From Thermaerobacter marianensis DSM 12885 (GTDB taxonomy: Bacteria > Bacillota > Sulfobacillia > Thermaerobacterales > Thermaerobacteraceae): a stretch of DNA of 64,000 nucleotides. A program made the translations under genes and the position numbers. The notes below the pieces were generated by a model. That model made no database searches. It was given only the letters and a program-made list of their open reading frames with translations, and had not been told where the DNA came from. The stretch covers positions 1,860,001 to 1,924,000 of the forward strand of contig NC_014831.1 of assembly GCF_000184705.1 (NCBI RefSeq), in the 5' to 3' direction. Within the stretch, counting starts at the first letter, position 1. Every line of letters begins with the position of its first letter. Positions 1 to 64,000 of this stretch are shown in pieces.

Positions 1-1711
1 CACCCACGAACAGGGACAAGGGCAGGAAGTACGGGGTGAACCCCGTACCCCAATTGGGCACGTCATGCAGCTTCCCGACCACCAGCTGGACCGGGCTGGC
101 CACACGATCCGCCGTCTCTTGGACGGGGACCGCCGCGGCCCGGGCGGCACCGGCCCGGTCCTCCAGGGCCACGGTAAAGGCATGCTGGCTCTGCTCCAGC
201 CGGTGCAGGCCTCGGGCCAGGGCATCGGCACCGCCGGCCAGCTGCCGCGTGCCCGAAGCCAGTTCCTCGGTGCCCGCCACCATCTGGTGCAGGCCGGCTT
301 GCAGGTCCCGCGCCCCCGCTTGCAGCCTGGACTGCCCATCGGCCCACTGGTCGATGCCGGCGGCCAGTTCGTCGAGATGACCGGCCAGTTCTGCCGTTCC
401 ACCCGCGAGCTGCTCTGCGCCTCGAGCCAGACTGGCGCTCCCGCCGGCCGCCTTGTCCAGCTGTGCGGCCAGTTGCCCGGTGCCGGCCACCACCTGCTGC
501 TGCGCCACCTTCAACCGCCGCGTGCTGTCCTGGAGCCCTGCTGCACCACGGGCCACCTGCCCCGCGTTGCGGGCGGCTTCGTCCAACCCGCCGGCCAGCT
601 CCGCCAGCTGGCCGCGGATGGCTGCCAGGGCCGGATCCCCCTCCAGCCCGCGGGCGCGAGCCCAGGCGTCCAGCGCTTCGGCGAGTCGCCGGGCACCGGT
701 GGAAGCCATGGCAAGGCGGTTGCCCATGGCCTCGCCCGCGGCCTCCAGTTCCCCGGCTCCGCGGTCCAGCTGGTCGATCCCCCGTTCGACCTGGCCCGCC
801 CCGCCGGCCAGCTCCGCGGCCCCTGCCGCCGCTTGCCGCAGGCCGGCGGCCAGGGAGCGGCTGTTGCCGGCCAGGACCGTGGCAGCGTCCCGCAGTGTCA
901 CGCCGGCTGCGGCCAGCTCCGCGGCGCCTGCGCGCAGGCGGCCTGCCGACCCGGTGCTGCGCTCCAGGCCGCTGGCCAAGCGGTCGCTGCCGGACGCCAG
1001 GCGGACCGTGCCCGACCGTAGTTCCTCGACGCCCCGGCCGAGATCATAGGTGCCGGCCGTCAGGCGACCCGCGGCCTGACTGGCTTCGCGCGTGCCACCC
1101 TCCAGCTTCCGACCGGCTTCGGCAGCGGCTTCGAGCCCCGCGACCCCCTCCCGTACGGCCGCCAGCGTTTCCGACACGAAGCGCTCCGTCAACTCCTCGC
1201 TCAGCACCTGGTGGATCCGCCTTGCGGCCGACTCTCCCATCTGGGCGGCCAGGAAGTTGCTGGCCGGGTTGGTCTCCAGCCGGATGGTGGCCCGTAAGGC
1301 GCCGGCATCGCCGATGTGCACGGCTCGCTGGGAGAAGTCGCGAGGAATCACCATCACCATGTAGACCCGGCCTTCCTTGAGCGCTTTCTCCGCCTCGGCA
1401 CGGGACATGACGACCCAGTGCAGGCCCTGGTCGTTCCTCAGCCGGTTGACCAACTCGGCCCCGAGTTGGACCTGCTCGCCCTGGTACGGGGCACCGCGGT
1501 CTTCGTTGACGACGGCGACGGGGAGGTCAGAGAGGCGGGCATAGGGATCCCAGTAGGCCCACAGGTACAAGAAGCTGTATAGGAGGGGAATCAGTAAGAC
1601 GGCCACCAAGGGTCCCCAGAATGTGCGGAGGGTACGCGCGCGTCGCACCCGCCCGGAAGCCGATTGCCCGTCCCCGCCGGCGCCGGTGGCAGGCCACTTC
1701 GAAGGAGCCAT
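1..1711 (-). CDS. YhgE/Pip family membrane protein (partial, C-terminus outside window)
   Basis: The minus frame is open from an ATG at 1711 to the window edge (about 570 residues), so the C-terminus is missing. The start follows a GGGAGG ribosome binding site. Residues about 30-53 form the family's N-terminal membrane segment (FWGPLVAVLLIPLLYSFLYL), followed by the typical DLPVAVVNEDRGAPYQGE stretch. The rest is a long extracytoplasmic region of degenerate Leu/Ala/Gly heptad-like repeats (LASG..RLASGL), as in YhgE/Pip phage-infection-protein and EsaA-like proteins. In the family a multi-span C-terminal membrane domain follows. An exact TetR-type palindrome lies 31 nt before the start and also precedes the adjacent tetR gene, so repression by that TetR is likely. 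Such proteins are thought to act in envelope export or stress; the substrate here is unknown. Confidence 0.85.
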   Translation of the reverse strand, partial: MAPSKWPATGAGGDGQSASGRVRRARTLRTFWGPLVAVLLIPLLYSFLYLWAYWDPYARLSDLPVAVVNEDRGAPYQGEQVQLGAELVNRLRNDQGLHWVVMSRAEAEKALKEGRVYMVMVIPRDFSQRAVHIGDAGALRATIRLETNPASNFLAAQMGESAARRIHQVLSEELTERFVSETLAAVREGVAGLEAAAEAGRKLEGGTREASQAAGRLTAGTYDLGRGVEELRSGTVRLASGSDRLASGLERSTGSAGRLRAGAAELAAAGVTLRDAATVLAGNSRSLAAGLRQAAAGAAELAGGAGQVERGIDQLDRGAGELEAAGEAMGNRLAMASTGARRLAEALDAWARARGLEGDPALAAIRGQLAELAGGLDEAARNAGQVARGAAGLQDSTRRLKVAQQQVVAGTGQLAAQLDKAAGGSASLARGAEQLAGGTAELAGHLDELAAGIDQWADGQSRLQAGARDLQAGLHQMVAGTEELASGTRQLAGGADALARGLHRLEQSQHAFTVALEDRAGAARAAAVPVQETADRVASPVQLVVGKLHDVPNWGTGFTPYFLPLSLFVG

Positions 1712-1741
1712 CGCGATTCCGCCTCCCGTGGAATAGACTAG

Positions 1742-1755
1742 ACTGACCGGTCAGT
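1742..1755. promoter_or_regulatory. TetR operator (copy 1)
   Basis: Perfect 14-bp palindrome ACTGACCGGTCAGT, identical to the copy at 2430-2443. It lies 31 nt upstream of the YhgE/Pip start and downstream of the tetR stop. Its position and identity argue that the adjacent TetR binds here. Confidence 0.75.
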
Positions 1756-1760
1756 ATAGG

Positions 1761-1782
1761 CCAGGGACAACAGGGTCCCTGG
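1761..1782 (-). terminator. Hairpin after tetR
   Basis: CCAGGGAC (1761-1768) pairs with GTCCCTGG (1775-1782) just beyond the tetR stop codon. There is no T-tract, so it may be a weak terminator or simply a structured leader of the YhgE/Pip mRNA. Confidence 0.35.
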
Positions 1783-1815
1783 TTCTCCCGTTCCTGCCGG
1801 TGCCGCCCCCGACCT

Positions 1816-2391
1816 TCAGCGGACCGGCAGGACTCCGCCGATCACTTGCTCGGCGATCTGCCGAGCGACCGTGTCGTCGTCGGGGGCCCGGTCGATCAGG
1901 GCGGTGTAAAGGGCCGTGACCGTGATGGATCCGAAGATCCCCGCCGCGGCCACTCCCGCATCCCAGGCCTTGAAGGCACCAACTTGTAGGCCCCGCTGGA
2001 GCACTTCCTCGATGGCACGCACAATGGTGCGAATCTGGCTGCGAAAAGCATGCTGGCGCCGCTCGCTACCCCAGGCCTCCGACAGCAGCATGACGGCAAA
2101 GCGGCGGTTGGCCAGGAGAAAGCGAGCCATCGCCTCGACCCGGCGCTTCAAATCCTCCACCGGGTCATCCGTGGGCGTGCCGTGCCGGTCGCACTCCTCC
2201 TGCAACCGGCGGATGAACTCCGTCATCAGGGCGGAAAACAGCTCATCCTTTCCTCGGAAGTGGTAATAGATGGTCCCCTTGGCGACCCCCGCCCGCTGGG
2301 CGATGTCGTCGATCCTCGCCCGGTCAAAGCCGGTCTCGGCGAACACCTCGGCGGCGGCATCGAAAATCTGCAGAATGCGATCCCGGGACAT
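1816..2391 (-). CDS. TetR/AcrR family transcriptional repressor
   Basis: 191 residues, the usual TetR size. The N-terminal TetR_N helix-turn-helix is clear: ILQIFDAAAEVFAETGFDR, then DDIAQRAGVAKGTIYYHF (about residues 28-46). The C-terminal half is a helical ligand-binding/dimerisation domain. The ATG at 2391 has a GAAAGGGG ribosome binding site. A 14-bp palindrome lies between the -35 and -10 of its own promoter, and an identical copy precedes the YhgE/Pip gene, so it probably represses itself and that gene. The inducing ligand cannot be read from sequence. Confidence 0.93.
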   Translation of the reverse strand: MSRDRILQIFDAAAEVFAETGFDRARIDDIAQRAGVAKGTIYYHFRGKDELFSALMTEFIRRLQEECDRHGTPTDDPVEDLKRRVEAMARFLLANRRFAVMLLSEAWGSERRQHAFRSQIRTIVRAIEEVLQRGLQVGAFKAWDAGVAAAGIFGSITVTALYTALIDRAPDDDTVARQIAEQVIGGVLPVR

Positions 2392-2417
2392 GGTGCCGCG
2401 CCCCTTTCTGGACTATC

Positions 2418-2447
2418 ACTTTACAGTAAACTGACCGGTCAGTCCAA
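2418..2447 (-). promoter_or_regulatory. tetR promoter with embedded operator (copy 2)
   Basis: On the minus strand TTGGAC (2447-2442) and TAAAGT (2423-2418) are separated by 18 nt. The spacer contains ACTGACCGGTCAGT (2430-2443), the same palindrome as at 1742-1755. A repressor bound here would occlude RNA polymerase, which fits autorepression. Confidence 0.7.
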
Positions 2448-2577
2448 TCCCCCGTCCGGTTCGCCCCTGGCACCCTTCCGTTCGCGAACGTGATCTTCGT
2501 CGCTGCGGGGACCAACTGGTGCCTCGTAGCTGCTCACCGGGAACGGGCGGAACGTGCAACTCCAGCACGAGATGAAC

Positions 2578-2607
2578 CGGGGGCAAGGCCCTACGGCCTT
2601 GCCCCCG
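2578..2607 (-). terminator. Terminator hairpin after hyuB
   Basis: A 13-bp perfect stem (2578-2590 with 2595-2607) with a 4-nt loop begins 24 nt beyond the hyuB stop. On the minus strand it is followed by GGTTCATC, a poor T-tract. It most likely ends the XRE-hyuA-hyuB transcript. Confidence 0.6.
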
Positions 2608-2631
2608 TTCGCCGCACAGAGCCTGGGACGC

Positions 2632-4365
2632 TCATCCCCGCGCCGCCCGCAGCCGGGCGGTCTCCGCTTCGTCGATCTGCCCGTCCGGGCGAATGGCCAC
2701 GCCGTACTGACGTGCCGCCGCTTCGCGGCTCACATAGCCGTCCAGCACGTCCTCGCGCACCCTGGCGGGCTCCCGCTGGAAGGGATCGCCGTAGCCGCCG
2801 CCACCGCCGGTCATGCAAGTCACCACCGCACCGCGCCGCAGAGGCAGGCCGTTGGCCTTGAGCACCCGCACCTCCTCCCAGGAGCCGTCCGCCCGGGGAT
2901 TCCACACGATGACCTGGGGAGGACTGCCGTCGCCCCCGCCCATGAGCCCCCAGGCGGGACACCGGGAGCGCTCCCACCACAGGTACAGGGCACCGTCCGC
3001 CTGCAGCTCGTACTCGCGGACGGCGCCCGTCCCGCCCCGGAAGCGACCGGGCCCCCCGCTGTCGGGCCGCAGGCTGTAGCGGCGCACCAGAATCGGGTAC
3101 TTGGTCTCCAGGACTTCCACCGGAAGGTTGCGGAAGTCTCCGTTCACGCTGTTGATGAGGGCGTCCTGGCCGTCACCGCCCTCGAACGCCCCCCAACCGC
3201 CCACCGTGGCCTCGAGGTTGAAGAAGGGGGCGTTGCGCTCGGGGTCGTGGCCCACGAAGGTAACCACCATGGAGTCCCCATAGTGGGCCGCCGCCACCCG
3301 GTCCGGAATCGCCGGAGCCAGGGCCTTCTGGACCAGGTCGATGAGCAGGCCGAGGTGCGAGAAGTACCAGGTCGTGGCCGCCGGCTCCTCCGCCGCGAAG
3401 ATGGAGCCGGGGGGCACGGTGACGCGGAGAGGTCGGAAGGTTCCTCCCGTTACCGGGGCGTCGGGATTGATGAGCGCCTTGTAGGCCACCCGGCAAGCCG
3501 AGATGGTCTGGGCCAGGCCGCAGTTGGTGGCGCCCGGCCGCTGGGGGCTCGATCCCGTCAGGTCGATGGTGATGTCGGACCCCTGGACCGTGACGGTGAC
3601 CCGCACCCAGACCGGTTCGTCCGACACCCCGTCGTTGTCCAGGCAGCCCTCGGCGAAGTAGGTCCCGTCGGGGATGGCGGCGATGGCCTCCCGGTCCAGG
3701 CGCTCGGACTGGGCAAAGATCTCGGCGCACGCGGCCCGCACGGTGTCCAGTCCCCAGCGCCGGATGATGGCCAGGAACCGGCGCTCGCCCGTGCGGCAGG
3801 CCGAGATCTGGGCGTTGAGGTCGCCCCGGGCCGCCACGGGGAAGCGGCTGTTACGGGTGATCAGGTCGATCACGTCTTCCCTGGGAACCCCCGCGTCGAC
3901 GATCTTGGTGGGGCCGATGCGGATGCCTTCCTGGTAGATCTCGCGCGTGTCCGTCGACATGCCCGGATCCTTGGCCCCGACGTCCAGCCAGTGGGCGCGG
4001 TTGGCCGTGAAGCCCACCAGCTCGCCTTCGTGGAACACGGGCGAGAACACCGTGATGTCGTTCAGGTGGGTGCCCGTCATGTAGGAGTCGTTCATGCAGA
4101 TCACGTCGCCGGGGCGGAACCAGTCGAGGCCGTACATCTCGATGGCGGTCTGGATGCAGACCTCCAGGTTGCCGAGGAAGATCGGCAGGCCCGCCGATTG
4201 CCCCAGAATCCGCGCCTGCTCGTCGAAGAGACCGACCGAGCAGTCCTTCATCTCGTAGATCACCGGGCTGAACGCGCTGCGAAAGAGGCTCGCGTTCATC
4301 TCCTCGGCCGCGGACTGAAGGGCGTTGCGGATGATCTCCACGGTCACGGGACTGATGGACGCCAC
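2632..4365 (-). CDS. hyuB: Hydantoinase/oxoprolinase subunit B (HyuB family)
   Basis: 577 residues, full length for the hydantoinase B/oxoprolinase family. The N-terminus (SPVTVEIIRNAL, residues 5-16) and MNDSYMTGTHLNDITVFSPVF around residue 92 are family hallmarks. Together with HyuA it should form an ATP-dependent cyclic-amide hydrolase (N-methylhydantoinase, 5-oxoprolinase or acetophenone-carboxylase type). The exact substrate cannot be assigned. The GTG start lies 3 nt after the hyuA stop, with an 8-G run as ribosome binding site at the end of hyuA, so the two are co-translated. A strong hairpin follows the gene. Confidence 0.92.
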   Translation of the reverse strand: MASISPVTVEIIRNALQSAAEEMNASLFRSAFSPVIYEMKDCSVGLFDEQARILGQSAGLPIFLGNLEVCIQTAIEMYGLDWFRPGDVICMNDSYMTGTHLNDITVFSPVFHEGELVGFTANRAHWLDVGAKDPGMSTDTREIYQEGIRIGPTKIVDAGVPREDVIDLITRNSRFPVAARGDLNAQISACRTGERRFLAIIRRWGLDTVRAACAEIFAQSERLDREAIAAIPDGTYFAEGCLDNDGVSDEPVWVRVTVTVQGSDITIDLTGSSPQRPGATNCGLAQTISACRVAYKALINPDAPVTGGTFRPLRVTVPPGSIFAAEEPAATTWYFSHLGLLIDLVQKALAPAIPDRVAAAHYGDSMVVTFVGHDPERNAPFFNLEATVGGWGAFEGGDGQDALINSVNGDFRNLPVEVLETKYPILVRRYSLRPDSGGPGRFRGGTGAVREYELQADGALYLWWERSRCPAWGLMGGGDGSPPQVIVWNPRADGSWEEVRVLKANGLPLRRGAVVTCMTGGGGGYGDPFQREPARVREDVLDGYVSREAAARQYGVAIRPDGQIDEAETARLRAARG

Positions 4366-4368
4366 GGC

Positions 4369-6414
4369 TTACCCCCCCCGCGCGGAGAGGATCAGATGAC
4401 CAAAACCGTCGACGGAGGCCGCCCAGCCCGGCGGGATGACCGTCGTCGTGGTAAGCTCGGTCACGATGGCCGGCCCCGTGAAGCGGTGCCCGGGCTGCAG
4501 GGTGTCCCGCTCGTAGACGGGCGTGGGGTGCGACCGGCCCCCGAACACCACCGGTCGCACCTGGCGCGGGGCGGGTGCGTCTTCCGCGCGCCCTCCCCGG
4601 GGAGCGGGCGGAGGCGGCGCGATCCGCCCCAAACCGGTCACCCGCAGGTTGACGATCTCGACGGGGGTCCGCTCGCTGGCGTGACCGTACACGCTGCGGT
4701 GCCGTTCGTGGAAGGCCGCCACCAGGGCCGCCACGTCGTCCGGACCGATGCGGTCACCGGCCGGCGACAGCGGGAGGTTGAGCAGGTACTCCTGCCCCAC
4801 GTAACGCATGTCGACCGTGCGGATGAAGACCATGTCAGCGTCCGCCACGTGCTGGCGGCCCAGGATCGCAGCCAGCTCGCCCTCCATCTCCCGGTACAGT
4901 TCTTCCGCCTCGGCCGGGTCGACCTGGCTGACGGCCCGGAGGTAGGTCCGCACCGCGTCGTGCCGGATGTCGGTCTGCAGCATGCCCCAGGCCGAAAAGG
5001 CACCCGGGAAGTTGGGCACGATGATGGTATCGATCTCCAGGGCCTCGGCGATCCAGGCCGCGTGCATGGGACCCGCACCGCCGAAGGCCACCAGCGCGAA
5101 CTCCCGCGGGTCGATCCCCTTGCGTACGGTGAGCGTGCGGATGGCATCGGCCATCTTGTGGTTGACCACGGCCAGGATGCCTTCCGCCGCTTCTTCTACT
5201 CCCAGGCCGAGCCGGGCGGCCAAGCGCCCCACCGCCTCCCGCGCCGCCGGCACGTCCAGGCTCATGCGCCCGCCCAGGAACCGCTCGGGGTCGAGGCGCC
5301 CCAACACGGCGTTGGCGTCGGTCACCGTCGGCTCCGTACCGCGGCGCCCATAGCAAGCCGGGCCCGGCTCGGCGCCGGCCGATTGCGGGCCCACCCGCAA
5401 GCCGCCCGCCTCGATCCAGGCCAACGAGCCGCCGCCCGCACCGATGGTGTGGATGTTGACCATGGGCGACAGGATCGGAAACCCCTCCAGGGAGGCCTCA
5501 TTGGTCACATCCACCTGGCCGCCGATGACCAGGGTGACGTCGAAGCTGGTCCCGCCCATGTCGACCCCGATCAGATTGGCGCGGTCCAGGATGCGGCCGA
5601 TCAGCGCGGTGCCCACGGCCCCGCCCACCGGCCCCGAGAGGAGGGTCTGGATCGGCTGTTCCCGGGCGACGTCGGCGGTCATGATCCCGCCGTTGGACCG
5701 CATGATGTAGAGGGGCTCCCGCAAGCCCCGTTCCCGCAGCTCCTCTTCCAGGGCACCCAGGTAGCGGGAGACGATGGGCGCGATGTACGCGTTGATCACC
5801 GTGGTGCTCGTCCGCTCGTATTCACGCCACTCCCGGGCCACCTCATGGGAGCAGCTGATGGTCAGCCCGGGCAGCTCCCGGCGGATGACGTCCCGGACCA
5901 GCTGCTCGTGCACCGGGTTGACGTGGGCGTGAAGCAGGCAAATGGCCACCGCTTCGTACCCGCCGGCACGCAGGGCCGCCACCAGCGGGCGCAGGTCCTC
6001 CGGGCGCAGCGGGCGCAGCACCGTGCCGTCATAACGCAGCCGCTCCGGGACCTCGTACACGTCACGGCGGGGAACCAGCGGCTTCGGTTTGCGATAGCGG
6101 ACATTGTACATCTCGGGCCGGTTCCCGCGGGCAATCTCGTACACATCCTGGAAGCCCTCGGTGGTCACCAGGGCCACCCGAGCCCCTTTCCGTTCCAGGA
6201 AGGCATTCAGCCCGGCGGTGGTGCCGTGCACGAGAAAGCCCAGCGTCGCCAGGTCGTCCACCAGTTCCGTCAGCCCCCGGACCACGCCCACCTGCAGGCG
6301 GCCCGGGGTGGTGGCCACCTTCCCCGTCCGGTAGGTCCCGGTGGCGGGGTCGTAGGCCACCAGATCCGTGAAGGTGCCGCCGATGTCCATGGCGACCCGC
6401 AGACCCGCACTCAT
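4369..6414 (-). CDS. hyuA: Hydantoinase/oxoprolinase subunit A (HyuA family)
   Basis: 681 residues with the actin-like ATPase architecture of HyuA. Phosphate-binding motif MDIGGTFTDLVAYD is at residues 9-22, HGTTAGLNAFLERKGA follows, then a second nucleotide loop LIGVDMGGTSFDVTLV and AEPGPACYGRRGTEPTVTDA. The family phosphorylates a cyclic amide or ketone for ring opening or carboxylation by the B subunit. The start codon overlaps the stop of the upstream XRE-cupin regulator (ATGA) and hyuB follows after 3 nt, so all three form one operon. The substrate is probably a hydantoin, 5-oxoproline or related lactam and remains open. Confidence 0.93.
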   Translation of the reverse strand: MSAGLRVAMDIGGTFTDLVAYDPATGTYRTGKVATTPGRLQVGVVRGLTELVDDLATLGFLVHGTTAGLNAFLERKGARVALVTTEGFQDVYEIARGNRPEMYNVRYRKPKPLVPRRDVYEVPERLRYDGTVLRPLRPEDLRPLVAALRAGGYEAVAICLLHAHVNPVHEQLVRDVIRRELPGLTISCSHEVAREWREYERTSTTVINAYIAPIVSRYLGALEEELRERGLREPLYIMRSNGGIMTADVAREQPIQTLLSGPVGGAVGTALIGRILDRANLIGVDMGGTSFDVTLVIGGQVDVTNEASLEGFPILSPMVNIHTIGAGGGSLAWIEAGGLRVGPQSAGAEPGPACYGRRGTEPTVTDANAVLGRLDPERFLGGRMSLDVPAAREAVGRLAARLGLGVEEAAEGILAVVNHKMADAIRTLTVRKGIDPREFALVAFGGAGPMHAAWIAEALEIDTIIVPNFPGAFSAWGMLQTDIRHDAVRTYLRAVSQVDPAEAEELYREMEGELAAILGRQHVADADMVFIRTVDMRYVGQEYLLNLPLSPAGDRIGPDDVAALVAAFHERHRSVYGHASERTPVEIVNLRVTGLGRIAPPPPAPRGGRAEDAPAPRQVRPVVFGGRSHPTPVYERDTLQPGHRFTGPAIVTELTTTTVIPPGWAASVDGFGHLILSARGG

Positions 6415-7175
6415 CGAGGATCCTCCTCCCGGCTAGCGCCCTCCTTGGTTGGGTCGCTGCAAGGCGTTTGGTCGGTGCAATGCGTGGCGTCGCTGCAAGG
6501 CCTCGGGTCGGGTATCCCGGGATCCGAAGGGGCCTTGAAGATGGGAGGCGTCACGACCCATAGCGCTTGCACCGGGCGATCCGTCCGGTTCTCCCAGTTG
6601 TGGGGCACCGAGGACCGCATGTGGATGCTGTCACCCGGGTTCAACGTGTACTCCCGGTCCCCGTAGATCACGGTCAGGGTACCCTCAAGGATGAACCCGA
6701 ACTCTTCCCCGGGATGGTCGTAGGGCGTCACGCGGTGCCGCCGGTTCGGCAAGAGGGTGACCAGGACCACCTCGAGCTCCTTGTCCGGCCACGTGGCCGT
6801 CAGGTTGCTGTAGAGGGTGTGGGCCGCACTGGCCATGCGGAACGCGTGCCGCTGGTGGGCGCGAACGATCTTCGGCCCTGCCAGGTCGTCCTCTTCGATG
6901 CGGAAGAAGTAGGCGAGCGGCACCCCGAGAGCCTGGGCGATCCGCTGGAGCGAGGTGAGCGTGATGTCGGAACGCCCACGCTCGATGTCGGAGAGGAAGC
7001 TCTTGGAGAGGCCCGACGCCCGGCTCAGCGCCTCCAGGGTGATGCGGCGGGCGCGCCTGAGCTGGCGGATGCGCAACCCCACCGCGCTCAGGGGCTCGAT
7101 GCCCCCCTCGCCCCTGGAAGCCACCTTGGAAGCACCGGGCGGGTCGGGTATAATCGGGTCGGTCCGCGAGGGCAC
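6411..7175 (-). CDS. XRE-family regulator with C-terminal cupin domain
   Basis: 254 residues starting at GTG 7175 behind a GGAGGG ribosome binding site. Residues about 30-88 form a lambda-repressor-like HTH (VGLRIRQLRRARRITLEALS, SKSFLSDIERGRSDITL). Residues about 145-215 form a cupin barrel (HPGEEFGFILEGTLTVIYG, LNPGDSIHMRSSVPHNWEN). This class usually senses a small metabolite and controls the neighbouring catabolic operon, which fits its overlap with hyuA. The last ~35 residues form a Cys-containing tail with three C-S/T-D units (PCSD, HCTD, PCSD) encoded by imperfect DNA repeats, not usual for the family. Confidence 0.92.
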   Translation of the reverse strand: MPSRTDPIIPDPPGASKVASRGEGGIEPLSAVGLRIRQLRRARRITLEALSRASGLSKSFLSDIERGRSDITLTSLQRIAQALGVPLAYFFRIEEDDLAGPKIVRAHQRHAFRMASAAHTLYSNLTATWPDKELEVVLVTLLPNRRHRVTPYDHPGEEFGFILEGTLTVIYGDREYTLNPGDSIHMRSSVPHNWENRTDRPVQALWVVTPPIFKAPSDPGIPDPRPCSDATHCTDQTPCSDPTKEGASREEDPR

Positions 7176-7478
7176 GCGAGATCCCTCCGGGCGACGGGGC
7201 CATCGCTGCGACCCTTGGCCGGGGCGAGGAGCGATGGCCTCTCGTGTTCCTGGTTCCCGTTCCTCGTTCCCCTACCTCGTGTGCAACGGTTTCTGCTTCC
7301 CTGTTCCGGATTGCGGACTACCCACCGGCGGCTCGCGTTTGGTCGCTTGTATTCGGTGTCGGCGAACGAAATTCCTTCCCCGCCGGATTGCATGTCGACC
7401 GGAATCCACGGGCGGCCGGGTGCCGGAAAACGAGAAAACCCGCCGGGCACCGGGATCCGTCGTGGTGGAAGGTACGCC
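7176..7478. other. Intergenic region between XRE regulator and HAD gene
   Basis: About 300 nt without a convincing gene. It holds the ribosome binding site of the XRE gene at one end and a copy of a 38-bp dispersed repeat (7418-7455) at the other. The stretch 7240-7400 is less GC-rich than its surroundings. I see no clear promoter. Confidence 0.5.
7418..7455. repeat. 38-bp dispersed repeat, copy 1
   Basis: Identical over 38 bp to 17332-17369, in the same orientation. The ends GGTGCC and GGCACC can pair, leaving an AT-rich centre (AAAACGAGAAAAC). On the minus strand it reads as a GC-rich stretch followed by TTTTCTCGTTTT and lies 24 nt after the HAD stop, so this copy may act as a terminator. 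Confidence 0.7.
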
Positions 7479-8393
7479 CTATCCCCCGGTACCCCTGGAT
7501 TGTTGCGAAAGCCTTTCCATCCACAGGTCGATGAACTCCGCCACGCCATCCGCGTCGTGATCGCCGACCACGACGCCAGCCGCCTCCCGCACGGCTGGCG
7601 GCGCATTGCCCACGGCCCCGCCCAGGCCCGCCCACGTGATCATGCTCAGATCGTTCCGCTCATTGCCGATCGCCGCTACCTGCTCCAGGCCGAGCCCCAG
7701 GGTCCCCACCAGCCAGCGCAGAGCGGCGCCTTTGTTCACCCCGGGCGCGCAGAACTCGATGCTGCTGGCGGTCGAAGCGGTGATTTCGAGCTTGTCGCCC
7801 CAAAGGCGCTGCACCTCGGGCCACAACCGGGCGATGCGATCGGGCCCGTCCACGATCACCATGTGGGTCGGCTTTTTGTGCAGCGCTTCCGGGAGGCTGT
7901 GGACCCGGACGTACGGCACGCGGTGGATGCGAGAGAAGGATAGGGTCTCTTCCGTGACCTGGGAGACGAACAGGCGGTCGTCCACGTAAGCCTTGAGGTA
8001 CAGCCTCTCCCGGTCGGCCCAGCGGGCCAGCTCCCGGGCCAGTGGGAGGGGGATCAGCCGCTCCTGTAGCGGCCTGACGCTCCAGGACGGCCGGATCACC
8101 GCCCCGTTCCCCGCGATCACCCACAGAGGCCGCCCGGGCCAGTAACGGAAATACTGGCTGGCCGATACGAGCGTCCTCCCCGTCGCCAGGACGACGACGA
8201 TCCCGGCGTCGAGGCACCGGGCAACCGCCGCCTGGTTGCGAGGCGACACCGTCCCGTCGGAACGGAGCAGGGTGCCGTCGATATCCAGCGCCAGGACGCC
8301 CCGGGGCCTGCCGCCTTGCGGGCCTGCGAACCTGGGAAAAGGCTCCGGGCCGGGACCCGGTTCCGGCCCGGAGCCCGCGGCTCCCCGTACCAT
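7479..8393 (-). CDS. Cof-type HAD-IIB sugar-phosphate phosphatase
   Basis: 304 residues from ATG 8393, whose A overlaps the stop of the upstream aldolase (TGATG). An alternative ATG at 8411 would add 6 residues. HAD motif I is LALDIDGTLLRSDG (about residues 33-46) and motif II LATGRT. VNKGAALRWLV and IGNERNDLSMITWAG (motifs III/IV) are near the C-terminus, and the cap is of class IIB. Such enzymes dephosphorylate sugar phosphates. Last in the Dga-like operon, it may remove a phosphorylated intermediate or detoxify a dead-end product. Substrate unknown. Confidence 0.88.
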   Translation of the reverse strand: MVRGAAGSGPEPGPGPEPFPRFAGPQGGRPRGVLALDIDGTLLRSDGTVSPRNQAAVARCLDAGIVVVLATGRTLVSASQYFRYWPGRPLWVIAGNGAVIRPSWSVRPLQERLIPLPLARELARWADRERLYLKAYVDDRLFVSQVTEETLSFSRIHRVPYVRVHSLPEALHKKPTHMVIVDGPDRIARLWPEVQRLWGDKLEITASTASSIEFCAPGVNKGAALRWLVGTLGLGLEQVAAIGNERNDLSMITWAGLGGAVGNAPPAVREAAGVVVGDHDADGVAEFIDLWMERLSQQSRGTGG

Positions 8394-9142
8394 CAGCCGA
8401 ACACCCGGCATATCTCTGCCAGCAACGCGGCCGCGTCGGCCGGCCTGGTCCGCCCCGTCTCCTTGTCGATGATGGCGCTGTAGATGTGTGGCACGACAAC
8501 CGGGCTACCGGCGTTCAGGCACGTTTCCACGACCCGGGCCACGTTGGCCACGGTGATGCCGCCCGTGGGCTCGAACACGGGAATGCCGGCTTCCGCCGCC
8601 GCCTTCGCCATGGCGGCGACCTCGTGCAGGCGCGCGTCGCCCTCAATGGGGAAGAACTTGACCGAGTCCACCCCTACCTCCGCCAGCATGGCGGCGGCGG
8701 TGGCGCAGTCCACCTGGGCCGCGGGGGTTTGACTGCTGCGCGGCCCCGTGGAGATGATGACCCGGCCCGGGATTCCCGTGGGTGAGACCAGGGCGTTCAC
8801 CACGTTGCCGCCGGCCATCCCCTTCGCCCGCAGCGCCCCCACGGTATAGCCCGCCGCCGGGAAGACCTGGTTGACGTGGCCGGGGTCGGTTTGCAGTGCG
8901 GTGTCGGCCACGCGCTGCCACTGGTTGGGATCGCCGGCGCCCAGGCCCACCGACACCACCGGAATCACTTCCTGAAAGGACCGCACCTGCCGGACGGCGG
9001 CCTCCACCGACGGGTGGTCGGCGAGCAAGACACCGATCACCGCGTGACCCTCAGTGGCCTCCCAGACCTCCCGGGCGTTGGCGGCATCCCGGGCCAGCAG
9101 GTTCACGGCGACACGGCCGTTCAGGAGAGGCAAGCGCTTCAC
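8393..9142 (-). CDS. dgaF: DgaF-like 2-dehydro-3-deoxy-phosphogluconate aldolase
   Basis: 249 residues matching the KDGP-aldolase (DgaF) family, distinct from the classical Eda sequence but a TIM-barrel type I aldolase. Characteristic stretches are AVNLLARDAANAREVWEA, MAGGNVVNALVSPTGIPGR, VDSVKFFPIEGDARLHEV (probable Schiff-base lysine in VKFFP) and GIPVFEPTGGIT. In the Salmonella glucosaminate pathway DgaF cleaves 2-keto-3-deoxygluconate 6-phosphate to pyruvate and glyceraldehyde 3-phosphate. The GTG start overlaps the stop of the preceding DgaE-like gene by 4 nt, which supports consecutive steps. Confidence 0.87.
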   Translation of the reverse strand: MKRLPLLNGRVAVNLLARDAANAREVWEATEGHAVIGVLLADHPSVEAAVRQVRSFQEVIPVVSVGLGAGDPNQWQRVADTALQTDPGHVNQVFPAAGYTVGALRAKGMAGGNVVNALVSPTGIPGRVIISTGPRSSQTPAAQVDCATAAAMLAEVGVDSVKFFPIEGDARLHEVAAMAKAAAEAGIPVFEPTGGITVANVARVVETCLNAGSPVVVPHIYSAIIDKETGRTRPADAAALLAEICRVFG

Positions 9143-10263
9143 GCTCGTTCACGCCCCTTCAATACTTCGCGCAAGCGCTCGACGATGAGATCTTCCTGCC
9201 CCGGCAGCAACGTTCGCGGGTCGATGTCGAGGATCCCGACGTTCGCGTAATGGTTGCGGGTAAAGATCGCGGGATCGCCTGTTTCCAGGTGAGCGATGAT
9301 CTGCCGCGCATCGAGGCCACTTTCAGGCAAGACCTCGATGCGGGCCCGGTAGATCTCACGCCCTGCTTCGTCCTGGATGACCCGGGCCCGAAGGCCGGGA
9401 AGCGTGTTCAACCGCTCGACCAGGCGTTCCATCCGCTCGCGATCCCGCCGGGCCTCTGCTTTGTGGTCCCGCTTCTCGTAGAGTTCGAGGGCCGCGAGGA
9501 GACCGGAGATGGCCTCCTTGCTCACCTTCATCGCCCTGCCGACGCCCCTATACTGCAGGACACACGCCTCCACCAGGTCGCGCCGGCCACAGATGAACCC
9601 CGACGTCGGACCACCAATGGCCTTGCCGCCACTGTAGCAGACCAGGTCGGCGCCCATGGCAACGTACTTCTTCAGGTCTTCTTCCGCCGCGGCGTCGACG
9701 ATCACCGGCAGGCCGTGCCGCTTGCCGATCTCGATCATCTCCGGCAGGCTCACCATGCCCTTCTGCACGGCATGGTGGGACTTGCAATAGAAGAGGGCCA
9801 CCGTGCGGGGCGTAATGGAGTGCTCCACATGCTCGGCCAGCACCAGATTCGCATGGCCGGCCTCGACGGCCATGCCCCCGCCCAGCCGGATCATCTGGGT
9901 GATGGCCCCGCCGAAATGAACGCTGTGGCCCTTGGGCAGCACGACCTCGTTGGGCCGCCCCCTGCTGTCCGGAAGGGACTCGATCGCCACGGGGTCCTTG
10001 CCGGCCACACACGCCGCCACGGACAGGACGATCCCTGCGGCCGCTCCCATGGTCGGGACGGCGAACTCCGCCCCGGTCGCCCGCGCGATGCGCTCGCCGG
10101 CGACCCGCAGGAGCTCGTCCATGATGACGTATTCCGACGCTGCCGCCGCCAGGGCCGACGCCACCTCGGGAGCCACCGCCGAGCTGCCCAGGGCAGTCAT
10201 CTTGCCACTGGCGTTGATGACTCTCCGCAGGCCCCACTGGGCAAAGACGCTCACAACGTCCAC
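9139..10263 (-). CDS. dgaE: DgaE-like PLP-dependent aminosugar-acid ammonia-lyase (SelA-like fold)
   Basis: 374 residues, fold type I PLP enzyme of the D-glucosaminate-6-phosphate ammonia-lyase/SelA-like family. Visible are RVINASGKMTALGSS (residues 14-28), a glycine-rich PLP-phosphate region TMGAAAGIVLSVAACVAG and the Schiff-base lysine in CYSGGKAIGGPTSGFICG. DgaE converts glucosaminate 6-phosphate to 2-keto-3-deoxygluconate 6-phosphate plus ammonia, the substrate of the overlapping dgaF. The exact amino-sugar acid used here is inferred from the pathway. The GTG start at 10263 has a poor ribosome binding site (AAAGGCG too close); a GTG three codons later is an alternative. A hairpin precedes the gene. 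Confidence 0.85.
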   Translation of the reverse strand: MDVVSVFAQWGLRRVINASGKMTALGSSAVAPEVASALAAAASEYVIMDELLRVAGERIARATGAEFAVPTMGAAAGIVLSVAACVAGKDPVAIESLPDSRGRPNEVVLPKGHSVHFGGAITQMIRLGGGMAVEAGHANLVLAEHVEHSITPRTVALFYCKSHHAVQKGMVSLPEMIEIGKRHGLPVIVDAAAEEDLKKYVAMGADLVCYSGGKAIGGPTSGFICGRRDLVEACVLQYRGVGRAMKVSKEAISGLLAALELYEKRDHKAEARRDRERMERLVERLNTLPGLRARVIQDEAGREIYRARIEVLPESGLDARQIIAHLETGDPAIFTRNHYANVGILDIDPRTLLPGQEDLIVERLREVLKGRERA

Positions 10264-10305
10264 CGCCTTTGAATGGGCAGGTTGAGAACTGACAAGTCGG
10301 AAAAT

Positions 10306-10333
10306 GGGAAGCGGCGCATGGTGGCCGCTTCCC
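10306..10333 (-). terminator. Intercistronic hairpin between DUF4310 gene and dgaE
   Basis: 10-bp perfect stem (GGGAAGCGGC 10306-10315 with 10324-10333), 8-nt loop. On the minus strand it is followed by ATTTTCC, giving the look of a partial intrinsic terminator. It sits inside an otherwise compact operon, so it may attenuate or process the message between transport-like and enzyme genes. Confidence 0.5.
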
Positions 10334-10398
10334 CCGCCCGTCGTTCCTTTCGGTGTTCCGTTAGGCCTTGGCCACCAGCGGCCCAGGAACGAGAGGGA

Positions 10399-11046
10399 TT
10401 AGCCCTGAACCGGGAAGAGCGATCCCAGGATCATGGCCCCGAGAATGGCGCCCCCGGCAATGGGCCGCCGCAACTTGTAGAAGATGGCCGCCCCCACGAA
10501 GGCTCCCAGACCCGCTGGAATGGAGTACTGGATCGCCGACAGGATGATGAGGGGACCCAGGTACTGGCCGGTGGCGTTGCCCGCGCCCATCATCACCCCC
10601 GTACCGCTGGCCGAGATCCCCTGGGGCATGACCTTCCGGATGACGATGATGACGCTACCGATGGCGACGCCCACCGCCAGGCCGAGGAGCAGGGAGAGAC
10701 CGAAGGATTCCAGGGGCCAGCGGATACCCGAAGCCAGCAGTACCGCCGGGATCCCGATGCCCACACCGGTCATGAGCGACCCGCCCAGATCGAGCACGCC
10801 CACCAGCGGGCCCTCCAGGACGCGGGCCACGAGGAAGCCCGCCGCGAACCCGGCCGCCGCGGCATAGGACCCGCCCTTCAGGCCCTCCTCCAGCATCTGC
10901 ACCACGAAGATCTCATTGAAGGCCCCCGATCCCGTGGTGATGTACAGGTGCGTTCCCGCTACCACCCCTGCCGCCGCCAGACCCAGGAGCAGGGGAAACG
11001 CCCAGGGGCTCATCAGAAGCTCGTTCAGCTTACTCCGCGACACCAA
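10399..11046 (-). CDS. DUF4310 family integral membrane protein
   Basis: 215 residues, highly hydrophobic with about six to seven membrane segments and many glycines (GGSYAAAAGFAAGFLVARVLEG, GISASGTGVMMGAGNATGQY). It matches the DUF4310 family, which occurs almost only beside DUF4311, DUF4312, SFCGS protein and DgaE/DgaF-type enzymes. A TTG at 11046 or GTG at 11043 follows an AAGGGGGT ribosome binding site. With DUF4311 it probably forms a membrane complex, plausibly the uptake system for the operon's substrate. No transport motif of a known family is recognisable, so this is inference. Confidence 0.82.
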   Translation of the reverse strand: MVSRSKLNELLMSPWAFPLLLGLAAAGVVAGTHLYITTGSGAFNEIFVVQMLEEGLKGGSYAAAAGFAAGFLVARVLEGPLVGVLDLGGSLMTGVGIGIPAVLLASGIRWPLESFGLSLLLGLAVGVAIGSVIIVIRKVMPQGISASGTGVMMGAGNATGQYLGPLIILSAIQYSIPAGLGAFVGAAIFYKLRRPIAGGAILGAMILGSLFPVQG

Positions 11047-11069
11047 CGTCTACCCCCTTGGACACAGGT

Positions 11070-11789
11070 CTAGAACAGCTCGGCGATCTTCCAGTGGAAG
11101 CCACGGAAATAGGCAATCAACACGAACAGCACCACCACGATGGCGATCATGGTGTTGGTCGCCTTGGTATAGCCGTTCTCTTCGGCGGACTTCCCGATCA
11201 AGATACCCAGCACGACGCCCGGTACTGCATTGCCCATGATCATGTGGGCAAGGCCGCCGAGAATGGTGCCCCACATGCCGGTCTGCATGCCGGCGTCCAG
11301 GGCAGCCAGCCAGAAGATCACCGGCATGACGGGGTTGATCATCAGGTTGGAAGCCGGGCCAAGAATCTCGGCGGCGACGACCGCCATGGACTTGGGAATG
11401 GCGGCCGCCATGGTGTTCAGGGCGGTCACGACCACGGCCCCCACCACGGCGCCGGCCGCGGCCATGGCGGCAGGGCTGTAGAGGGTCTCCTCCACCTTCT
11501 TGTTCTTCAGAAGCAAGAGACCGGCCGACCAGTTGGGAATGATGCGATGAATGACGTCCTGGGTCATGGCACCCGCTCCGACCACCGATGCCGCCGCGTT
11601 AAAGAAGAACCCGAGCCCAAAGGAGAGATGGGTGATGGGATCACCCTTGCAGGCGTTGAGCTCGCCCAGGGTGCGAAAGGCGCCCATGGACTGTACCTCT
11701 GGTGCATAGAACATCCGCGCCGCGCCCGCGGACACGGCCGCACCGACCAGGGCTCCGATGATGATCGACTTCAGAACGATGATGAGCAA
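11070..11789 (-). CDS. DUF4311 family integral membrane protein
   Basis: 239 residues from TTG 11789, chosen because AAGGAGG lies 9 nt upstream; the in-frame TTG at 11798 abuts the ribosome binding site and is too close. About six to seven hydrophobic segments, with conserved-looking polar/glycine patches (SFGLGFFFNAAASVVGAGAM, NPVMPVIFWLAALDAGMQTG). It matches DUF4311, the partner of DUF4310, whose gene follows 23 nt downstream. Function unknown; a two-component membrane permease with DUF4310 is the simplest reading. A gap of about 120 nt separates it from the DUF4312 gene. Confidence 0.82.
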   Translation of the reverse strand: MLIIVLKSIIIGALVGAAVSAGAARMFYAPEVQSMGAFRTLGELNACKGDPITHLSFGLGFFFNAAASVVGAGAMTQDVIHRIIPNWSAGLLLLKNKKVEETLYSPAAMAAAGAVVGAVVVTALNTMAAAIPKSMAVVAAEILGPASNLMINPVMPVIFWLAALDAGMQTGMWGTILGGLAHMIMGNAVPGVVLGILIGKSAEENGYTKATNTMIAIVVVLFVLIAYFRGFHWKIAELF

Positions 11790-11919
11790 GGTGTGCAACC
11801 TCCTTGCCGGAGATCTATGGGGACACCCATGGGAAACGACATGGCCGCTTCATTGGTGACACGATTCCCGTTGAAGCCTTCCTCGGTTCAGCTATCCTGG
11901 GTCACGAACCCTGGGTACC

Positions 11920-12216
11920 CTATCCGAGGATTTCTAACCACCGGACCTCCACATCGATCTGCACCTCCATGTCGACGCGATGCCGGGTACGGGGCCAAAA
12001 CAGCCAGAGGAACCTCTCCGTGTAGGACCGGATGTCGAGACGGGTCACCTCCACATGGACGGGGGCCATGAACAGCACGGTCCCCCGGACCCTCTGCAAC
12101 ACCTGGCGCCGCAACCGGGCCAGGATCTGGTTCAGCGCCTCTTCCGTGGTTTCTCCCGTCCCGGAAAGGGATGTCCTGACCAACTCACAGTGAAAGCGGC
12201 TGCAGCGCTGGCTCAT
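11920..12216 (-). CDS. DUF4312 family small protein
   Basis: 98 residues, no signal peptide and no clear membrane helix (FLWLFWP is too short). The C-terminal half alternates charged and hydrophobic residues (RHRVDMEVQIDVEVRWLEI), typical of beta strands. It matches DUF4312, always found between the SFCGS and DUF4311 genes in this type of locus. The start overlaps the SFCGS stop by 4 nt. Role unknown; a soluble partner of the DUF4310/4311 membrane pair is plausible. Confidence 0.8.
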   Translation of the reverse strand: MSQRCSRFHCELVRTSLSGTGETTEEALNQILARLRRQVLQRVRGTVLFMAPVHVEVTRLDIRSYTERFLWLFWPRTRHRVDMEVQIDVEVRWLEILG

Positions 12217-12587
12217 GTCTTCCCCTCGGCCTTTAACCTGCGGTACTCCTCAACTAGTCGCCGACCAAGCTCCTCGGTATCCAGGAAGCCGAAGCCCAGC
12301 ACCCGCGCGCCGTTCCTCAGGGCCGTCACCCCTGCTTCGACGGAGCGCAGGTGATGCTCCACTTTGTACCCGTACTTGTTGGCGGCCATGAGGGCGCCCG
12401 CGCCCCCGCTCCCGCAGAAGGCGATGCCCAGGTCCGCTTGCTCGCTATGCATCACGTCACCCACCCGGAGGTCGGCCGCCATCCCCGGGATCAGGATCGC
12501 GACGCCGCCAGCCGCCTCGACGCCCCGGGCCACGGCCTGTCCCTTGCCCAGGCGGTCGCCGATGACCACCTTCACCACGTCGCTCAT
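12213..12587 (-). CDS. Glycine-rich SFCGS family protein, RpiB/LacAB-like
   Basis: 124 residues. The C-terminal half reads DLGIAFCGSGGAGALMAANK, then RNGARVLGFGFLDTEELGRRL. Both blocks align by eye with the active-site loop and following strand/helix of RpiB/LacAB sugar-phosphate isomerases (G-I-CGTG-G-SIAANK ... NVLAFGSRVVG-ELA). Cys58 would correspond to the catalytic cysteine of RpiB. The N-terminal DHxG-type histidine region of RpiB is not obvious, so catalysis may differ. It sits 15 nt after the small PRD gene and overlaps the DUF4312 gene by 4 nt. The family name comes from the SFCGS motif (here AFCGS); the isomerase relation is my inference. Confidence 0.8.
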   Translation of the reverse strand: MSDVVKVVIGDRLGKGQAVARGVEAAGGVAILIPGMAADLRVGDVMHSEQADLGIAFCGSGGAGALMAANKYGYKVEHHLRSVEAGVTALRNGARVLGFGFLDTEELGRRLVEEYRRLKAEGKT

Positions 12588-12602
12588 CCGTCCACCTCCC
12601 CT

Positions 12603-12968
12603 TCATGCGGATGTGGAAGCCCGCTCGCGGGCTGCACCAAAGTGCAGGGCGACCAGCCCGACCTCGGCCGGATCCACCGGCTGACCGGCGGTCTCGTACA
12701 AGGGGCGGATCAAACGGGTCGCAATCTCCATACAGTCCCTGGGCAACTGGGTGAAGACGGAGGGGTCGATGCCCTGCAGTCGCTTGCCTTCCGTGAGCCG
12801 CCGGACCAGGCCCACTAGATGGGTCGCCAGCCCCAAGCAGGCCTGGTCGTCGAGGGGAATCCCTACTTCCGCGGCGAGGCTCTCCGCCGTCTTCATCAAC
12901 CGCTGAAGCTGCCGAAGTTCGGCGATGGACAGCTGCAATTCTTGGGCGACTTGCTGCAACGGGTTCAC
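12603..12968 (-). CDS. Small stand-alone PRD domain protein
   Basis: 121 residues, essentially one PTS regulation domain: LAAEVGIPLDDQACLGLATHLVGLVRRLTEGKRL with a conserved His in ATHLVG, and VGLVALHFGAARE near the end. It has no DNA-binding domain, matching the small PRD protein (EF_0829 type) of related loci. It may titrate phosphate from HPr/EIIB or bind the large PRD regulator. A GTG start overlaps the amidohydrolase stop (GTGA). Confidence 0.8.
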   Translation of the reverse strand: MNPLQQVAQELQLSIAELRQLQRLMKTAESLAAEVGIPLDDQACLGLATHLVGLVRRLTEGKRLQGIDPSVFTQLPRDCMEIATRLIRPLYETAGQPVDPAEVGLVALHFGAARERASTSA

Positions 12969-14107
12969 GCGGAAATGCCTCCCGGCCCGATATCACCGAC
13001 TATATGACCGTGGCGAATTGTCATGACCGGCTCCAGCAGGCAGGACACGACCTCGGTCACTCCTTCCGAGTCCTGCAAGGGGAACTGACCCCGTACCTGC
13101 CGGATGATGCTGATGTCCGCGATCCGGCCGGGCGCCAGGCTACCGATCTCGTGCTGCCTGTGCAGGGCGACGGCAGGGCGCCACGTAGTGGCGGCGACGA
13201 CCTCCTGCAGGGGCATTCCCAGGTGCAAAAGCTTGCTCATGCAGTGCAGCAGGCTCACCACCGGCCCCGTCTCGTTGCCGCGCCAGAGATCGGAACTGAT
13301 GATGTGGGGCACGAGACCGTCCGCCAGGAAACGGCGGCAGGTCGCGTAGCTGAAGCTCGCCTGCCCGTGGGCGACGTCGAACAAGACACCGCGTTCCAGG
13401 GCGGCCCGGGCCTCGGGCAGCAGAGTGCCGTCCCTGTAGATGCCGCCTTTCTTGCCGTGAAACGCGTGGCTGACGATGTCACCGGCCTCCAAGAGCTCCA
13501 GCACCTCTTCCAACCGGGGAGGCGCGTTGCCGATGTGCACCATAAGCGGCACGCCGGCCCGCTTGGCCGTCTCCTTGGCCAGGCGAACGGGGGCGATGCC
13601 CTGGTCCCCCACCACCGAGGCGCTGGCGCGAGCCTTGACCCCCACCAGGAAGCCGCCGTGAGCCCTCAGAGCCTCCACCGTCTCATCGGGCGCCAGCATC
13701 CGGGGGTCGGCCAGCTCGCCCCGGTGCCGGGCGAGCCCGTCCCGGGCCAGGTTGATGTAAGCCAGCACGCGAGTCCTTGCGCCACGCACGCTCTCCCGGA
13801 ACCGCAGGAGGTTGTCGACGCCGCTGCTGCCGGCATCCACCACCGTGGTCACGCCCTGCTGTACCCCGATCCGGTCCGGGGGCAGGCCCAGGCGGGTCTC
13901 CCCCACAAAGCAGTGGGCGTGGAGATCGATCAAACCGGGAAGAACGAGCAACCCCCGGGCATCGATCACCCGCTCGGCCTCCACCGCGGCGTCCGGCGCC
14001 TCGATGGCGAGGATGCGCTTGTCGCTGACGAGGACGGTACCTTCGCGGTCGAGACCCGTCGCGGGGTCGATCACGCGGCCACCACGAATGGCAAGATCGA
14101 CTTTCAC
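12965..14107 (-). CDS. Amidohydrolase/deacetylase family metallohydrolase (EF_0837 type)
   Basis: 380 residues, amidohydrolase superfamily. Composite metal site: GLIDLHAHCF (HxH, about residues 59-68), a probable carboxylated lysine in FLVGVKARAS, VHIGNAPP, DIVSHAFHG and a catalytic Asp in HIISSDLWRG. This subfamily is found with DgaE-like genes and may deacetylate an N-acetyl amino-sugar acid before the lyase step, which fits the pathway but is inference. The start overlaps the regulator's stop (ATGA) and the stop overlaps the PRD gene, so translation is coupled on both sides. Confidence 0.87.
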   Translation of the reverse strand: MKVDLAIRGGRVIDPATGLDREGTVLVSDKRILAIEAPDAAVEAERVIDARGLLVLPGLIDLHAHCFVGETRLGLPPDRIGVQQGVTTVVDAGSSGVDNLLRFRESVRGARTRVLAYINLARDGLARHRGELADPRMLAPDETVEALRAHGGFLVGVKARASASVVGDQGIAPVRLAKETAKRAGVPLMVHIGNAPPRLEEVLELLEAGDIVSHAFHGKKGGIYRDGTLLPEARAALERGVLFDVAHGQASFSYATCRRFLADGLVPHIISSDLWRGNETGPVVSLLHCMSKLLHLGMPLQEVVAATTWRPAVALHRQHEIGSLAPGRIADISIIRQVRGQFPLQDSEGVTEVVSCLLEPVMTIRHGHIVGDIGPGGISA

Positions 14108-16074
14108 GAGGCCACCTCTCCTTCTTGCGGTCGCAGGATGTACCGGAGAACGGGCACGACCTCGTCCGGGGGAACGGTCACGCCGTGCCAGCGGGCGAAC
14201 AATTGCATGCCGCGCTCGACGGCCCGAAACAGCGCCCGGTGCTCCTGGCGGATCCGCTCCAGGTCCGGTTCCCGCACGTAGTGGCCCGCCCGGAAGCGGG
14301 GCAGGGCCAGCTGGAGGTGGATGGCCATCCCGGCCCGTGCCTGCATCCCCACCCGGATGCCGAGAAGGGACACTTCCCGGACGATGGGCTCGGCCAGCTC
14401 GATGGGGACCCGGTGGGTGACCAGGCGGTCCGTGAGGGCCTGGCGCAATCCCTCGGGGTCCTTGACCTCGGCATAGGCAGGAATCAGCGCCATCAACTCG
14501 GCGACGAGGGGAGCTTCATCCGGGTCGGCGGCGGGCCACCCGCCCGCCAGGGGCCGGCGCAGAGCCGCCCGCACCCGGTCCATCTCACCGGGGCCCAGCA
14601 GCGGGGAGACCTGCACCCAGGGAACGGGTAGCGGCGGGAGGGGAACGGTGGTGACCACCAGATCGGCCCGGTTCCCCCAATCGGAGTCCGCGCTCTCCAG
14701 GGCGGACACCACGCCCACGATCTCGATCTCCGGGAACGCCCGCTCCAGCCGGGCGGCCAGGAACCGCGCGGACCCCAGACCCGAACTGCAGACCACCAGG
14801 ACCCGCAGTTTGGGAAGCCGGCCCTGGCGTTCTAGGGCGGCCGCTAGGTGGACGGTAAGGTAGGCGATCTCGTCCTCGGAGACGTCGCCTCCCAACTCCG
14901 GTCGCATTTCATCGATGACCCGGTCGACCACCGTATAAACCAGGTTCAGCTGCTGCCGGATCTCCAGCTGCAGGGGGTTCCTGGCCGGCACCCGCAGGTC
15001 CTGGCGGTTCAGCAGGCCCTGCATGTGCCACAGAAGCCCTTCCCGGAGCACGGTATCGCGGGACAGGTCGACCCCGAGGCGGGCCCCCACCTTGCGGATG
15101 AACCGGTCGGCCATGCCGACGGCACGCGGGTCGAATGCCGGCCGGTGGGGCAGCCCGTTGGCGTCCACCGGTGGCTGGCGCCGGCTGGCCGACAACTGGA
15201 TGACCAGGTAGCCGAGATCTTCCTCCGGAAAGGCGACACCGGTACGGGCCCGGATCACCCGGGCGATCTCGCCGGCGACGCGCCATTCCGGCCGGCGCTT
15301 CAACTCGGCCAGCCGGTCCTCCGGCATGGTGAGGCGCTGTCCCTTGCGCAGCCGCTGCACGGCCACGGCCAGGTGGACGGCGAGGGAGACGTAACTCTCG
15401 TCGGTAAACTTGACGCCCAGACCTTGCTCGGCGATCTTCACGATCCCGGCCAGGTCGGATAGCTTCAGCGGATTGATGCCGAGGGCGTGTTCAAGAAAGG
15501 GAGAACGCGTCGCCTCCACGCCGCGCAGGGCGTTCAACAACTGGTCGGGGTCCAGGGTTTCGATCAGCGACCGGACCAGCGCATCGCGCCGGTCTCGTTC
15601 CGTACCCGTGACCAGCAGCCTCCCCCTGACTCGCCGGAGCTCCAGATCAAAGCGTTGGAGCCGTTCCTTGACGGCCGGGAGCTGGCGGAGGATGGTGGAC
15701 CGGCTGCAACCGAGGGTTTCCGCCAGGTGCTGCAACGACAGGGGCTCGTCAGAGGCCAGCAACTCCCAAACGAGCCGGTCCTCGCGCGCCTGGGGCATGA
15801 GGGCGGGGGTCCCTTCCTCCCGCAAGAGGCTCAGCAAGGCTTGCCTTCGCGCCGCATCCCCCTCGATCCAGACGCCGGTCCGGGGTTTCGCGGCCAGCCG
15901 AAGCCCCGTCCCCTTGAGGGCCGCGCGGATGGCCCGGAGGTCGTAGCGAACGGTGCGCAGGCTAACCCCGAACCTGGCACTCAACCCCGTCGAGGCGGTA
16001 GGGCCCGCACGCCCGAGAAGATAAATGAGGATCCCATGCTGGCGTTGATTCAAGGAAAACAGCATGTGACGCAT
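14104..16074 (-). CDS. PRD-containing PTS-type transcriptional activator (BglG/MtlR-like)
   Basis: 656 residues from ATG 16074 (MRHMLFSLNQRQHGIL); upstream in-frame ATG 16194 would add 40 residues of unlikely sequence. Domains in order: two HTH modules (LSARFGVSLRTVRYDLRAIRAAL; LAETLGCSRSTILRQLPAVK), PRD1 (YVSLAVHLAVAV, His about 230), PRD2 (IAYLTVHLAAALERQG), an EIIB-like domain (RVLVVCSSGLGSARFLAARL) and a C-terminal EIIA-like domain (IHLQLALPRF). Activity should depend on phosphorylation by PTS proteins. Being first in the Dga-like operon, it is the likely activator. Three TGGTGCAA motifs lie upstream or around its start. Confidence 0.88.
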   Translation of the reverse strand: MRHMLFSLNQRQHGILIYLLGRAGPTASTGLSARFGVSLRTVRYDLRAIRAALKGTGLRLAAKPRTGVWIEGDAARRQALLSLLREEGTPALMPQAREDRLVWELLASDEPLSLQHLAETLGCSRSTILRQLPAVKERLQRFDLELRRVRGRLLVTGTERDRRDALVRSLIETLDPDQLLNALRGVEATRSPFLEHALGINPLKLSDLAGIVKIAEQGLGVKFTDESYVSLAVHLAVAVQRLRKGQRLTMPEDRLAELKRRPEWRVAGEIARVIRARTGVAFPEEDLGYLVIQLSASRRQPPVDANGLPHRPAFDPRAVGMADRFIRKVGARLGVDLSRDTVLREGLLWHMQGLLNRQDLRVPARNPLQLEIRQQLNLVYTVVDRVIDEMRPELGGDVSEDEIAYLTVHLAAALERQGRLPKLRVLVVCSSGLGSARFLAARLERAFPEIEIVGVVSALESADSDWGNRADLVVTTVPLPPLPVPWVQVSPLLGPGEMDRVRAALRRPLAGGWPAADPDEAPLVAELMALIPAYAEVKDPEGLRQALTDRLVTHRVPIELAEPIVREVSLLGIRVGMQARAGMAIHLQLALPRFRAGHYVREPDLERIRQEHRALFRAVERGMQLFARWHGVTVPPDEVVPVLRYILRPQEGEVAS

Positions 16075-16090
16075 GCCCCGCCACCACAAA

Positions 16091-16208
16091 TGGTGCAATA
16101 ATGGACACTTTCGGTGTGTTGCACCAGGCGTATTCGGGGCGGCAACGGTAAATCCTGTCCCATTAAGGGTTGAATTGTGTTGTATTATCGTCACCTTAAT
16201 TGGTGCAA
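16091..16208. promoter_or_regulatory. Three TGGTGCAA motifs at the PRD regulator promoter
   Basis: TGGTGCAA occurs at 16091-16098 and 16201-16208, and inverted (TTGCACCA) at 16119-16126. The region is distinctly AT-richer than its surroundings and lies upstream of the first gene of the ten-gene operon. Candidate operator sites for the PRD regulator; unproven. Confidence 0.45.
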
Positions 16209-16382
16209 TGATGAAACGATGCTGGACGCAACGACACTGGACCGATATGAAATCGAGGCTGGACTGAGAGGCACGGATCTACCGATGGTGGCCGTCGTCG
16301 GCACTGACCACACTGCCCACGTCATGCGGCGAAACAGACGGGGCGACAGTGCAATCTGGGCACTGGTCGAAGTTCTCGTGGT

Positions 16383-17204
16383 GTGGAGTCTCACGCTGGC
16401 GCTAATGTGGGCAGCAATCCGGCTCCCCGTGGTCTCCGCCTTGGAGAAATGGCAGCGGGAGATGGTGGGCCATCCGTTTCTTACGATCGTACGACGGCGG
16501 CCCTGTTCGTCGTTGTCGCCCTGCTCATCCTCGAATTGAGCGGCCGGGATCCCGGCCGGTACGGCATTGCCTTCCATCAAAGCGGGCGCGCGCTGGAGGC
16601 CGGCCTGACCTCCCTCGCCGCGCTGGGACCGCTCTGCGGGCTGGTGTTTCTACTCTTAGCGGGTCTCGGGTGGTCTCCCTATGATTGGCCGGGCGCGCTG
16701 ATTCTCGCGCTGGGATACGGACTGGCCTGGCCTGTGGTGGCCTACCTCCTGTGCAAACAGCCCGCCGTGGAGGAACGCCCGGCCTCCCGGGGTCAGATCG
16801 CCGGCCTGCTGTCGGGTCTGGAACTCGTCACCGTGCTGGCCGCGGTGGTGCACCCTCATACCCCTTTGGTTTCGACGGCTCTCTATACGCTCTTCTTCCT
16901 CGGGATCGGAGAGGAGCTGTTCTTTCGCGGCTACGTCCAGTCGCGGCTCAACCAGGCCTTCGACCGCCCGTACCACCTTCGGGGCGCGAGCTTGGGCTGG
17001 GAGATGCCCCTGGCCGCGCTGGTCTTTGGATTGAGTCACGTGCTGAGCCCGCCGAACCCGGGACAGGTGGCATGGGGGTTGTGGACCTTCGTCTTCGGCC
17101 TTGTCATGGGTCACGTGCGCGAAGAGACGGGAAGTTTTCTAGCGCCTGCCGTCGCTCACGGCGTGCTAATGTGCGTCGCAGCCCTGCTCGGGGGGCCATC
17201 GTGA
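16383..17204 (+). CDS. CPBP family intramembrane metalloprotease (apparent N-terminal frameshift)
   Basis: The main frame shows the CPBP motifs GEELFFRGYVQSRL (EExxxR), FGLSHVL (FxxxH) and AHGVLMCV, among six or so membrane segments, as in Abi/CAAX-type proteases. Its first 30 residues look like noise (MESHAGANVGSN). An overlapping frame from about 16324 (MRRNRRGDSAIWALVEVL) encodes a good membrane helix WALVEVLVVWSLTLALMWAA and then KWQREMVGHPFL, continuing sensibly into the main frame (YDRTTAALFVVVALLILEL) if one base is added near 16470-16500. Either the gene is frameshifted or the read has an error. The role of this CPBP is unknown; the family includes prenyl-proteases and bacteriocin-immunity proteins. 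Confidence 0.75.
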   Translation: MESHAGANVGSNPAPRGLRLGEMAAGDGGPSVSYDRTTAALFVVVALLILELSGRDPGRYGIAFHQSGRALEAGLTSLAALGPLCGLVFLLLAGLGWSPYDWPGALILALGYGLAWPVVAYLLCKQPAVEERPASRGQIAGLLSGLELVTVLAAVVHPHTPLVSTALYTLFFLGIGEELFFRGYVQSRLNQAFDRPYHLRGASLGWEMPLAALVFGLSHVLSPPNPGQVAWGLWTFVFGLVMGHVREETGSFLAPAVAHGVLMCVAALLGGPS

Positions 17205-17331
17205 GTGGCAAAGGGCCCCCGCGACACGAGGCGCGGACGTCGCAGGCCAAATGGGCCGCATGGCGGATGCCCTTTCGTCCCCGCGGCGTTACGGCCCAGC
17301 TGACCGGGAAGCGAAGTCCCCGTTCACCACG

Positions 17332-17369
17332 GGGTGCCGGAAAACGAGAAAACCCGCCGGGCACCGGGA
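17332..17369. repeat. 38-bp dispersed repeat, copy 2
   Basis: Exact copy of 7418-7455 in the same orientation, including the self-complementary ends GGTGCC/GGCACC and the A-rich centre. Flanking sequences of the two copies differ, so the conserved unit is confined to this element. Confidence 0.7.
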
Positions 17370-17478
17370 CCTGCGCCCCCACGGTCGCCGCGACGCTCCG
17401 TCCGATCGCCGTGACCTTGGGCTCGATGAGTGAAGGATCGCCTGCTGGCGGCCCGGGCCCATGGCGAGCGGAAACACG

Positions 17479-17544
17479 ATACGGCGCGCCCGTGGCCTCG
17501 CCGCCGGGAACTGGCGGCCTCGGTGCCACACCGGCGCGCCGTAT
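17479..17544. repeat. Long inverted repeat near cupredoxin gene
   Basis: ATACGGCGCGCC (17479-17490) is perfectly complementary to GGCGCGCCGTAT (17533-17544). Inside the spacer GTGGC/GCCAC and GCCGCC/GGCGGC can extend the pairing. It is 170 nt beyond the cupredoxin stop and may be a bidirectional transcription end or a remnant of a mobile repeat. Confidence 0.5.
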
Positions 17545-17711
17545 ATCAACTGCCCTGCCCACGGGACCTGAAGGCACCGGCCTTTTGGTGGAAGCCGCCT
17601 ACCGGCCTTCTACGGGCCGCACGCAGGCCGGGATGGGGTCAAGCTATGGCGCCAGCTCACGTGCTGGGTGGTTCGGCCCCACATTTACCTACCCGAAGGT
17701 TGATACCGCCT

Positions 17712-18089
17712 TCACTCCACCACCAGCTTGCCGCGAAGCATCCCCATCTGGCATGTGAAGTCGTATTCGCCGGGCTCTTCCGGCAACAGCTCCACGGTCA
17801 CGGTTTCGCCCGCGGGGAGCCGCGCCGACTTGCCGAAGTCCGCAAAGACCACCATCTCCGAGCAGGCGGCCGTTTCCTCACGGCGGAAGTGGATACGCAC
17901 CGGCTTGCCACGCTGGACAACGATGACATCCGGCGTGTAGCCACCCTTCACCAGCACCATCGCTTCCTGGTAGCCGGTCGAGGTGAGCGACGCTCGCGTC
18001 CCCGCCCGGCGCGGCCCCCAGAAGAACCAGGCGATCCCGACGACAATCACCGCCCCCACCAGGATCACCACGATGTCGGTCGCGCTCAT
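17712..18089 (-). CDS. Membrane-anchored cupredoxin-domain protein
   Basis: 125 residues from ATG 18089, which overlaps the stop of the P-type ATPase gene (ATGA). An N-terminal membrane helix ([19 protein letters not shown]) is followed by one cupredoxin barrel. Candidate copper ligands are in [13 protein letters not shown] and [13 protein letters not shown] (Cys and Met residues; the usual ligand His is not evident). Co-translation with a copper ATPase suggests an extracytoplasmic copper-binding partner. The altered ligand set may mean different metal affinity. Confidence 0.85.
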
Positions 18090-20752
18090 TGCCAACCCTC
18101 CCTCGGCCGCCAACCGCGCAAGCGGTTGGCGTTGGTGACGACCGTGACGGAACTTGCGGCCATGGCCGCCGCGGCGATGAGCGGGCTCAGCAGCATCCCG
18201 GTGAATGGGTACAGCAGTCCCATCGCCACCGGAATGCCGAGGGTGTTGTAGATGAAGGCACCAAACAGGTTCTGATACACGTTGCGCATGGTCACCTTGG
18301 AAATCTCGATGGCCATGACAACGCCCTTCAAGCTCCCGCTGATGAGCGTCACATCCGCCGCCTCGATGGCAACGTCCGTGCCCGTGCCGATGGCAAAGCC
18401 CACGTCCGCCTGGGCCAGGGCCGGCGCATCGTTGATGCCATCACCGACCATGCCGACCTTCTTGCCCTCAAGCTGGAGCTTTTGCACCTCATGGGCCTTG
18501 TCCTCCGGGAGCACCTCGGCAATAACCCGGTCGACGCCGACCTGTCGCCCGATGGCAAGGGCGGTACGGCGGTTGTCGCCGGTAAGCATCACCACCTCCA
18601 TGCCCATCCGCTTCAGGGCCGCAATGGCCGCTACGGAATCCTCCTTGACGGTATCGGCGGCCGCGACGATCCCGGCAGCCGTCCCATCGACGGCCACAAA
18701 CATCGGCGTCTTGCCCTCGTCGGCCAGACGCTGCGCCTCCTGGGCGAGCCGCCCGAGGGCGACGCCCCTCTCGGCCATGAGCCGCTCGTTGCCGACCAGC
18801 ACGTGATGCCCTTCCACCTGGGCCTCGACGCCATGACCGGGGATGGCCGCAAAGCCGTCGGCCTCGGGGAGGGCGAGACCCCGTGCCAGCGCCCCCTCCA
18901 CGATGGCGGTGGCCAGGGGGTGTTCCGACTTCCGCTCGATGGCCGCAGTGAGCCGCAGGATCAGGTCCTCGTCAAAGCCGGTTGCGGCCACGACATCGGT
19001 GAGTTCCGGCTTGCCTTTGGTAATGGTGCCGGTCTTATCGAGGACGATCACGTCCAGCCGCGATGCCATTTGAAGGGCATCCCCGGACCGGATCAGGATC
19101 CCCTGTTCCGCACCCTTGCCGATGCCCACGGTTAGACTCGTTGGCGTCGCCAGCCCGAGGGCGCACGGGCATGCGATGATGAGCGTCGTCACGAAGACAA
19201 TCAGCGCGTAGATGTAGGCAGGTTCCGGCCCGAAGACGTACCAGACCACCGCCGCCACGATCGCCAGGATGAGGACCGCCGGTACGAAATAGTGGGAAAC
19301 CCGGTCTACAATGCGCTGGATGGGAGCCTTTGAGCCCTGGGCGTCCTGCACGAGGCGGATGATCTGGGAAAGCGCCGTGTCCTTGCCGACCTTGGTGGCG
19401 CGAAACCGGAAGCTGCCGGTCTGGTTGATGGTTGCACCGATGACCTCGTCGCCTGGCTTCATTTCCACCGGGATGGACTCGCCGGTGATCATGCTCTCGT
19501 CAACGGAGGAGGTTCCCTCGATGACAACACCGTCCACCGGGATCTTCTCCCCCGGCCGCACGACCACGATGTCGCCGACCAGAACCTCCTCGACCGGAAT
19601 GTCGACTTCGGTGCCGTCCCGTACCACCCGCGCGGTTCTGGCCTGAAGGCCGATGAGTTTTTTGATGGCCTCGCTGGTGCGTCCTCTGGCGCGCAGTTCA
19701 AGGGCAAGTCCCAGGTTCACGAGGGCCACGACCACGGCGGTCACGTCGTAGAAGACCTCAGCAAGCGCCATCGACGGGAAGATCTGCGGGAAGGCCACGG
19801 CCACCGTGGAATAGAGCCAGGCTGCCGCGATGCCAATGGAAATCAGGGTGTGCATGTTGGCCTGGCGGTGTTTGAGGCCCTGCCACATGCCGTTGAAGAA
19901 GTGGGAGCCCGACCAGAGCATGACAGGCAGGGTGAGGAGGCCGAGGATCGCCCACGCGGCACGGCGGGCGTCGCTGCCCGGCGTCAGCCAATCGCGAAGC
20001 ACTGGAAAGAATTGGGGATAGGACAGCACGATCACCGGGACCGATACGGCCGCAGCGAACCAGAACTTCTGCATCAGCTGCCGGTACTCGCGCTGCCGGT
20101 CCTGTTCCTCCCGATCGATTCCCGTCTCCGTTGGGGCCGGCGCCTCCGTTACCTCGTATCCCCCGGTTTCGACAGCCCGTTTCAGCCCACCGACGTCCAC
20201 GAGCCCTGGAAGGTACTCCACGCGCGCCAGCCCGGTTGCCGGATTGACGGTCGCCGACAGCACGCCTGCGGTACCGCGAAGGGCCTCCTCGATGCGGCTC
20301 ACGCAGGAGGCGCAGTGCATGCCGCGGATGGCCAAATACGCCGTGGCGGTGCCGACGGTAAAACCCGCTCGGCGGGCACCGGCGACGATGGCGTCCACGC
20401 CCGTGACGGTTGGGTCGTACTCCACCCGCGCCAGCTTATGCGTCGCATTGACCACAGCCCGATGCACACCCGGCAGTGCCTGAAGCTGTTCACTCAGCCG
20501 CCTGGCGCCGTGCCGACCGCCTGGGTCCACAAGGGGGATCTCGATTCGTCGGAGCACTCCACCCTCGGCGACGCCTGTCGTTGCCGAAGTGGCGTGCCCG
20601 CGGTCAAACTGCTGCACGCAGGCTTCCGAGCAGAAGTAGAAGGTCTCCCCTCCGACGGTGCGAACCGCTGCCGCCCGGGCCGGTTCGATGACCATGCCGC
20701 AAACCGGATCGCGGAACGTGGACGGCGGGACATTGCTGGCCGGTTCTGCCAT
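18086..20752 (-). CDS. copA: P1B-type copper/heavy-metal ATPase with N-terminal YHS domain
   Basis: 888 residues from ATG 20752, selected for its GGGAGGGAG ribosome binding site. N-terminal YHS/TRASH-like metal domain ([26 protein letters not shown]), then an HMA-like domain lacking CxxC (about residues 65-135) and a true HMA domain with GMHCASC (about residue 145). The P-type core has TGES, the transmembrane metal motif CPC ([12 protein letters not shown], about 529), phosphorylated Asp in DKTGT (about 571), the HP motif (SEHPLATA) and [13 protein letters not shown] plus HMA indicates Cu(I)/Ag(I) export. Operon with a His-rich peptide upstream and a cupredoxin downstream. No CsoR box is visible here. 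Confidence 0.93.
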
Positions 20753-20782
20753 GGGACTCCCTCCCTGTGTGCGGAGTCTGCC

Positions 20783-20820
20783 GACGGAGGGTGTTCCCCT
20801 CCTCCGAATCACCCTCCGTC
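20783..20820 (-). promoter_or_regulatory. Hairpin in the leader of the YHS copper ATPase gene
   Basis: 11-bp perfect stem (20783-20793 with 20810-20820) around a 16-nt loop, about 30 nt before the copA start. On the minus strand the loop contains GGAGGAGGGG. It lies between the His-rich peptide and copA and could influence relative expression. Confidence 0.4.
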
Positions 20821-20930
20821 CTGGCGCGGCAGCCTGGCGTTACAGCCGGTGCGTTGTACCGCGGCAATGAGCTGCTCTGGGTCCGACGGCACGATGACGG
20901 GCCCCCGGAGACCCGCATCGGCCCATCCGA

Positions 20931-21131
20931 CTAGTGGCAGCAATGGCCGCCATGGGATGTGGGACGCCGGTGTGATGCGTGACCGCCGTGGGATCCATGG
21001 GTGCCATGAGACCCTGCGTGGTCCCGGTGTGACCTGGGTCTGGCCGGTCGCGGGGCGGAAATCCGCCATATCACCACGGCCAACAACCCGACGAGGATCC
21101 ACGGACCATAGATCCGGAGGAACTCTCCCAT
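20931..21131 (-). CDS. Small His-rich membrane peptide (putative metal-binding)
   Basis: 66 residues starting at ATG 21131 behind an excellent AAAGGAGGTG ribosome binding site. One membrane helix (YGPWILVGLLAVVIWRI, residues 8-24) is followed by a basic linker and a tail with nine His (SHRDHAGSHGTHGSHGGH ... HGGHCCH, ending in Cys-Cys-His). Such a tail should chelate Cu, Ni or Zn. It is the first gene of the copA-cupredoxin unit and probably a metal-binding accessory. Several copper loci carry short His-rich membrane peptides, but I do not recognise this one as a named family. Confidence 0.75.
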   Translation of the reverse strand: MGEFLRIYGPWILVGLLAVVIWRISAPRPARPRSHRDHAGSHGTHGSHGGHASHRRPTSHGGHCCH

Positions 21132-21186
21132 CGTCCGCACCTCCTTTGGAATTCGTCGTCCACCACTCCCAGCATTCCCCGGGAAT

Positions 21187-21230
21187 CTGAGCCATAGCTG
21201 AGCAACAGTTGAAAGACTCCTGAGACCGCC
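21187..21230 (-). promoter_or_regulatory. Four 11-bp-phased direct repeats upstream of the His-rich peptide/copA unit
   Basis: Reading the plus strand, CTGAGCCATAG, CTGAGCAACAG, TTGAAAGACTC and CTGAGACCGCC follow one another without gaps. CTGAG recurs at 21187, 21198 and 21220, with TTGAA at 21209. An 11-bp period is the signature of OmpR/PhoB-type response-regulator sites. The repeats lie about 55 nt upstream of the His-rich gene start. Confidence 0.5.
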
Positions 21231-21397
21231 TACGACCTGCACGTCATCCTCGCATATGGAACGAATCCGACCTGGTGGCACAAAAACGGCCGGCGGTGTC
21301 GATGCCCCCCGGCCTCCTGGGTCGTTGCATGCTCGATGACCACCGGCGGTCAACCGCCATTCCCGACACGGCCTGCGAGCTGGCCGTCCTGCCGCCT

Positions 21398-24300
21398 TCA
21401 CCAGATGTCGACGAGGGCGGTGACTTCACCGTCGCCGGCGCGAGTCGTGGCGGCCTGCCGCCAGGGTCCGAAGCCGCAGGTGCGGTCGTAGGCGTCCAGG
21501 TCGACGAGCCGGAGGATCCGGCGGCCCGGGTGACTTTCCGCCACCTGGCGGGCCAGCTCGAAGGGCACGGGCACCACGTACCGCTCCAGCAGGCCCAGGA
21601 AGCGCCGGCGTTCCCCCTGGGAACGCCCCGCCAGCCATCCCGGGCGCAGGTAGAGGCGATAGAGGTCTTCCAGGGTCGCCGCCTGCCAGACCGCCAGGGC
21701 CGCCCGATCCTCTTCCAACAGGAGCTCGTCGATGGGGACGAACACGGGGATCCGGGGCGGCCCCTCGTCGAAGGGCATGAGGCCCGCCACCGCCGACCAC
21801 GCCCCGGCCGCCGCCGCGGCCAGCGGGCCGGCCGCGTCGTGACCGGGCTTCCGCTCCCACCACCGGCGGTAGAAGTCCTCGACCGCCCGGTCCAGCTCCC
21901 GCTCGGTCCACGTGCCTCCCGGGGTCAAGAAGCGGTCCGTCTCGTCCCGGGCGATGGCATCCCGATAGATCCACGGCCGGCTGTCCTTCCCGTCGGGTCG
22001 TACGTAGTCGAAGACGATCACCCGGGCGGCGCTCCGCCTGCCGTGCCGGTTCGCGCGGCCCGCCGCCTGCACCACGGACGGCAACACCGGCCGTGCGCGG
22101 TAGAGGCGGTCGAAGTCCAGGTCGACCCCTGCCTCCAGGGCTTGGGTGGCCACGGCGATGGGGGCCGCTCCGGCCGCGGGTCTGCCGGTGGAGCCGCCAA
22201 GGGCTGGGTCCAGCCACTGCCGGAGCTTCCGGATCTGAATCGCCTTATGGGCCGGCGTCATCAAACCGTGGACCAGAAGCACCGAATCACTGCCGGCTTC
22301 GCCACGGTCCCATCGGGCCGGCTCGCTCGGGCCGGCCCGGACCGTGCGCCCGGCCCGGTCCCACCGGCCCCGGCCCGCCTCATCGGAGGCCTCCGGTGGA
22401 TTGCCATCGCGGACCACGCCAGGTTCGAACTCGCGGTCTGCACCGGATAACCCCCGCAACGTCGCCAACCTTTGCTGCACGGCGTCGTACACAACCTGGG
22501 CGTCGGCGATGGTGTTCAGAATCGCGGCCACCCGATACCCCGCCAGCGCGTCGTCCACAAGGCGGGCGGCCAGCGCTTCCGCATCCCACCCGGGACGCTC
22601 CGGCCCGTCTCGCTCGCCGGCGGTGCGGTGGTCGACGACCTCAAGCACGTACCGGCTCGGCAGGCGGACGGGCACCGAGAGGTTATGGGGTCGCACCCTG
22701 CGCGGGGGCCATGGCGGCATGGTCGCCGTCATCACCAGGACCTGCATGTCCCACCACTGGCAAGCTGCCACCATCATCTCGGTCAGAAGGGCCCAGCTGG
22801 TGGGATCGATGATCTGCGGCTCGTCCAGGATCACAAAGGCACGGCCCAGAGCAGGGATCCGCAGCGCATGCTGCGCGCGGACCGGGAACAGGGCACGGAA
22901 GAACTGGTTGAAGGTGACCGCCACCACCGGCGCCTGCCAGCTCTCCATGACGAGAAAGGCGCGGTCTTCCTCGGATGGCAGCGGGTCGGCCGGGGAAGGA
23001 GCGCCCGTGGCCGGCGTGGCAGACGGTCCCGTGGCGGCCTCCCGGTCGCTCTCCCCGGCCCCCTGGTGGACACCGGGCCTCCCGCCTGCCGTCCGCCGGG
23101 GTGCTGCTTCCGGCGTGGCCAGGTGGTGGTGCTGGAGGACGGCCAGGCCCGTGTGCTGTTCGAACTGGGCCGCGGCCTGTTCCACCACGGTAAGGTACGG
23201 CCCGACGTAGACGATCCGCTGCCGCCCGTTACGCAGGCAGGCCTCGAGAGCGACCCGCATCGCCGTCAGCGTCTTCCCGCTTCCCGTCGGAAGGACCAGG
23301 GTGTACACCGGCGCATCCGGAACCGACCGGTACCGCCTCAACACCTCGGCCTGAAGCCGCTGCCGCTCCCCCGACACGTCGAAGGGGTGGCGACCGGCAT
23401 GCGAGCCGGCGGAGGAGACACCGGCCTCCGCCACCCCGGTCCCCGGCGGTTGGGTTGCCGTCACGGCTTGTGAGCCGGTCCGGGAATCGGCCCGCCCTTC
23501 CCGCATCGCCTCTCCGTTGGCACCACCGGAGCCACAGTCCGCGGGGCCGGCACCGATCCCACCCCCGTCCTCAGCCCGGTGTTCATCAACGGGGACTTGG
23601 GCCCCTAGCGATCGTTCCATACGCCCGATGGCGGCTTCGGCCTGCGCGGGCGTCAAAGCCTCGGGCTGGAGGCCGGCCACGGCGAACCGGTCGGCCTGGA
23701 TCAGTCGGGCCGTGGTGCTACGCAGGAGTTCGCCGGCGTCGATCCGAGCGGGGTCCGCCTGACCGGCTTCCAACCGGCCCTGCAACCGCACCACCGCCCG
23801 GCCCCACGCACTGCGGGCCGCGTCGACCCACCGCCCCCAGTCGGCGGCGTCGGCCGGCCAGAGCCCGCCGGCAACGGCCAGGTCCGTGCTGCGGACGAGG
23901 CGCAGCAGGCCGTTCACGTCCATCTCGGCCAGGATGGCGGGCGTCCAGTATCCGAACCAAGGGGGTTCGGTCTCCAGATCCCCCAGGGTGCCGTGGTGGT
24001 CCGCGATGTCCCGGGAGACGACCAGCACCTGCCGTTCCGAGAGCACCGGTTCCGGACGACCCGGCACCGGGGACGCCGGCGGCGCGGGCGAGATGGGCTC
24101 TGGCCCCGACGCCGGAACGCCCGCCCGCAGGCCCGCTGGGAGCAACGAAGGGAACGGGCGCCCGGCCAAGGATCGCAAGGACGGGCGACCCGGACCGCGC
24201 CGCCGCAGCCACTGGAAGGCAAGACCGGCAAACAGTGCTGCACCGACGAAGGCGTGGGGCCCCACCGGCCCCTGCCGCCCGGGGGCGAGGAGCCGTTCCT

Positions 24301-24514
24301 GCCACGTGCGGCGGGCCTTGCCCGCGTCGTGCAAGAGGCCAGCCAGGTACAAGAGCTGCTCCTCCGGTGTCCCCCGGGGATCGCCGGCCCGCCGCGCTAC
24401 CTCGAGCAGGTGATCGATCAAGGGATAGCGGCGGCCGCCTTCCGGCGGCCGCGCAACGCACTGCTCCAGGGGGATCCAACCGCGTCCCCCACCGGTCCAC
24501 GGATCGCCCATCAC
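21398..24514 (-). CDS. cas3: CRISPR-associated helicase/HD nuclease Cas3 (type I)
   Basis: 1038 residues. N-terminal HD nuclease: HLLEVA, LAGLLHDAGKARRTWQ (HD pair), HAFVGA and DIADHHGTLG. Then a roughly 80-residue Gly/Ala-rich linker (about 290-370). Helicase: Walker A LVLPTGSGKTLTAM, DEPQ box VILDEPQIIDPTSW, motif III LVMTATMP, and C-terminal QALEAGVDLDFD and QAAGRANRHGR. It should degrade DNA bound by Cascade. It is the last gene of the cas operon, 86 nt after cas5. Start ATG 24514 or the next codon. Confidence 0.95.
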   Translation of the reverse strand: MMGDPWTGGGRGWIPLEQCVARPPEGGRRYPLIDHLLEVARRAGDPRGTPEEQLLYLAGLLHDAGKARRTWQERLLAPGRQGPVGPHAFVGAALFAGLAFQWLRRRGPGRPSLRSLAGRPFPSLLPAGLRAGVPASGPEPISPAPPASPVPGRPEPVLSERQVLVVSRDIADHHGTLGDLETEPPWFGYWTPAILAEMDVNGLLRLVRSTDLAVAGGLWPADAADWGRWVDAARSAWGRAVVRLQGRLEAGQADPARIDAGELLRSTTARLIQADRFAVAGLQPEALTPAQAEAAIGRMERSLGAQVPVDEHRAEDGGGIGAGPADCGSGGANGEAMREGRADSRTGSQAVTATQPPGTGVAEAGVSSAGSHAGRHPFDVSGERQRLQAEVLRRYRSVPDAPVYTLVLPTGSGKTLTAMRVALEACLRNGRQRIVYVGPYLTVVEQAAAQFEQHTGLAVLQHHHLATPEAAPRRTAGGRPGVHQGAGESDREAATGPSATPATGAPSPADPLPSEEDRAFLVMESWQAPVVAVTFNQFFRALFPVRAQHALRIPALGRAFVILDEPQIIDPTSWALLTEMMVAACQWWDMQVLVMTATMPPWPPRRVRPHNLSVPVRLPSRYVLEVVDHRTAGERDGPERPGWDAEALAARLVDDALAGYRVAAILNTIADAQVVYDAVQQRLATLRGLSGADREFEPGVVRDGNPPEASDEAGRGRWDRAGRTVRAGPSEPARWDRGEAGSDSVLLVHGLMTPAHKAIQIRKLRQWLDPALGGSTGRPAAGAAPIAVATQALEAGVDLDFDRLYRARPVLPSVVQAAGRANRHGRRSAARVIVFDYVRPDGKDSRPWIYRDAIARDETDRFLTPGGTWTERELDRAVEDFYRRWWERKPGHDAAGPLAAAAAGAWSAVAGLMPFDEGPPRIPVFVPIDELLLEEDRAALAVWQAATLEDLYRLYLRPGWLAGRSQGERRRFLGLLERYVVPVPFELARQVAESHPGRRILRLVDLDAYDRTCGFGPWRQAATTRAGDGEVTALVDIW

Positions 24515-24600
24515 CGATGCCCCCGACCAAGGTCACTCGCCACGTTTCATCCCGGCGACACCGCGGCCTGGGCCTCGTGACATCGACCACCGCAGGCCGG

Positions 24601-25368
24601 TCACCAAAGACACACCAGCCCGTCGCTGCACCGGACCCACCGTACCGGGGGGTCGTAGGGACCGGGGGCCGGCCAGAATCGGATGGCCTGGCCGTTGGGT
24701 TCGTACAGGAAGCTCAGGGAGCGACGAAACCGCCTCCCGCCCAGATGGGTATGGAGCACACCCCCCACCCGGGCATAGACGCGCCCCGGTACGGGCTCGA
24801 CGTCGAGCACCGCGTGGGTCGGAACCACCGCCGGGCTCTCCAGGGGTCCTTCCGGTGCAACGTTCACAGCTCCACCGGCCACCGCGGCTTCCCCGCCGAC
24901 CTCCTCGGCCTCTTCCCACGCGATGAAACGCGGTACCGTCAAGGCATAGGCGGAACCCAGGTATGTGGGGAAATGGCTGCGCCGCTGGCGGATTCGCTCC
25001 GCCAGTTCCTGCCCGTCGGGACCGGTGTAGTAGATGCGGTAGGCCGGTTCCACCACCAGCTCGATGGCTGTCGGCCGGTTGAAGGCGTCGCCGTTCCCGA
25101 ACCACCCCTTGCCCAGCATGGACAGCTCCTGGGCCCGCGTCCGAATGGGGTTGAGGATCCGCACGCCGGTCCAGGCTTCGTGCTCCGTGTCCACCCACTC
25201 CGGCCGGCCGAGGATCGCCCCCAGCATCCCCCGCAGAGCCGTCCGGGTGGGGAACGGGTAGGTGGCGTGGGTCACCGCCGTGTCGGGGCGGCGGAAGTGG
25301 GCCAGGTGCCCCGCCACGTCGAAGATCAGCAGCGGTACGGTCAACCGAGCGGTCGTGCCCATGGCCAT
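24601..25368 (-). CDS. cas5: CRISPR-associated protein Cas5 (type I-B)
   Basis: 255 residues from ATG 25368, 5 nt beyond the cas7 stop; the open frame reaches further upstream but overlaps cas7. The N-terminal RAMP strand LLIFDVAGHLAHFRRPDT and the following YPFPTRTALRGMLGAILG are the Cas5 signature. Glycine-rich GGRRFRRSLSFLY is near the C-terminus. Cas5 caps the crRNA 5' handle in Cascade. A 25-residue Ala/Gly-rich insert (EEVGGEAAVAGGAVN) interrupts the middle. Confidence 0.9.
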   Translation of the reverse strand: MAMGTTARLTVPLLIFDVAGHLAHFRRPDTAVTHATYPFPTRTALRGMLGAILGRPEWVDTEHEAWTGVRILNPIRTRAQELSMLGKGWFGNGDAFNRPTAIELVVEPAYRIYYTGPDGQELAERIRQRRSHFPTYLGSAYALTVPRFIAWEEAEEVGGEAAVAGGAVNVAPEGPLESPAVVPTHAVLDVEPVPGRVYARVGGVLHTHLGGRRFRRSLSFLYEPNGQAIRFWPAPGPYDPPVRWVRCSDGLVCLW

Positions 25369-25373
25369 CCCGC

Positions 25374-26315
25374 CTACATCGCAGGTTGGGGCTCGCCGCC
25401 CAGCTCGCGCAGGCCCGCATCCCCCTCCAGGCGGAAAGCGGGGTTGAGCCAGTACCGAACCCGGGCCACCCGGTCTTGGAACTGCAGGAGCTGCTGGCCC
25501 AGGGCTTGCACGTCCAGGGCCACCTCGGCCACGGAGCTGGGCTTGCCGGGCTTCAGCCACGCCTCCCGGCCCGGCTCGAGGCGTACCAGCCGGTCGAGGT
25601 CGCCGATCCGGAAGAACGGGTCGTGAAACTCCACGTGCAACAGGAACAGCGGTTCCTGGATGCCCCGGCCGCGGGCCTGGCGGAACCGGGTCCCTTTCCA
25701 GAGGCCCTCCAGCACCAGATCGACGTCATCGGGCGTGAGGTCCGTCTCCTTCGCCAGGGCGGCGTTGATGATGCCGTGCATGGCGAAGACGGCAAAGGGC
25801 ACGATGTACGTGGTCCAGATGGTACCCTGCCCCTTGGCACGATCGTCCTCCGAGGCCATCACCACCGTGCCCTGGACGTACCGGCTCTCCACTGGATGGA
25901 GGGAGTGGGCCCAGCCGAACTGGACCGGCCCCGTCAGGTGGAAGGACACCTTGCTGACGGAGTACACCACCCCGAAGGCCCGCACGTCGAAGGCCTTCCG
26001 CGGCAGTTCCTCCCGGGCCTTGTCGGGGCTGATCCCCAGCACCTGCTCTGCCAGGGCACGCCGTCCCAGGAGGTTGCCCTCGGCGGAACGGGCCTCACGG
26101 ACGTACACGTGCTTGGTGCCGTCCCCGCCGTCGGGATACCGCGCCAGCACGTAGTCGCGGACGTCCCGCTTGATGCTGACGTCGGACAGGCTGATCCGCC
26201 CGTCTTCCTCGTCGAAGAGCCGCCGGGCATCGCTGTCGCTCAGCGGATCCCGGTTGGGGATTCCATCCTTGACCGACTTGACGAAGAGTAGCTCGCCGCT
26301 CCGCACCTCCGCCAT
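25374..26315 (-). CDS. cas7: CRISPR-associated protein Cas7 (type I-B, Csh2-like)
   Basis: 313 residues. Csh2-type N-terminus ELLFVKSVKDGIPNRDPLSD, DVSIKRDVRDYVLARY, and the hallmark FDVRAFGVVYSVSKVSFHLTGPVQFGWAHSLHP. The usual NGDP is here NRDP. Cas7 forms the crRNA-covering backbone of Cascade. It lies 20 nt after cas8b and 5 nt before cas5. Confidence 0.93.
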   Translation of the reverse strand: MAEVRSGELLFVKSVKDGIPNRDPLSDSDARRLFDEEDGRISLSDVSIKRDVRDYVLARYPDGGDGTKHVYVREARSAEGNLLGRRALAEQVLGISPDKAREELPRKAFDVRAFGVVYSVSKVSFHLTGPVQFGWAHSLHPVESRYVQGTVVMASEDDRAKGQGTIWTTYIVPFAVFAMHGIINAALAKETDLTPDDVDLVLEGLWKGTRFRQARGRGIQEPLFLLHVEFHDPFFRIGDLDRLVRLEPGREAWLKPGKPSSVAEVALDVQALGQQLLQFQDRVARVRYWLNPAFRLEGDAGLRELGGEPQPAM

Positions 26316-26335
26316 GCGTCACCCTCCTCGCCGGC

Positions 26336-28435
26336 TTACGCCGTTTCCTCCGCCGCGGCGGTCGCGTTGGCGTCGGCCGCGGCGTCGGCGTCGCGGCCCT
26401 GTCGCCCCAGGTCGGCCAGCAAGTACCCCGCCCAGAAACCGGCCATGAACCGGTCGGCCTCCTGACGGAGTTCCCGGGCCATCCGCTGGGCCTGGACCAG
26501 CAGCACGCCGTTCAGCGTCCGGAACCGCTCGGGCAGGGCCATGTCAAGCCGGGTCGCGTACTCGGCAAAGCGGGTCAGGGCCCGGGTGACGATGGTCTCC
26601 GGGGTCAGGTTGGTGCCGAAGGTCATGACCCGATGCTTGAGGAACTCCCGGCCGCGGGTCGCGGCATAGTACTGCCGGGCGAACTGCCGGGTGAGGTCGC
26701 CGACGGCGAAGCCCAGTTCTTCCACGTCGGCCAGCTCGAGCTCCGTCACCGGCGCGGTCCGGAGCAAAGCCTGCAGTTCCTGCCACGGACGAATGGCGAG
26801 CACCTCCCCTGCCGGCCACTGGCCGGCGATCTCTTGGTGGTACCGCTGCCAGAAGTCGCGAAAGACCAGGTAGAGCCGGACCTCATCGACCAAGCGGAAG
26901 TACGCCTCCCGGTCGCCCAGCCGCCGGCCGAGCTCCGCCAGCCGGAGGGCCAGGTTCCGGACGAACCGGCGGTAGGAGATGGGGCGGCGGCGCAGCACGG
27001 TCTCCATGCTTTGCCACACGTAACCCGCCCCGTAGGCCCGAATCAGCAAAGCCGGCAGGATCCGGAGCCGGCTGTCGAAGTCCCCCGCGCCGCCCCCCGC
27101 CTGCTCCATGAGCAGGCGCTGGTTCGCCACGACCTGTCCCAGGACGTCTTGCACCTGGTAGGCCACGGTGGGGACCACGTCTTCGATCATGGCGCGGAGG
27201 TGGATGTCGCCGCGTTCCGGCGCCCCGCTGTAGTAGACCAGGGTGATGCGGTACAAGTCGTTGAAGAACTCGTCGGCCACCGCGAACTGGAACCCGGCCA
27301 CCGCGTCCAGGTGGCGCGTCCATCCCCCCTCCCGCTGCCGCATATGAGAGATGCCTGCACAGAACGGGTCGGCGGACTCCGGGTCATCCAGCAGCCGGTC
27401 GGAGACGGGCAACACGAAGCCGGCACCATAGATGGTGCCAGGCACGCGGCCCCGTTCGACCGCCTCCCGCCCGCTGGGGCTGTCGACGGGTGCGAACAGC
27501 TCTCGGGTCAGCCAGAGGGGGAGGGGTTGCGTCATCCACCCAAAGACCTGGGCGCCTTGGGTCAAGGCGGCATAACAGTCGGAGCAAAGGCCCGCGCCTT
27601 GGACCAGTTCCTCTGCGTCCAGCGTTTCTGGCAGCGGCGCCTCCCACGTCGGTGCAAACCACGGCCAGGCTTTGGAGTAGATGGACACCACGTGGGCTTC
27701 CCGGTGACAGAGGGTACACGCCGCACGGATCTGCCCGTGAATCGCCCCCTCCTCCGCCTTGGCCGCCCAAACCAGCGGCACCAGCGAGGGCAAGTGGGCC
27801 ACCACCCGGTGCCCCGGCCGGAGCTTGCTCGGGCCGAGGTCCACGGTCACAGGACCACTGGCGTCTGTTCCGGCCGCAAGGTACCGGTACGGCCCCGTGT
27901 CTCGGACCGGAAGAATGAGGAGAAGCCCCATGACCTTGCGGTTCTTGCCAGCTCGGGCCAGCGACGCTCGTTGCATGGTGGCGGCCACGGCCTCGGCGAT
28001 CGTCCGAACGGACGCCTGGGACCGGATCTGAGTCCGCTCCCACCTCGCCGCAATGAAGCTCTCCACGGGATCCGGATCCTGGAAGGTCACCATGTCCCCC
28101 TCATACACGATGTAGGCCGGTACGGGATAACGCCCCTGGGGCTTTCGCGGGTTGCCGCCACGAGGAATCGTGAACGGCGCGGCCACGGCCACATCAGGCT
28201 TGACCTCCACCACCTCGGTCTTGCCCTGGACCCGTCGGCTGGTCCAATCTTGGAGATCCCACGCTGCGAGGGGGCAATCGGGCCGGGTCTCGTCGACCTC
28301 GACGATCATCACGTTGCAGAAGAAGCCCACGGCCTGTGAGCTCGTCACGTCCGTGATGTCGAGCAGCGTCTGGCGTGCCTCCTGGGCCCGCGCCAGAAAC
28401 GGCCGCCCGAGGCGGACCAGGTTCTCAATCAGCAC
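26336..28435 (-). CDS. cas8b: CRISPR-associated Cas8b large subunit (TM1802/Csh1-like)
   Basis: 699 residues. A zinc-finger region CTLCHREAH ... GLCSDCYAAL (two CxxC pairs) near residue 250 is typical of TM1802-type Cas8b. N-terminal LIENLVRLGRPFL and the helical C-terminus (FGTNLTPETIVTRALTRFAEY) fit as well. Cas8 recognises the PAM and recruits Cas3. The start overlaps the end of cas6 by 11 nt and cas7 follows after 20 nt. A short run of Ala/Asp (ADAAADANATAAAEE) ends the protein. Confidence 0.9.
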   Translation of the reverse strand: MLIENLVRLGRPFLARAQEARQTLLDITDVTSSQAVGFFCNVMIVEVDETRPDCPLAAWDLQDWTSRRVQGKTEVVEVKPDVAVAAPFTIPRGGNPRKPQGRYPVPAYIVYEGDMVTFQDPDPVESFIAARWERTQIRSQASVRTIAEAVAATMQRASLARAGKNRKVMGLLLILPVRDTGPYRYLAAGTDASGPVTVDLGPSKLRPGHRVVAHLPSLVPLVWAAKAEEGAIHGQIRAACTLCHREAHVVSIYSKAWPWFAPTWEAPLPETLDAEELVQGAGLCSDCYAALTQGAQVFGWMTQPLPLWLTRELFAPVDSPSGREAVERGRVPGTIYGAGFVLPVSDRLLDDPESADPFCAGISHMRQREGGWTRHLDAVAGFQFAVADEFFNDLYRITLVYYSGAPERGDIHLRAMIEDVVPTVAYQVQDVLGQVVANQRLLMEQAGGGAGDFDSRLRILPALLIRAYGAGYVWQSMETVLRRRPISYRRFVRNLALRLAELGRRLGDREAYFRLVDEVRLYLVFRDFWQRYHQEIAGQWPAGEVLAIRPWQELQALLRTAPVTELELADVEELGFAVGDLTRQFARQYYAATRGREFLKHRVMTFGTNLTPETIVTRALTRFAEYATRLDMALPERFRTLNGVLLVQAQRMARELRQEADRFMAGFWAGYLLADLGRQGRDADAAADANATAAAEETA

Positions 28436-29501
28436 CCACCTCGACCTCCCGCGCTGCCGTGGCGCCGGGGACCGTGCCGCCGGCCGCCGCCCGGCCGTCC
28501 GCCGCCTCTTTCAAACCGCCAGGACCCGCCGGCACCACCGGTCCTGGTTCGGTCCGCCGGGACGCACCGGTGCCGCGCTCGCCTTCCCGGGTCGGGATTG
28601 GATCGCACAGCCCGAAGCCCTGCGCGTTCTTCGACCCGAAGCCCGCTTCGAGCCCGAGCGCGATGAGCACCGGGTCACCGTCGATGACGAACTGCCCGGT
28701 GAACCCCTTGATCACGCCGTGGCGGAACCGGGCCACGTGGCCGCGGGCGGGGCCGCGCCAGCGGATCCGCACGCCCGGTCCTTCGTAGGTCCGGCCGGTG
28801 AAGGCCTCCCACTTGCGGACCAGGTTCTCGGCGACCAGTCGTTCGAACTCGCCGCTCCGCGGCTCGAAGAAGTAGGTGAAACGGCTCCCATCGGGCCGGT
28901 TGACGGTGCTGTACACCGTGATGGGCGTCCGCGCCCGGAGCGTCACCGGCGGGGTGACCGGGGGAAGCTCCTCGAAACGCACGGCCTCGACCTCGACCAC
29001 CTGGGTGCCGAGGCGGAGCGCCCCCAGCTGGAGGGCCCGGGAGGAGGCGGCGTGGATCACGGGCGCGTAGGGCGAGCTCAGGGTGAAGCGGACGCTGCCC
29101 GTGAACCGGATGATCTTGCCGTCCCGGGCGTTGACCGCACGCCGGTTGTCAAAGCCGCCCGCGGCGGCTGCCGCAACCGCTGCCCGCCCGCCGGCCGGTT
29201 CGTCCGCCGGGTCGGCCTGAGTGGGCGCCGCCGCAGCCGCCGCGCCGGACGTGCCGGCACGCGCGGTGGTCGTCCATCCCGCCGCAGCGTGGGCCCGCTC
29301 GATGGTGTAGACCCCCTCCAGCCGCGAAAAGGTGAACATTTTGTACCTCCGCGCCCCGCGGGTGAACCCCTGGTCGTGAAGGAACTCGGCGACCTCCGTT
29401 CCCTCCAGCAGGTGGTAGACCAGGCCCTGAAGCATGCTGTTGTACTGCAGTGGCAGGACCAGCTGCCGCGACGCCGGTCGCAGCTCGAAGATGGCCCGCA
29501 T
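28425..29501 (-). CDS. cas6: CRISPR pre-crRNA endonuclease Cas6
   Basis: 358 residues, long for Cas6 (usually about 230-270). The C-terminal glycine-rich RAMP motif is clear: VIKGFTGQFVIDGDPVLIALGLEAGFGSKNAQGFGL. The N-terminal ferredoxin-like part starts MRAIFELRPASRQLVLPLQYNSMLQGLVYHLL; a His in this region may be catalytic. Extra length comes from an Ala-rich insert (about residues 76-116) and a 55-residue Gly/Ala/Glu tail after the last motif. GGGGGG precedes the ATG. It is the first structural gene of the cas operon, directly after the WYL regulator. Confidence 0.9.
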   Translation of the reverse strand: MRAIFELRPASRQLVLPLQYNSMLQGLVYHLLEGTEVAEFLHDQGFTRGARRYKMFTFSRLEGVYTIERAHAAAGWTTTARAGTSGAAAAAAPTQADPADEPAGGRAAVAAAAAGGFDNRRAVNARDGKIIRFTGSVRFTLSSPYAPVIHAASSRALQLGALRLGTQVVEVEAVRFEELPPVTPPVTLRARTPITVYSTVNRPDGSRFTYFFEPRSGEFERLVAENLVRKWEAFTGRTYEGPGVRIRWRGPARGHVARFRHGVIKGFTGQFVIDGDPVLIALGLEAGFGSKNAQGFGLCDPIPTREGERGTGASRRTEPGPVVPAGPGGLKEAADGRAAAGGTVPGATAAREVEVGAD

Positions 29502-29642
29502 GAAGACCCCCCTGTTCTCCCCCGCTGGGGATCCACCGTGCTCGACCTCGAAGCGTCCTGCTGGGCCGGTGCTGCTTCCACCGTACCGAGGGCACCCTGT
29601 CAGAAGACGTCATCGTGCTTAAGCAAGTGGTGCCCGGCGCGG

Positions 29643-30698
29643 TCACCGGCCCACGTCCGCGCCATGCCCGCCCTGTCCCTTCGAAGGCGCTGGGCGTTCA
29701 CCGCGGCCCCGATACTGGGCCAGCATCGCCTCCGCCTCGGCCGCCATCGCCTCGCGCAGCGAAGGCGGCTCCAGCACCTCGACACCGGCGCCGAACTGCA
29801 GCAGCCAGCGCATGATCTCGTCGGTCCCGAGGACCTGGAAGGACAGGACCAGGGAGCCGTCCGGTTCGTCCCGGGCGTCCTGGCTCGGGTGCCACACGCG
29901 GCCCCGCACGTAGCGGGCCTGGGGCGGCCGGAACCGCACCACCACCCGCTGGCGCTCGGCGCCCCGCTGGAGGCGCCAGGCCTCACCAAAGTACACGTCG
30001 GGGGAGAATCGCTCGGGGGAAGGAGGAGGAAAGGTTTCCGGCAGGACCTCGATCTCCCGGATCCGGTCGACGGCGAAGGTCCGCACGTCCCGGCGCCAGC
30101 GGCAGTAACCGGCCACGTACCACGCGCCCTCGTAGTAGCGCAGGTGGTACGGCTCGATCAGCCGCTCCGTCTCCTCGTCCCGGGAGGCCGTGTAGTAGCG
30201 CAGCCGGACCACCCGGCAGCCGTCGATGGCCTCGCGCAACCGGGCCAACCGCTCGCCGACGGCTTGCGGATCGCCGCGGGCGGGCTCGAAGAAGAAGGAC
30301 ACGCGGCTGGCCAGGGCGCCCAGGTCGACGCTCACCGGGTCCGGCAAGAGGAACGGGAGCTTGTCCAGAAGCGCCTGAAAGGGTTCCTCCAGACCGTGGG
30401 CCCGGACCGACTCCAGCGCCTGCAGGCCCAGCACCAGCGCCAGCGCCTCGCCGGCGCCCAGCCGGACCCCACCGTCCCCGAAGCTGGGAACCCAGTCGGG
30501 GTCGGTCAGGTAGAACCCGTTCCGGCTGCGGTCGAACTCCACTGGGGCGTAGAAGTCGTCCCTGAGGACATCCAGGTCGCGGTGGATCGTCCGGGCGGTG
30601 ACCTCCAGCCGTTGCGCCAGGGTGCGGGCGTTCGGATACCGCCCCCACTTGAGCTCACGGACGATGAACATCAGACGAAAGAGCCGGGACCGCTGCAT
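29643..30698 (-). CDS. WYL-domain HTH transcriptional regulator
   Basis: 351 residues from ATG 30698 (MQRSRLFRLMFIVREL); an upstream in-frame ATG at 30764 adds 22 unlikely residues. N-terminal DeoR-type winged HTH (LAQRLEVTARTIHRDLDVLRDDF), WYL domain (VRLRYYTASRDEETERLIEPYHLRYYEGAWYVAGYC) and WCX region at the C-terminus. WYL proteins bind nucleic acids or nucleotides and often regulate CRISPR or phage-defence operons. Its position 141 nt upstream of cas6, same strand, suggests control of this cas operon. Confidence 0.93.
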   Translation of the reverse strand: MQRSRLFRLMFIVRELKWGRYPNARTLAQRLEVTARTIHRDLDVLRDDFYAPVEFDRSRNGFYLTDPDWVPSFGDGGVRLGAGEALALVLGLQALESVRAHGLEEPFQALLDKLPFLLPDPVSVDLGALASRVSFFFEPARGDPQAVGERLARLREAIDGCRVVRLRYYTASRDEETERLIEPYHLRYYEGAWYVAGYCRWRRDVRTFAVDRIREIEVLPETFPPPSPERFSPDVYFGEAWRLQRGAERQRVVVRFRPPQARYVRGRVWHPSQDARDEPDGSLVLSFQVLGTDEIMRWLLQFGAGVEVLEPPSLREAMAAEAEAMLAQYRGRGERPAPSKGQGGHGADVGR

Positions 30699-31043
30699 GG
30701 TCCCTGCATCCCCCCATCCCCAGAACTCCCCGTTGCGATACGGAAGTTCCAAAGGATGGGGCATTTTCCTGCCGAACGTTGCCGGCGATTGCCGACTTTT
30801 GGCCCCAAGCGGTCCCGTCGCCCCGCAGGTGGGGCGAACACCGGTTCATCCCGCTGGGGAGGCCACCACCCGCGGGATCGCCCCGTTCCCTGTACCCCGG
30901 GTCCGCCGGGGGAGGACCCGGCCGGACGGCGACCCGGCGCACCGCGCCGGGCCCGGCCCCCCGCGGCGGCGCCATGTCAGGTCGTGGCCGCCGGCCGCGT
31001 GGCAGGGAACATCCGCCGGCCGGGCCACAGGAAACGCCCGCCC
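30699..31043. other. Intergenic region between pepV and WYL regulator
   Basis: About 345 nt, no gene seen. It should hold the promoter of the WYL/cas operon and the end of the pepV transcript. Two palindromes are visible: CCGGGTCC/GGACCCGG (30897-30921) and CCCGGCGC/GCGCCGGG (30933-30951). No CRISPR repeat is present. Confidence 0.5.
30933..30951 (-). terminator. GC-rich hairpin downstream of pepV
   Basis: CCCGGCGC and GCGCCGGG with a 3-nt loop, about 90 nt past the pepV stop. No T-tract, so terminator function is uncertain. Confidence 0.3.
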
Positions 31044-32729
31044 TCACCGTCCCTGGGGAGCGAACATCAGCCGGTACAGGGCCCGGGCGTAGATGCGGAC
31101 GCAGCGCAACAGGTCGTCGATGCCCCAGTACTCGTCGGGCTCGTGGGCCAGCTCCCGCTGCCCCGGGAACAGCGGCCCGAAGGCCACGCCGTTCTCGAGC
31201 ACCCGGGCGTAGGTGCCGCCGCCGATGGCCAGCGGCCGTGCCCCCTGGTCGCCCGTCTCCTCCCGGTACACGGCCAGCAGCTGCTGGACGATCTCGCTGT
31301 CCTCGGGAACGTAGTGGGGCGGCATGTCCTCCCGGGACTCGACCCGCCAGCCGGTGTCGGCCAGAGCCGCCTCCAGCCGCCGGGCCAGCTCCCGGGCCGA
31401 CGCCGTCACCGGATAGCGGACGTTGCAGTCGGCGTAGAGAATCGCACCGGCCGCGCCGCTCCCTTCCGCACCGGCGCCGCCGCTTCCTGCCGAACCGGGC
31501 GCGCCGCCCACCAGGCGCACCACGCCCAGGTTCACCGTCAGCGGTCCGGACACCGGGTCGGCGGTGGCGATGCCAAAGCCCGCGCCGTCGGTGCGAGCCC
31601 CGGCCTCGGCCAGGAACGCCAGGTCGGACGAACGCGGCAGGGCCGGCCCCAGCACCCGGGCCAGGGCACCCAGCAGCCCGGCCACGGCGTTGATGCCCTT
31701 CTCCGGGTGCATGGCGTGGGCGGCGGCGCCCCGGGCCTCCACCACCAGGCGGTCGCCTTCGACCCGCGCTTCGATGCGGGCGCGCCCGGGCCCGCCGCCG
31801 TCGCTCAGGCGCCGGGCCAGTTCGTCCAGGGACGGGGCGCCGGGACCTTCGACGGCCAGCTCGGCGACGGCGTGCTCGGGGACCACGTTGACCCGGGTGC
31901 CGCCTTCCAGGCGGACCAGGCGCGCCCGCCAGCCGCGTTGGCCGGATGCTACGGTAGCGCCCCGTGTCCCCGCGCCGGCACCGCCCGTTGCCGACGCCGC
32001 ACCGCCCGCTCCGGCGTTGGCCGGTTCGTCCGAAACGACCGGCAGTTCCAGGCTCAGGCGGAAGGTCCAGATGCCCTTCTCCGCATGGACCAGAGGGAAC
32101 ATGGCGTCGGGGCTGAAGCCCAGGGCGGGCTGGGGCTCCCGGGCGAAGTAGTACTTGACGCATTCGAAACCCGATTCCTCGTTGCCGCCCACCACCAGCC
32201 GCGCCCGCCGGGCGGGGCGTTGGCCCGCGGCCAGGGCCAGGTCGGCCACCGCCTTCATGGCGTACAGGGCCGCTACCGTGGGGCCCTTGTCGTCCACCGC
32301 GCCGCGGGCGTAGATCTTGCCGTCGTGGATCTCGGCCGCGTAAGGCGGGTGGGTCCAGCCGGTGCCCTCCGGCACCACGTCCACGTGGCCGAGCACGGCG
32401 ATCCACTCCTCGCCCTCGCCGATCTCGGCATCGATGGCGTAGCCATCGATGTTGCGGGTGCGGAAGCCCATGGCCTCCGCCCGGCGGCGGACCCATTCCA
32501 GGGCCTCCGCCACGCCGGGCCCGAAGGGCTGACCCGGGGCCGGGTCGTCCTGGACGCTGCGGATCCGGCACAGGGCCTGGACCGCCGCCACCATCTCCTG
32601 GCGATGGTCCTCCAGCCACCGGTCCAGTTGCGCCACGAAACGGGATTCACCGGCGTCGTGGGCCTCGCCGGCCCCCGCCCCTCCGGGCTTTCCGGCGTTC
32701 GTGGCGCGGGTGTCGCCTTCGCCTGCCAC
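31044..32729 (-). CDS. pepV: M20 family dipeptidase PepV
   Basis: 561 residues from GTG 32729, preceded by AAAGGAA at a 9-nt spacing. M20 zinc-peptidase motifs: VLGHVDVVPEGTGW (HxD), GRGAVDDKG-type segment ARGAVDDKGP, VVGGNEESGFECVKYY (catalytic Glu), and GGGTYARVLENGVAFGPLFPG near the C-terminus. Length is increased by Gly/Ala-rich inserts around residues 260-290 and 430-445. PepV cleaves Xaa dipeptides. Placement right after the amino-acid ABC transporter genes suggests peptide/amino-acid scavenging. Confidence 0.92.
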   Translation of the reverse strand: MAGEGDTRATNAGKPGGAGAGEAHDAGESRFVAQLDRWLEDHRQEMVAAVQALCRIRSVQDDPAPGQPFGPGVAEALEWVRRRAEAMGFRTRNIDGYAIDAEIGEGEEWIAVLGHVDVVPEGTGWTHPPYAAEIHDGKIYARGAVDDKGPTVAALYAMKAVADLALAAGQRPARRARLVVGGNEESGFECVKYYFAREPQPALGFSPDAMFPLVHAEKGIWTFRLSLELPVVSDEPANAGAGGAASATGGAGAGTRGATVASGQRGWRARLVRLEGGTRVNVVPEHAVAELAVEGPGAPSLDELARRLSDGGGPGRARIEARVEGDRLVVEARGAAAHAMHPEKGINAVAGLLGALARVLGPALPRSSDLAFLAEAGARTDGAGFGIATADPVSGPLTVNLGVVRLVGGAPGSAGSGGAGAEGSGAAGAILYADCNVRYPVTASARELARRLEAALADTGWRVESREDMPPHYVPEDSEIVQQLLAVYREETGDQGARPLAIGGGTYARVLENGVAFGPLFPGQRELAHEPDEYWGIDDLLRCVRIYARALYRLMFAPQGR

Positions 32730-32919
32730 CGGTCGCACTTCCTTTCTCGTGAAGCGATGTTCGGCGATGCCTCCTGGTGGGTCCCCAGCGGGTCCCTGGC
32801 AGGTCCGGGCCGTGTCCCCGTCGCCGCCGCGGGACACCCCGCCGGGTTCGCTCCGCCTCCCGGTCCCCCCGTCGTGGGCCGTACCGCCCAGTAACCGGCG
32901 CAGCCCGGCCCCCCAAGCC

Positions 32920-33699
32920 TTACTCGGCGTGCCACAGCACCCGGCCCAGAAAGTCCCGGGCCCGCGGGTGGCCGGGGTCGCGGAAGAACCGGTCGGGCGG
33001 CGCGTCCACCAGGATGCGGCCCTCGTCCATGAAGACGATGCGGTGGGCCACCTCCCGGGCGAAGCCCATCTCGTGGGTGACCACCACCATGGTATACCCC
33101 TGCCGGGCCACGTCCAGCATGACGTTGAGCACCTCGCCCGTCAGCTCGGGGTCCAGGGCGGAGGTGGGCTCGTCGAAGAGGATCACCTTCGGCCGCATGG
33201 CCAGGGCGCGGGCGATGGCCACCCGCTGCTGCTGGCCGCCCGACAGCTTGGACGGCCGGTGGTCCATGCGGTCCGCCAGGCCCACCCGGGCCAGCATCTC
33301 GCGGGCGATGCGCTCCGCCTCCTGGCGCGGCATCCGCCGCACCGTCACCAGCCCCTCCATCACGTTCTCCAGCGCCGTCATGTGGGGGAACAGGTTGAAC
33401 TGCTGGAAGACCATCCCGATCTCCTGGCGCTTGCGGTTCAGGTCGGCGGCGGACTCTTCCACCCAGCGGTTGCCCTGGCGGCGCCGGCCGATGGGCTGGC
33501 CGTCCACCAGGATCTCCCCTTCCTGCACGGGCTCCAGGTAGTTGATGGTCCGCAGCAGGGTCGACTTGCCGCTGCCGCTGGGGCCGGCGATGACCACCAC
33601 CTCGCCCCGGCGGATGGTCAGGTTGATGTCCTTGAGCACGTGCAGGTCGCCGTACCACTTGTTGACGCCGCGGAACTCGATCATCGGGGTGTCACTCAT
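32920..33699 (-). CDS. glnQ: Polar amino-acid ABC transporter ATP-binding protein
   Basis: 259 residues. Walker A GPSGSGKST (residues 40-48), Q-loop VFQQFNLFPHMTALENV, signature LSGGQQQRVAIARALAM, Walker B VILFDEPTSALDPEL and H-loop VVTHEMGFAREVAHRI, all GlnQ/HisP type. Its start overlaps the end of the permease gene by 8 nt, and the periplasmic-type binding protein is encoded just before. Substrate is probably a polar amino acid, not identifiable more closely. Confidence 0.93.
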   Translation of the reverse strand: MSDTPMIEFRGVNKWYGDLHVLKDINLTIRRGEVVVIAGPSGSGKSTLLRTINYLEPVQEGEILVDGQPIGRRRQGNRWVEESAADLNRKRQEIGMVFQQFNLFPHMTALENVMEGLVTVRRMPRQEAERIAREMLARVGLADRMDHRPSKLSGGQQQRVAIARALAMRPKVILFDEPTSALDPELTGEVLNVMLDVARQGYTMVVVTHEMGFAREVAHRIVFMDEGRILVDAPPDRFFRDPGHPRARDFLGRVLWHAE

Positions 33700-34369
33700 A
33701 ATCCTTCAGCTTCCTTTCCAGCCAAGAGCCCAGGGTGGTGAACAGGGTCGTCATGACCAGGTAGTAGAACGCGGCGTAGCCGAAGAACCACATGCCCCGG
33801 GCCGTGGCGTTGGCCAGCTGGCGCGAATACAGCATCAGCTCCTCCATGCTGATGATGGACACCAGCGACGAGTCCTTGAGCAGGGTGACGAACTCGTTGA
33901 CCATGGGCGGGATCATCCGCCGGTAGGCCTGGGGCAGGATGACCCGGCGCATGGCCTGGCCGTAGCTCATGCCCAGGGAGCGAGCCGCCTCCATCTGCCC
34001 CTTGGGAATGGACTCGATGCCCGCGCGGATGATCTCGGCCAGGTACGCCCCCGAGTTGACGGTGAGGGCGATCACCGCCGCCGGGAAGGGGTCCAGCACC
34101 ACGCCGTACTGCACCAGGCCGAAGTAGATGATGTAGATCTGCACCAGCAGCGGCGTGCCCCGGATGATCCACGTGTAGAACGATCCCACCCGGCGCAGGA
34201 TCTCGACCCGGGACAGCTTCATCAGCGCCACGATGAGCCCCACGACCAGCCCCAGGACGACGGCCACCGCCGTGACCTGGAGGGTCGTCAGGGCGCCTTG
34301 GACGTAAATGGGGGTGACCCGCTGGATGGCCCCCCAGAAGCCCAGTTCGACCAGGCCCGCTCGCGGCAT
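33692..34369 (-). CDS. Polar amino-acid ABC transporter permease
   Basis: 225 residues from ATG 34369 (MPRAGLVELGFWGAI) with GGAAG upstream. HisM/GlnP family: TPIYVQGALTTLQVTAVAVVLGLVVGL, the conserved RGTPLLVQIYIIYFGL, the EAA loop EAARSLGMSYGQAMRRVILPQAYRRMIPP, and five membrane helices. It likely forms a homodimer with the downstream ATPase. Confidence 0.93.
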   Translation of the reverse strand: MPRAGLVELGFWGAIQRVTPIYVQGALTTLQVTAVAVVLGLVVGLIVALMKLSRVEILRRVGSFYTWIIRGTPLLVQIYIIYFGLVQYGVVLDPFPAAVIALTVNSGAYLAEIIRAGIESIPKGQMEAARSLGMSYGQAMRRVILPQAYRRMIPPMVNEFVTLLKDSSLVSIISMEELMLYSRQLANATARGMWFFGYAAFYYLVMTTLFTTLGSWLERKLKDYE

Positions 34370-34489
34370 TCCACTTCCGTCCTTCCCCGGCGCCCGAAAC
34401 CGCACGCCGGCGCCACGGAGTCCGCGCGCCGGCGTGGGAACGGGGCCGTCAAGTCTTTCGTGAGGATCGGCTTCGGGTCACGGGTGAGC

Positions 34490-35380
34490 TCACTGCCCGC
34501 CGAACCACTTGGCGTAGATCTGATCGTAGGTGCCGTCCTGCTTCAGCTGGTCCAGGGCCTGCTGGACGGCCTGGACCAGCTCGTCCTCGCCCTTGGGCAA
34601 CGCGATGCCGACGGGTGCCGTCTCGAAGGGCACGCCCACGTACTCGTACTTGTCGCCCTCGATGTTGGCGTAGTAGCGCGCCACCGGCTCGTCCAGGATG
34701 GTGGCGTCGGCCCGCCCCGCCGCCACCTCCTGCAGCGCGTCGGGGAAGGTCTGGTAGGTCTTGACCGTGGCCCCCTCGATGCCGCGGGCGATCTCCTCGT
34801 TGGTCGTCCCGATCTGCACGGCGATGACCTTGCCCTTCAGGTCATCCAGCGACTGGATGCCCTGGGGATTGCCCTTGGGCACCACGATCATCTGGCCCAT
34901 CTCGAAGTACTGGACGAAGTCGGCGCTCTTCTGGCGCTCTTCCGTGATGTTCATGGCGCTCATCACGGCGTCGAAGCGCCGCGCCTCCAGGCCGGCCAGC
35001 AGGCCCTCCCACTCGGCCACCTCGACCCGGTACTCCACGCCCAGCTTCTCGGCGATGGCCTTGCCCAGGTCGATGTCGAACCCGATCAGCTCACCCGGGT
35101 TCTCCGGATCGGGGAACTCCATGGGCGGGTAGGCGCCGTCGGTGGCGAAGGTCATGTAGCCGCGTTCCTTGATCTCGTCCAGCAGCGACTTCTCGCCGCC
35201 GGTGCCGGTCCCCGTCCCACTGCCGGCCCCGGCGCCGCTGCCGGTCTCCGTGCCGCTTCCCGTGTCGCCAGACGCCGGCTGCCCGCCGCCGCCGCAACCG
35301 GCTGCCACCAGCAGGGCGGCCACCAGGGCCAGCACAGCCCACCAGCGGGCCACCCGCCCTTTCCGTCCGAATCGTGCCAA
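34490..35380 (-). CDS. Amino-acid ABC transporter substrate-binding lipoprotein
   Basis: 296 residues from TTG 35380, chosen for the AAGGGTGGGG stretch upstream; the frame extends to TTG 35422 in AT-rich promoter sequence. Lipoprotein signal WWAVLALVAALLVAAGC (lipobox Cys), a Gly/Ser/Thr-rich linker, then an SBP_bac_3 domain: YMTFATDGAYPPMEFPD, GFDIDLGKAIAEKLGVEY, WEGLLAGLEARRFDAVMSAMNITEER and DEPVARYY. First gene of the transporter operon. Confidence 0.93.
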   Translation of the reverse strand: MARFGRKGRVARWWAVLALVAALLVAAGCGGGGQPASGDTGSGTETGSGAGAGSGTGTGTGGEKSLLDEIKERGYMTFATDGAYPPMEFPDPENPGELIGFDIDLGKAIAEKLGVEYRVEVAEWEGLLAGLEARRFDAVMSAMNITEERQKSADFVQYFEMGQMIVVPKGNPQGIQSLDDLKGKVIAVQIGTTNEEIARGIEGATVKTYQTFPDALQEVAAGRADATILDEPVARYYANIEGDKYEYVGVPFETAPVGIALPKGEDELVQAVQQALDQLKQDGTYDQIYAKWFGGQ

Positions 35381-35420
35381 CGTGTTCCCCACCCTTCTGA
35401 GCGGAAACGCATAAATATTC

Positions 35421-35433
35421 AAACAACGTGTTT
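35421..35433. promoter_or_regulatory. AT-rich promoter with palindrome
   Basis: AAACAACGTGTTT is a short inverted repeat (AAACA, TGTTT) in an AT-rich island (35408-35445) between the divergent binding-protein and FAD-oxidase genes. It probably contains the transporter promoter and perhaps an operator. Confidence 0.4.
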
Positions 35434-35669
35434 AAAAATAAAGATTCGGGGTTGCACCGTCAACTCCTTGTGGCCTGCCGGCTTTTGCCGTCGATATTCG
35501 GTGGGCGAACCCGCTCCTCCGGCCGAATCCGCCACAGCGTGCTGCCGGTGCGGCTCCTTTCCCCGCCGTTGCCGGCCCCTTCCAAAGGGATCGGCGCCAC
35601 GGCGGCGAATCCCTGCCGGTCACCTTCCGCCAATGGGCGGCGAGATTCCGAACCAAGGAGGCGCGTCCC

Positions 35670-36986
35670 TTGGCGTTCGACGTCGTCATCGCCGGCGGCG
35701 GCATCGTCGGGCTGCAGGTCGCCTGGCACCTGCGGGAAGCGGGCATCCGCCGCCTGGCCGTCATCGAGAAGGGCGCCGCCGGTGGCGGCGCCACCGCCCA
35801 CGGGGCCGGGTTCCTCTCCCACTTCACGTGGAACCCGCTGGACGCCCGGCTGGTCCGGCGCAGCACCGAGCTGTACGCGCTGCAGCAGCGGGAGCTGGGC
35901 GGGTCCTTCTTCCGCGTCACGGGATCGTACGTGCTGGCCACCCGCACCCCGGCCGAGGAGGGGCGCGGCGGCTCCCCGGTCCCGGCGGGGGCCCCGGGCG
36001 AGGGGGAGGATCCGGACGGGGCGGGCCGGGCGTCGGGCCCGGACGTGGAAGCCAGCCCGGATGTGGAAGCCACCGTCCGCCGGCTGGCCGCCCGTGCGGC
36101 CATGGTGCGGGAGGCGGGCGTCGAGGTCCACGACGTGGCGCCGGCAGAGGGGGCTGCCGCGGTCCCCGGCTGGAACTGGGACGACGTGGCGGCGGCCTGG
36201 TTCGTCCCCGCCGACGGCACCCTGCTGCCGGCCGAGGCGGCCCGGATCCTGGCCGAGCGGCTGCGGCAGCGGGACGTGAAGATCCTGGAGGGCACGGCGG
36301 TGCGGGAGCTGGCCACCGGCCGGGGAAGCCGCGGCCCGGTAGTGGCGGGCGTCCGGACCGCCGAGGGGCCGGTGGCCGCCGACGCCGTGGTGGTGGCCAC
36401 CGGTGTCTGGACCCGCCCCCTGCTGCAGACGGCCGGGCTCGACACCCCCCTCAAGCCCTACCGGACCCAGCTCTCCTTCTGGGCGCTGCCCGAAGGCCTC
36501 GACCCGGCGGCCGTGCCGCCGCTCCACGACGTGACCGGCGAGTACTACTGGTTGCCGCGGGAGGGCCTTCTGGCCGTGGGCGACGGCACCCAGCTGGTGG
36601 AGCAGGATCCGGAGGCCTTTCGCCGCGAGCCCGACCCGGAGTTCCTGGAGGCCTGCCGCCGGCGGCTGGAGCACCGGCTGCCCGCCGCCCGCGGGGCTGA
36701 GCTCGTACGGGGCTGGGCGCACCTCTGCGACGCCACACCGGACCGGCGGCCGCTGCTGGGCCCTTACGGCGGCATCCAGGGCCTGCACCTGGCGGTCGGA
36801 TTCAACGGCTTCGGGGTCATGCGCGCCCCGGCCGTGGGCGAGCTGGTGGCCCGGTTCGTCCTGGGGGAAGAACCGGCCCTGGACGGGCATCCCCTGGAGG
36901 GCGTGGACGCCGTGCGGGCCGACCGGTTCAGCGGCTTCGTGGACTTCCCCATGGCCCAGGGGTTCAACACGGCCGGCGAGGAATGA
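35670..36986 (+). CDS. FAD-dependent amine/amino-acid oxidoreductase (DAO family)
   Basis: 438 residues from TTG 35670 behind AAGGAGG. N-terminal FAD-binding GGGIVGLQVAWHLREAG with VIEKG for ribose binding. The C-terminal half has DAVVVATGVWTRPLLQ, YYWLPREGLLAVGDGT and ATPDRRPLLGPYGGIQGLHLAVGFNGFGVMRAPAVG, typical of the DAO family (glycine oxidase, sarcosine/proline dehydrogenase). A low-complexity Gly/Pro/Glu stretch (about residues 90-130) is inserted. Divergent from an amino-acid transporter and upstream of a PLP enzyme, so amine/amino-acid catabolism is plausible; substrate unknown. Confidence 0.88.
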   Translation: MAFDVVIAGGGIVGLQVAWHLREAGIRRLAVIEKGAAGGGATAHGAGFLSHFTWNPLDARLVRRSTELYALQQRELGGSFFRVTGSYVLATRTPAEEGRGGSPVPAGAPGEGEDPDGAGRASGPDVEASPDVEATVRRLAARAAMVREAGVEVHDVAPAEGAAAVPGWNWDDVAAAWFVPADGTLLPAEAARILAERLRQRDVKILEGTAVRELATGRGSRGPVVAGVRTAEGPVAADAVVVATGVWTRPLLQTAGLDTPLKPYRTQLSFWALPEGLDPAAVPPLHDVTGEYYWLPREGLLAVGDGTQLVEQDPEAFRREPDPEFLEACRRRLEHRLPAARGAELVRGWAHLCDATPDRRPLLGPYGGIQGLHLAVGFNGFGVMRAPAVGELVARFVLGEEPALDGHPLEGVDAVRADRFSGFVDFPMAQGFNTAGEE

Positions 36987-37140
36987 GGGCGAGGGATTGA
37001 GGAAGCAACGGGCTGTGGGCTCCCGGCAGGAACCCCGCCGTGGATTCCTAAGGAATCAAGGATAGCCCGCGGCACGCCGCCGCGGTCCGCGCTTCGGCGC
37101 CTGGCCGCGGGGCGGTGCCGCTGCACGGAGGGTATGGGGC

Positions 37141-38439
37141 GTGGACAAGCAAACCCCGGCGCCCGCCGCCCGGCCGGCGGGCGCGGTCGACCTCTCCTGG
37201 TGCCGGGCGGAGTTCCCGGCCCTGCAGCTCACCGTCAACGGCCACCCGGCCGCCTTCCTGGACGGGCCCGGCGGCACCCAGGTCCCCCAGGCGGTCATCG
37301 AGGCCATGGCCGCCTACCTGATCAAGAAGAACGCCAACACCCACGGCGCCTTCCTGACCAGCCGGGCCACCGACGAGACCATCGCCGCCGCGCGGGCGGC
37401 GCTGGCGGACTTCCTCGGCGCCAGCCCCGGCGAGATCGCCTTCGGCGCCAACATGACCACCCTCAACTTCAACCTGGCCCGGGCCATCGGCCGCACCCTG
37501 CGCCCGGGCGACGAGATCGTGGTGACGGAACTGGACCACGACGCCAACGTCAGCCCGTGGCTGGTGCTGGAGGAGCAGGGGGCGGTGATCCGCTGGCTGC
37601 CGGTGGACCCCGAGACCTGCACCCTGGACCTGGACCGGCTGGGCGACCTCCTGGGCCGGCGGACCCGGGTGGTGGCCATCGGCTGGGCCTCCAACGCCGT
37701 GGGCACCGTCAACGACGTGGCCCGGGCGGTGCGCATGGCCCACGAGGCCGGCGCCCTGGCGGTGGTCGACGCCGTCCACTACGCGCCCCACGCGCCCATC
37801 GACGTGCGGGCCGTGGGGTGCGACTTCCTGCTCTGCTCCGCCTACAAGTTCTTCGGTCCCCACGTGGGCGTGCTGTACGGCCGGCGGGCGGCCTTCGAGG
37901 CGCTGGCCACCTACCGCGTGCGCCCCCAGTCGCCGTCGGCGCCGGAGAAGATCGAGACCGGCACCCTGAACCACGAGGGCCTGGCGGGCGCGGCGGCGGC
38001 CGTCGACTTCATCGCCCGCCTGGGGCGGCGATACGTGGACACCTTCCGCAGCGTGCTGGGCGATGCCGCGGGCCGGCGGGCAGAGATCCTGGCGGCCATG
38101 CACGCCATCGAGGCCCACGAGGCACCGCTGGCGGCGCGGCTGCGGGAGGGGCTGGCGAGCCTGCCCGGGGTGCGGGTGTACGGCCCGCCCGAGGGGCATC
38201 CCCGCACGCCCACGGTGTCCTTCACCGTGGCGGGCCACCACCCCGCGGACGTGGCGCGCCACCTGGCCGAGCGCGGCCTGTTCGTCTGGGACGGCGACTT
38301 CTACGCGGTGACCCTGATCGAGCGCCTGGGCCTCAAGGAGTCGGGCGGCCTGGTGCGGGTGGGCCTGGCGCCTTACAACACCGCGGAGGAGATCGACCGG
38401 CTGCTGGCCGCCGTGGAGGAGCTCACCCGGAAGGGGTGA
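37141..38439 (+). CDS. Class V aminotransferase / cysteine desulfurase-like protein
   Basis: 432 residues from GTG 37141 with GGAGGG upstream. Fold type I PLP enzyme: FLDGPGGTQVPQAVIEAM, ANTHGAFLTS, FGANMTTLNFNLARAIGR, ELDHDANVSPWLVLEEQG, AVVDAVHYAPHAPIDV, and the PLP lysine in CSAYKFFGPHVGVLYG. Closest by eye to the VC1184-type cysteine desulfurase-like subfamily, whose reaction is not established. The stop overlaps the spurious upstream ATG of the next gene (TGATG). Confidence 0.88.
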   Translation: MDKQTPAPAARPAGAVDLSWCRAEFPALQLTVNGHPAAFLDGPGGTQVPQAVIEAMAAYLIKKNANTHGAFLTSRATDETIAAARAALADFLGASPGEIAFGANMTTLNFNLARAIGRTLRPGDEIVVTELDHDANVSPWLVLEEQGAVIRWLPVDPETCTLDLDRLGDLLGRRTRVVAIGWASNAVGTVNDVARAVRMAHEAGALAVVDAVHYAPHAPIDVRAVGCDFLLCSAYKFFGPHVGVLYGRRAAFEALATYRVRPQSPSAPEKIETGTLNHEGLAGAAAAVDFIARLGRRYVDTFRSVLGDAAGRRAEILAAMHAIEAHEAPLAARLREGLASLPGVRVYGPPEGHPRTPTVSFTVAGHHPADVARHLAERGLFVWDGDFYAVTLIERLGLKESGGLVRVGLAPYNTAEEIDRLLAAVEELTRKG

Positions 38440-38444
38440 TGGGG

Positions 38445-39083
38445 ATGAACGCCGGGAGCGGGGATCCCGGCAGGCGGCGGGGCCGGCGGCGGCGCCGCCT
38501 GCGGCGGTACCGGTTCGTCCCCGTGGACTTCGAGACGTTCACGGCCTGGGCGGAGGAAATCGTCGACGACCTGCCTCCCCGCCTGCTGGAGGATCTGGAA
38601 GGCGGGGTGCAGGTCGACCCCGAGGCGCGGCGCAACCCGTCGGACCCGCCCGGGGTCTACCTGCTCGGGGAGTACATCACCGAGCCCTACCTGGGCCGGT
38701 TCATCCGGATCTACTACGGTTCCTTCGAGCGGGTCATGGCCGACGAGCCGCCCGCCGTCTGGTACGACGAGCTGGAGGAGACGATCCTCCACGAGCTCCG
38801 GCACCACGTGGAGGCGCTGGCCGGCGTCGACTGGCTGGGGCTGGAGGACCTGCGCCAGCTCCAGCAGCTCTGGGAGGAGGCGCGGCGGGGCGCCCGGGAG
38901 CGGGGCAAGCCCCCGGGTGCGGATCCCGGCCGGCCGGGTGGCGAGAGCGTACGCGCCGGCACGGGTGCCGAGGACGCAGGCGGCGGCACCGATGGCGACG
39001 GCAAGGGCCGCCGCAGCCCAGGGGGCCACGGTCCGGCCGGCGGCACGGGCCGCGATTCCGTCAAAGGTGACGGTCAAAGGTGA
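38445..39083 (+). CDS. Small metallopeptidase (zincin-like)
   Basis: 212 residues. ATG 38445 is favoured because GGAAGGGG lies 8-9 nt upstream; ATG 38439 overlaps the previous stop. A very basic N-terminus (GRRRGRRRRRLRRYRF) leads into FETFTAWAEEIVDDLPPRLLEDL. ETILHELRHHVEALAGVDWLG carries a zincin-type HExxH motif (HELRH). The domain resembles the minimal metallopeptidase family of about 110-130 residues. The last ~75 residues are Gly/Pro/Asp-rich and probably disordered. Substrate unknown. Confidence 0.78.
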   Translation: MNAGSGDPGRRRGRRRRRLRRYRFVPVDFETFTAWAEEIVDDLPPRLLEDLEGGVQVDPEARRNPSDPPGVYLLGEYITEPYLGRFIRIYYGSFERVMADEPPAVWYDELEETILHELRHHVEALAGVDWLGLEDLRQLQQLWEEARRGARERGKPPGADPGRPGGESVRAGTGAEDAGGGTDGDGKGRRSPGGHGPAGGTGRDSVKGDGQR

Positions 39084-39259
39084 CAAGGGAACGGACTCCG
39101 GGGACGAACGCGGCCCCGGGGCGCCTTTGAATGCAGGCACGGCGGCGATGCAGGTCCGTGGCCGGCGCCCGCCAGCGGTGCAGCCGCACTCTGCCCTGAG
39201 CGGAGGGCCGCACCGGCGACGCGCCGGTCCGCGTTGCATCCGGGGAGGAGGAAGCCGAG

Positions 39260-40459
39260 GTGAAGGGCCGTCAGGGACCCCTGCAGGGCATCCGCGTGCT
39301 GGACCTGTCGCGGGTGCTCAGCGGGCCGTACTGCACCATGATGCTGGCCGACTTCGGCGCCGACGTGATCAAGATCGAGCGGCCCGAGACGGGCGACGAC
39401 ACCCGGGCCTGGGGACCGCCCTTCGTCAACGGCGAGGCGGCCTACTTCCTGTCGGTCAACCGCAACAAGCGCAGCGTGGTGGTCGACCTCAAGGCCCCCG
39501 AGGGCCGCGACCTGATCCGGCGCATGGCGCGGCAGTGCGACGTGGTGGTGGAGAACTTCCGCCCGGGCACTGCCGCCAAGCTGGGCATCGGGCCCGACGA
39601 CCTGCTGCGGGAGAACCCGCGGCTGGTCTACGCCTCCATCTCGGGCTTCGGCCAGGACGGCCCCTACCGGGACAAGCCCGGCTATGACGCCATCGCCCAG
39701 GCCATGGGCGGCATCATGCACGTCACCGGCGAGCCCGACCGGCCGCCGGTGCGGGCCGGCGTGGCCATCGCCGACATCGGCGCCGGCATGTGGGCCGCCT
39801 TCGGCATCCTGGCCGCCCTGTGGGAGCGGGAGCGGTCGGGCCGGGGCCAGGTGGTGGATGTCTCCCTGCTGGAGGGCCAGATCGCCTGGCTGACCTACGT
39901 GGCGGGCAACTACTTCGCCACCGGCCAGGTGCCGCGCCGGTACGGCTCGGCCCACCCCAACCTGGTCCCTTACCAGGCCTTCGAGACCGCCGACGGCCAC
40001 CTGATCGTGGCGGTGGGCAACGACAGCCTCTGGCGCCGGTTCTGTGAGGCGGCGGAACGGCCCGATCTGGCCACCGACCCGCGCTACGCCACCAACGCCG
40101 GGCGCGTGGAGCACCGGGACCAGCTGCTGCCGGAGCTCGAGGCCCTGATGCGCAGCCGGACCACCGCCGAGTGGCTTGAGCGCCTGGACCGGGCCGGGGT
40201 GCCGGCGGGTCCCATCCTCAGCATTGCCGACCTGGCCCGCGATCCCCACGTCCAGCACCGGCAGATGATCGTGTCCCTGGAGCACCCGCGGGCCGGGGTC
40301 ATCCGGGTGACGGGCATCCCCGTCAAGCTCTCGGCCACGCCGGGCGCCATCTACGCCCCGCCCCCCCTGCTGGGCCAGCACACCGACGAGGTGCTGGAAG
40401 AACTCGGCCTGCCGGCCGAGGAGCGCCGGCGGCTGCGGGAGGCCGGGGTGATCGGCTGA
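39260..40459 (+). CDS. CaiB/BaiF family (class III) CoA-transferase
   Basis: 399 residues from GTG 39260 after GGGAGGAGGAA. Family marks: GIRVLDLSRVLSGPYCTMMLADFGADVIKIE, the catalytic Asp in KPGYDAIAQAMGGIMHVTG (about residue 144), GRGQVVDVSLLEGQ and VPAGPILSIADLARDPHV. Full-length, one gene. It transfers CoA between carboxylic acids such as formyl/oxalyl, succinyl or carnitine-type acids; the substrate is not predictable here. Confidence 0.92.
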   Translation: MKGRQGPLQGIRVLDLSRVLSGPYCTMMLADFGADVIKIERPETGDDTRAWGPPFVNGEAAYFLSVNRNKRSVVVDLKAPEGRDLIRRMARQCDVVVENFRPGTAAKLGIGPDDLLRENPRLVYASISGFGQDGPYRDKPGYDAIAQAMGGIMHVTGEPDRPPVRAGVAIADIGAGMWAAFGILAALWERERSGRGQVVDVSLLEGQIAWLTYVAGNYFATGQVPRRYGSAHPNLVPYQAFETADGHLIVAVGNDSLWRRFCEAAERPDLATDPRYATNAGRVEHRDQLLPELEALMRSRTTAEWLERLDRAGVPAGPILSIADLARDPHVQHRQMIVSLEHPRAGVIRVTGIPVKLSATPGAIYAPPPLLGQHTDEVLEELGLPAEERRRLREAGVIG

Positions 40460-40588
40460 CGACCGCCCCCGCGGCCTCCCCGGCGCAGGGCCGGGCCGGG
40501 CGGGGCGGAGGACGGGCCGGCGGAGCCGCCACCACATCCCGGCGAATCCGGGTCGAGGAGAGGTGAGCATCCCCTGCGGCGAGAGCCG

Positions 40589-44164
<3,576 letters not shown>

Positions 44165-44377
44165 TTTCCGGCGGGCCGTTCCGGCATGGTGGGACCGGAC
44201 GGGCGCAGGACGGGAGCGGTGGGATCGGCACGTCCCCGCCCACGGCCCCGGAAGAACCGGACGGTGATACGCCCAGCCGGACGCACCCGCTCTGCCGGCG
44301 CGGCCGGACGCGCCGGCTCACGGCGGGAACGACGGGAAGAACCGGCCCGCAACGGGCGAGGGAGGGAGCCCGGCGGC

Positions 44378-45043
44378 ATGAGCAAGCGCGATGGCGGAAT
44401 CCACCAGGCCGAAGCGGCGGCCGCAGCGGCATCCCCGGCCGCGTCGAGGACGGGCGAACCCGGTTCGGAGGCCTTCCCGGTGCCGCCCGACGTCCGGCGG
44501 CGCCGGCGGCGCATCGCCCTGGCCGTGGCCCTGGTGCTGGCCGCCGCCTTCCTGGTGGGGGTCCGGTCCATGGGGCGCATCCTGGCCTCGGCTCCGTCAC
44601 CGGGCAAGCCTGCGCCCGACTTCACCCTGCCCCAACTGGACGGCCCGCCGGTGCGGCTCTCCGACCTGCGCGGCCGGGTTGTGGTTCTCAACTTCTGGGC
44701 TTCCTGGTGCATTCCGTGCCGCGAAGAGACGCCGGCCCTCAAGGCCTTCTACCAGCAGTACGGCGACCGGGTGGCCTTCTACGCCATCAACGTCGCCGAA
44801 CCCGTGGACACCGTGCGCGCCTTCCTGGCGGAGTTCGGCGCCACCTACCCCGTGCTGCTGGACCGGGACAAGACCGTTTACCGCCAGTATCGGGTCACGG
44901 GGTACCCGGAGACCTTCTGGATCGACGAGCAAGGGATCGTGCGGATTCACTGGCGCGGCCCCATGACCCTGGAAGACATGGAGCGCTTCTACCGGGAGAC
45001 GGCCGCGGCGAGCCGTTCGAGCAACCCGCCGCCGGCCGGGTGA
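44378..45043 (+). CDS. TlpA/ResA-type membrane-anchored thioredoxin
   Basis: 221 residues from ATG 44378 behind GAGGGAGGGAG. Cytoplasmic Ala-rich N-terminus, membrane anchor [17 protein letters not shown], then the AhpC/TSA-type thioredoxin domain: [21 protein letters not shown], active site [34 protein letters not shown]. It should reduce or carry disulfides outside the membrane, for example in cytochrome c maturation. It converges with the Zn-ribbon gene, only 12 nt apart. Confidence 0.9.
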
Positions 45044-45055
45044 GCGGCGGGCGCA

Positions 45056-45361
45056 TCACCCGCCGAACAGGACGTCCAGGATCGTCGAAAGGGTGCCGCG
45101 CTTGCCGCCCAGGATGCGGGGGTCGTACACCTCGGTGTAGCCGCAGTGGAGGCACGAGACAAAAAGGTAGTGGTTGTGCTGGATGTCGAAGAGCTTGCTG
45201 AGCCCCGTACCGGTCATGGCCAATTCCTTGACCCGTGCCTGGTCGTTGCCGCACTTGCTGCACTTGAACCGCTCCTGGATCGACGCCGCCACGTCCACCG
45301 GCACCGCCTCCTTCGCTTCGGGCAGGATCCCGACCGGGTCGCGTCGCCATCGGGTCGTCAT
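45056..45361 (-). CDS. Zinc-ribbon nucleic-acid-binding protein (DUF2082 family)
   Basis: 101 residues from ATG 45361 (MTTRWRRDPVG); ATG 45373 is possible. Neither has a strong ribosome binding site. The zinc ribbon is FKCSKCGNDQARVKELAMTGTG ... FVSCLHCGYTEVYDP (two CxxC pairs), with LSKLFDIQHNHYLF between, the DUF2082 signature. Predicted to bind nucleic acid; function unknown. It is separated from copZ by an intrinsic terminator, so it is likely transcribed alone. Confidence 0.82.
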   Translation of the reverse strand: MTTRWRRDPVGILPEAKEAVPVDVAASIQERFKCSKCGNDQARVKELAMTGTGLSKLFDIQHNHYLFVSCLHCGYTEVYDPRILGGKRGTLSTILDVLFGG

Positions 45362-45442
45362 CAGGGCAAGCATTCGGCCCGGGGTGCGCGGCCTCCTGTA
45401 ACGTCCACCGGATGGCGAATGGATCGACGAAGGGAGAGAAAA

Positions 45443-45500
45443 CGGCCCGGGGCACCGGCATCCGCATGACCCACGCTGGATGCCGGTCGCCACCGGGCCG
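45443..45500 (-). terminator. Intrinsic terminator after copZ
   Basis: A stem of about 22 bp with a few mismatches (CGGCCCGG 45443-45450 with CCGGGCCG 45493-45500, extended by ACCGGCATCC/GGATGCCGGT) is followed on the minus strand by TTTTCTCT. It lies 85 nt after the copZ stop. The best-formed terminator in this part. Confidence 0.75.
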
Positions 45501-45584
45501 CATCGGACCGCCAAGCCTGGCGGGCCGCCCGTAGGGGCGCCTGCGCACCAACTCCGGCGCTCTGGGTCCAAGCGCCCTGAGGCG

Positions 45585-45788
45585 TTACGCCACCTCGTAG
45601 CCGGCGTCCTCGACGGCCTCCCGAACCCGGGTGTCGTCCAGGTCGCCCTCGTAGGTCACCGTCACGCGGCCGGTGGCCAGGTCGACCTCCACATCCTTCA
45701 CGCCCGCAATCCCGGAGATCGCCTTCTTGACCGCCGACTTGCAGTGGTCGCAGGACATGCCCTTGACCTGGTAGACCCGCGTCGCCAT
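45585..45788 (-). CDS. copZ: Copper chaperone CopZ (HMA domain)
   Basis: 67 residues from ATG 45788 with AAGGAGGGG upstream. One heavy-metal-associated domain: YQVKGMSCDHCKSAVKKAISGIAGVKDVEVDL, with the CxxC copper site in MSCDHC (residues about 12-15). It delivers Cu(I) to the CopA ATPase and/or CsoR. A CsoR box lies about 115 nt upstream; divergent from csoR-copA. Confidence 0.93.
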   Translation of the reverse strand: MATRVYQVKGMSCDHCKSAVKKAISGIAGVKDVEVDLATGRVTVTYEGDLDDTRVREAVEDAGYEVA

Positions 45789-45902
45789 GGGATCCCCTCC
45801 TTGCGTGCGACCGGCAGGCCCTGCAGGGCCCGACCGGATGCCCCCGGCGTTTAGGATCGCCCCAGGGGTCGACTCCCCTGACGGAGCGGCTCCAAGCGGA
45901 AC

Positions 45903-45919
45903 ATACCCCGTAGGGGTAT
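45903..45919. promoter_or_regulatory. CsoR operator upstream of copZ
   Basis: ATACCCCGTAGGGGTAT, a 17-bp near-perfect palindrome of the classic CsoR type. TTGACA (minus 45958-45953) 34 nt upstream is a likely -35, placing the operator just downstream of the -10 of the copZ promoter. Confidence 0.85.
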
Positions 45920-46002
45920 TCTGCATTCATGGTAGACCAGGGTCTCCTTCCCTGTCAAACCCACCTATCGCCACCGGCCTGGGCCGGTGTTCGCACCCAC
46001 CG

Positions 46003-46032
46003 TTGACTCAATATACCCCATGGGGGTATGAT
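46003..46032 (+). promoter_or_regulatory. csoR-copA promoter with CsoR operator
   Basis: TTGACT (46003-46008) and TATGAT (46027-46032), 18 nt apart, flank and partly overlap ATACCCCATGGGGGTAT (46013-46029). The operator fills the spacer, so apo-CsoR should block the promoter and copper should release it. Confidence 0.88.
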
Positions 46033-46095
46033 CGTGGCGAACGTCGCGTGAGTCCACGTCGAAGGCGGACCGCGGAACCAACGGGAGGGAACCAC

Positions 46096-46629
46096 TTGAC
46101 CGGCCGAAACGAGAGTGTGGCGACCGAAGACGCACACCGGCAGCCCGCGGGGGCAGCCGGTCATCCTATCCGTGAACACTGCCATCCCGTGGTGCAGGCC
46201 GTGCTCGACGATGATCGCGGTCCCGACGAACCCGGCACCGGCGGCACCGGACGGAACGCGACCGGTGCCGCCGGCGGGAGTGGAACGGACGCCGCCGGAA
46301 GGGGCGACGACGGCGCGGGCGAGGTGCAGGCGGGCGGGAACCGGCAGCGCCGGATGACGCCCTACGCCGACCGCAAGAAGCTGCTGGACCGCCTCCGCCG
46401 CATCGAGGGCCAGGTCCGCGGCCTGCAGCGCATGGTGGAAGAGGAGCGCTACTGCGTGGACGTGCTGGTCCAGGTGGCGGCAGTACGGGCCGCCCTGGAC
46501 GCCGTCGCCCTGCAGCTCCTCGAGCAGCACACCCACCACTGCGTCCAGGAGGCCGTGCGCAGCGGCGACGGCGACGCCGCCATCGACGAGGTCATGGCGG
46601 TGGTGCAGCGGCTGCTCCGGACCCCGTAG
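46096..46629 (+). CDS. csoR: Copper-sensing transcriptional repressor CsoR
   Basis: 177 residues from TTG 46096, favoured by GGGAGGG 8 nt upstream. The last ~90 residues form the CsoR domain (LDRLRRIEGQVRGLQRMVEEERYCVDVLVQVAAVRAALD ... QHTHHCVQEAV), with Cys, His and Cys in the Cu(I) positions (RYC, HTHHC). The first ~85 residues are a Gly/Asp/Thr-rich extension absent from typical 90-110 residue CsoR proteins; it contains HPIREHCHPVVQAVL, a second potential metal-binding patch. Controls itself, copA and probably copZ and copB through the three boxes. Confidence 0.92.
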   Translation: MTGRNESVATEDAHRQPAGAAGHPIREHCHPVVQAVLDDDRGPDEPGTGGTGRNATGAAGGSGTDAAGRGDDGAGEVQAGGNRQRRMTPYADRKKLLDRLRRIEGQVRGLQRMVEEERYCVDVLVQVAAVRAALDAVALQLLEQHTHHCVQEAVRSGDGDAAIDEVMAVVQRLLRTP

Positions 46630-46690
46630 CCACGCCGTCTTCAGCCCGCCGGCCTGTGCACAGCAAGACAGCCTGTAAGGAGGTTCCCCC

Positions 46691-49516
46691 ATGGCCGATA
46701 CCAGCTTGCTTCACCAGCGCGCCGGCGCCGGGACCGGCCCCACGCATCGCCCCGGCCCGGGTACCGGCACCGGCGACCGGACCGGCGACGGCGCCGGCCA
46801 CCACACCGGCCACGGTACCGGCGGCCCCACCGGCCCCGGCAACGGCACGGTGGGCAACGGCACGGTGGACGGCGCCCGCAACCCGCGCGCCAGCGCCGAC
46901 GGTGCAAGCGCCGCAACACCCTCCGCCTCCACGGCCGAGGTCACCCTGCCCATCGAGGGCATGACCTGCGCCGCCTGCGCCAACCGCATCGAGCGGGGGC
47001 TGAAGAAGATGGACGGCGTCGCCGACGCCGCCGTCAACCTGGCGCTGGCCCGTGCGCGGGTCCGGTTCGACCCCAGCCGGGTGACGGTGACCGACATGGC
47101 GGCGCGGGTGCGTGACCTGGGCTACGATGTGCCCCTGCAGCAGGTGCGCCTGGCCATCAGCGGCATGACCTGCGCGGCCTGCGTCAACCGGGTGGAACGG
47201 GCCCTGCGCCGCGTCCCCGGTGTGGCCGAAGCTGCGGTGAACCTGGCCACAGGCACCGGCACCGTGCGCCTGCTCCCCGGCACGGCCACGGTGGCCGACC
47301 TGGTGGGCGCCGTCCGGGACGCCGGCTACGAGGCGGAGCCCGTCGGCGAGGCCGGCGACGAGGCCGAGGCGGCGCGCCAGCGCGAGATCCGCGGGTGGTG
47401 GAACCGGTTCGTCCTGGGGGCCGTGCTGTCGCTGCCGCTGCTGGTGGCCATGGCCGCCCACTTCTTCACGTGGCACGGGCCGGTGTTCGACCTTCTTCAG
47501 AACGGCTGGCTGCAGCTGGCCCTGGCCACGCCCGTGCAGTTCTACGTGGGCTGGATCTTCTACCGTGACAGCTACTTCAACCTGAAGAACCGGAACGCCA
47601 ACATGTCGGTGCTGGTGGCCCTGGGCACCACGGCGGCCTACGCGTACAGCGTCGTGGCCCTGCTCTGGCCAGGCCTGGGCGTCACGGGGCTGTACTTCGA
47701 GATCAGCGCCATCCTCATCACCCTGGTGGCGCTGGGCAAGTACCTCGAGGCCGTGGCCAAAGGGCGCACGTCGGCGGCCATCAAGAAGCTCCTCGGCCTG
47801 CAGGCGCGGACGGCCCGCGTGATCCGCGACGGGCGCGAGGTGGACGTCCCCGTGGAGGAGGTGGCCGTCGGCGACGTGGTGGTGGTGCGGCCCGGCGAGA
47901 AGATCCCCGTGGACGGGGTGGTGCTGGAGGGCCGCTCCGCGGTGGACGAGTCGATGCTCACGGGCGAGAGCATGCCCGTGGAGAAGGGCCCCGGCGATGA
48001 GGTGATCGGCGCCACCGTCAACACCACGGGCACCTTCAAGTTCCGCGCCACCAAGGTCGGGCGGGACACGGCCCTGGCCCAGATCGTGCGCATCGTGGAG
48101 GAGGCCCAGGCCTCCAAAGCGCCCATCCAGGCCTTTGCCGACCGGGTGTCCAACGTCTTCGTCCCGGCGGTGATGGCGCTGGCCGGCGTGACCTTTGCGG
48201 GGTGGCTGGTGGCGACGGGCGACCTCACCCGGGCGCTGCTGGCGGCCACGGCGGTGCTGGTCATCGCCTGCCCGTGCGCGCTGGGCCTCGCCACGCCGAC
48301 GGCAGTGATGGTGGGGACGGGGCGCGGCGCGGAGAACGGCATCCTCTTCCGCGGCGGCGAGCACCTGGAGGCGACGGCCACCCTGGACGCCATCCTGCTG
48401 GACAAGACGGGGACGCTCACCGTGGGCAAGCCGTCGGTGACGGACGTGGTGGTGCTGGAGGCGCTGGATGCCGGTCCGGGCGTTGACCGCGACGTGGCCG
48501 AGGGTGCGGCCGGGGCTGCCGGCGAGGCCCCAACCGGTGCCGGCGCCAGCGGGGACGCCGCCCCGGGCGGTGAGGCAGCCCCCGGCCGCGGCGGGGCCGG
48601 TTCCTCCGACCTGGATGCCGCGCAGCGGGCCCTGTTGCGCCTCGTGGCGTCGGTGGAACGGGCCTCCGAGCACCCGCTGGCCGCCGCCATCGTGCAGCGG
48701 GCCCGGGAAGCCGGCCTCGACCTGGACGAACCGGAGTCCTTCGAGGCCATCCCCGGCCACGGGGTGCAGGCGCGGTTGGCCGGCCGCGACGTGGTGGTGG
48801 GCAACCGGCGGCTGATGGAGGCGCGGGGCGTCGCCGTGGACGCCGCGGCGAACCGGCTGGCCGCCCTGGAGGAACAGGGCAAGACGGTCATGCTGGTGGC
48901 GGTGGACGGCCGCCTGGCGGGCCTCATCGCCGTGGCCGACACCCTCAAGGAGACGGCCCCCGAGGCGGTGGCCGCCTTGCACGAGATGGGCCTCGAAGTC
49001 TGGATGATCACCGGCGACAACGCCCGCACGGCCCGCGCCGTCGCCCGGCAGGCGGGGATTCCCGCCGAGCGCGTCCTGGCCGAGGTGCTGCCCGCGGACA
49101 AGGCCGCCAAGGTGCGCGAGCTCCAGGCCCGCGGCCGCAAGGTGGCCATGGTGGGCGACGGCATCAACGACGCCCCGGCCCTGGCCGCGGCCGACGTGGG
49201 CATCGCCATCGGTACGGGCACCGACGTGGCCATCGAGACGTCCGACGTTACCCTGATGCGGGGCGACCTGCGCGGCCTGGTGGCCGCCATCGAGCTCAGC
49301 CGGGCGACCCTGGGCAAGATCCGCCAGAACCTGTTCTGGGCCCTGATCTACAACACCCTGGGCATCCCGGTGGCCGCCCTGGGCTACCTGAGCCCCGTGC
49401 TGGCCGGCGCGGCCATGGCGCTGAGCTCCGTCTCGGTCACGACCAACTCCACCCTGCTGAAGCGTTTCGATCCCATGCGGCGCTTCCGCCGCGATGAAAG
49501 GAGCCACGCGTCATGA
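46691..49516 (+). CDS. copA: Cu(I)-exporting P1B-ATPase CopA
   Basis: 941 residues, ATG preceded by AGGAGG. The first ~80 residues are Gly/Thr/His-rich ([21 protein letters not shown]). Two HMA domains follow, each with MTCAAC (about residues 92 and 160). Core: TGESMPV, CPC in [12 protein letters not shown] (about 526), DKTGT (about 570), [18 protein letters not shown] and the MSxSS-type end [12 protein letters not shown] 45-residue Gly/Ala insert interrupts the nucleotide-binding domain (about 600-640). Second gene of the csoR unit; its stop overlaps the next start. Confidence 0.95.
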
Positions 49517-50484
49517 GCCTCAAGGGCCGCCGCAAGGGCCGCGGTTCGTCCCGGACAGGGCGCTGGCGAAGAACCGGCGCGTGGGTGGCCGTCATGTTGG
49601 CCGTGGCCGCCGTGGCCGGCGTCATGGTGGCGGGCGGGGTCCTGGGGTGGGGCGGGGCGGTCTCGTCCCCGTCCATCCGCCACGTCCACGGCATGGCGGT
49701 GGATCCCGGGGATCCGAACCGGCTCTGGGTGGCCACCCACGACGGCCTGCTGGTCTGGGAAGAACCCGGTGGCTGGCGCGGCCGCGTGGGCCCGGTGGCG
49801 GACCTGATGAGCTTTTCCGCGGGGCCGGACGGCCGCCTCTACGCCAGCGGGCACCCGGGACCGCAGTTGAACCTGGACAACCCCCTGGGCCTCGCCCGCA
49901 GCGAGGACGGCGGCCGGAGCTGGGAACCCGTCAGCTTGCAGGGCGTCGTCGACTTCCATGCGATGGCGGTCAGCCCGGCCCGCCCCGGCCTGATCTACGG
50001 TTACTTTTACGGTGACGGCCAGCTCTACCGCAGTGAAGACGGCGGGCAGACGTGGACCCGCGCCCCCGCTCCGGATCTGGCCGGCCCCCGCGGTCTGGGC
50101 CCGCTGCAGCTGGTGGCCCATCCGACGGATCCCGCGACGCTGCTGGCGGCCGGGGAGAACGGGCTGCTCCTGAGCACGGACGGCGGGCGAACGTGGGAAC
50201 GGCTGCGGGACGGGGTGATGACCGCCGCGGCCTTCGTTCCCGGGACGGACCGTGGGACCATCCTGGTCTACGACGCCGCCGAGGGGCTCCTCCGCTCCAC
50301 CGACGGCGGCCGGACGTGGCAGCCCGCGGGGTCGGGCTTGCGGGTGGACCCCCAAGATCCGCTGGCCGCCCTGGCGGCCCGCCCCGACGCTCCGCAGCGC
50401 ATCTACGCCATCACCATGACAGGCACGCTCTGGCGCAGTACCGACGGTGGCGGGACATGGGAAACGATCGGGGCACCGCAATGA
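49513..50484 (+). CDS. BNR/Asp-box repeat (sialidase-like propeller) exported protein
   Basis: 323 residues. N-terminal membrane anchor or signal ([21 protein letters not shown]), then a beta-propeller with five Asp boxes: [32 protein letters not shown] and [20 protein letters not shown] (HVHG) at the start of the domain matches the F510_1955-type family often found near copper genes. The ATG overlaps the copA stop (ATGA), so it is translated with the copper ATPase. Enzymatic activity is not evident; an extracytoplasmic copper-related or protein-binding role is inferred from context. Confidence 0.85.
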
Positions 50485-50549
50485 CCCACGGCGCGCCCAT
50501 TTTGACGGCTCCCGGCGCACCCTCCTTGCCCTCAGGCCATAGGTTGCGG

Positions 50550-50584
50550 ACAGGTGGGGCCACGTCCGCCGCGGCCCCACCTGT
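50550..50584 (+). terminator. Terminator hairpin after the csoR-copA-BNR unit
   Basis: 12-bp perfect stem ACAGGTGGGGCC/GGCCCCACCTGT with an 11-nt loop, 66 nt after the BNR gene stop, before the next ribosome binding site. Only a short TT follows. Confidence 0.6.
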
Positions 50585-50632
50585 TATCGGCGGGGATCCC
50601 TGGCAGACCTGTGGCGAAAGGAGCGGTGTGCG

Positions 50633-51871
50633 ATGCCCATGCCGGACGTCGCGGGGCACGAGGGTCACCTCGAGCAAGCCAAGGCGCCCCGTTGCCTGCC
50701 GCTGGCCGCGGACACCCACCACACCACCCGGGTGGCGGGCCGGCACCCCATCGCGACCAGCGTGGCCGCGTCGCAGACGGCTTTCCCCGACCCCTCCGTC
50801 CCCGAACTTCGTCCCGGTGTCGCCATCCTGGCCCGAGGCGACGAGGACCACTTTCAGGACGCCCTGGTCGCGTCCCCTCTGATGCATCACCCGCGCAACG
50901 GGCCGATTCTGCTGACCCTCCCCGACGAACTGGACCCGCTCGTCCGCGACGAGCTCCTCCGGCTGCGCCCTCCGGGTGTGGGCGCGCAGCCAGGGCACGC
51001 AACGGCACCCGGTGCGGCGGAACCGGCCGGAACACCGGCGGGTATGATCGCAGAGGGCACGGACTCCGGTCCCCTGCCGGAACTGGAGCCTGCCCCCGCC
51101 CCCGGTCCGGCGGAAGGCACGCACCAGGGTCCCGTCCAGGTGTTCCTGGTCGGCGACTTGTCGCACGCCGTCGAGCACCAGGTCCGGCGGCTGGGCTTCC
51201 GGTCCCTGCGCCTGCGAGGCCGCAACGTCTTCGAGACGGCCGCCCAGGTGGCGCAATTCGTCGGTGTAGGCAGGACCGTCATCGTCGTATCCGGCGAAGA
51301 GTTCGCCGAGGGGTTGGCGGCGGCGGCGTGGTCGGCCCACACGGGTCAGCCCATCCTGTTGACGCGGCGTGACACGCTACCCCTGGCCACGGCGCGGGTC
51401 ATCGCCCTCGCCCGCAATCCCAACGTCTACATCGTGGGCAGCGAGCGGACCGTATCTCGAGAAGTGGAGCGAGCCATCCGCGGTCTTACGACCGGTCTGG
51501 TCCACCGGATCAGCGGAGCGTCACCCTTCGCCATCTCCGTGGAACTGTCCCGCTTCCTCAGCCCGGCGGGCGACTTCGGCTGGGGCAAAACCGAACCCGC
51601 GGGTCACTTCTTCCGTTTCTCCGCCGTCGACGCCTGGCAGTCCGCCATCGTCGGCAACCTTTTCTCGCACCTCGCCTCCCACGCGCCGCTGCTGCTGGTT
51701 GAACGCGGGCAGGTCCCCGACGTGGTCCGCACCTATATCCTGAGCGTCAACCCTCGCCACACGGAGCCCGCCCCTCCGTTCATGCACGGCTACATCGTCG
51801 GCCCGCCCGGCGAGGTGGCCTGCCGGGTCCAATTCGAGCTGGAGGTGCTCCTCCGCACGGTTATCGAATGA
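50633..51871 (+). CDS. Cell-wall-binding repeat 2 (CWB2) domain protein
   Basis: 412 residues, ATG behind AAAGGAGCGG. At least two CWB2-like units: TTRVAGRHPIATSVAASQTAF (about residues 30-50) and PNVYIVGSERTVSREVERAIRGL; intermediate PILLTLPDELD and PILLTRRDTLPLATARVI also match the repeat. CWB2 domains normally anchor secreted proteins to anionic wall polymers, yet no signal peptide or membrane segment is visible here. An Ala/Gly/Pro-rich linker occupies about residues 120-165. Either the protein is cytosolic with a repurposed domain, or export is non-classical. Confidence 0.75.
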   Translation: MPMPDVAGHEGHLEQAKAPRCLPLAADTHHTTRVAGRHPIATSVAASQTAFPDPSVPELRPGVAILARGDEDHFQDALVASPLMHHPRNGPILLTLPDELDPLVRDELLRLRPPGVGAQPGHATAPGAAEPAGTPAGMIAEGTDSGPLPELEPAPAPGPAEGTHQGPVQVFLVGDLSHAVEHQVRRLGFRSLRLRGRNVFETAAQVAQFVGVGRTVIVVSGEEFAEGLAAAAWSAHTGQPILLTRRDTLPLATARVIALARNPNVYIVGSERTVSREVERAIRGLTTGLVHRISGASPFAISVELSRFLSPAGDFGWGKTEPAGHFFRFSAVDAWQSAIVGNLFSHLASHAPLLLVERGQVPDVVRTYILSVNPRHTEPAPPFMHGYIVGPPGEVACRVQFELEVLLRTVIE

Positions 51872-51875
51872 AGCA

Positions 51876-51948
51876 GGCCGGCCGCATCAGGCCGGCCCGT
51901 CCGCCAAGGAGAGGCATGGCGCCCCCCGCCGGCGGCCCATGCCTCTCC
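51876..51948. terminator. Two tandem hairpins between convergent CWB2 and copB genes
   Basis: GGCCGGCC (51876-51883) pairs with GGCCGGCC (51890-51897). GGAGAGGCATGG (51908-51919) pairs perfectly with CCATGCCTCTCC (51937-51948). Their position between converging genes suggests bidirectional termination. Confidence 0.6.
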
Positions 51949-51974
51949 CCTTGCTCAGCCCGCTCTCCCGCCGC

Positions 51975-54230
51975 TCAGTCGAGCCGCAGTCGCCGCAGCA
52001 GCAAGGCGTTGACCGCCACCGCCACCGTCGACAGGCTCATGAACACCGCGCCCATGGCCGGTGAGAGCAGGAGTCCCCACGCGGCGCCGACGCCTGCCGC
52101 CAGTGGCAGGGCGACGGTGTTGTACCCGGTCGCCCAGAACAGGTTCTGGACCATCTTCCGGTAGGTGGCTCGCGATACTTGCAGCGCACCCGCCACGTCC
52201 AGCGGATCGTCTTCGATCAGGACCAGGTCCGCCGACTCGATGGCGACGTTGGTGCCGGCTCCGATGGCCACGCCGAGATCGGCTTCCAGCAGCGCCGGGG
52301 CATCGTTGATGCCGTCGCCGACAAAGGCCGTCGGACCTTCCTCGTTGAGCTGGCGAACGATCTTCGCCTTGTCTTCCGGCAATACCCGGGCGTGATACCG
52401 CTGGATCCCCAGTTCCGAGGCGACCGAGCGGGCCACCGCCTCCGCGTCGCCGGTGATCATCACCACCTGGATGCCCATCTGCCGCAGCCTGTGCACGGCC
52501 TCCCGGGCGCGCCCCCGCACTTTGTCGGCCAGGGCGAACAAGGCCAGTGCGCCCTCCTCGTCCATCAGGGCGATGACGCTCTCGCCGTGAGCTTCCGCTT
52601 CATCCAGACCCCGGCGCAATGCGACGGGCAGTTCCAGCCCGAGCTCGGCGATCCACTCGGGGCGACCGATCCGATAGACCTTCCCGCCCACCGAACCGAT
52701 CACCCCCTTGCCGGCGACCACCCGGAAGTCCTCCACCGCCGGGACTTGCAGATTCCGCTGGTCCGCCAGTTCGACCACCGCCCGGGCGAGGGGGTGCTCA
52801 GAACGCCGTTCCAACGCCGCGCCGATGCGCAAGGCTTCCTCTTCCGGCAGGCCGGCTGTGTAGATGCGGCGCACGCCGAACTTGCCTTCCGTCAGCGTGC
52901 CCGTCTTGTCGAAGGCGACGATCTTCAGGTCCCGTGCCCGCTCGAAAGCTTCCCGGTTCCGGACGAGGATGCCCGCGCGCGCCGCCATCGACGTGGCGTT
53001 GACCGTCACCAGCGGAATCGCCAAGCCGAGGGCGTGGGGGCAGGCGATGACCAGCACGGCCACCGCCCGCGTCAGCGCGAAGTCCAGGGGCTCCCCGGAC
53101 GCCCACCAGGCCAGGAAGGTCAGGGCGCCGGCGCCGATGGCGATGTAGGTCAACCAGCCCGCCGCCCGGTCGGCCAGGTTCTGAAAGCGGCTGCGGGAGG
53201 CCTGGGCTTCCCGCACCAGGCGCTGGATCTGGCTCAGGGTCGTGTCATCGCCGGTGCGCGCGACCCGGACCGTCAGGGCGCCTTCGCCGTTGACCGACCC
53301 GGCGACCACCTCGTCGCCCGGTTCCTTGGGAACCGGCCGCGATTCCCCGGTCAGGAACGCCTCGTTGACACTGGAGCTGCCTTCCTCGACCACACCGTCC
53401 ACCGGTACCTGCTCGCCGGGCCGGATCAGAATGCGATCCCCTTCCTTCAGCTGTTCCACCGGCACGTCGGTCACCGTACCGCCTTCCAGCTTGTGGGCCC
53501 GGGAGGGTACCAGCGCCGCCAGGTGCTCCAGCGCCCGGCTGGCTCCCTGGACCGACGACATCTCGATCCAGTGGCCGAGCAGCATGATGGTCACCAGTGT
53601 GGCCAGCTCCCAGTACAGCGGCATCCCCTTGAAGCCAAAGGTCACCGCCACGCTGTAGACGAAGGCCACCGTGATGGCCAGCGAGATGAGGGTCATCATG
53701 CCCGGGGCGCGCGCCCGCAGCTCGTGAGCCGCGCCTTTGATGAACACCAGTCCGCCGTACACGTAAATGGCCGTGGCCAGGAGGGCTTGGACCCATTCCG
53801 CCCCGGGAAATTGGACCGCCCGGTAGCCCAGCCATTCCTGGGTGAGGGGTGCGAAGTAGAGGATCGGCACGGTGAGAGCAAGACAGACCCAGAACCGGTC
53901 CCGGAACATCTCCGGGCTGTGACCCGCGTGCTTGTCGTGGGCGCCGTGGTGGTCATGGGCACCGTGATGCTGGTCTACGCTTTGCGCGTCGCGGAGGTCA
54001 CGGCCGTGGACACCTTTCTCAAGCCCTTGGGCTTCGGATGCAGAGACGGCCCTTTGGAGTGGAGATCGACCACCGTCGCTCCGGGAAGGCTTGTCCTCCG
54101 GCGAAACACTCTTTGCCGCAGGACGGGAAGGGTGGTGATGGTGGTGATGCGGGTGATGGGGTGGATGGGAGTGCACCGGATGGTGCGGGGCGTGCTCGCC
54201 GCGATGGCGGTGTTGGCTCGATTCATCCAT
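51975..54230 (-). CDS. copB: CopB-type (CPH) copper-translocating P-type ATPase
   Basis: 751 residues from ATG 54230, with AGGAGG upstream. The N-terminus is strongly His-rich (residues 8-32 carry over a dozen His; a second patch [17 protein letters not shown] at about 88-104) and no HMA domain is present. Core: TGESRPV, CPH in [13 protein letters not shown] (about 397), DKTGT (about 441), SEHPLARA and [14 protein letters not shown] with a His-rich N-terminus defines the P1B-3 CopB group, linked to Cu(II)/Cu(I)/Ag export. A CsoR box lies 70-87 nt upstream. Confidence 0.94.
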
Positions 54231-54300
54231 GTCATCGACGACCTCCTATGACCCTATGACCGGCCCGGCCACCTGGGGGATGATGGCTGTTGACGACACG

Positions 54301-54317
54301 ATACCCCCACGGGGTAT
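54301..54317. promoter_or_regulatory. CsoR operator upstream of copB
   Basis: ATACCCCCACGGGGTAT, same arms (ATACCCC/GGGGTAT) and spacing as the box before copZ. It is located 71 nt upstream of the copB start, which puts copB in the CsoR regulon. Confidence 0.82.
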
Positions 54318-54569
54318 CACGGCCATGAATAACTTACCATCCGACGGATGGGGAAGCAAGAGGAGAGCCGGACATCCCACGCCGACCCCGCAGCGGTCGG
54401 CCGTGGGGCACCGGCCGCGGTAGCGCGGCCTTCCGACGCGGATCGAGGAGGAGCGGCCGCGGATGGAGGAGGAGCGGCGAAGGGAAGCCCCGTCCTCCCG
54501 CACCCGGGATACGGGGCCGCACCGGGCGTTGATCGAGCATGGCGGGGGTGGAACAACCCCGGCGCGAGA

Positions 54570-54604
54570 GCGGAAGGCCGCTGGAGGATCCAGCGGCCTT
54601 CCGC
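54570..54604 (-). terminator. Strong hairpin downstream of csp
   Basis: 15-bp perfect stem (54570-54584 with 54590-54604), 5-nt loop, 40 nt beyond the csp stop. No T-tract, but long and GC-rich; probable transcript end. Confidence 0.6.
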
Positions 54605-54644
54605 TGCACTGTCCCAGTCCCGTCCCGCCCCGCGGCGAACGCGG

Positions 54645-54989
54645 TCACGCGGCCATCCGCCGGCACTCCTCGGCGCACGCGCGGCACTCGCGCGCGCACT
54701 CCTGGCAGTGCTCGTCTTGGAACCGGCCGCATTCCTGGGCGCAGGCTTCACAGATCTCGGCACAGACCCGGCAAATGGCCCCGGCAAAGTCGCTGCCTCG
54801 GGACATCACCCGGGAAGCCAGCGCACAAATGTCTGCACAATCGCGCAACAGCTGCACGCACCGGCCGCGCTGCGCGGCGTCCGGCTCCTTCAGGCAGGCC
54901 GTCAGGCATTGCTCGCAGGCCTGCATGCAGCTGTTGCAGGCGTCAATGCACTTCTTGTACTGTTGCACGTCCGTGTGAACAACCGCCAC
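54645..54989 (-). CDS. csp: Four-helix-bundle copper storage protein (Csp, DUF326)
   Basis: 114 residues from GTG 54989, with AAAGGGGG 7 nt upstream. About 19 cysteines are spaced every three or four residues along helices (KKCIDACNSCMQACEQCLTAC, ICRVCAEICEACAQECG, CQECARECRACAEEC), the mark of Csp proteins that store many Cu(I) ions in a four-helix bundle. No signal peptide, so it is the cytosolic (Csp3-like) kind. It follows the copper-associated two-component genes by 188 nt; two hairpins precede the start. Confidence 0.9.
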   Translation of the reverse strand: MAVVHTDVQQYKKCIDACNSCMQACEQCLTACLKEPDAAQRGRCVQLLRDCADICALASRVMSRGSDFAGAICRVCAEICEACAQECGRFQDEHCQECARECRACAEECRRMAA

Positions 54990-55017
54990 CCCAATACCCC
55001 CTTTCTTCCATAGGCTA

Positions 55018-55095
55018 GGATCGTGCCGGCCCGCTTCCCGCGCCGCCACGATCCCCGTGGATAACGTCCTGCCAGCACCGTCGCGCCATGCTGGC
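55018..55095 (-). promoter_or_regulatory. Two hairpins in the csp leader
   Basis: GGATCGTG (55018-55025) with CACGATCC (55047-55054), extendable by CGGC/GCCG after a bulge, and GCCAGCA (55071-55077) with TGCTGGC (55089-55095). They lie between the kinase stop and the csp ribosome binding site, so they may act as partial terminator or leader structure. Confidence 0.4.
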
Positions 55096-55177
55096 AATAT
55101 ACGGAACGAGGGACGGGTACCTCTCCGGGTTCTTCACTTCGTGACGGTGCTTGTCGCCCAAGGTTTCCGCCCGCTCC

Positions 55178-56563
55178 TCACGCCGGGCGCAGAGGCAGCC
55201 AAACGCGGAACGTCGCCCCTTGACCGCATCTGCTTTCCGCATGGACCCGGCCACCGTGCAGCTCGACGATGCGCCTGACGATGGCCAAGCCGAGCCCCGC
55301 CCCTCCGCCGGCGCGGGAGCGCGACTTGTCGACCCGGTAGAGGCGCTCCCAGATATGCGGAAGGTCGTCGGGTGGAATGCCTTCCCCCGTGTCCCGCACG
55401 GTCACCACCGCCTCCCTCCCCTCGCGGCCGATGCTGACCGTCACCTCTCCTCCGGAAGGGGTGTGCCGGCGCGCATTGTCCAGCAGGTTGATCCACACTT
55501 GTTCCAGCCGTTCGCCGTCACCGTCCACCCAAAGATCCTCCGACGCATCCACCCGGAGGTTCACACCCTTTTCCGCAAAGGCCGGCAACAGGCGCGCCAC
55601 CACCGCTTTGACGGTCTGGCCCACTTCCACCGGCTGGCGACGGAGGGAGAAGGTGGGCTCCTCCAGCCGCACCAGGGTGAACAGGTCCTGAAGGAGGCGG
55701 GTCAACCGGCCCGCCTCCTGGTGAATGGTGGCCGCCATCGCCCGGCGCTGGGCTTCGTCCCCGTAACCTTTGACGAGGGCCTCGCTGTAACCCTGGATGT
55801 ACGTCAGCGGAGTCCGCAGTTCGTGCGATACGTCGGCCAGGAACGCCGACTGCTGGGCGCGGTACGTTTGCAGGCTTTCAGCCATCCGGTTGATGGAAGC
55901 GGCCAGGCGAGCGATCTCGTCGTTGCCACGAATCGCCACGCGCTGCGTGTAGTCCCCTGCGGCAATGGCGGACGTGACGGCCGTCATCTGCCGCAACGGC
56001 CGGGTCAATCGTCTCGACAACACGACCGTCACCGCCGTTGCCAAGACCGCCATGATGCCGAGGGCGATCCAGCTGGCGACCTTGAACGCCTCCAGGTCGC
56101 GGCGGAAGGGTTCCGTGGGTTCGAAGAGGACCACCGTGGCCACCCACTCACCGTTTCTGAACACGGGCGACCATACAACGAGGTAGGGTTCCTCTCGCCA
56201 GTCGCCACTGACCACGGCCCCTTCCGGCGTGGCGAGGGCACGGCCGTCTACCTGGAGGTAGCGCGTCTGCTCGGGGCCCAGCGGTTCCGAGGACGCCAGG
56301 ACCGTTCCCCCACGATCCACGACGGCTGCGATCAGGGGGGTCCGTCGCTCCATGGCGACCACGTGGTTCAGGGCCTCCGGCCCCCACCGGCCGCTGAGCG
56401 CTTCGGCATGCCCGTGGCCGCGGTGCAATAGATCCGCCGCCGCCTGGGCCACCAGGGAGCGGCTGAAGACCACGTAGAGGACGGCGAGCAGGATCAGGCA
56501 GAGCGAGCTGAACAGGGCGAACAACAATAGCCCCAGTTTGGTCGACAGTTGCAGACGACTCAT
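55178..56563 (-). CDS. Sensor histidine kinase (two-component system)
   Basis: 461 residues from ATG 56563, overlapping the response-regulator stop by 4 nt. TM1 LGLLLFALFSSLCLILLAVLYVVF, extracytoplasmic sensor (about 35-160), TM2 ASWIALGIMAVLATAVTVVL, HAMP (SRRLTRPLRQMTAVTSAIAAGDYTQRV), H-box FLADVSHELRTPLTYIQGY (phosphorylated His about 246), N-box WINLLDNARRHTP, G-boxes DTGEGIPPDDLP and GAGLGLAIVRRIVELH. The sensor has no obvious Cys/Met/His metal site, so the signal is unknown despite the copper setting. Confidence 0.93.
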   Translation of the reverse strand: MSRLQLSTKLGLLLFALFSSLCLILLAVLYVVFSRSLVAQAAADLLHRGHGHAEALSGRWGPEALNHVVAMERRTPLIAAVVDRGGTVLASSEPLGPEQTRYLQVDGRALATPEGAVVSGDWREEPYLVVWSPVFRNGEWVATVVLFEPTEPFRRDLEAFKVASWIALGIMAVLATAVTVVLSRRLTRPLRQMTAVTSAIAAGDYTQRVAIRGNDEIARLAASINRMAESLQTYRAQQSAFLADVSHELRTPLTYIQGYSEALVKGYGDEAQRRAMAATIHQEAGRLTRLLQDLFTLVRLEEPTFSLRRQPVEVGQTVKAVVARLLPAFAEKGVNLRVDASEDLWVDGDGERLEQVWINLLDNARRHTPSGGEVTVSIGREGREAVVTVRDTGEGIPPDDLPHIWERLYRVDKSRSRAGGGAGLGLAIVRRIVELHGGRVHAESRCGQGATFRVWLPLRPA

Positions 56564-57267
56564 GGGATGGTCCCACCACGTCCGTCGTGGTGCGGGTTCA
56601 AACGATACCCGATGCTGCGCACGGTCTCGATCAGGTGCCGGGAACAGCCGGCTGCGACCAATTTGGCGCGCAACGTCTTGACGTGGGTGTCGACGGTGCG
56701 CACGTCGCCGTCGTAATCCCAGCCCCATACCCGCTCGATGATCCGCGCGCGGTCCAGCACCTGCCCCGGATGCCGTGCCAACAAGGCCAAAAGATCGAAC
56801 TCCTTCGGCGTCAGATTCAAACGGCGTCCATGGCAGTATGCCTCCCGGGCCGGCACGTCGATGAGCAGGGGCCCCACGATCACCCGGTCGGCCGGTCGCC
56901 CCTCGACCTTTGGGGTGCGGCGCAGGACCGCTCGAATGCGGGCCAACAGTTCTTCTTCTGCAAAGGGCTTGACGAGGTAGTCGTCCGCCCCGGCTTCGAG
57001 ACCGGAGACCCGGTCCCGGACGTCGTCCCGGGCCGTCAGCATGATGACCGGGACATCGCTCTCCCGCCGGAGGATCCGGCACACCGCCCAGCCGTCGATG
57101 CCCGGCAGCATGATGTCCAGCAGAACCAGATCCGGTCGCTCGGTCCGGACGCGCTCCAATGCCTCATACCCGTCTTCCGCCTCGGAGACCGCAAACCCGT
57201 GCTGCTCGAGGAACAGCCGGAGCAAGGCGCGCATCGGAGCCTCGTCGTCGACCACCAGGATGCGCAT
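56560..57267 (-). CDS. OmpR/PhoB family response regulator
   Basis: 235 residues from ATG 57267 with GGGAGGG upstream. Receiver: ILVVDDEAPMR, phosphoacceptor Asp51 in LVLLDIMLPG, LTARDD and Lys in YLVKPFAEEEL. C-terminal winged helix: LTPKEFDLLALLARHPGQVLDRARIIERVWGWDYDGDVRTVDTHVKTLRAKL. It pairs with the overlapping kinase. Direct repeats with an 11-bp period before the neighbouring multicopper oxidase gene are a likely target. Confidence 0.94.
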   Translation of the reverse strand: MRILVVDDEAPMRALLRLFLEQHGFAVSEAEDGYEALERVRTERPDLVLLDIMLPGIDGWAVCRILRRESDVPVIMLTARDDVRDRVSGLEAGADDYLVKPFAEEELLARIRAVLRRTPKVEGRPADRVIVGPLLIDVPAREAYCHGRRLNLTPKEFDLLALLARHPGQVLDRARIIERVWGWDYDGDVRTVDTHVKTLRAKLVAAGCSRHLIETVRSIGYRLNPHHDGRGGTIP

Positions 57268-57427
57268 GGTCTGCCCTCCCCGCCGCCTGGAGGCTGCAGC
57301 GGCCCCGTTCCCCGGAACGCACCACCGGCCGCTGCTCCCCGATCCGCTCCCCTTCAGCTTGACAACGGCGGCATCGACGGACAACCCGGCCTTGGCCGGC
57401 GCGCATCGTTTCCGTCCCAACAACAAA

Positions 57428-57465
57428 CGGAAGACCAGAAGGGGGGCACCCCTTCTGGTCTTCCG
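57428..57465 (-). terminator. Intrinsic terminator after the multicopper oxidase gene
   Basis: 17-bp perfect stem (57428-57444 with 57449-57465), 4-nt loop GGCA, followed on the minus strand by TTTGTTGTT. It separates the oxidase from the two-component genes. Confidence 0.85.
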
Positions 57466-57484
57466 CGTCCCGCAACGGCCGGCG

Positions 57485-59170
57485 TCATTCCGGCCTGGCG
57501 TCGGGTTCCGGCTGCACGTTGCTGACGTACCCGTCGTAGAGCACCTGTGTCACCATGCCGCCCGCGGCGTGATGCAACTCGTGGCAATGGAACACCCAGT
57601 TGCCCGGGTTGTCCGCACGGAAGGCAATCACGTATTCTTCGCCGGGCTTGACGTTCAGCGTGTCCTTGATCACCGGGGCACCCGTCAACGGCTTTCCGTT
57701 CCTGCTCAGAACCTGGAAGAAGTGTCCATGGAGGTGCATCGGGTGCTCATCCGTCGGGGAGCGGTTCACGATGCGTACCTGTACCAGATCGCCCTCCTTG
57801 ACGCGGATGGGCGGCGTGTCCGGGAACGTCTTGCCGTTGATGGTGTAGATGACCCCGTTCTCGCCCATGCCCGTGCCCAGCTCCATCGTGTACTGGACGT
57901 CATATTCCTGGTCCAGGGTGAAGGGCCCCTGCTCATCCTGCCCATAATTCAGCAAATCGACCACCGGGAGCTGGGCCGTCTCGTTGGGCTGGTCCGTCTG
58001 CTGCGAGGCGCCCTCGTAGGCGATGGCCACCTTCATCCCCGAAGCGGCCGCAGCGCCCGCATCGTGGGCCTCAAGGTACCAGGTGCCCGGATTGTCCGCC
58101 GTAAAGGCGATGTCGACACGCTCGCCGGGCGCGATCGAGATCAGTTGATCCTTCAGCGGTCGGCCCCCGGCCACGGGCTGACCGTCGCGGGCCACCACGG
58201 TGAAGGAATGCCCGTGGAGATGCAGGTCATGCCGGAGGTATCCCATGTTGATCAGGCGGATCCGAACCCGTTCCCCTTCCTTCACCGTCAGGGGCTGTAC
58301 CAGGGAACCCGACTTGCCGTTGATGGTGAAGATGTCGTACTGCATCGTGTGCATGGGCATCGACATATCCTGCGGGCTACCCATCCCGTCGTTCTTCGTG
58401 TCCCCGGACATGCCCGGCATGTCGCCCATGCCCTGCATTCCTTGCATTCCTTGCATTCCTTGCATGCCCTGCATGCCCTGCGCTTCCGTTCCCTGGCTCG
58501 ATGGGCCCGACATGCCCCCCATGCTCCCGTGATCCATCCCGGTCCCGGCCGGTTCTGCGTTGCTTTCTCCCGCCTTGGTCCACTCGTCGAGAATCAGCGC
58601 GAAATCACGATCGTACGCGGATTCGGGTTCCTCCACCACCAGCGCACCGTACAGTCCCATGTCGACCTGTTCGGCGCTCTCCTGGTGGGAATGGTACATG
58701 TACGTCCCCGCAACGGTCGCCTTGAACTCGTAGACGAACTCCTCGCCCGGCTTGACCAGGTTTTGCGTCACACCCGGTACGCCGTCCATTTCATTGGGGA
58801 CCGGATACCCGTGCCAGTGGATGGTCGTCGGGACCGGAAGCTCGTTCTTGAACCGGACGCGAATCGTCTCGCCCTGCTTGACGCGGATTTCCGGCCCCGG
58901 AACGCTGCCGTTGTAGGCCCAGACTTCCTTCTCGACGCCCGGGGCGACTTCCAGCCTCGCCGGCTTGGCCACCAGGCGGATCTCACCGTTTGCATCGGGG
59001 CGCAAGATCGCCGGCGCCGTCGCCATCTCGCTGCCGGCGCTGTCGACCGGTGCCGCGCCCTCGCCGCCACCCGCGGCGGGGCCGGCCGGTCCGACGCTCG
59101 AGCAGCCGGCCAGCAAGGCCAGCCCCGCGGCAAGCAACGCCGCGGTCCATCGCCTCCGCAACCCGCGCAT
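57485..59170 (-). CDS. Multicopper oxidase lipoprotein with Met-rich insert (CueO-like)
   Basis: 561 residues from ATG 59170 with GAGGAGGAG upstream. Lipoprotein signal (WTAALLAAGLALLAGC). Three cupredoxin domains with the four copper-binding segments: TTIHWHGYP (about 115), GTYMYHSHQES, DEHPMHLHGHFFQVL, and WVFHCHELHHAAGGM near the C-terminus. Between domains 1 and 2 a Met/Gly-rich loop (about residues 220-275) contains six QGM units. Met-rich segments in CueO-type enzymes bind Cu(I), so this is probably an extracytoplasmic cuprous oxidase. Preceded by likely response-regulator sites, followed by a terminator. Confidence 0.93.
   Translation of the reverse strand: MRGLRRRWTAALLAAGLALLAGCSSVGPAGPAAGGGEGAAPVDSAGSEMATAPAILRPDANGEIRLVAKPARLEVAPGVEKEVWAYNGSVPGPEIRVKQGETIRVRFKNELPVPTTIHWHGYPVPNEMDGVPGVTQNLVKPGEEFVYEFKATVAGTYMYHSHQESAEQVDMGLYGALVVEEPESAYDRDFALILDEWTKAGESNAEPAGTGMDHGSMGGMSGPSSQGTEAQGMQGMQGMQGMQGMQGMGDMPGMSGDTKNDGMGSPQDMSMPMHTMQYDIFTINGKSGSLVQPLTVKEGERVRIRLINMGYLRHDLHLHGHSFTVVARDGQPVAGGRPLKDQLISIAPGERVDIAFTADNPGTWYLEAHDAGAAAASGMKVAIAYEGASQQTDQPNETAQLPVVDLLNYGQDEQGPFTLDQEYDVQYTMELGTGMGENGVIYTINGKTFPDTPPIRVKEGDLVQVRIVNRSPTDEHPMHLHGHFFQVLSRNGKPLTGAPVIKDTLNVKPGEEYVIAFRADNPGNWVFHCHELHHAAGGMVTQVLYDGYVSNVQPEPDARPE
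58427..58480 (-). repeat. Six 9-bp tandem repeats encoding QGM in the oxidase
   Basis: Plus-strand units CATTCCTTG or CATGCCCTG in tandem, each encoding Gln-Gly-Met. Such short repeats can change copy number by slippage without shifting frame. Confidence 0.8.
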
Positions 59171-59297
59171 CGCACGCTCCTCCTCGATGAGAGTGGAATG
59201 CTGAACCCGCCTCGACGGGTTCGACCACCCCGCTTGGCCGCACCCCGCTGGGCCGCGCGGGCCGACACGGCACGCCCCTGTGCGGCCCACGCCGGCA

Positions 59298-59328
59298 ATT
59301 TTAGGCCCGTCGTGTGAGAAGCGTGTGA
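59298..59328 (-). promoter_or_regulatory. Multicopper oxidase promoter with 11-bp-spaced direct repeats
   Basis: On the minus strand TCACACG occurs twice with an 11-bp period (59328-59322 and 59317-59311), followed after 7 nt by TAAAAT (59303-59298), a good -10. No -35 is apparent. This is the arrangement expected for activation by an OmpR/PhoB-type regulator such as the one encoded at 56560-57267. Confidence 0.55.
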
Positions 59329-59443
59329 AGAACCAGGAGAGAGCGTGCGCCCCACGGCGGCAGGGCGCCCGGCCTCGCCGCGGCGCGGCGCTGCACGCCA
59401 CCTGGCCGTCCGCCGCGTCGGGCGCCTTCCTTGTCGAGGAGGG

Positions 59444-60247
59444 TCACGATTCCTTGACGACGGGACCCTGCGGTTCCCCGCGCCCCACTCTCCCGCGGGC
59501 CCGTTCGATGGCCACGGCGGCCCCATAGGCCAGCAGGCCGGCTACAGCGGCCATCACCTGGAATCGGCTGATGCCGCCAAACAGGACCGCTGCCGGGCGG
59601 GAAAAATCCGCTCCGACCGCCACCAGGCTGGCCAGAACGACGCCCCCTAAAGCGGTATGGCCCGGGAATGAAGCCAGCGGCCGTAAGCCGGCGAGAACCG
59701 CCGCCGCCAGCACGAGACCCGCCGCCAGAGGCAACGCGCGCGCGTCGCGCAGCCCCAGCGCGACGACTCCCAAGCCCAGCAACAAGGGCGTCGCGACCAC
59801 ATCAAGAACAGCCGGGATCTCGCGCCACCGCCGCGCCAAGGGACCGGCCAACAGCAGGGCTCCGATCACAGCCCCGATGGCTGCGGTGGGACCGCCGGGC
59901 CAGGCGATCAGCAGGCGGGGGTTGTTGATGAAGCTCAAGGGTGAGCGCAGGATGTCGGCTGCTTTCGCTCCCAACAAGAGACCGATGGCCACCCGTGTGA
60001 ACAGCCGGTCGACGAGGGCCGCATCGGCAACCGGGGAAGGGGCCTGCGGGGACTGCGGCACCGTCGGGGACGGTGCGAACGCATCGGGTCCGTCCGGTCC
60101 CGTCGAGCCGGCGCGCAGGTCCGCTCGCTCGGCGAGCTTGACGGCGAGGACGTACGCCACGACCGTACCGACCACCGTGGCCAGTGGCCCGGTGGGAAAA
60201 GCCAGCGGGCCGAGGCGGATCACGTCAGGTAGAACCGGCAGCGACAA
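59444..60247 (-). CDS. Lgt-like multi-span membrane protein
   Basis: 267 residues from TTG 60247 (GGGAGGG upstream), with seven or so hydrophobic segments. The block VDRLFTRVAIGLLLGAKAADILRSPLSFINNPR ... IAWPGGPTAAIGAVIGALLL resembles the core of prolipoprotein diacylglyceryl transferase (Lgt), but the catalytic His (GGMSFHGG) and GRxGNFxNGE arginine are missing, so transferase activity is doubtful. It follows the TlpA gene by 49 nt on the same strand. Function unknown; a membrane partner of the thioredoxin is possible. Confidence 0.65.
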   Translation of the reverse strand: MSLPVLPDVIRLGPLAFPTGPLATVVGTVVAYVLAVKLAERADLRAGSTGPDGPDAFAPSPTVPQSPQAPSPVADAALVDRLFTRVAIGLLLGAKAADILRSPLSFINNPRLLIAWPGGPTAAIGAVIGALLLAGPLARRWREIPAVLDVVATPLLLGLGVVALGLRDARALPLAAGLVLAAAVLAGLRPLASFPGHTALGGVVLASLVAVGADFSRPAAVLFGGISRFQVMAAVAGLLAYGAAVAIERARGRVGRGEPQGPVVKES

Positions 60248-60296
60248 GCACCGTCCCTCCCTTGTCGACCAGGCGGCCAGGGGCGCGCGCCGGGGC

Positions 60297-60908
60297 TCAC
60301 CCTCCGTTGCGCGCCCGTTCTACGTAGCTTTCCATGACCGGCAGGCTCATCGGCCCGATATACTTTGCCCGAACGATGCCGTCCGGCCCGATGAAGTAGC
60401 TGGTGGGCAGGTAGACCACCCGGTACGTGCGAGCCACGCGGCTGCCTGCATCGTAAGGAACGCGCCAGGTATAGCCGTTTCGCTCCATGAAGGCCTTGAC
60501 CTCGGCGGGCGTGGCCGGATCGCTGGTGTTGACACCCAGCACCACCAGGTCCGGGATGCCCTTGTCGACCAGGCGCTGGATCTCCGGCATCTCCTGGCGG
60601 CAGGGCGGGCACCAGGTGGCCCAGAAGTTCAGGAACACCACCTTGCCGCGGTAATCCGAAAGCCGCACCGTGCGACCTGTGACGTCCGTCAATTCGAAGT
60701 CGGGTGCGGGCGTGCCGACGGCGATCACGGACGGGGACAGTTCCTGCGTCGTCCCACCCTGCCCGGCAGGGGGCGGCGTCCCTTCTGCCGCCGGCGCCGA
60801 GCGCAAGGCCCCCGGCGGAGGGGCGGCAGGCGCCTGCGGCCGCAGGCTTCCGCCGACAAGCAACATGGCCACGAGGAGCAGGACGGCTCCCCCTAAAATC
60901 CGGTTCAT
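60297..60908 (-). CDS. TlpA/ResA family thiol-disulfide oxidoreductase
   Basis: 203 residues from ATG 60908, GGAGGG upstream. N-terminal anchor ILGGAVLLLVAMLLVGG, Pro/Ala-rich spacer, then the thioredoxin-like domain: APDFELTDVTGRTVRLSDYRGKVVFLNFWATWCPPCRQEM (active site WCPPC) and YLPTSYFIGPDG (cis-Pro). Extracytoplasmic reductant for cytochrome c or copper-site (Cox) assembly. Divergent from a DsbD/CcdA-like gene that could supply electrons. Confidence 0.92.
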   Translation of the reverse strand: MNRILGGAVLLLVAMLLVGGSLRPQAPAAPPPGALRSAPAAEGTPPPAGQGGTTQELSPSVIAVGTPAPDFELTDVTGRTVRLSDYRGKVVFLNFWATWCPPCRQEMPEIQRLVDKGIPDLVVLGVNTSDPATPAEVKAFMERNGYTWRVPYDAGSRVARTYRVVYLPTSYFIGPDGIVRAKYIGPMSLPVMESYVERARNGG

Positions 60909-61133
60909 CGGCAGACCCTCCGGTCGGACACCTCTCGCTGAGGCGGAGCGCTCCACGGTCATCGCCAGTATTCCCTCAGCACCACGGGCAGGCATATCAT
61001 AACATCGAGCCATATACCCCGGCACCGTATGGGGTGCGCGCTGGACTGGCCAGCGCCTTGGTCCACAGGCCATGCTGCCAACCTGGAATCCGCGGTCTAC
61101 CGGCGGGCGACGGCTGCATCCGGAGGTCAGGCG

Positions 61134-61790
61134 ATGGTGGACGCTTTACGGTCGGCCAACGTCAGCGCCATCGCCTTCGTGTCGGGCCGCGCCACCAGGG
61201 GCACGGGAACGGTCTGGCGGGAAGCGGCCGCTTACCTCGCCGGCAAGGTCGTCGTCTATACCATTGTCGGCGCCGCCGCCATCCTCCTCGGTTTCACCTT
61301 CCCCACCTGGGCGCTCGTTCTACTGCGCAAGCTGACGGGTCCGCTCATGATCGTCGTCGGACTGTATACGCTGGGGCTCCTGCGCTTTCGCTTCGTCGTG
61401 GGCGAAGGGATCACCGACCGGCTGGCGGAACGGCTGCTGGCAGGACGGCGCGGCGTGCCCCGCGGGGATCAGACGCTGGGAAGCACGGGGTCCTTCCTTC
61501 TGGGCGCCATCTACGGACTGACCTTCTGCCCTACCATGGTTCTGCTGTTTTTCGGCATTCTCGTCCCCCTGGGGCTCCGCTCCACCGCCGGCGTTTTGCT
61601 GCCGGGTTTTTTCGCGCTCGGCACCGCCGTTCCGCTGCTGGCCTTCGTCACCTTTCTCACGCTGGGCTGGGGTGCGACCCGTGATTGGCTAAGGGGCACA
61701 AGGCGGGTCGACCGCTATGTTCGCCCGGTGGTCGGCACGGTTTTCCTGATCCTGGGCGCCAACGACACCATCCTCTACTGGTTCCTTTGA
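61134..61790 (+). CDS. DsbD/CcdA-like (UreH/TauE-type) thiol-redox membrane protein
   Basis: 218 residues from ATG 61134, favoured by GGAGGT at 7 nt; the frame is open to 61029. About five membrane segments: YLAGKVVVYTIVGAAAILLG, LTGPLMIVVGLYTLGLL, GSFLLGAIYGLTFCPTMVLLFFGILVPLG, GFFALGTAVPLLAFVTF and VVGTVFLILGANDTILYWFL. FCPTM matches one of the two Cys-Pro motifs of the family; the N-terminal segment with its partner Cys is absent, so the protein may be N-terminally short. Predicted to pass electrons to TlpA-type proteins or export sulfur compounds. Confidence 0.7.
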   Translation: MVDALRSANVSAIAFVSGRATRGTGTVWREAAAYLAGKVVVYTIVGAAAILLGFTFPTWALVLLRKLTGPLMIVVGLYTLGLLRFRFVVGEGITDRLAERLLAGRRGVPRGDQTLGSTGSFLLGAIYGLTFCPTMVLLFFGILVPLGLRSTAGVLLPGFFALGTAVPLLAFVTFLTLGWGATRDWLRGTRRVDRYVRPVVGTVFLILGANDTILYWFL

Positions 61791-61855
61791 TGATTGCGGC
61801 AGCCCCTGCGTTCTTCGTTCAGCTCATTGTCGCAACGGCTCCGCCGGCGACCGCG

Positions 61856-62365
61856 TTACGATCCCGTGGCCGGCGGGCGGTTCTCCAGCGGGTACCCGGC
61901 CCGCCTCCACGCCTCCATGCCTCCCGCGAGATTCAAGACGTCCGTATAGCCCAGTTCCACCAGCCGCCGGGCGGCGATCTCGCTCATGCGGCCGGACATG
62001 CAGTACACCACGATGGGGGCGGACCGGTCGCCGGGGAGTTGCGCCAGTTCCTGGTCGATCCGGTCATAAGGGATGAACCGGTCGGTGCCCGGTATGTGGC
62101 CCTCGTAGGGGACGTGCACGTTCACCACCGTGTAGTTCCGGCGTTGTTCTTCGGACTGCATGATCTCCCACAGCCGTTCGGGTGAGATGTCCACGTACCC
62201 CTTGCCTTCGTTGTCCCTGGGGCCGGTGGTCGCACCGGTGGAATCGGCCGGTGCCCCAGGCGTCGGGCCGGCACCATCACCCGGACTTCCGCCGCGTAGG
62301 GCGATGATGCCGGCCAGCACCAACGCGACCGCGGCGAGAACGAACCATGCGCGGGGGTTTCGCAC
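61856..62365 (-). CDS. Membrane-anchored rhodanese-domain protein
   Basis: 169 residues from GTG 62365 with GGGAGGTGG upstream. N-terminal anchor AWFVLAAVALVLAGIIAL, a Gly/Pro/Thr-rich linker, and one rhodanese domain: YVDISPERLWEIMQ, VVNVHVPYEGHIPGTDRFIPY, active-site Cys in VVYCMSGRMSEIAA, and LAGGMEAWRRAGYPL. Single-domain sulfurtransferase exposed outside the membrane; it fits with the neighbouring thiol-redox genes. Confidence 0.9.
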   Translation of the reverse strand: MRNPRAWFVLAAVALVLAGIIALRGGSPGDGAGPTPGAPADSTGATTGPRDNEGKGYVDISPERLWEIMQSEEQRRNYTVVNVHVPYEGHIPGTDRFIPYDRIDQELAQLPGDRSAPIVVYCMSGRMSEIAARRLVELGYTDVLNLAGGMEAWRRAGYPLENRPPATGS

Positions 62366-62472
62366 GGCACCCACCTCCCTGGCAGTGAGGGCAAGGACTG
62401 GACCTGCGTGCCGTTCGCGGCGGCGACGCGACCGCTCGCACCGGCAAGCCACCATTGACGTTGCCAGAATAC

Positions 62473-62513
62473 ACGATGTATCGTAGTGTTAGTCAGCACT
62501 ATCTAAGATAGTG
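62473..62513. promoter_or_regulatory. Palindromic operator pair between rhodanese and ctaB
   Basis: CACTATCTAAGATAGTG (62497-62513) is a palindrome with 7-bp arms. ACGATGTATCGT (62473-62484) has 5-bp arms. TAGTG/CACTA links the two. The AT-rich stretch stands out and lies between divergent genes; probably the regulatory region of ctaB and/or the rhodanese. Confidence 0.55.
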
Positions 62514-62628
62514 TTTCATTCCGCGTCAGCGCAGTACGGTGCGCACCCGATTACCCTCCGCTGGCCGACCGATGATCGCCCTTGGCGGGCCGGTATGCCC
62601 GGGCAGGGCCTGGCATCAGGGAGTTCGC

Positions 62629-63648
62629 ATGTCCATGAACGTTTCGTCTTCTACTGGACCCAAGCACCTCACGGCGCCCGGGAAGCCGCGCGCTTCTGCC
62701 GGGGAACGGCGGCGCCGGTCCCATCACCGGCCGGGAGGGCACCGCGCTCTACCCGCCCCCTCGCCGTTCCTCGTCCGGCTGCGGGACTACGTGGCCCTCT
62801 GTAAGCCGCGCATCGTGCTCCTGTTGCTGGTGACCGGGTTCGCGGGCTGGTGGCTGGGGGCGGGCGCGGTCGAGGCGGAGGCGACTTCGCTGGTCGCCGT
62901 GCTCCTCGGCCTGGCTCTGGCCAGCGGCAGCGCCAACGCGCTCAACTGTTACGTGGACCGGGACATCGACGCCGTGATGCGCCGGACGGCGAACCGGCCG
63001 CTGCCTGCCGGGCGGTTGACCCCCCGGCAGGCTTTGCTCTTTGGCGTGATGCTCGGCGCCGCCTCCATGGCGATTCTCCTTTGGGGGACGAACCCGCTTA
63101 CCGCCGGGCTGGCTCTGGCGGGCATCCTTTTCTACGTTTTCGTCTATACGGTCTGGCTGAAGCGGCGTTCGGTGCACAACACGGTCATCGGAGGCATCGC
63201 GGGAGCGCTGCCGCCTCTCATCGGCTGGGCGGCCGCGACGGGCGGGCTGGCGTGGCCCGCCCTCGTGCTGTTCCTCCTGATCTTTTTCTGGCAACCGCCC
63301 CACTTCTGGGTCCTGGCCACGTTCCGCCAGGACGACTACCGCCGGGCCGGCATCCCCATGTTGCCGGTGGTGCGGGGCCCGTCGGTCACGGGCCGGCAGG
63401 TGCTGGGGTACAGCGCCGCCACCGTGGCCGTGAGCCTCCTGGTCTACGCCACCGGCGTCGCCGGTCCCGTGTACCTGGTGGCGGCGCTCCTCCTGGGCGG
63501 TTACTTTCTCTACCTGGCATGGCGCGCCTATGGGACGTGGCGGGCGTTCCGGGACGGCGGTGAAAGGAACGCGCGGTGGCTGTTCGGCTACTCGATTCTC
63601 TACCTGTTCGCCTTGTTCGTCCTGGTCGTGTTGGATCACAGCCCGTGA
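62629..63648 (+). CDS. ctaB: Protohaem IX farnesyltransferase (haem O synthase)
   Basis: 339 residues from ATG 62629 with CAGGGAG upstream. UbiA prenyltransferase fold with about nine membrane segments. Signature: ALNCYVDRDIDAVMRRTANRPLPAGRL (Asp-rich Mg-prenyl site), YTVWLKRRSVHNTVIGGIAGALPPLIGW and FFWQPPHFWVLATFRQDDYRRAGIPMLP. It makes haem O for haem-copper oxidases. The following cupredoxin lipoprotein and upstream thiol/copper genes suggest an oxidase biogenesis cluster continuing beyond the window. Confidence 0.95.
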   Translation: MSMNVSSSTGPKHLTAPGKPRASAGERRRRSHHRPGGHRALPAPSPFLVRLRDYVALCKPRIVLLLLVTGFAGWWLGAGAVEAEATSLVAVLLGLALASGSANALNCYVDRDIDAVMRRTANRPLPAGRLTPRQALLFGVMLGAASMAILLWGTNPLTAGLALAGILFYVFVYTVWLKRRSVHNTVIGGIAGALPPLIGWAAATGGLAWPALVLFLLIFFWQPPHFWVLATFRQDDYRRAGIPMLPVVRGPSVTGRQVLGYSAATVAVSLLVYATGVAGPVYLVAALLLGGYFLYLAWRAYGTWRAFRDGGERNARWLFGYSILYLFALFVLVVLDHSP

Positions 63649-63806
63649 CGCCGTACCGGGGGAACCCGGCGAGAGGGGGCTCCAAGTCATGGTGGCCAAT
63701 GGCGAGCGCCAGTCCCGGCGGGGTGGCGGGAGGAGCCGGATCCCACCGGTCCGCGGCCCGCGCGTCCCCCGGTGCCGGGCACCGAACAACCGGGAGGGAT
63801 GAGCCC

Positions 63807-64000
63807 GTGAGGGAGTGGTGTCATCGGGCCAAGCTGACCGGCCTGTTGACGGCCGGGGCGGTTCTGCTCTCTGCCTGTGCCTCGCAGGTGGCGGGCAGCC
63901 CGGAGAACCCGGTCCAAAAGGTCGAGCTTCGCATGGGCGACTACTGGTTCAACCCCGGCCAGCTGGTGGTCCGGGCCGGCGACACGGTGACCATCACGGT
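63807..64000 (+). CDS. Cupredoxin-domain lipoprotein (partial, C-terminus outside window)
   Basis: 65 residues visible from GTG 63807, GGGAGG upstream. Lipoprotein signal LLTAGAVLLSAC, then VELRMGDYWFNPGQLVVRAGDTVTITV, the opening strands of a cupredoxin/plastocyanin-like barrel. The metal ligands lie outside the window. Between ctaB and this gene an Arg-rich 37-codon frame (63689-63802) is present but not convincing. Confidence 0.8.
   Translation, partial: MREWCHRAKLTGLLTAGAVLLSACASQVAGSPENPVQKVELRMGDYWFNPGQLVVRAGDTVTIT

Follow-up and report, generated by a model that had tools for sequence, protein, structure and literature searches.

In Salmonella, DgaE and DgaF are supplied by a PTS permease (PMC9529869), the mannose-type DgaABCD, which together with these two enzymes makes up the dga system. 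Homologs of the same two enzymes occur in the cassette EF_0829-EF_0839 / AHA_3910-3917, described by the families TIGR03577-TIGR03583. In E. faecalis, dgaEF is duplicated (PMC7396535), Tn-seq points to a possible contribution of EF0839 (DgaF) to fitness (PMC7701990), and the promoter of EF0839, or that of its duplicate, was recovered in a urine-induction screen (PMC2912369). Four Pfam families of no known role, i.e., SFCGS, DUF4312, DUF4311, and DUF4310, co-occur from Clostridia and Bacilli to Klebsiella and Bartonella, and in the literature searched they have no dedicated paper and are mentioned incidentally. The operon of Thermaerobacter marianensis presented here is such a known, uncharacterised cassette of the EF_0829-EF_0839 type; what is new is the evidence on how the cassette works. 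Our best reading, to which we give an even chance of being correct, is that the cassette is a PTS-fed group-translocation system for the uptake and degradation of an N-acetyl amino-sugar acid.

The ten-gene operon and its relatives

Within the window, i.e., the whole 64-kb stretch of DNA analysed, ten co-directional genes on the minus strand form an operon running from position 16074 down to 7479. Each of the gene identities given in an earlier note on this DNA is confirmed by Pfam and NCBIfam, and its description of mostly overlapping stops and starts is fair, as five of nine junctions overlap (activator/amidohydrolase, amidohydrolase/small PRD protein, SFCGS/DUF4312, DgaE/DgaF, and DgaF/HAD phosphatase); the other four gaps measure 15, 23, 121, and 135 bp. 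The first gene (14104..16074) encodes a PRD-containing transcriptional activator, whose translation matches HTH_11, Mga, and PRD in three stretches, with a PTS_IIB match just under the cut-off; it has 655 residues from the ATG at 16074, and the open frame reaches back to a GTG at 16194. It is followed by an amidohydrolase/deacetylase of the cog3964/EF_0837 type (12965..14107; NF006689, 422 bits, cut-off 371), a stand-alone small PRD protein of 121 residues (12603..12968; PRD, 3e-8), the RpiB/LacAB-like glycine-rich protein SFCGS (12213..12587; Gly_rich_SFCGS, 5e-61), and the small soluble accessory protein DUF4312 (11920..12216; 5e-31). Two polytopic membrane proteins, DUF4311 (11070..11798; 6e-121) and DUF4310 (10399..11046; 9e-103), precede a PLP ammonia lyase of the DgaE family (9139..10263; TIGR01437, 456 bits, cut-off 385), a KDGP aldolase of the DgaF family (8393..9142; KDGP_aldolase, 5e-80; NF047796, 313 bits, cut-off 300), and a Cof-type HAD phosphatase (7479..8411; Hydrolase_3, 8e-48). 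Between 4 and 22 kb of the window, no Rfam match was found.

Genes and, largely, their order agree with the EF_0829-EF_0839 cassette. The window SFCGS, DUF4311, DUF4310, and DgaF proteins meet the NCBIfam cut-offs (hypothetical equivalogs TIGR03577, TIGR03579, TIGR03580, and TIGR03581), whereas DUF4312 and the small PRD protein stay under theirs. Three cut-offs are missed (TIGR03578, 53.5 of 89.65; TIGR03582, 29.9 of 69.35; TIGR03583, 318.5 of 432.15); membership of this group rests on Pfam matches and gene order. In all 46 relatives found, barring losses at contig ends, the core order is amidohydrolase, small PRD protein, SFCGS, DUF4312, DUF4311, DUF4310, DgaE, DgaF, so that the four families of no known role adjoin the EF_0837-type amidohydrolase and the DgaE- and DgaF-like enzymes there as they do in the window. 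Because this order repeats in 46 loci, the operon is not a chance assembly. A PRD activator is present in most loci; the HAD phosphatase is not part of the core and adjoins only some relatives, either upstream or downstream. The E. faecalis cluster adds an EIIC, a 99-residue protein, MupG, and a PfkB kinase, and the window adds the HAD phosphatase instead. Sugar kinases occur near some cassettes, such as the PfkB of E. faecalis and one of the ROK family beside locus L008. Few genomes of the class to which the window belongs carry the cassette (DUF4311 occurs in 4 of 154), and it is absent from the three congeners examined.

Two copies of a 25-bp near-palindromic direct repeat lie upstream of the operon on the minus strand. 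The upstream copy (ATTGCACCAATTAAGGTG core, 16189..16213) and the second (ATTGCACCATTTGTGGTG core, 16079..16103), which lies just before the activator start, emerged from a repeat search at 80% identity. The pattern, which was derived from these two copies, has two matches in 64 kb as compared to 0.01 expected. The repeat is a possible operator for the PRD activator.

Enzymes and predicted pathway

The enzyme sites are intact. In the amidohydrolase, which has relatives among solved structures (2ics, 2ogj, 8wzy, and 8je0), the residues HxH, K, H, H, and D are invariant in 46 of 46 sequences. DgaE matches 7lc0 over its full length and retains His-162/163, the PLP lysine, and the phosphate cluster Arg-301/332/346; as these phosphate-binding residues are kept, its substrate should be phosphorylated. 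With 425.5 of 600 bits it stays below the DgaE equivalog cut-off and is therefore filed only as a member of the DgaE family (TIGR01437). The conserved core of the cassette loci encodes no kinase.

The operon probably serves to take up an acetylated amino-sugar acid and to degrade it to central metabolites, in keeping with the proposal of the earlier note that uptake and catabolism of an amino-sugar acid, probably an N-acetylated one, are encoded here. We infer N-acetyl-D-glucosaminate, or a relative close to it, as the most likely substrate. Once inside, as its 6-phosphate, the sugar acid would lose its acetyl group to the cog3964 amidohydrolase, DgaE would free ammonia to yield KDG-6-P, and DgaF would cleave the latter to pyruvate and glyceraldehyde-3-phosphate. 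The PRD activator would switch the operon.

Small PRD protein, SFCGS, and membrane pair

In the small PRD protein His50 and Arg57 are conserved in 47 of 47 sequences, Glu102 likewise in 47 of 47, and His109 in 45 of 47, and in eight loci the protein is fused to the amidohydrolase and/or to SFCGS. The earlier note had pictured the machine without it, a picture that has to be corrected as the small PRD protein is a conserved and sometimes fused part. We propose that it is a phosphohistidine carrier (His50/His109) and that SFCGS, in which Cys58 is invariant in 36 sequences, is a phosphocysteine carrier at this residue. Of 36 SFCGS members, 34 give a weak match to LacAB_rpiB in which the cysteine loop is aligned; the window protein, at 24.2 of 24.7 bits, is below the Pfam cut-off and is considered related to this family, not a member of it.

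Both proteins have counterparts in the yhf operon. SFCGS and E. coli YhfU are homologs (hhalign, 7e-6 over 116 columns; YhfU is also matched by HMM), and the profile of the small PRD protein matches small PRD proteins of the YhfY type. Bacillota loci place YhfY, YhfU, and YhfT adjacent to each other in that order, whereas the yhf enzymes, YhfS, YhfW, YhfX, and Php, differ from those of the cassette. An assignment of DUF4311 and DUF4310 as split halves of YhfT looked good by eye, but was not supported by hhalign (0.1-0.5%) or by profile Smith-Waterman alignment with shuffles (z of 2.9 for the C half and -0.3 for the N half), and single-sequence HMM matches to E. coli YhfT were noise. Therefore, homology is claimed only for YhfU and YhfY.

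DUF4311 and DUF4310 are probably paralogues, as suggested by a profile alignment over 182 columns that was reached by none of 100 shuffles. The AlphaFold model of DUF4311 is all-helical (pLDDT 85, pTM 0.69), and that of DUF4310 has a pLDDT of 84 and a pTM of 0.63. A sequence search of solved structures with both proteins gave no match, and neither the Foldseek nor the VIA list for either model contained an EII or another convincing transporter (best Z under 5), an absence that carries no weight. Neither sequence, Foldseek, nor VIA placed the pair in a known transporter family, an assignment that the earlier note would have counted against its proposal. Among the Pfam matches listed for all members of the SFCGS, DUF4312, DUF4311, and DUF4310 alignments, with E up to 1, no EII domain occurs. 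For DUF4312, a weak match to Alba (E 0.018) amid otherwise scattered Pfam noise was not used. We propose that DUF4311 is one half of a translocator, through which, as a pair with DUF4310, the sugar acid would enter, DUF4312 being an accessory.

Linkage to HPr and EI and the mode of uptake

An HPr gene lies beside the cassette in six loci from about four lineages; the number expected within 2 kb is 0.25 (P = 2.6e-7 for six loci, or 1.3e-4 for four lineages). In L008, L043, L044, and L045 the HPr gene follows the cassette after 15-57 bp, in L046 it lies upstream, and in L021 HPr and EI directly precede the activator. On Bartonella plasmids, the cassette is followed by a 671-residue HPr-EI fusion, and no PTS permease (EII) is annotated. 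An EI-like gene at L031 resembles a PPDK in length and sequence, and the EI at L025 lies 650 bp past the last gene; neither was counted. Host genomes of the cassette encode HPr in 46 of 46 cases and EI in 45 of 46, none being seen in G184. Of the other HPr genes in such genomes, 26 of 46 lie near an EIIC as compared to 2.2 expected, so that in these genomes an additional HPr is a marker of permease operons. The idea that the cassette is the sole EII candidate of its genome was rejected, since a single further EIIC is encoded in the window genome and mannose-type EIICs are encoded in G018, G019, and G058; the presence of a PTS in these genomes therefore has other reasons.

The PTS link and the pathway are well supported. 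The phosphoryl group would pass from PEP via EI and the histidine of HPr to the small PRD protein (His50/His109), from there to Cys58 of SFCGS, and finally to the sugar acid at the DUF4311/DUF4310 pair, an order in which our confidence and our doubt are about equal. We infer that transport takes place, with the small PRD protein filling the place of IIA and SFCGS that of IIB. Support for group translocation comes from a DgaE substrate that should be phosphorylated in the face of a core without a kinase, from the conserved PRD histidines and Cys58 together with the fusions, from the HPr and HPr-EI linkage and the HPr and EI genes of cassette genomes, and from the PTS permease that feeds the same two enzymes in Salmonella (PMC9529869). 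What counts against it is that SFCGS, DUF4312, DUF4311, and DUF4310 show no likeness to EII by sequence, that HPr is linked to no more than 6 of the 46 loci, that the window genome and the tested members of its class encode another EIIC, that EI is not seen in one genome, and that the window DgaE misses its equivalog cut-off. Also, PRD domains are known to be subject to regulation, and are not known to carry phosphoryl groups to sugar.

The main rival, possible though in our view rather doubtful, is that DUF4310, DUF4311, and DUF4312 form an ordinary, non-phosphorylating importer, that a kinase encoded elsewhere makes the 6-phosphate, and that HPr and EI phosphorylate only the PRD activator and the small PRD protein, thereby gating transcription or enzyme activity. 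PRD activators are classical HPr targets and accompany most loci, and the kinases near some cassettes (E. faecalis and L008) as well as the missing EII signature would fit; however, the conserved core has no kinase, regulation would require neither an HPr-EI fusion on a plasmid nor HPr genes inside the operon, HPr genes in cassette genomes otherwise accompany EII operons, and the fusions join the PRD protein to enzymes and SFCGS, not to a DNA-binding domain. It seems quite improbable that the DUF proteins are a membrane-bound enzyme or sensor complex and the substrate enters via another permease: an EIIC does lie inside the E. faecalis cluster and another elsewhere in the window genome, but no permease neighbour recurs, none is present in the clusters of Klebsiella and Bartonella, and the cassette genomes tested have no EIIC family in common (G018, G019, and G058 lack PF02378, G000 lacks PF03609). 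Similarly, we would give little credence to SFCGS being an RpiB-type sugar-phosphate isomerase that adds an isomerisation step for a substrate other than a simple aldonate. Its consistent LacAB_rpiB match speaks for this, but DgaE and DgaF require no isomer of glucosaminate 6-phosphate, and YhfU adjoins a small PRD protein in a different catabolic setting, where a role shared with the PRD protein fits better than a pathway-specific step.

Of the two options in the earlier note, a new transporter or a group-translocation machine, the latter is now favoured, because relatives carry a dedicated HPr, or an HPr-EI fusion on Bartonella plasmids, without an EII. Its suggestion that the DUF proteins replace the PTS is misleading, as it seems to apply only to the permease (EII), whereas the general relay of EI and HPr appears to be used. 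If group translocation is true, the textbook PTS gains a class, PRD domains gain a catalytic rather than regulatory job, and a possible growth of many gut and environmental bacteria on oxidised, acetylated amino sugars is explained. The HPr and HPr-EI linkage makes these proteins of unknown function accessible to a direct in vitro phosphorylation test.

With the Salmonella dga system the cassette shares homologous DgaE and DgaF enzymes with their active-site residues, the window DgaE being under the equivalog cut-off, and import coupled to phosphorylation is likewise proposed. In contrast, it lacks a mannose-type EII and has the small PRD protein, SFCGS, DUF4312, DUF4311, DUF4310, and a deacetylase instead. 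It is conceivable, at somewhat less than an even chance, that the cassette represents a new class of phosphotransferase permeases, unrelated in sequence to known EII, in which a stand-alone PRD domain is the IIA-like phosphohistidine carrier, the RpiB-like SFCGS is the IIB-like phosphocysteine carrier, and a paralogous membrane pair without a recognised fold is the translocator; this class may extend to the E. coli yhf operon. Like PTS enzyme II permeases, for example the mannose-type with IIA, IIB, IIC, and IID, the cassette combines two small soluble with two membrane proteins, is linked to HPr and EI genes, and is proposed to follow the same working principle, whereas its proteins match no EII family by sequence and its membrane subunits resemble each other.

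Layout and distribution of the operon

The ten minus-strand ORFs from 16074 down to 7479 encode a PRD activator, an amidohydrolase/deacetylase, a small PRD protein, SFCGS, DUF4312, DUF4311, DUF4310, DgaE, DgaF, and a HAD phosphatase, and the identities claimed in the earlier note were all verified with Pfam and NCBIfam. Overlaps occur at five of the nine gene junctions, and the largest gap measures 135 bp. Just upstream of the activator gene, two copies of a 25-bp direct repeat with a nearly palindromic core (16079-16103 and 16189-16213) could constitute the operator of the PRD activator.

The operon belongs to a known but uncharacterised type of cassette, that of EF_0829. Forty-six loci, for the most part from Bacillota, were recovered with the DUF4311 alignment, and in all of them, contig ends excepted, the genes for the amidohydrolase, the small PRD protein, SFCGS, DUF4312, DUF4311, DUF4310, DgaE, and DgaF follow one order. 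The activator gene comes first as a rule and is divergent in some loci; in Klebsiella and Bartonella, the amidohydrolase gene is situated behind that for DUF4310 and the activator gene at the end. One hit (H1) lies on Aeromonas caviae NZ_AP026896.1, listed as plasmid in the plasmid collection, and its size of 4.94 Mb suggests a mislabelled chromosome.

As DUF4311 is encoded in only 4 of 154 genomes of the class of T. marianensis and was not found in three congeners, and as a DNA search with 4300-20800 as query gave no long match over the operon in the congeners, where only paralogous P-type-ATPase stretches matched, the operon was probably acquired. A 38-bp sequence, GGGTGCCGGAAAACGAGAAAACCCGCCGGGCACCGGGA, is present in two identical copies of the same orientation 9.9 kb apart, one immediately outside the operon (7418-7455) and the other past a CAAX-protease-like gene on the opposite side (17332-17369); it has no match in Rfam and may mark an insertion event or be a dispersed element. 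On the operon's strand and downstream of it (4369-7175), putative genes for a hydantoinase/oxoprolinase-like protein (681 aa) and a helix-turn-helix/cupin-type regulator, names read off the sequence, gave no long match in the congeners in the DNA search. The stretch at 17712-20812 encodes a 908-aa heavy-metal P-type ATPase and, after it, a small cupredoxin-like protein; related sequences exist about 28-31 kb further along this genome and in every congener.

Predicted pathway

The window DgaE can be aligned from end to end with Salmonella DgaE (DGL, 7lc0), from which residue positions were transferred. His-162, His-163, the PLP lysine, and the arginines 301, 332, and 346, which published docking of DGL places around the substrate phosphate (PMC9529869), are conserved wherever covered among 43 loci. 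The DgaE substrate would thus very probably be a 2-amino-2-deoxy aldonate phosphorylated at position 6, even though the window DgaE scores under the NCBIfam DgaE equivalog cut-off. Position 226, the carboxylate arginine, holds Arg or Lys in almost every locus, and the DgaF lysine is conserved (42/42).

The amidohydrolase, a relative of 2ics, belongs to the EF_0837 type, and its metal-ligand-type residues are invariant in 46 of 46 sequences. Members of the group act as hydrolases on (R)-configured acetyl compounds, N-acetyl-D-serine being a weak substrate among them, a specificity that would fit a D-amino-acid type of N-acetylated sugar acid. The extra Lactonase-family gene of the Klebsiella cassette is another pointer to an aldonic acid.

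Possible phosphate source and gene linkage to the PTS

In Salmonella, the phosphate is supplied by the PTS permease DgaABCD (PMC9529869). No recurrent gene for a PTS permease (EII) adjoins the cassettes in the neighbourhoods surveyed. Genes for HPr, part of the general PTS relay, are located 57 bp past the HAD gene in locus L008, 15-27 bp past dgaF in L043, L044, and L045, and upstream of the cassette in L046, and HPr and EI genes lie immediately ahead of the activator gene in L021. Chance would place a total of 0.25 HPr genes no more than 2 kb from the cassettes (P = 2.6e-7 for six, or 1.3e-4 with L043-L045 taken as one lineage). In five genomes examined, 26 of the 46 other HPr genes have an EIIC gene from two large families at a distance of 9 kb or less (2.2 expected), so that an extra HPr marks permease operons in those genomes. 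HPr is encoded in 46/46 cassette genomes and EI in 45/46, compared with EI in 67/154 genomes of the class; T. marianensis has a single HPr gene, followed by that for EI. The sole cassette genome lacking an EI match (G184, locus L039) has five HPr matches and is possibly an incomplete MAG. The linked HPrs of L043, L044, and L045 have an intact histidine motif, GIHARPAG, and a differing sequence, VSKILNLMAM, at what we take to be the usual place of the regulatory Ser46, as if they had escaped HPr-kinase control.

The most telling case for a PTS link is provided by Bartonella sp. HY406 (L098) and HY761 (L100), where the cassette resides on a 55-kb plasmid and is followed by a gene for a 671-aa HPr-EI fusion with an intact GLHARPAA motif; EII is absent among the annotated genes of this plasmid in the collection's gene table, which can be incomplete. 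Genes for a type VI secretion system are carried by this plasmid as well. In Enterococcus faecalis (L096:13620-20335), genes for EIIC, a 99-aa protein, and a MupG-family protein interrupt the cassette and a PfkB kinase gene comes after it; this cassette may have merged with a second uptake route.

On the simplest reading, the general PTS relay would feed the cassette, with the DUF proteins taking the role of EII. The main alternative, that HPr merely regulates the PRD proteins, requires a separate kinase, which is not part of the conserved core, and would not alone explain the plasmid-borne HPr-EI. If the PTS relay feeds the cassette, the phosphate would pass from PRD histidines to the SFCGS cysteine, carriers that we infer because these residues are invariant: the small PRD protein, a PRD domain without DNA-binding domain and of low overall identity, has His50, Arg57, and Glu102 in 47/47 and His109 in 45/47 sequences, and Cys58 of SFCGS is present in 36/36 aligned members.

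Probable protein complex, membrane proteins, and related systems

Gene fusions join the small PRD protein with the amidohydrolase in L021, L028, L034, and L048, with SFCGS in L016-L018, and with both in L026 (7596-9503), so that the three proteins probably belong to one complex. For DUF4311 and DUF4310 (model pLDDT 85 and 84), the sequence and structure searches run revealed neither a similar EII family nor a similar solved structure. An alignment of the two profiles, 182 columns long, scores 81.5, against 35.4 +/- 4.6 for block shuffles (0/100 as high) and 51.9 for a reversed profile; helix order in the models matches along this alignment, and the DUF4310 profile matched DUF4311 proteins in two loci. 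As hhalign gave only 25% probability, paralogy of the two proteins is likely rather than proven.

SFCGS resembles RpiB/LacAB and is homologous to YhfU of E. coli, and in yhf loci a small PRD protein adjoins YhfU. The uncharacterised yhf operon, seen in E. coli K-12 as yhfS-yhfZ (L082:6936-14345) and in loci L083-L093, thus has two parts in common with the cassette, YhfU as the homologue of SFCGS and YhfY as a small PRD protein. Among Bacillota, the YhfY-type and YhfU genes of yhf loci come before that for YhfT. This long-standing “unknown” cassette is now open to direct testing; it may work like the PTS enzyme II families, of which it is not a member by sequence.
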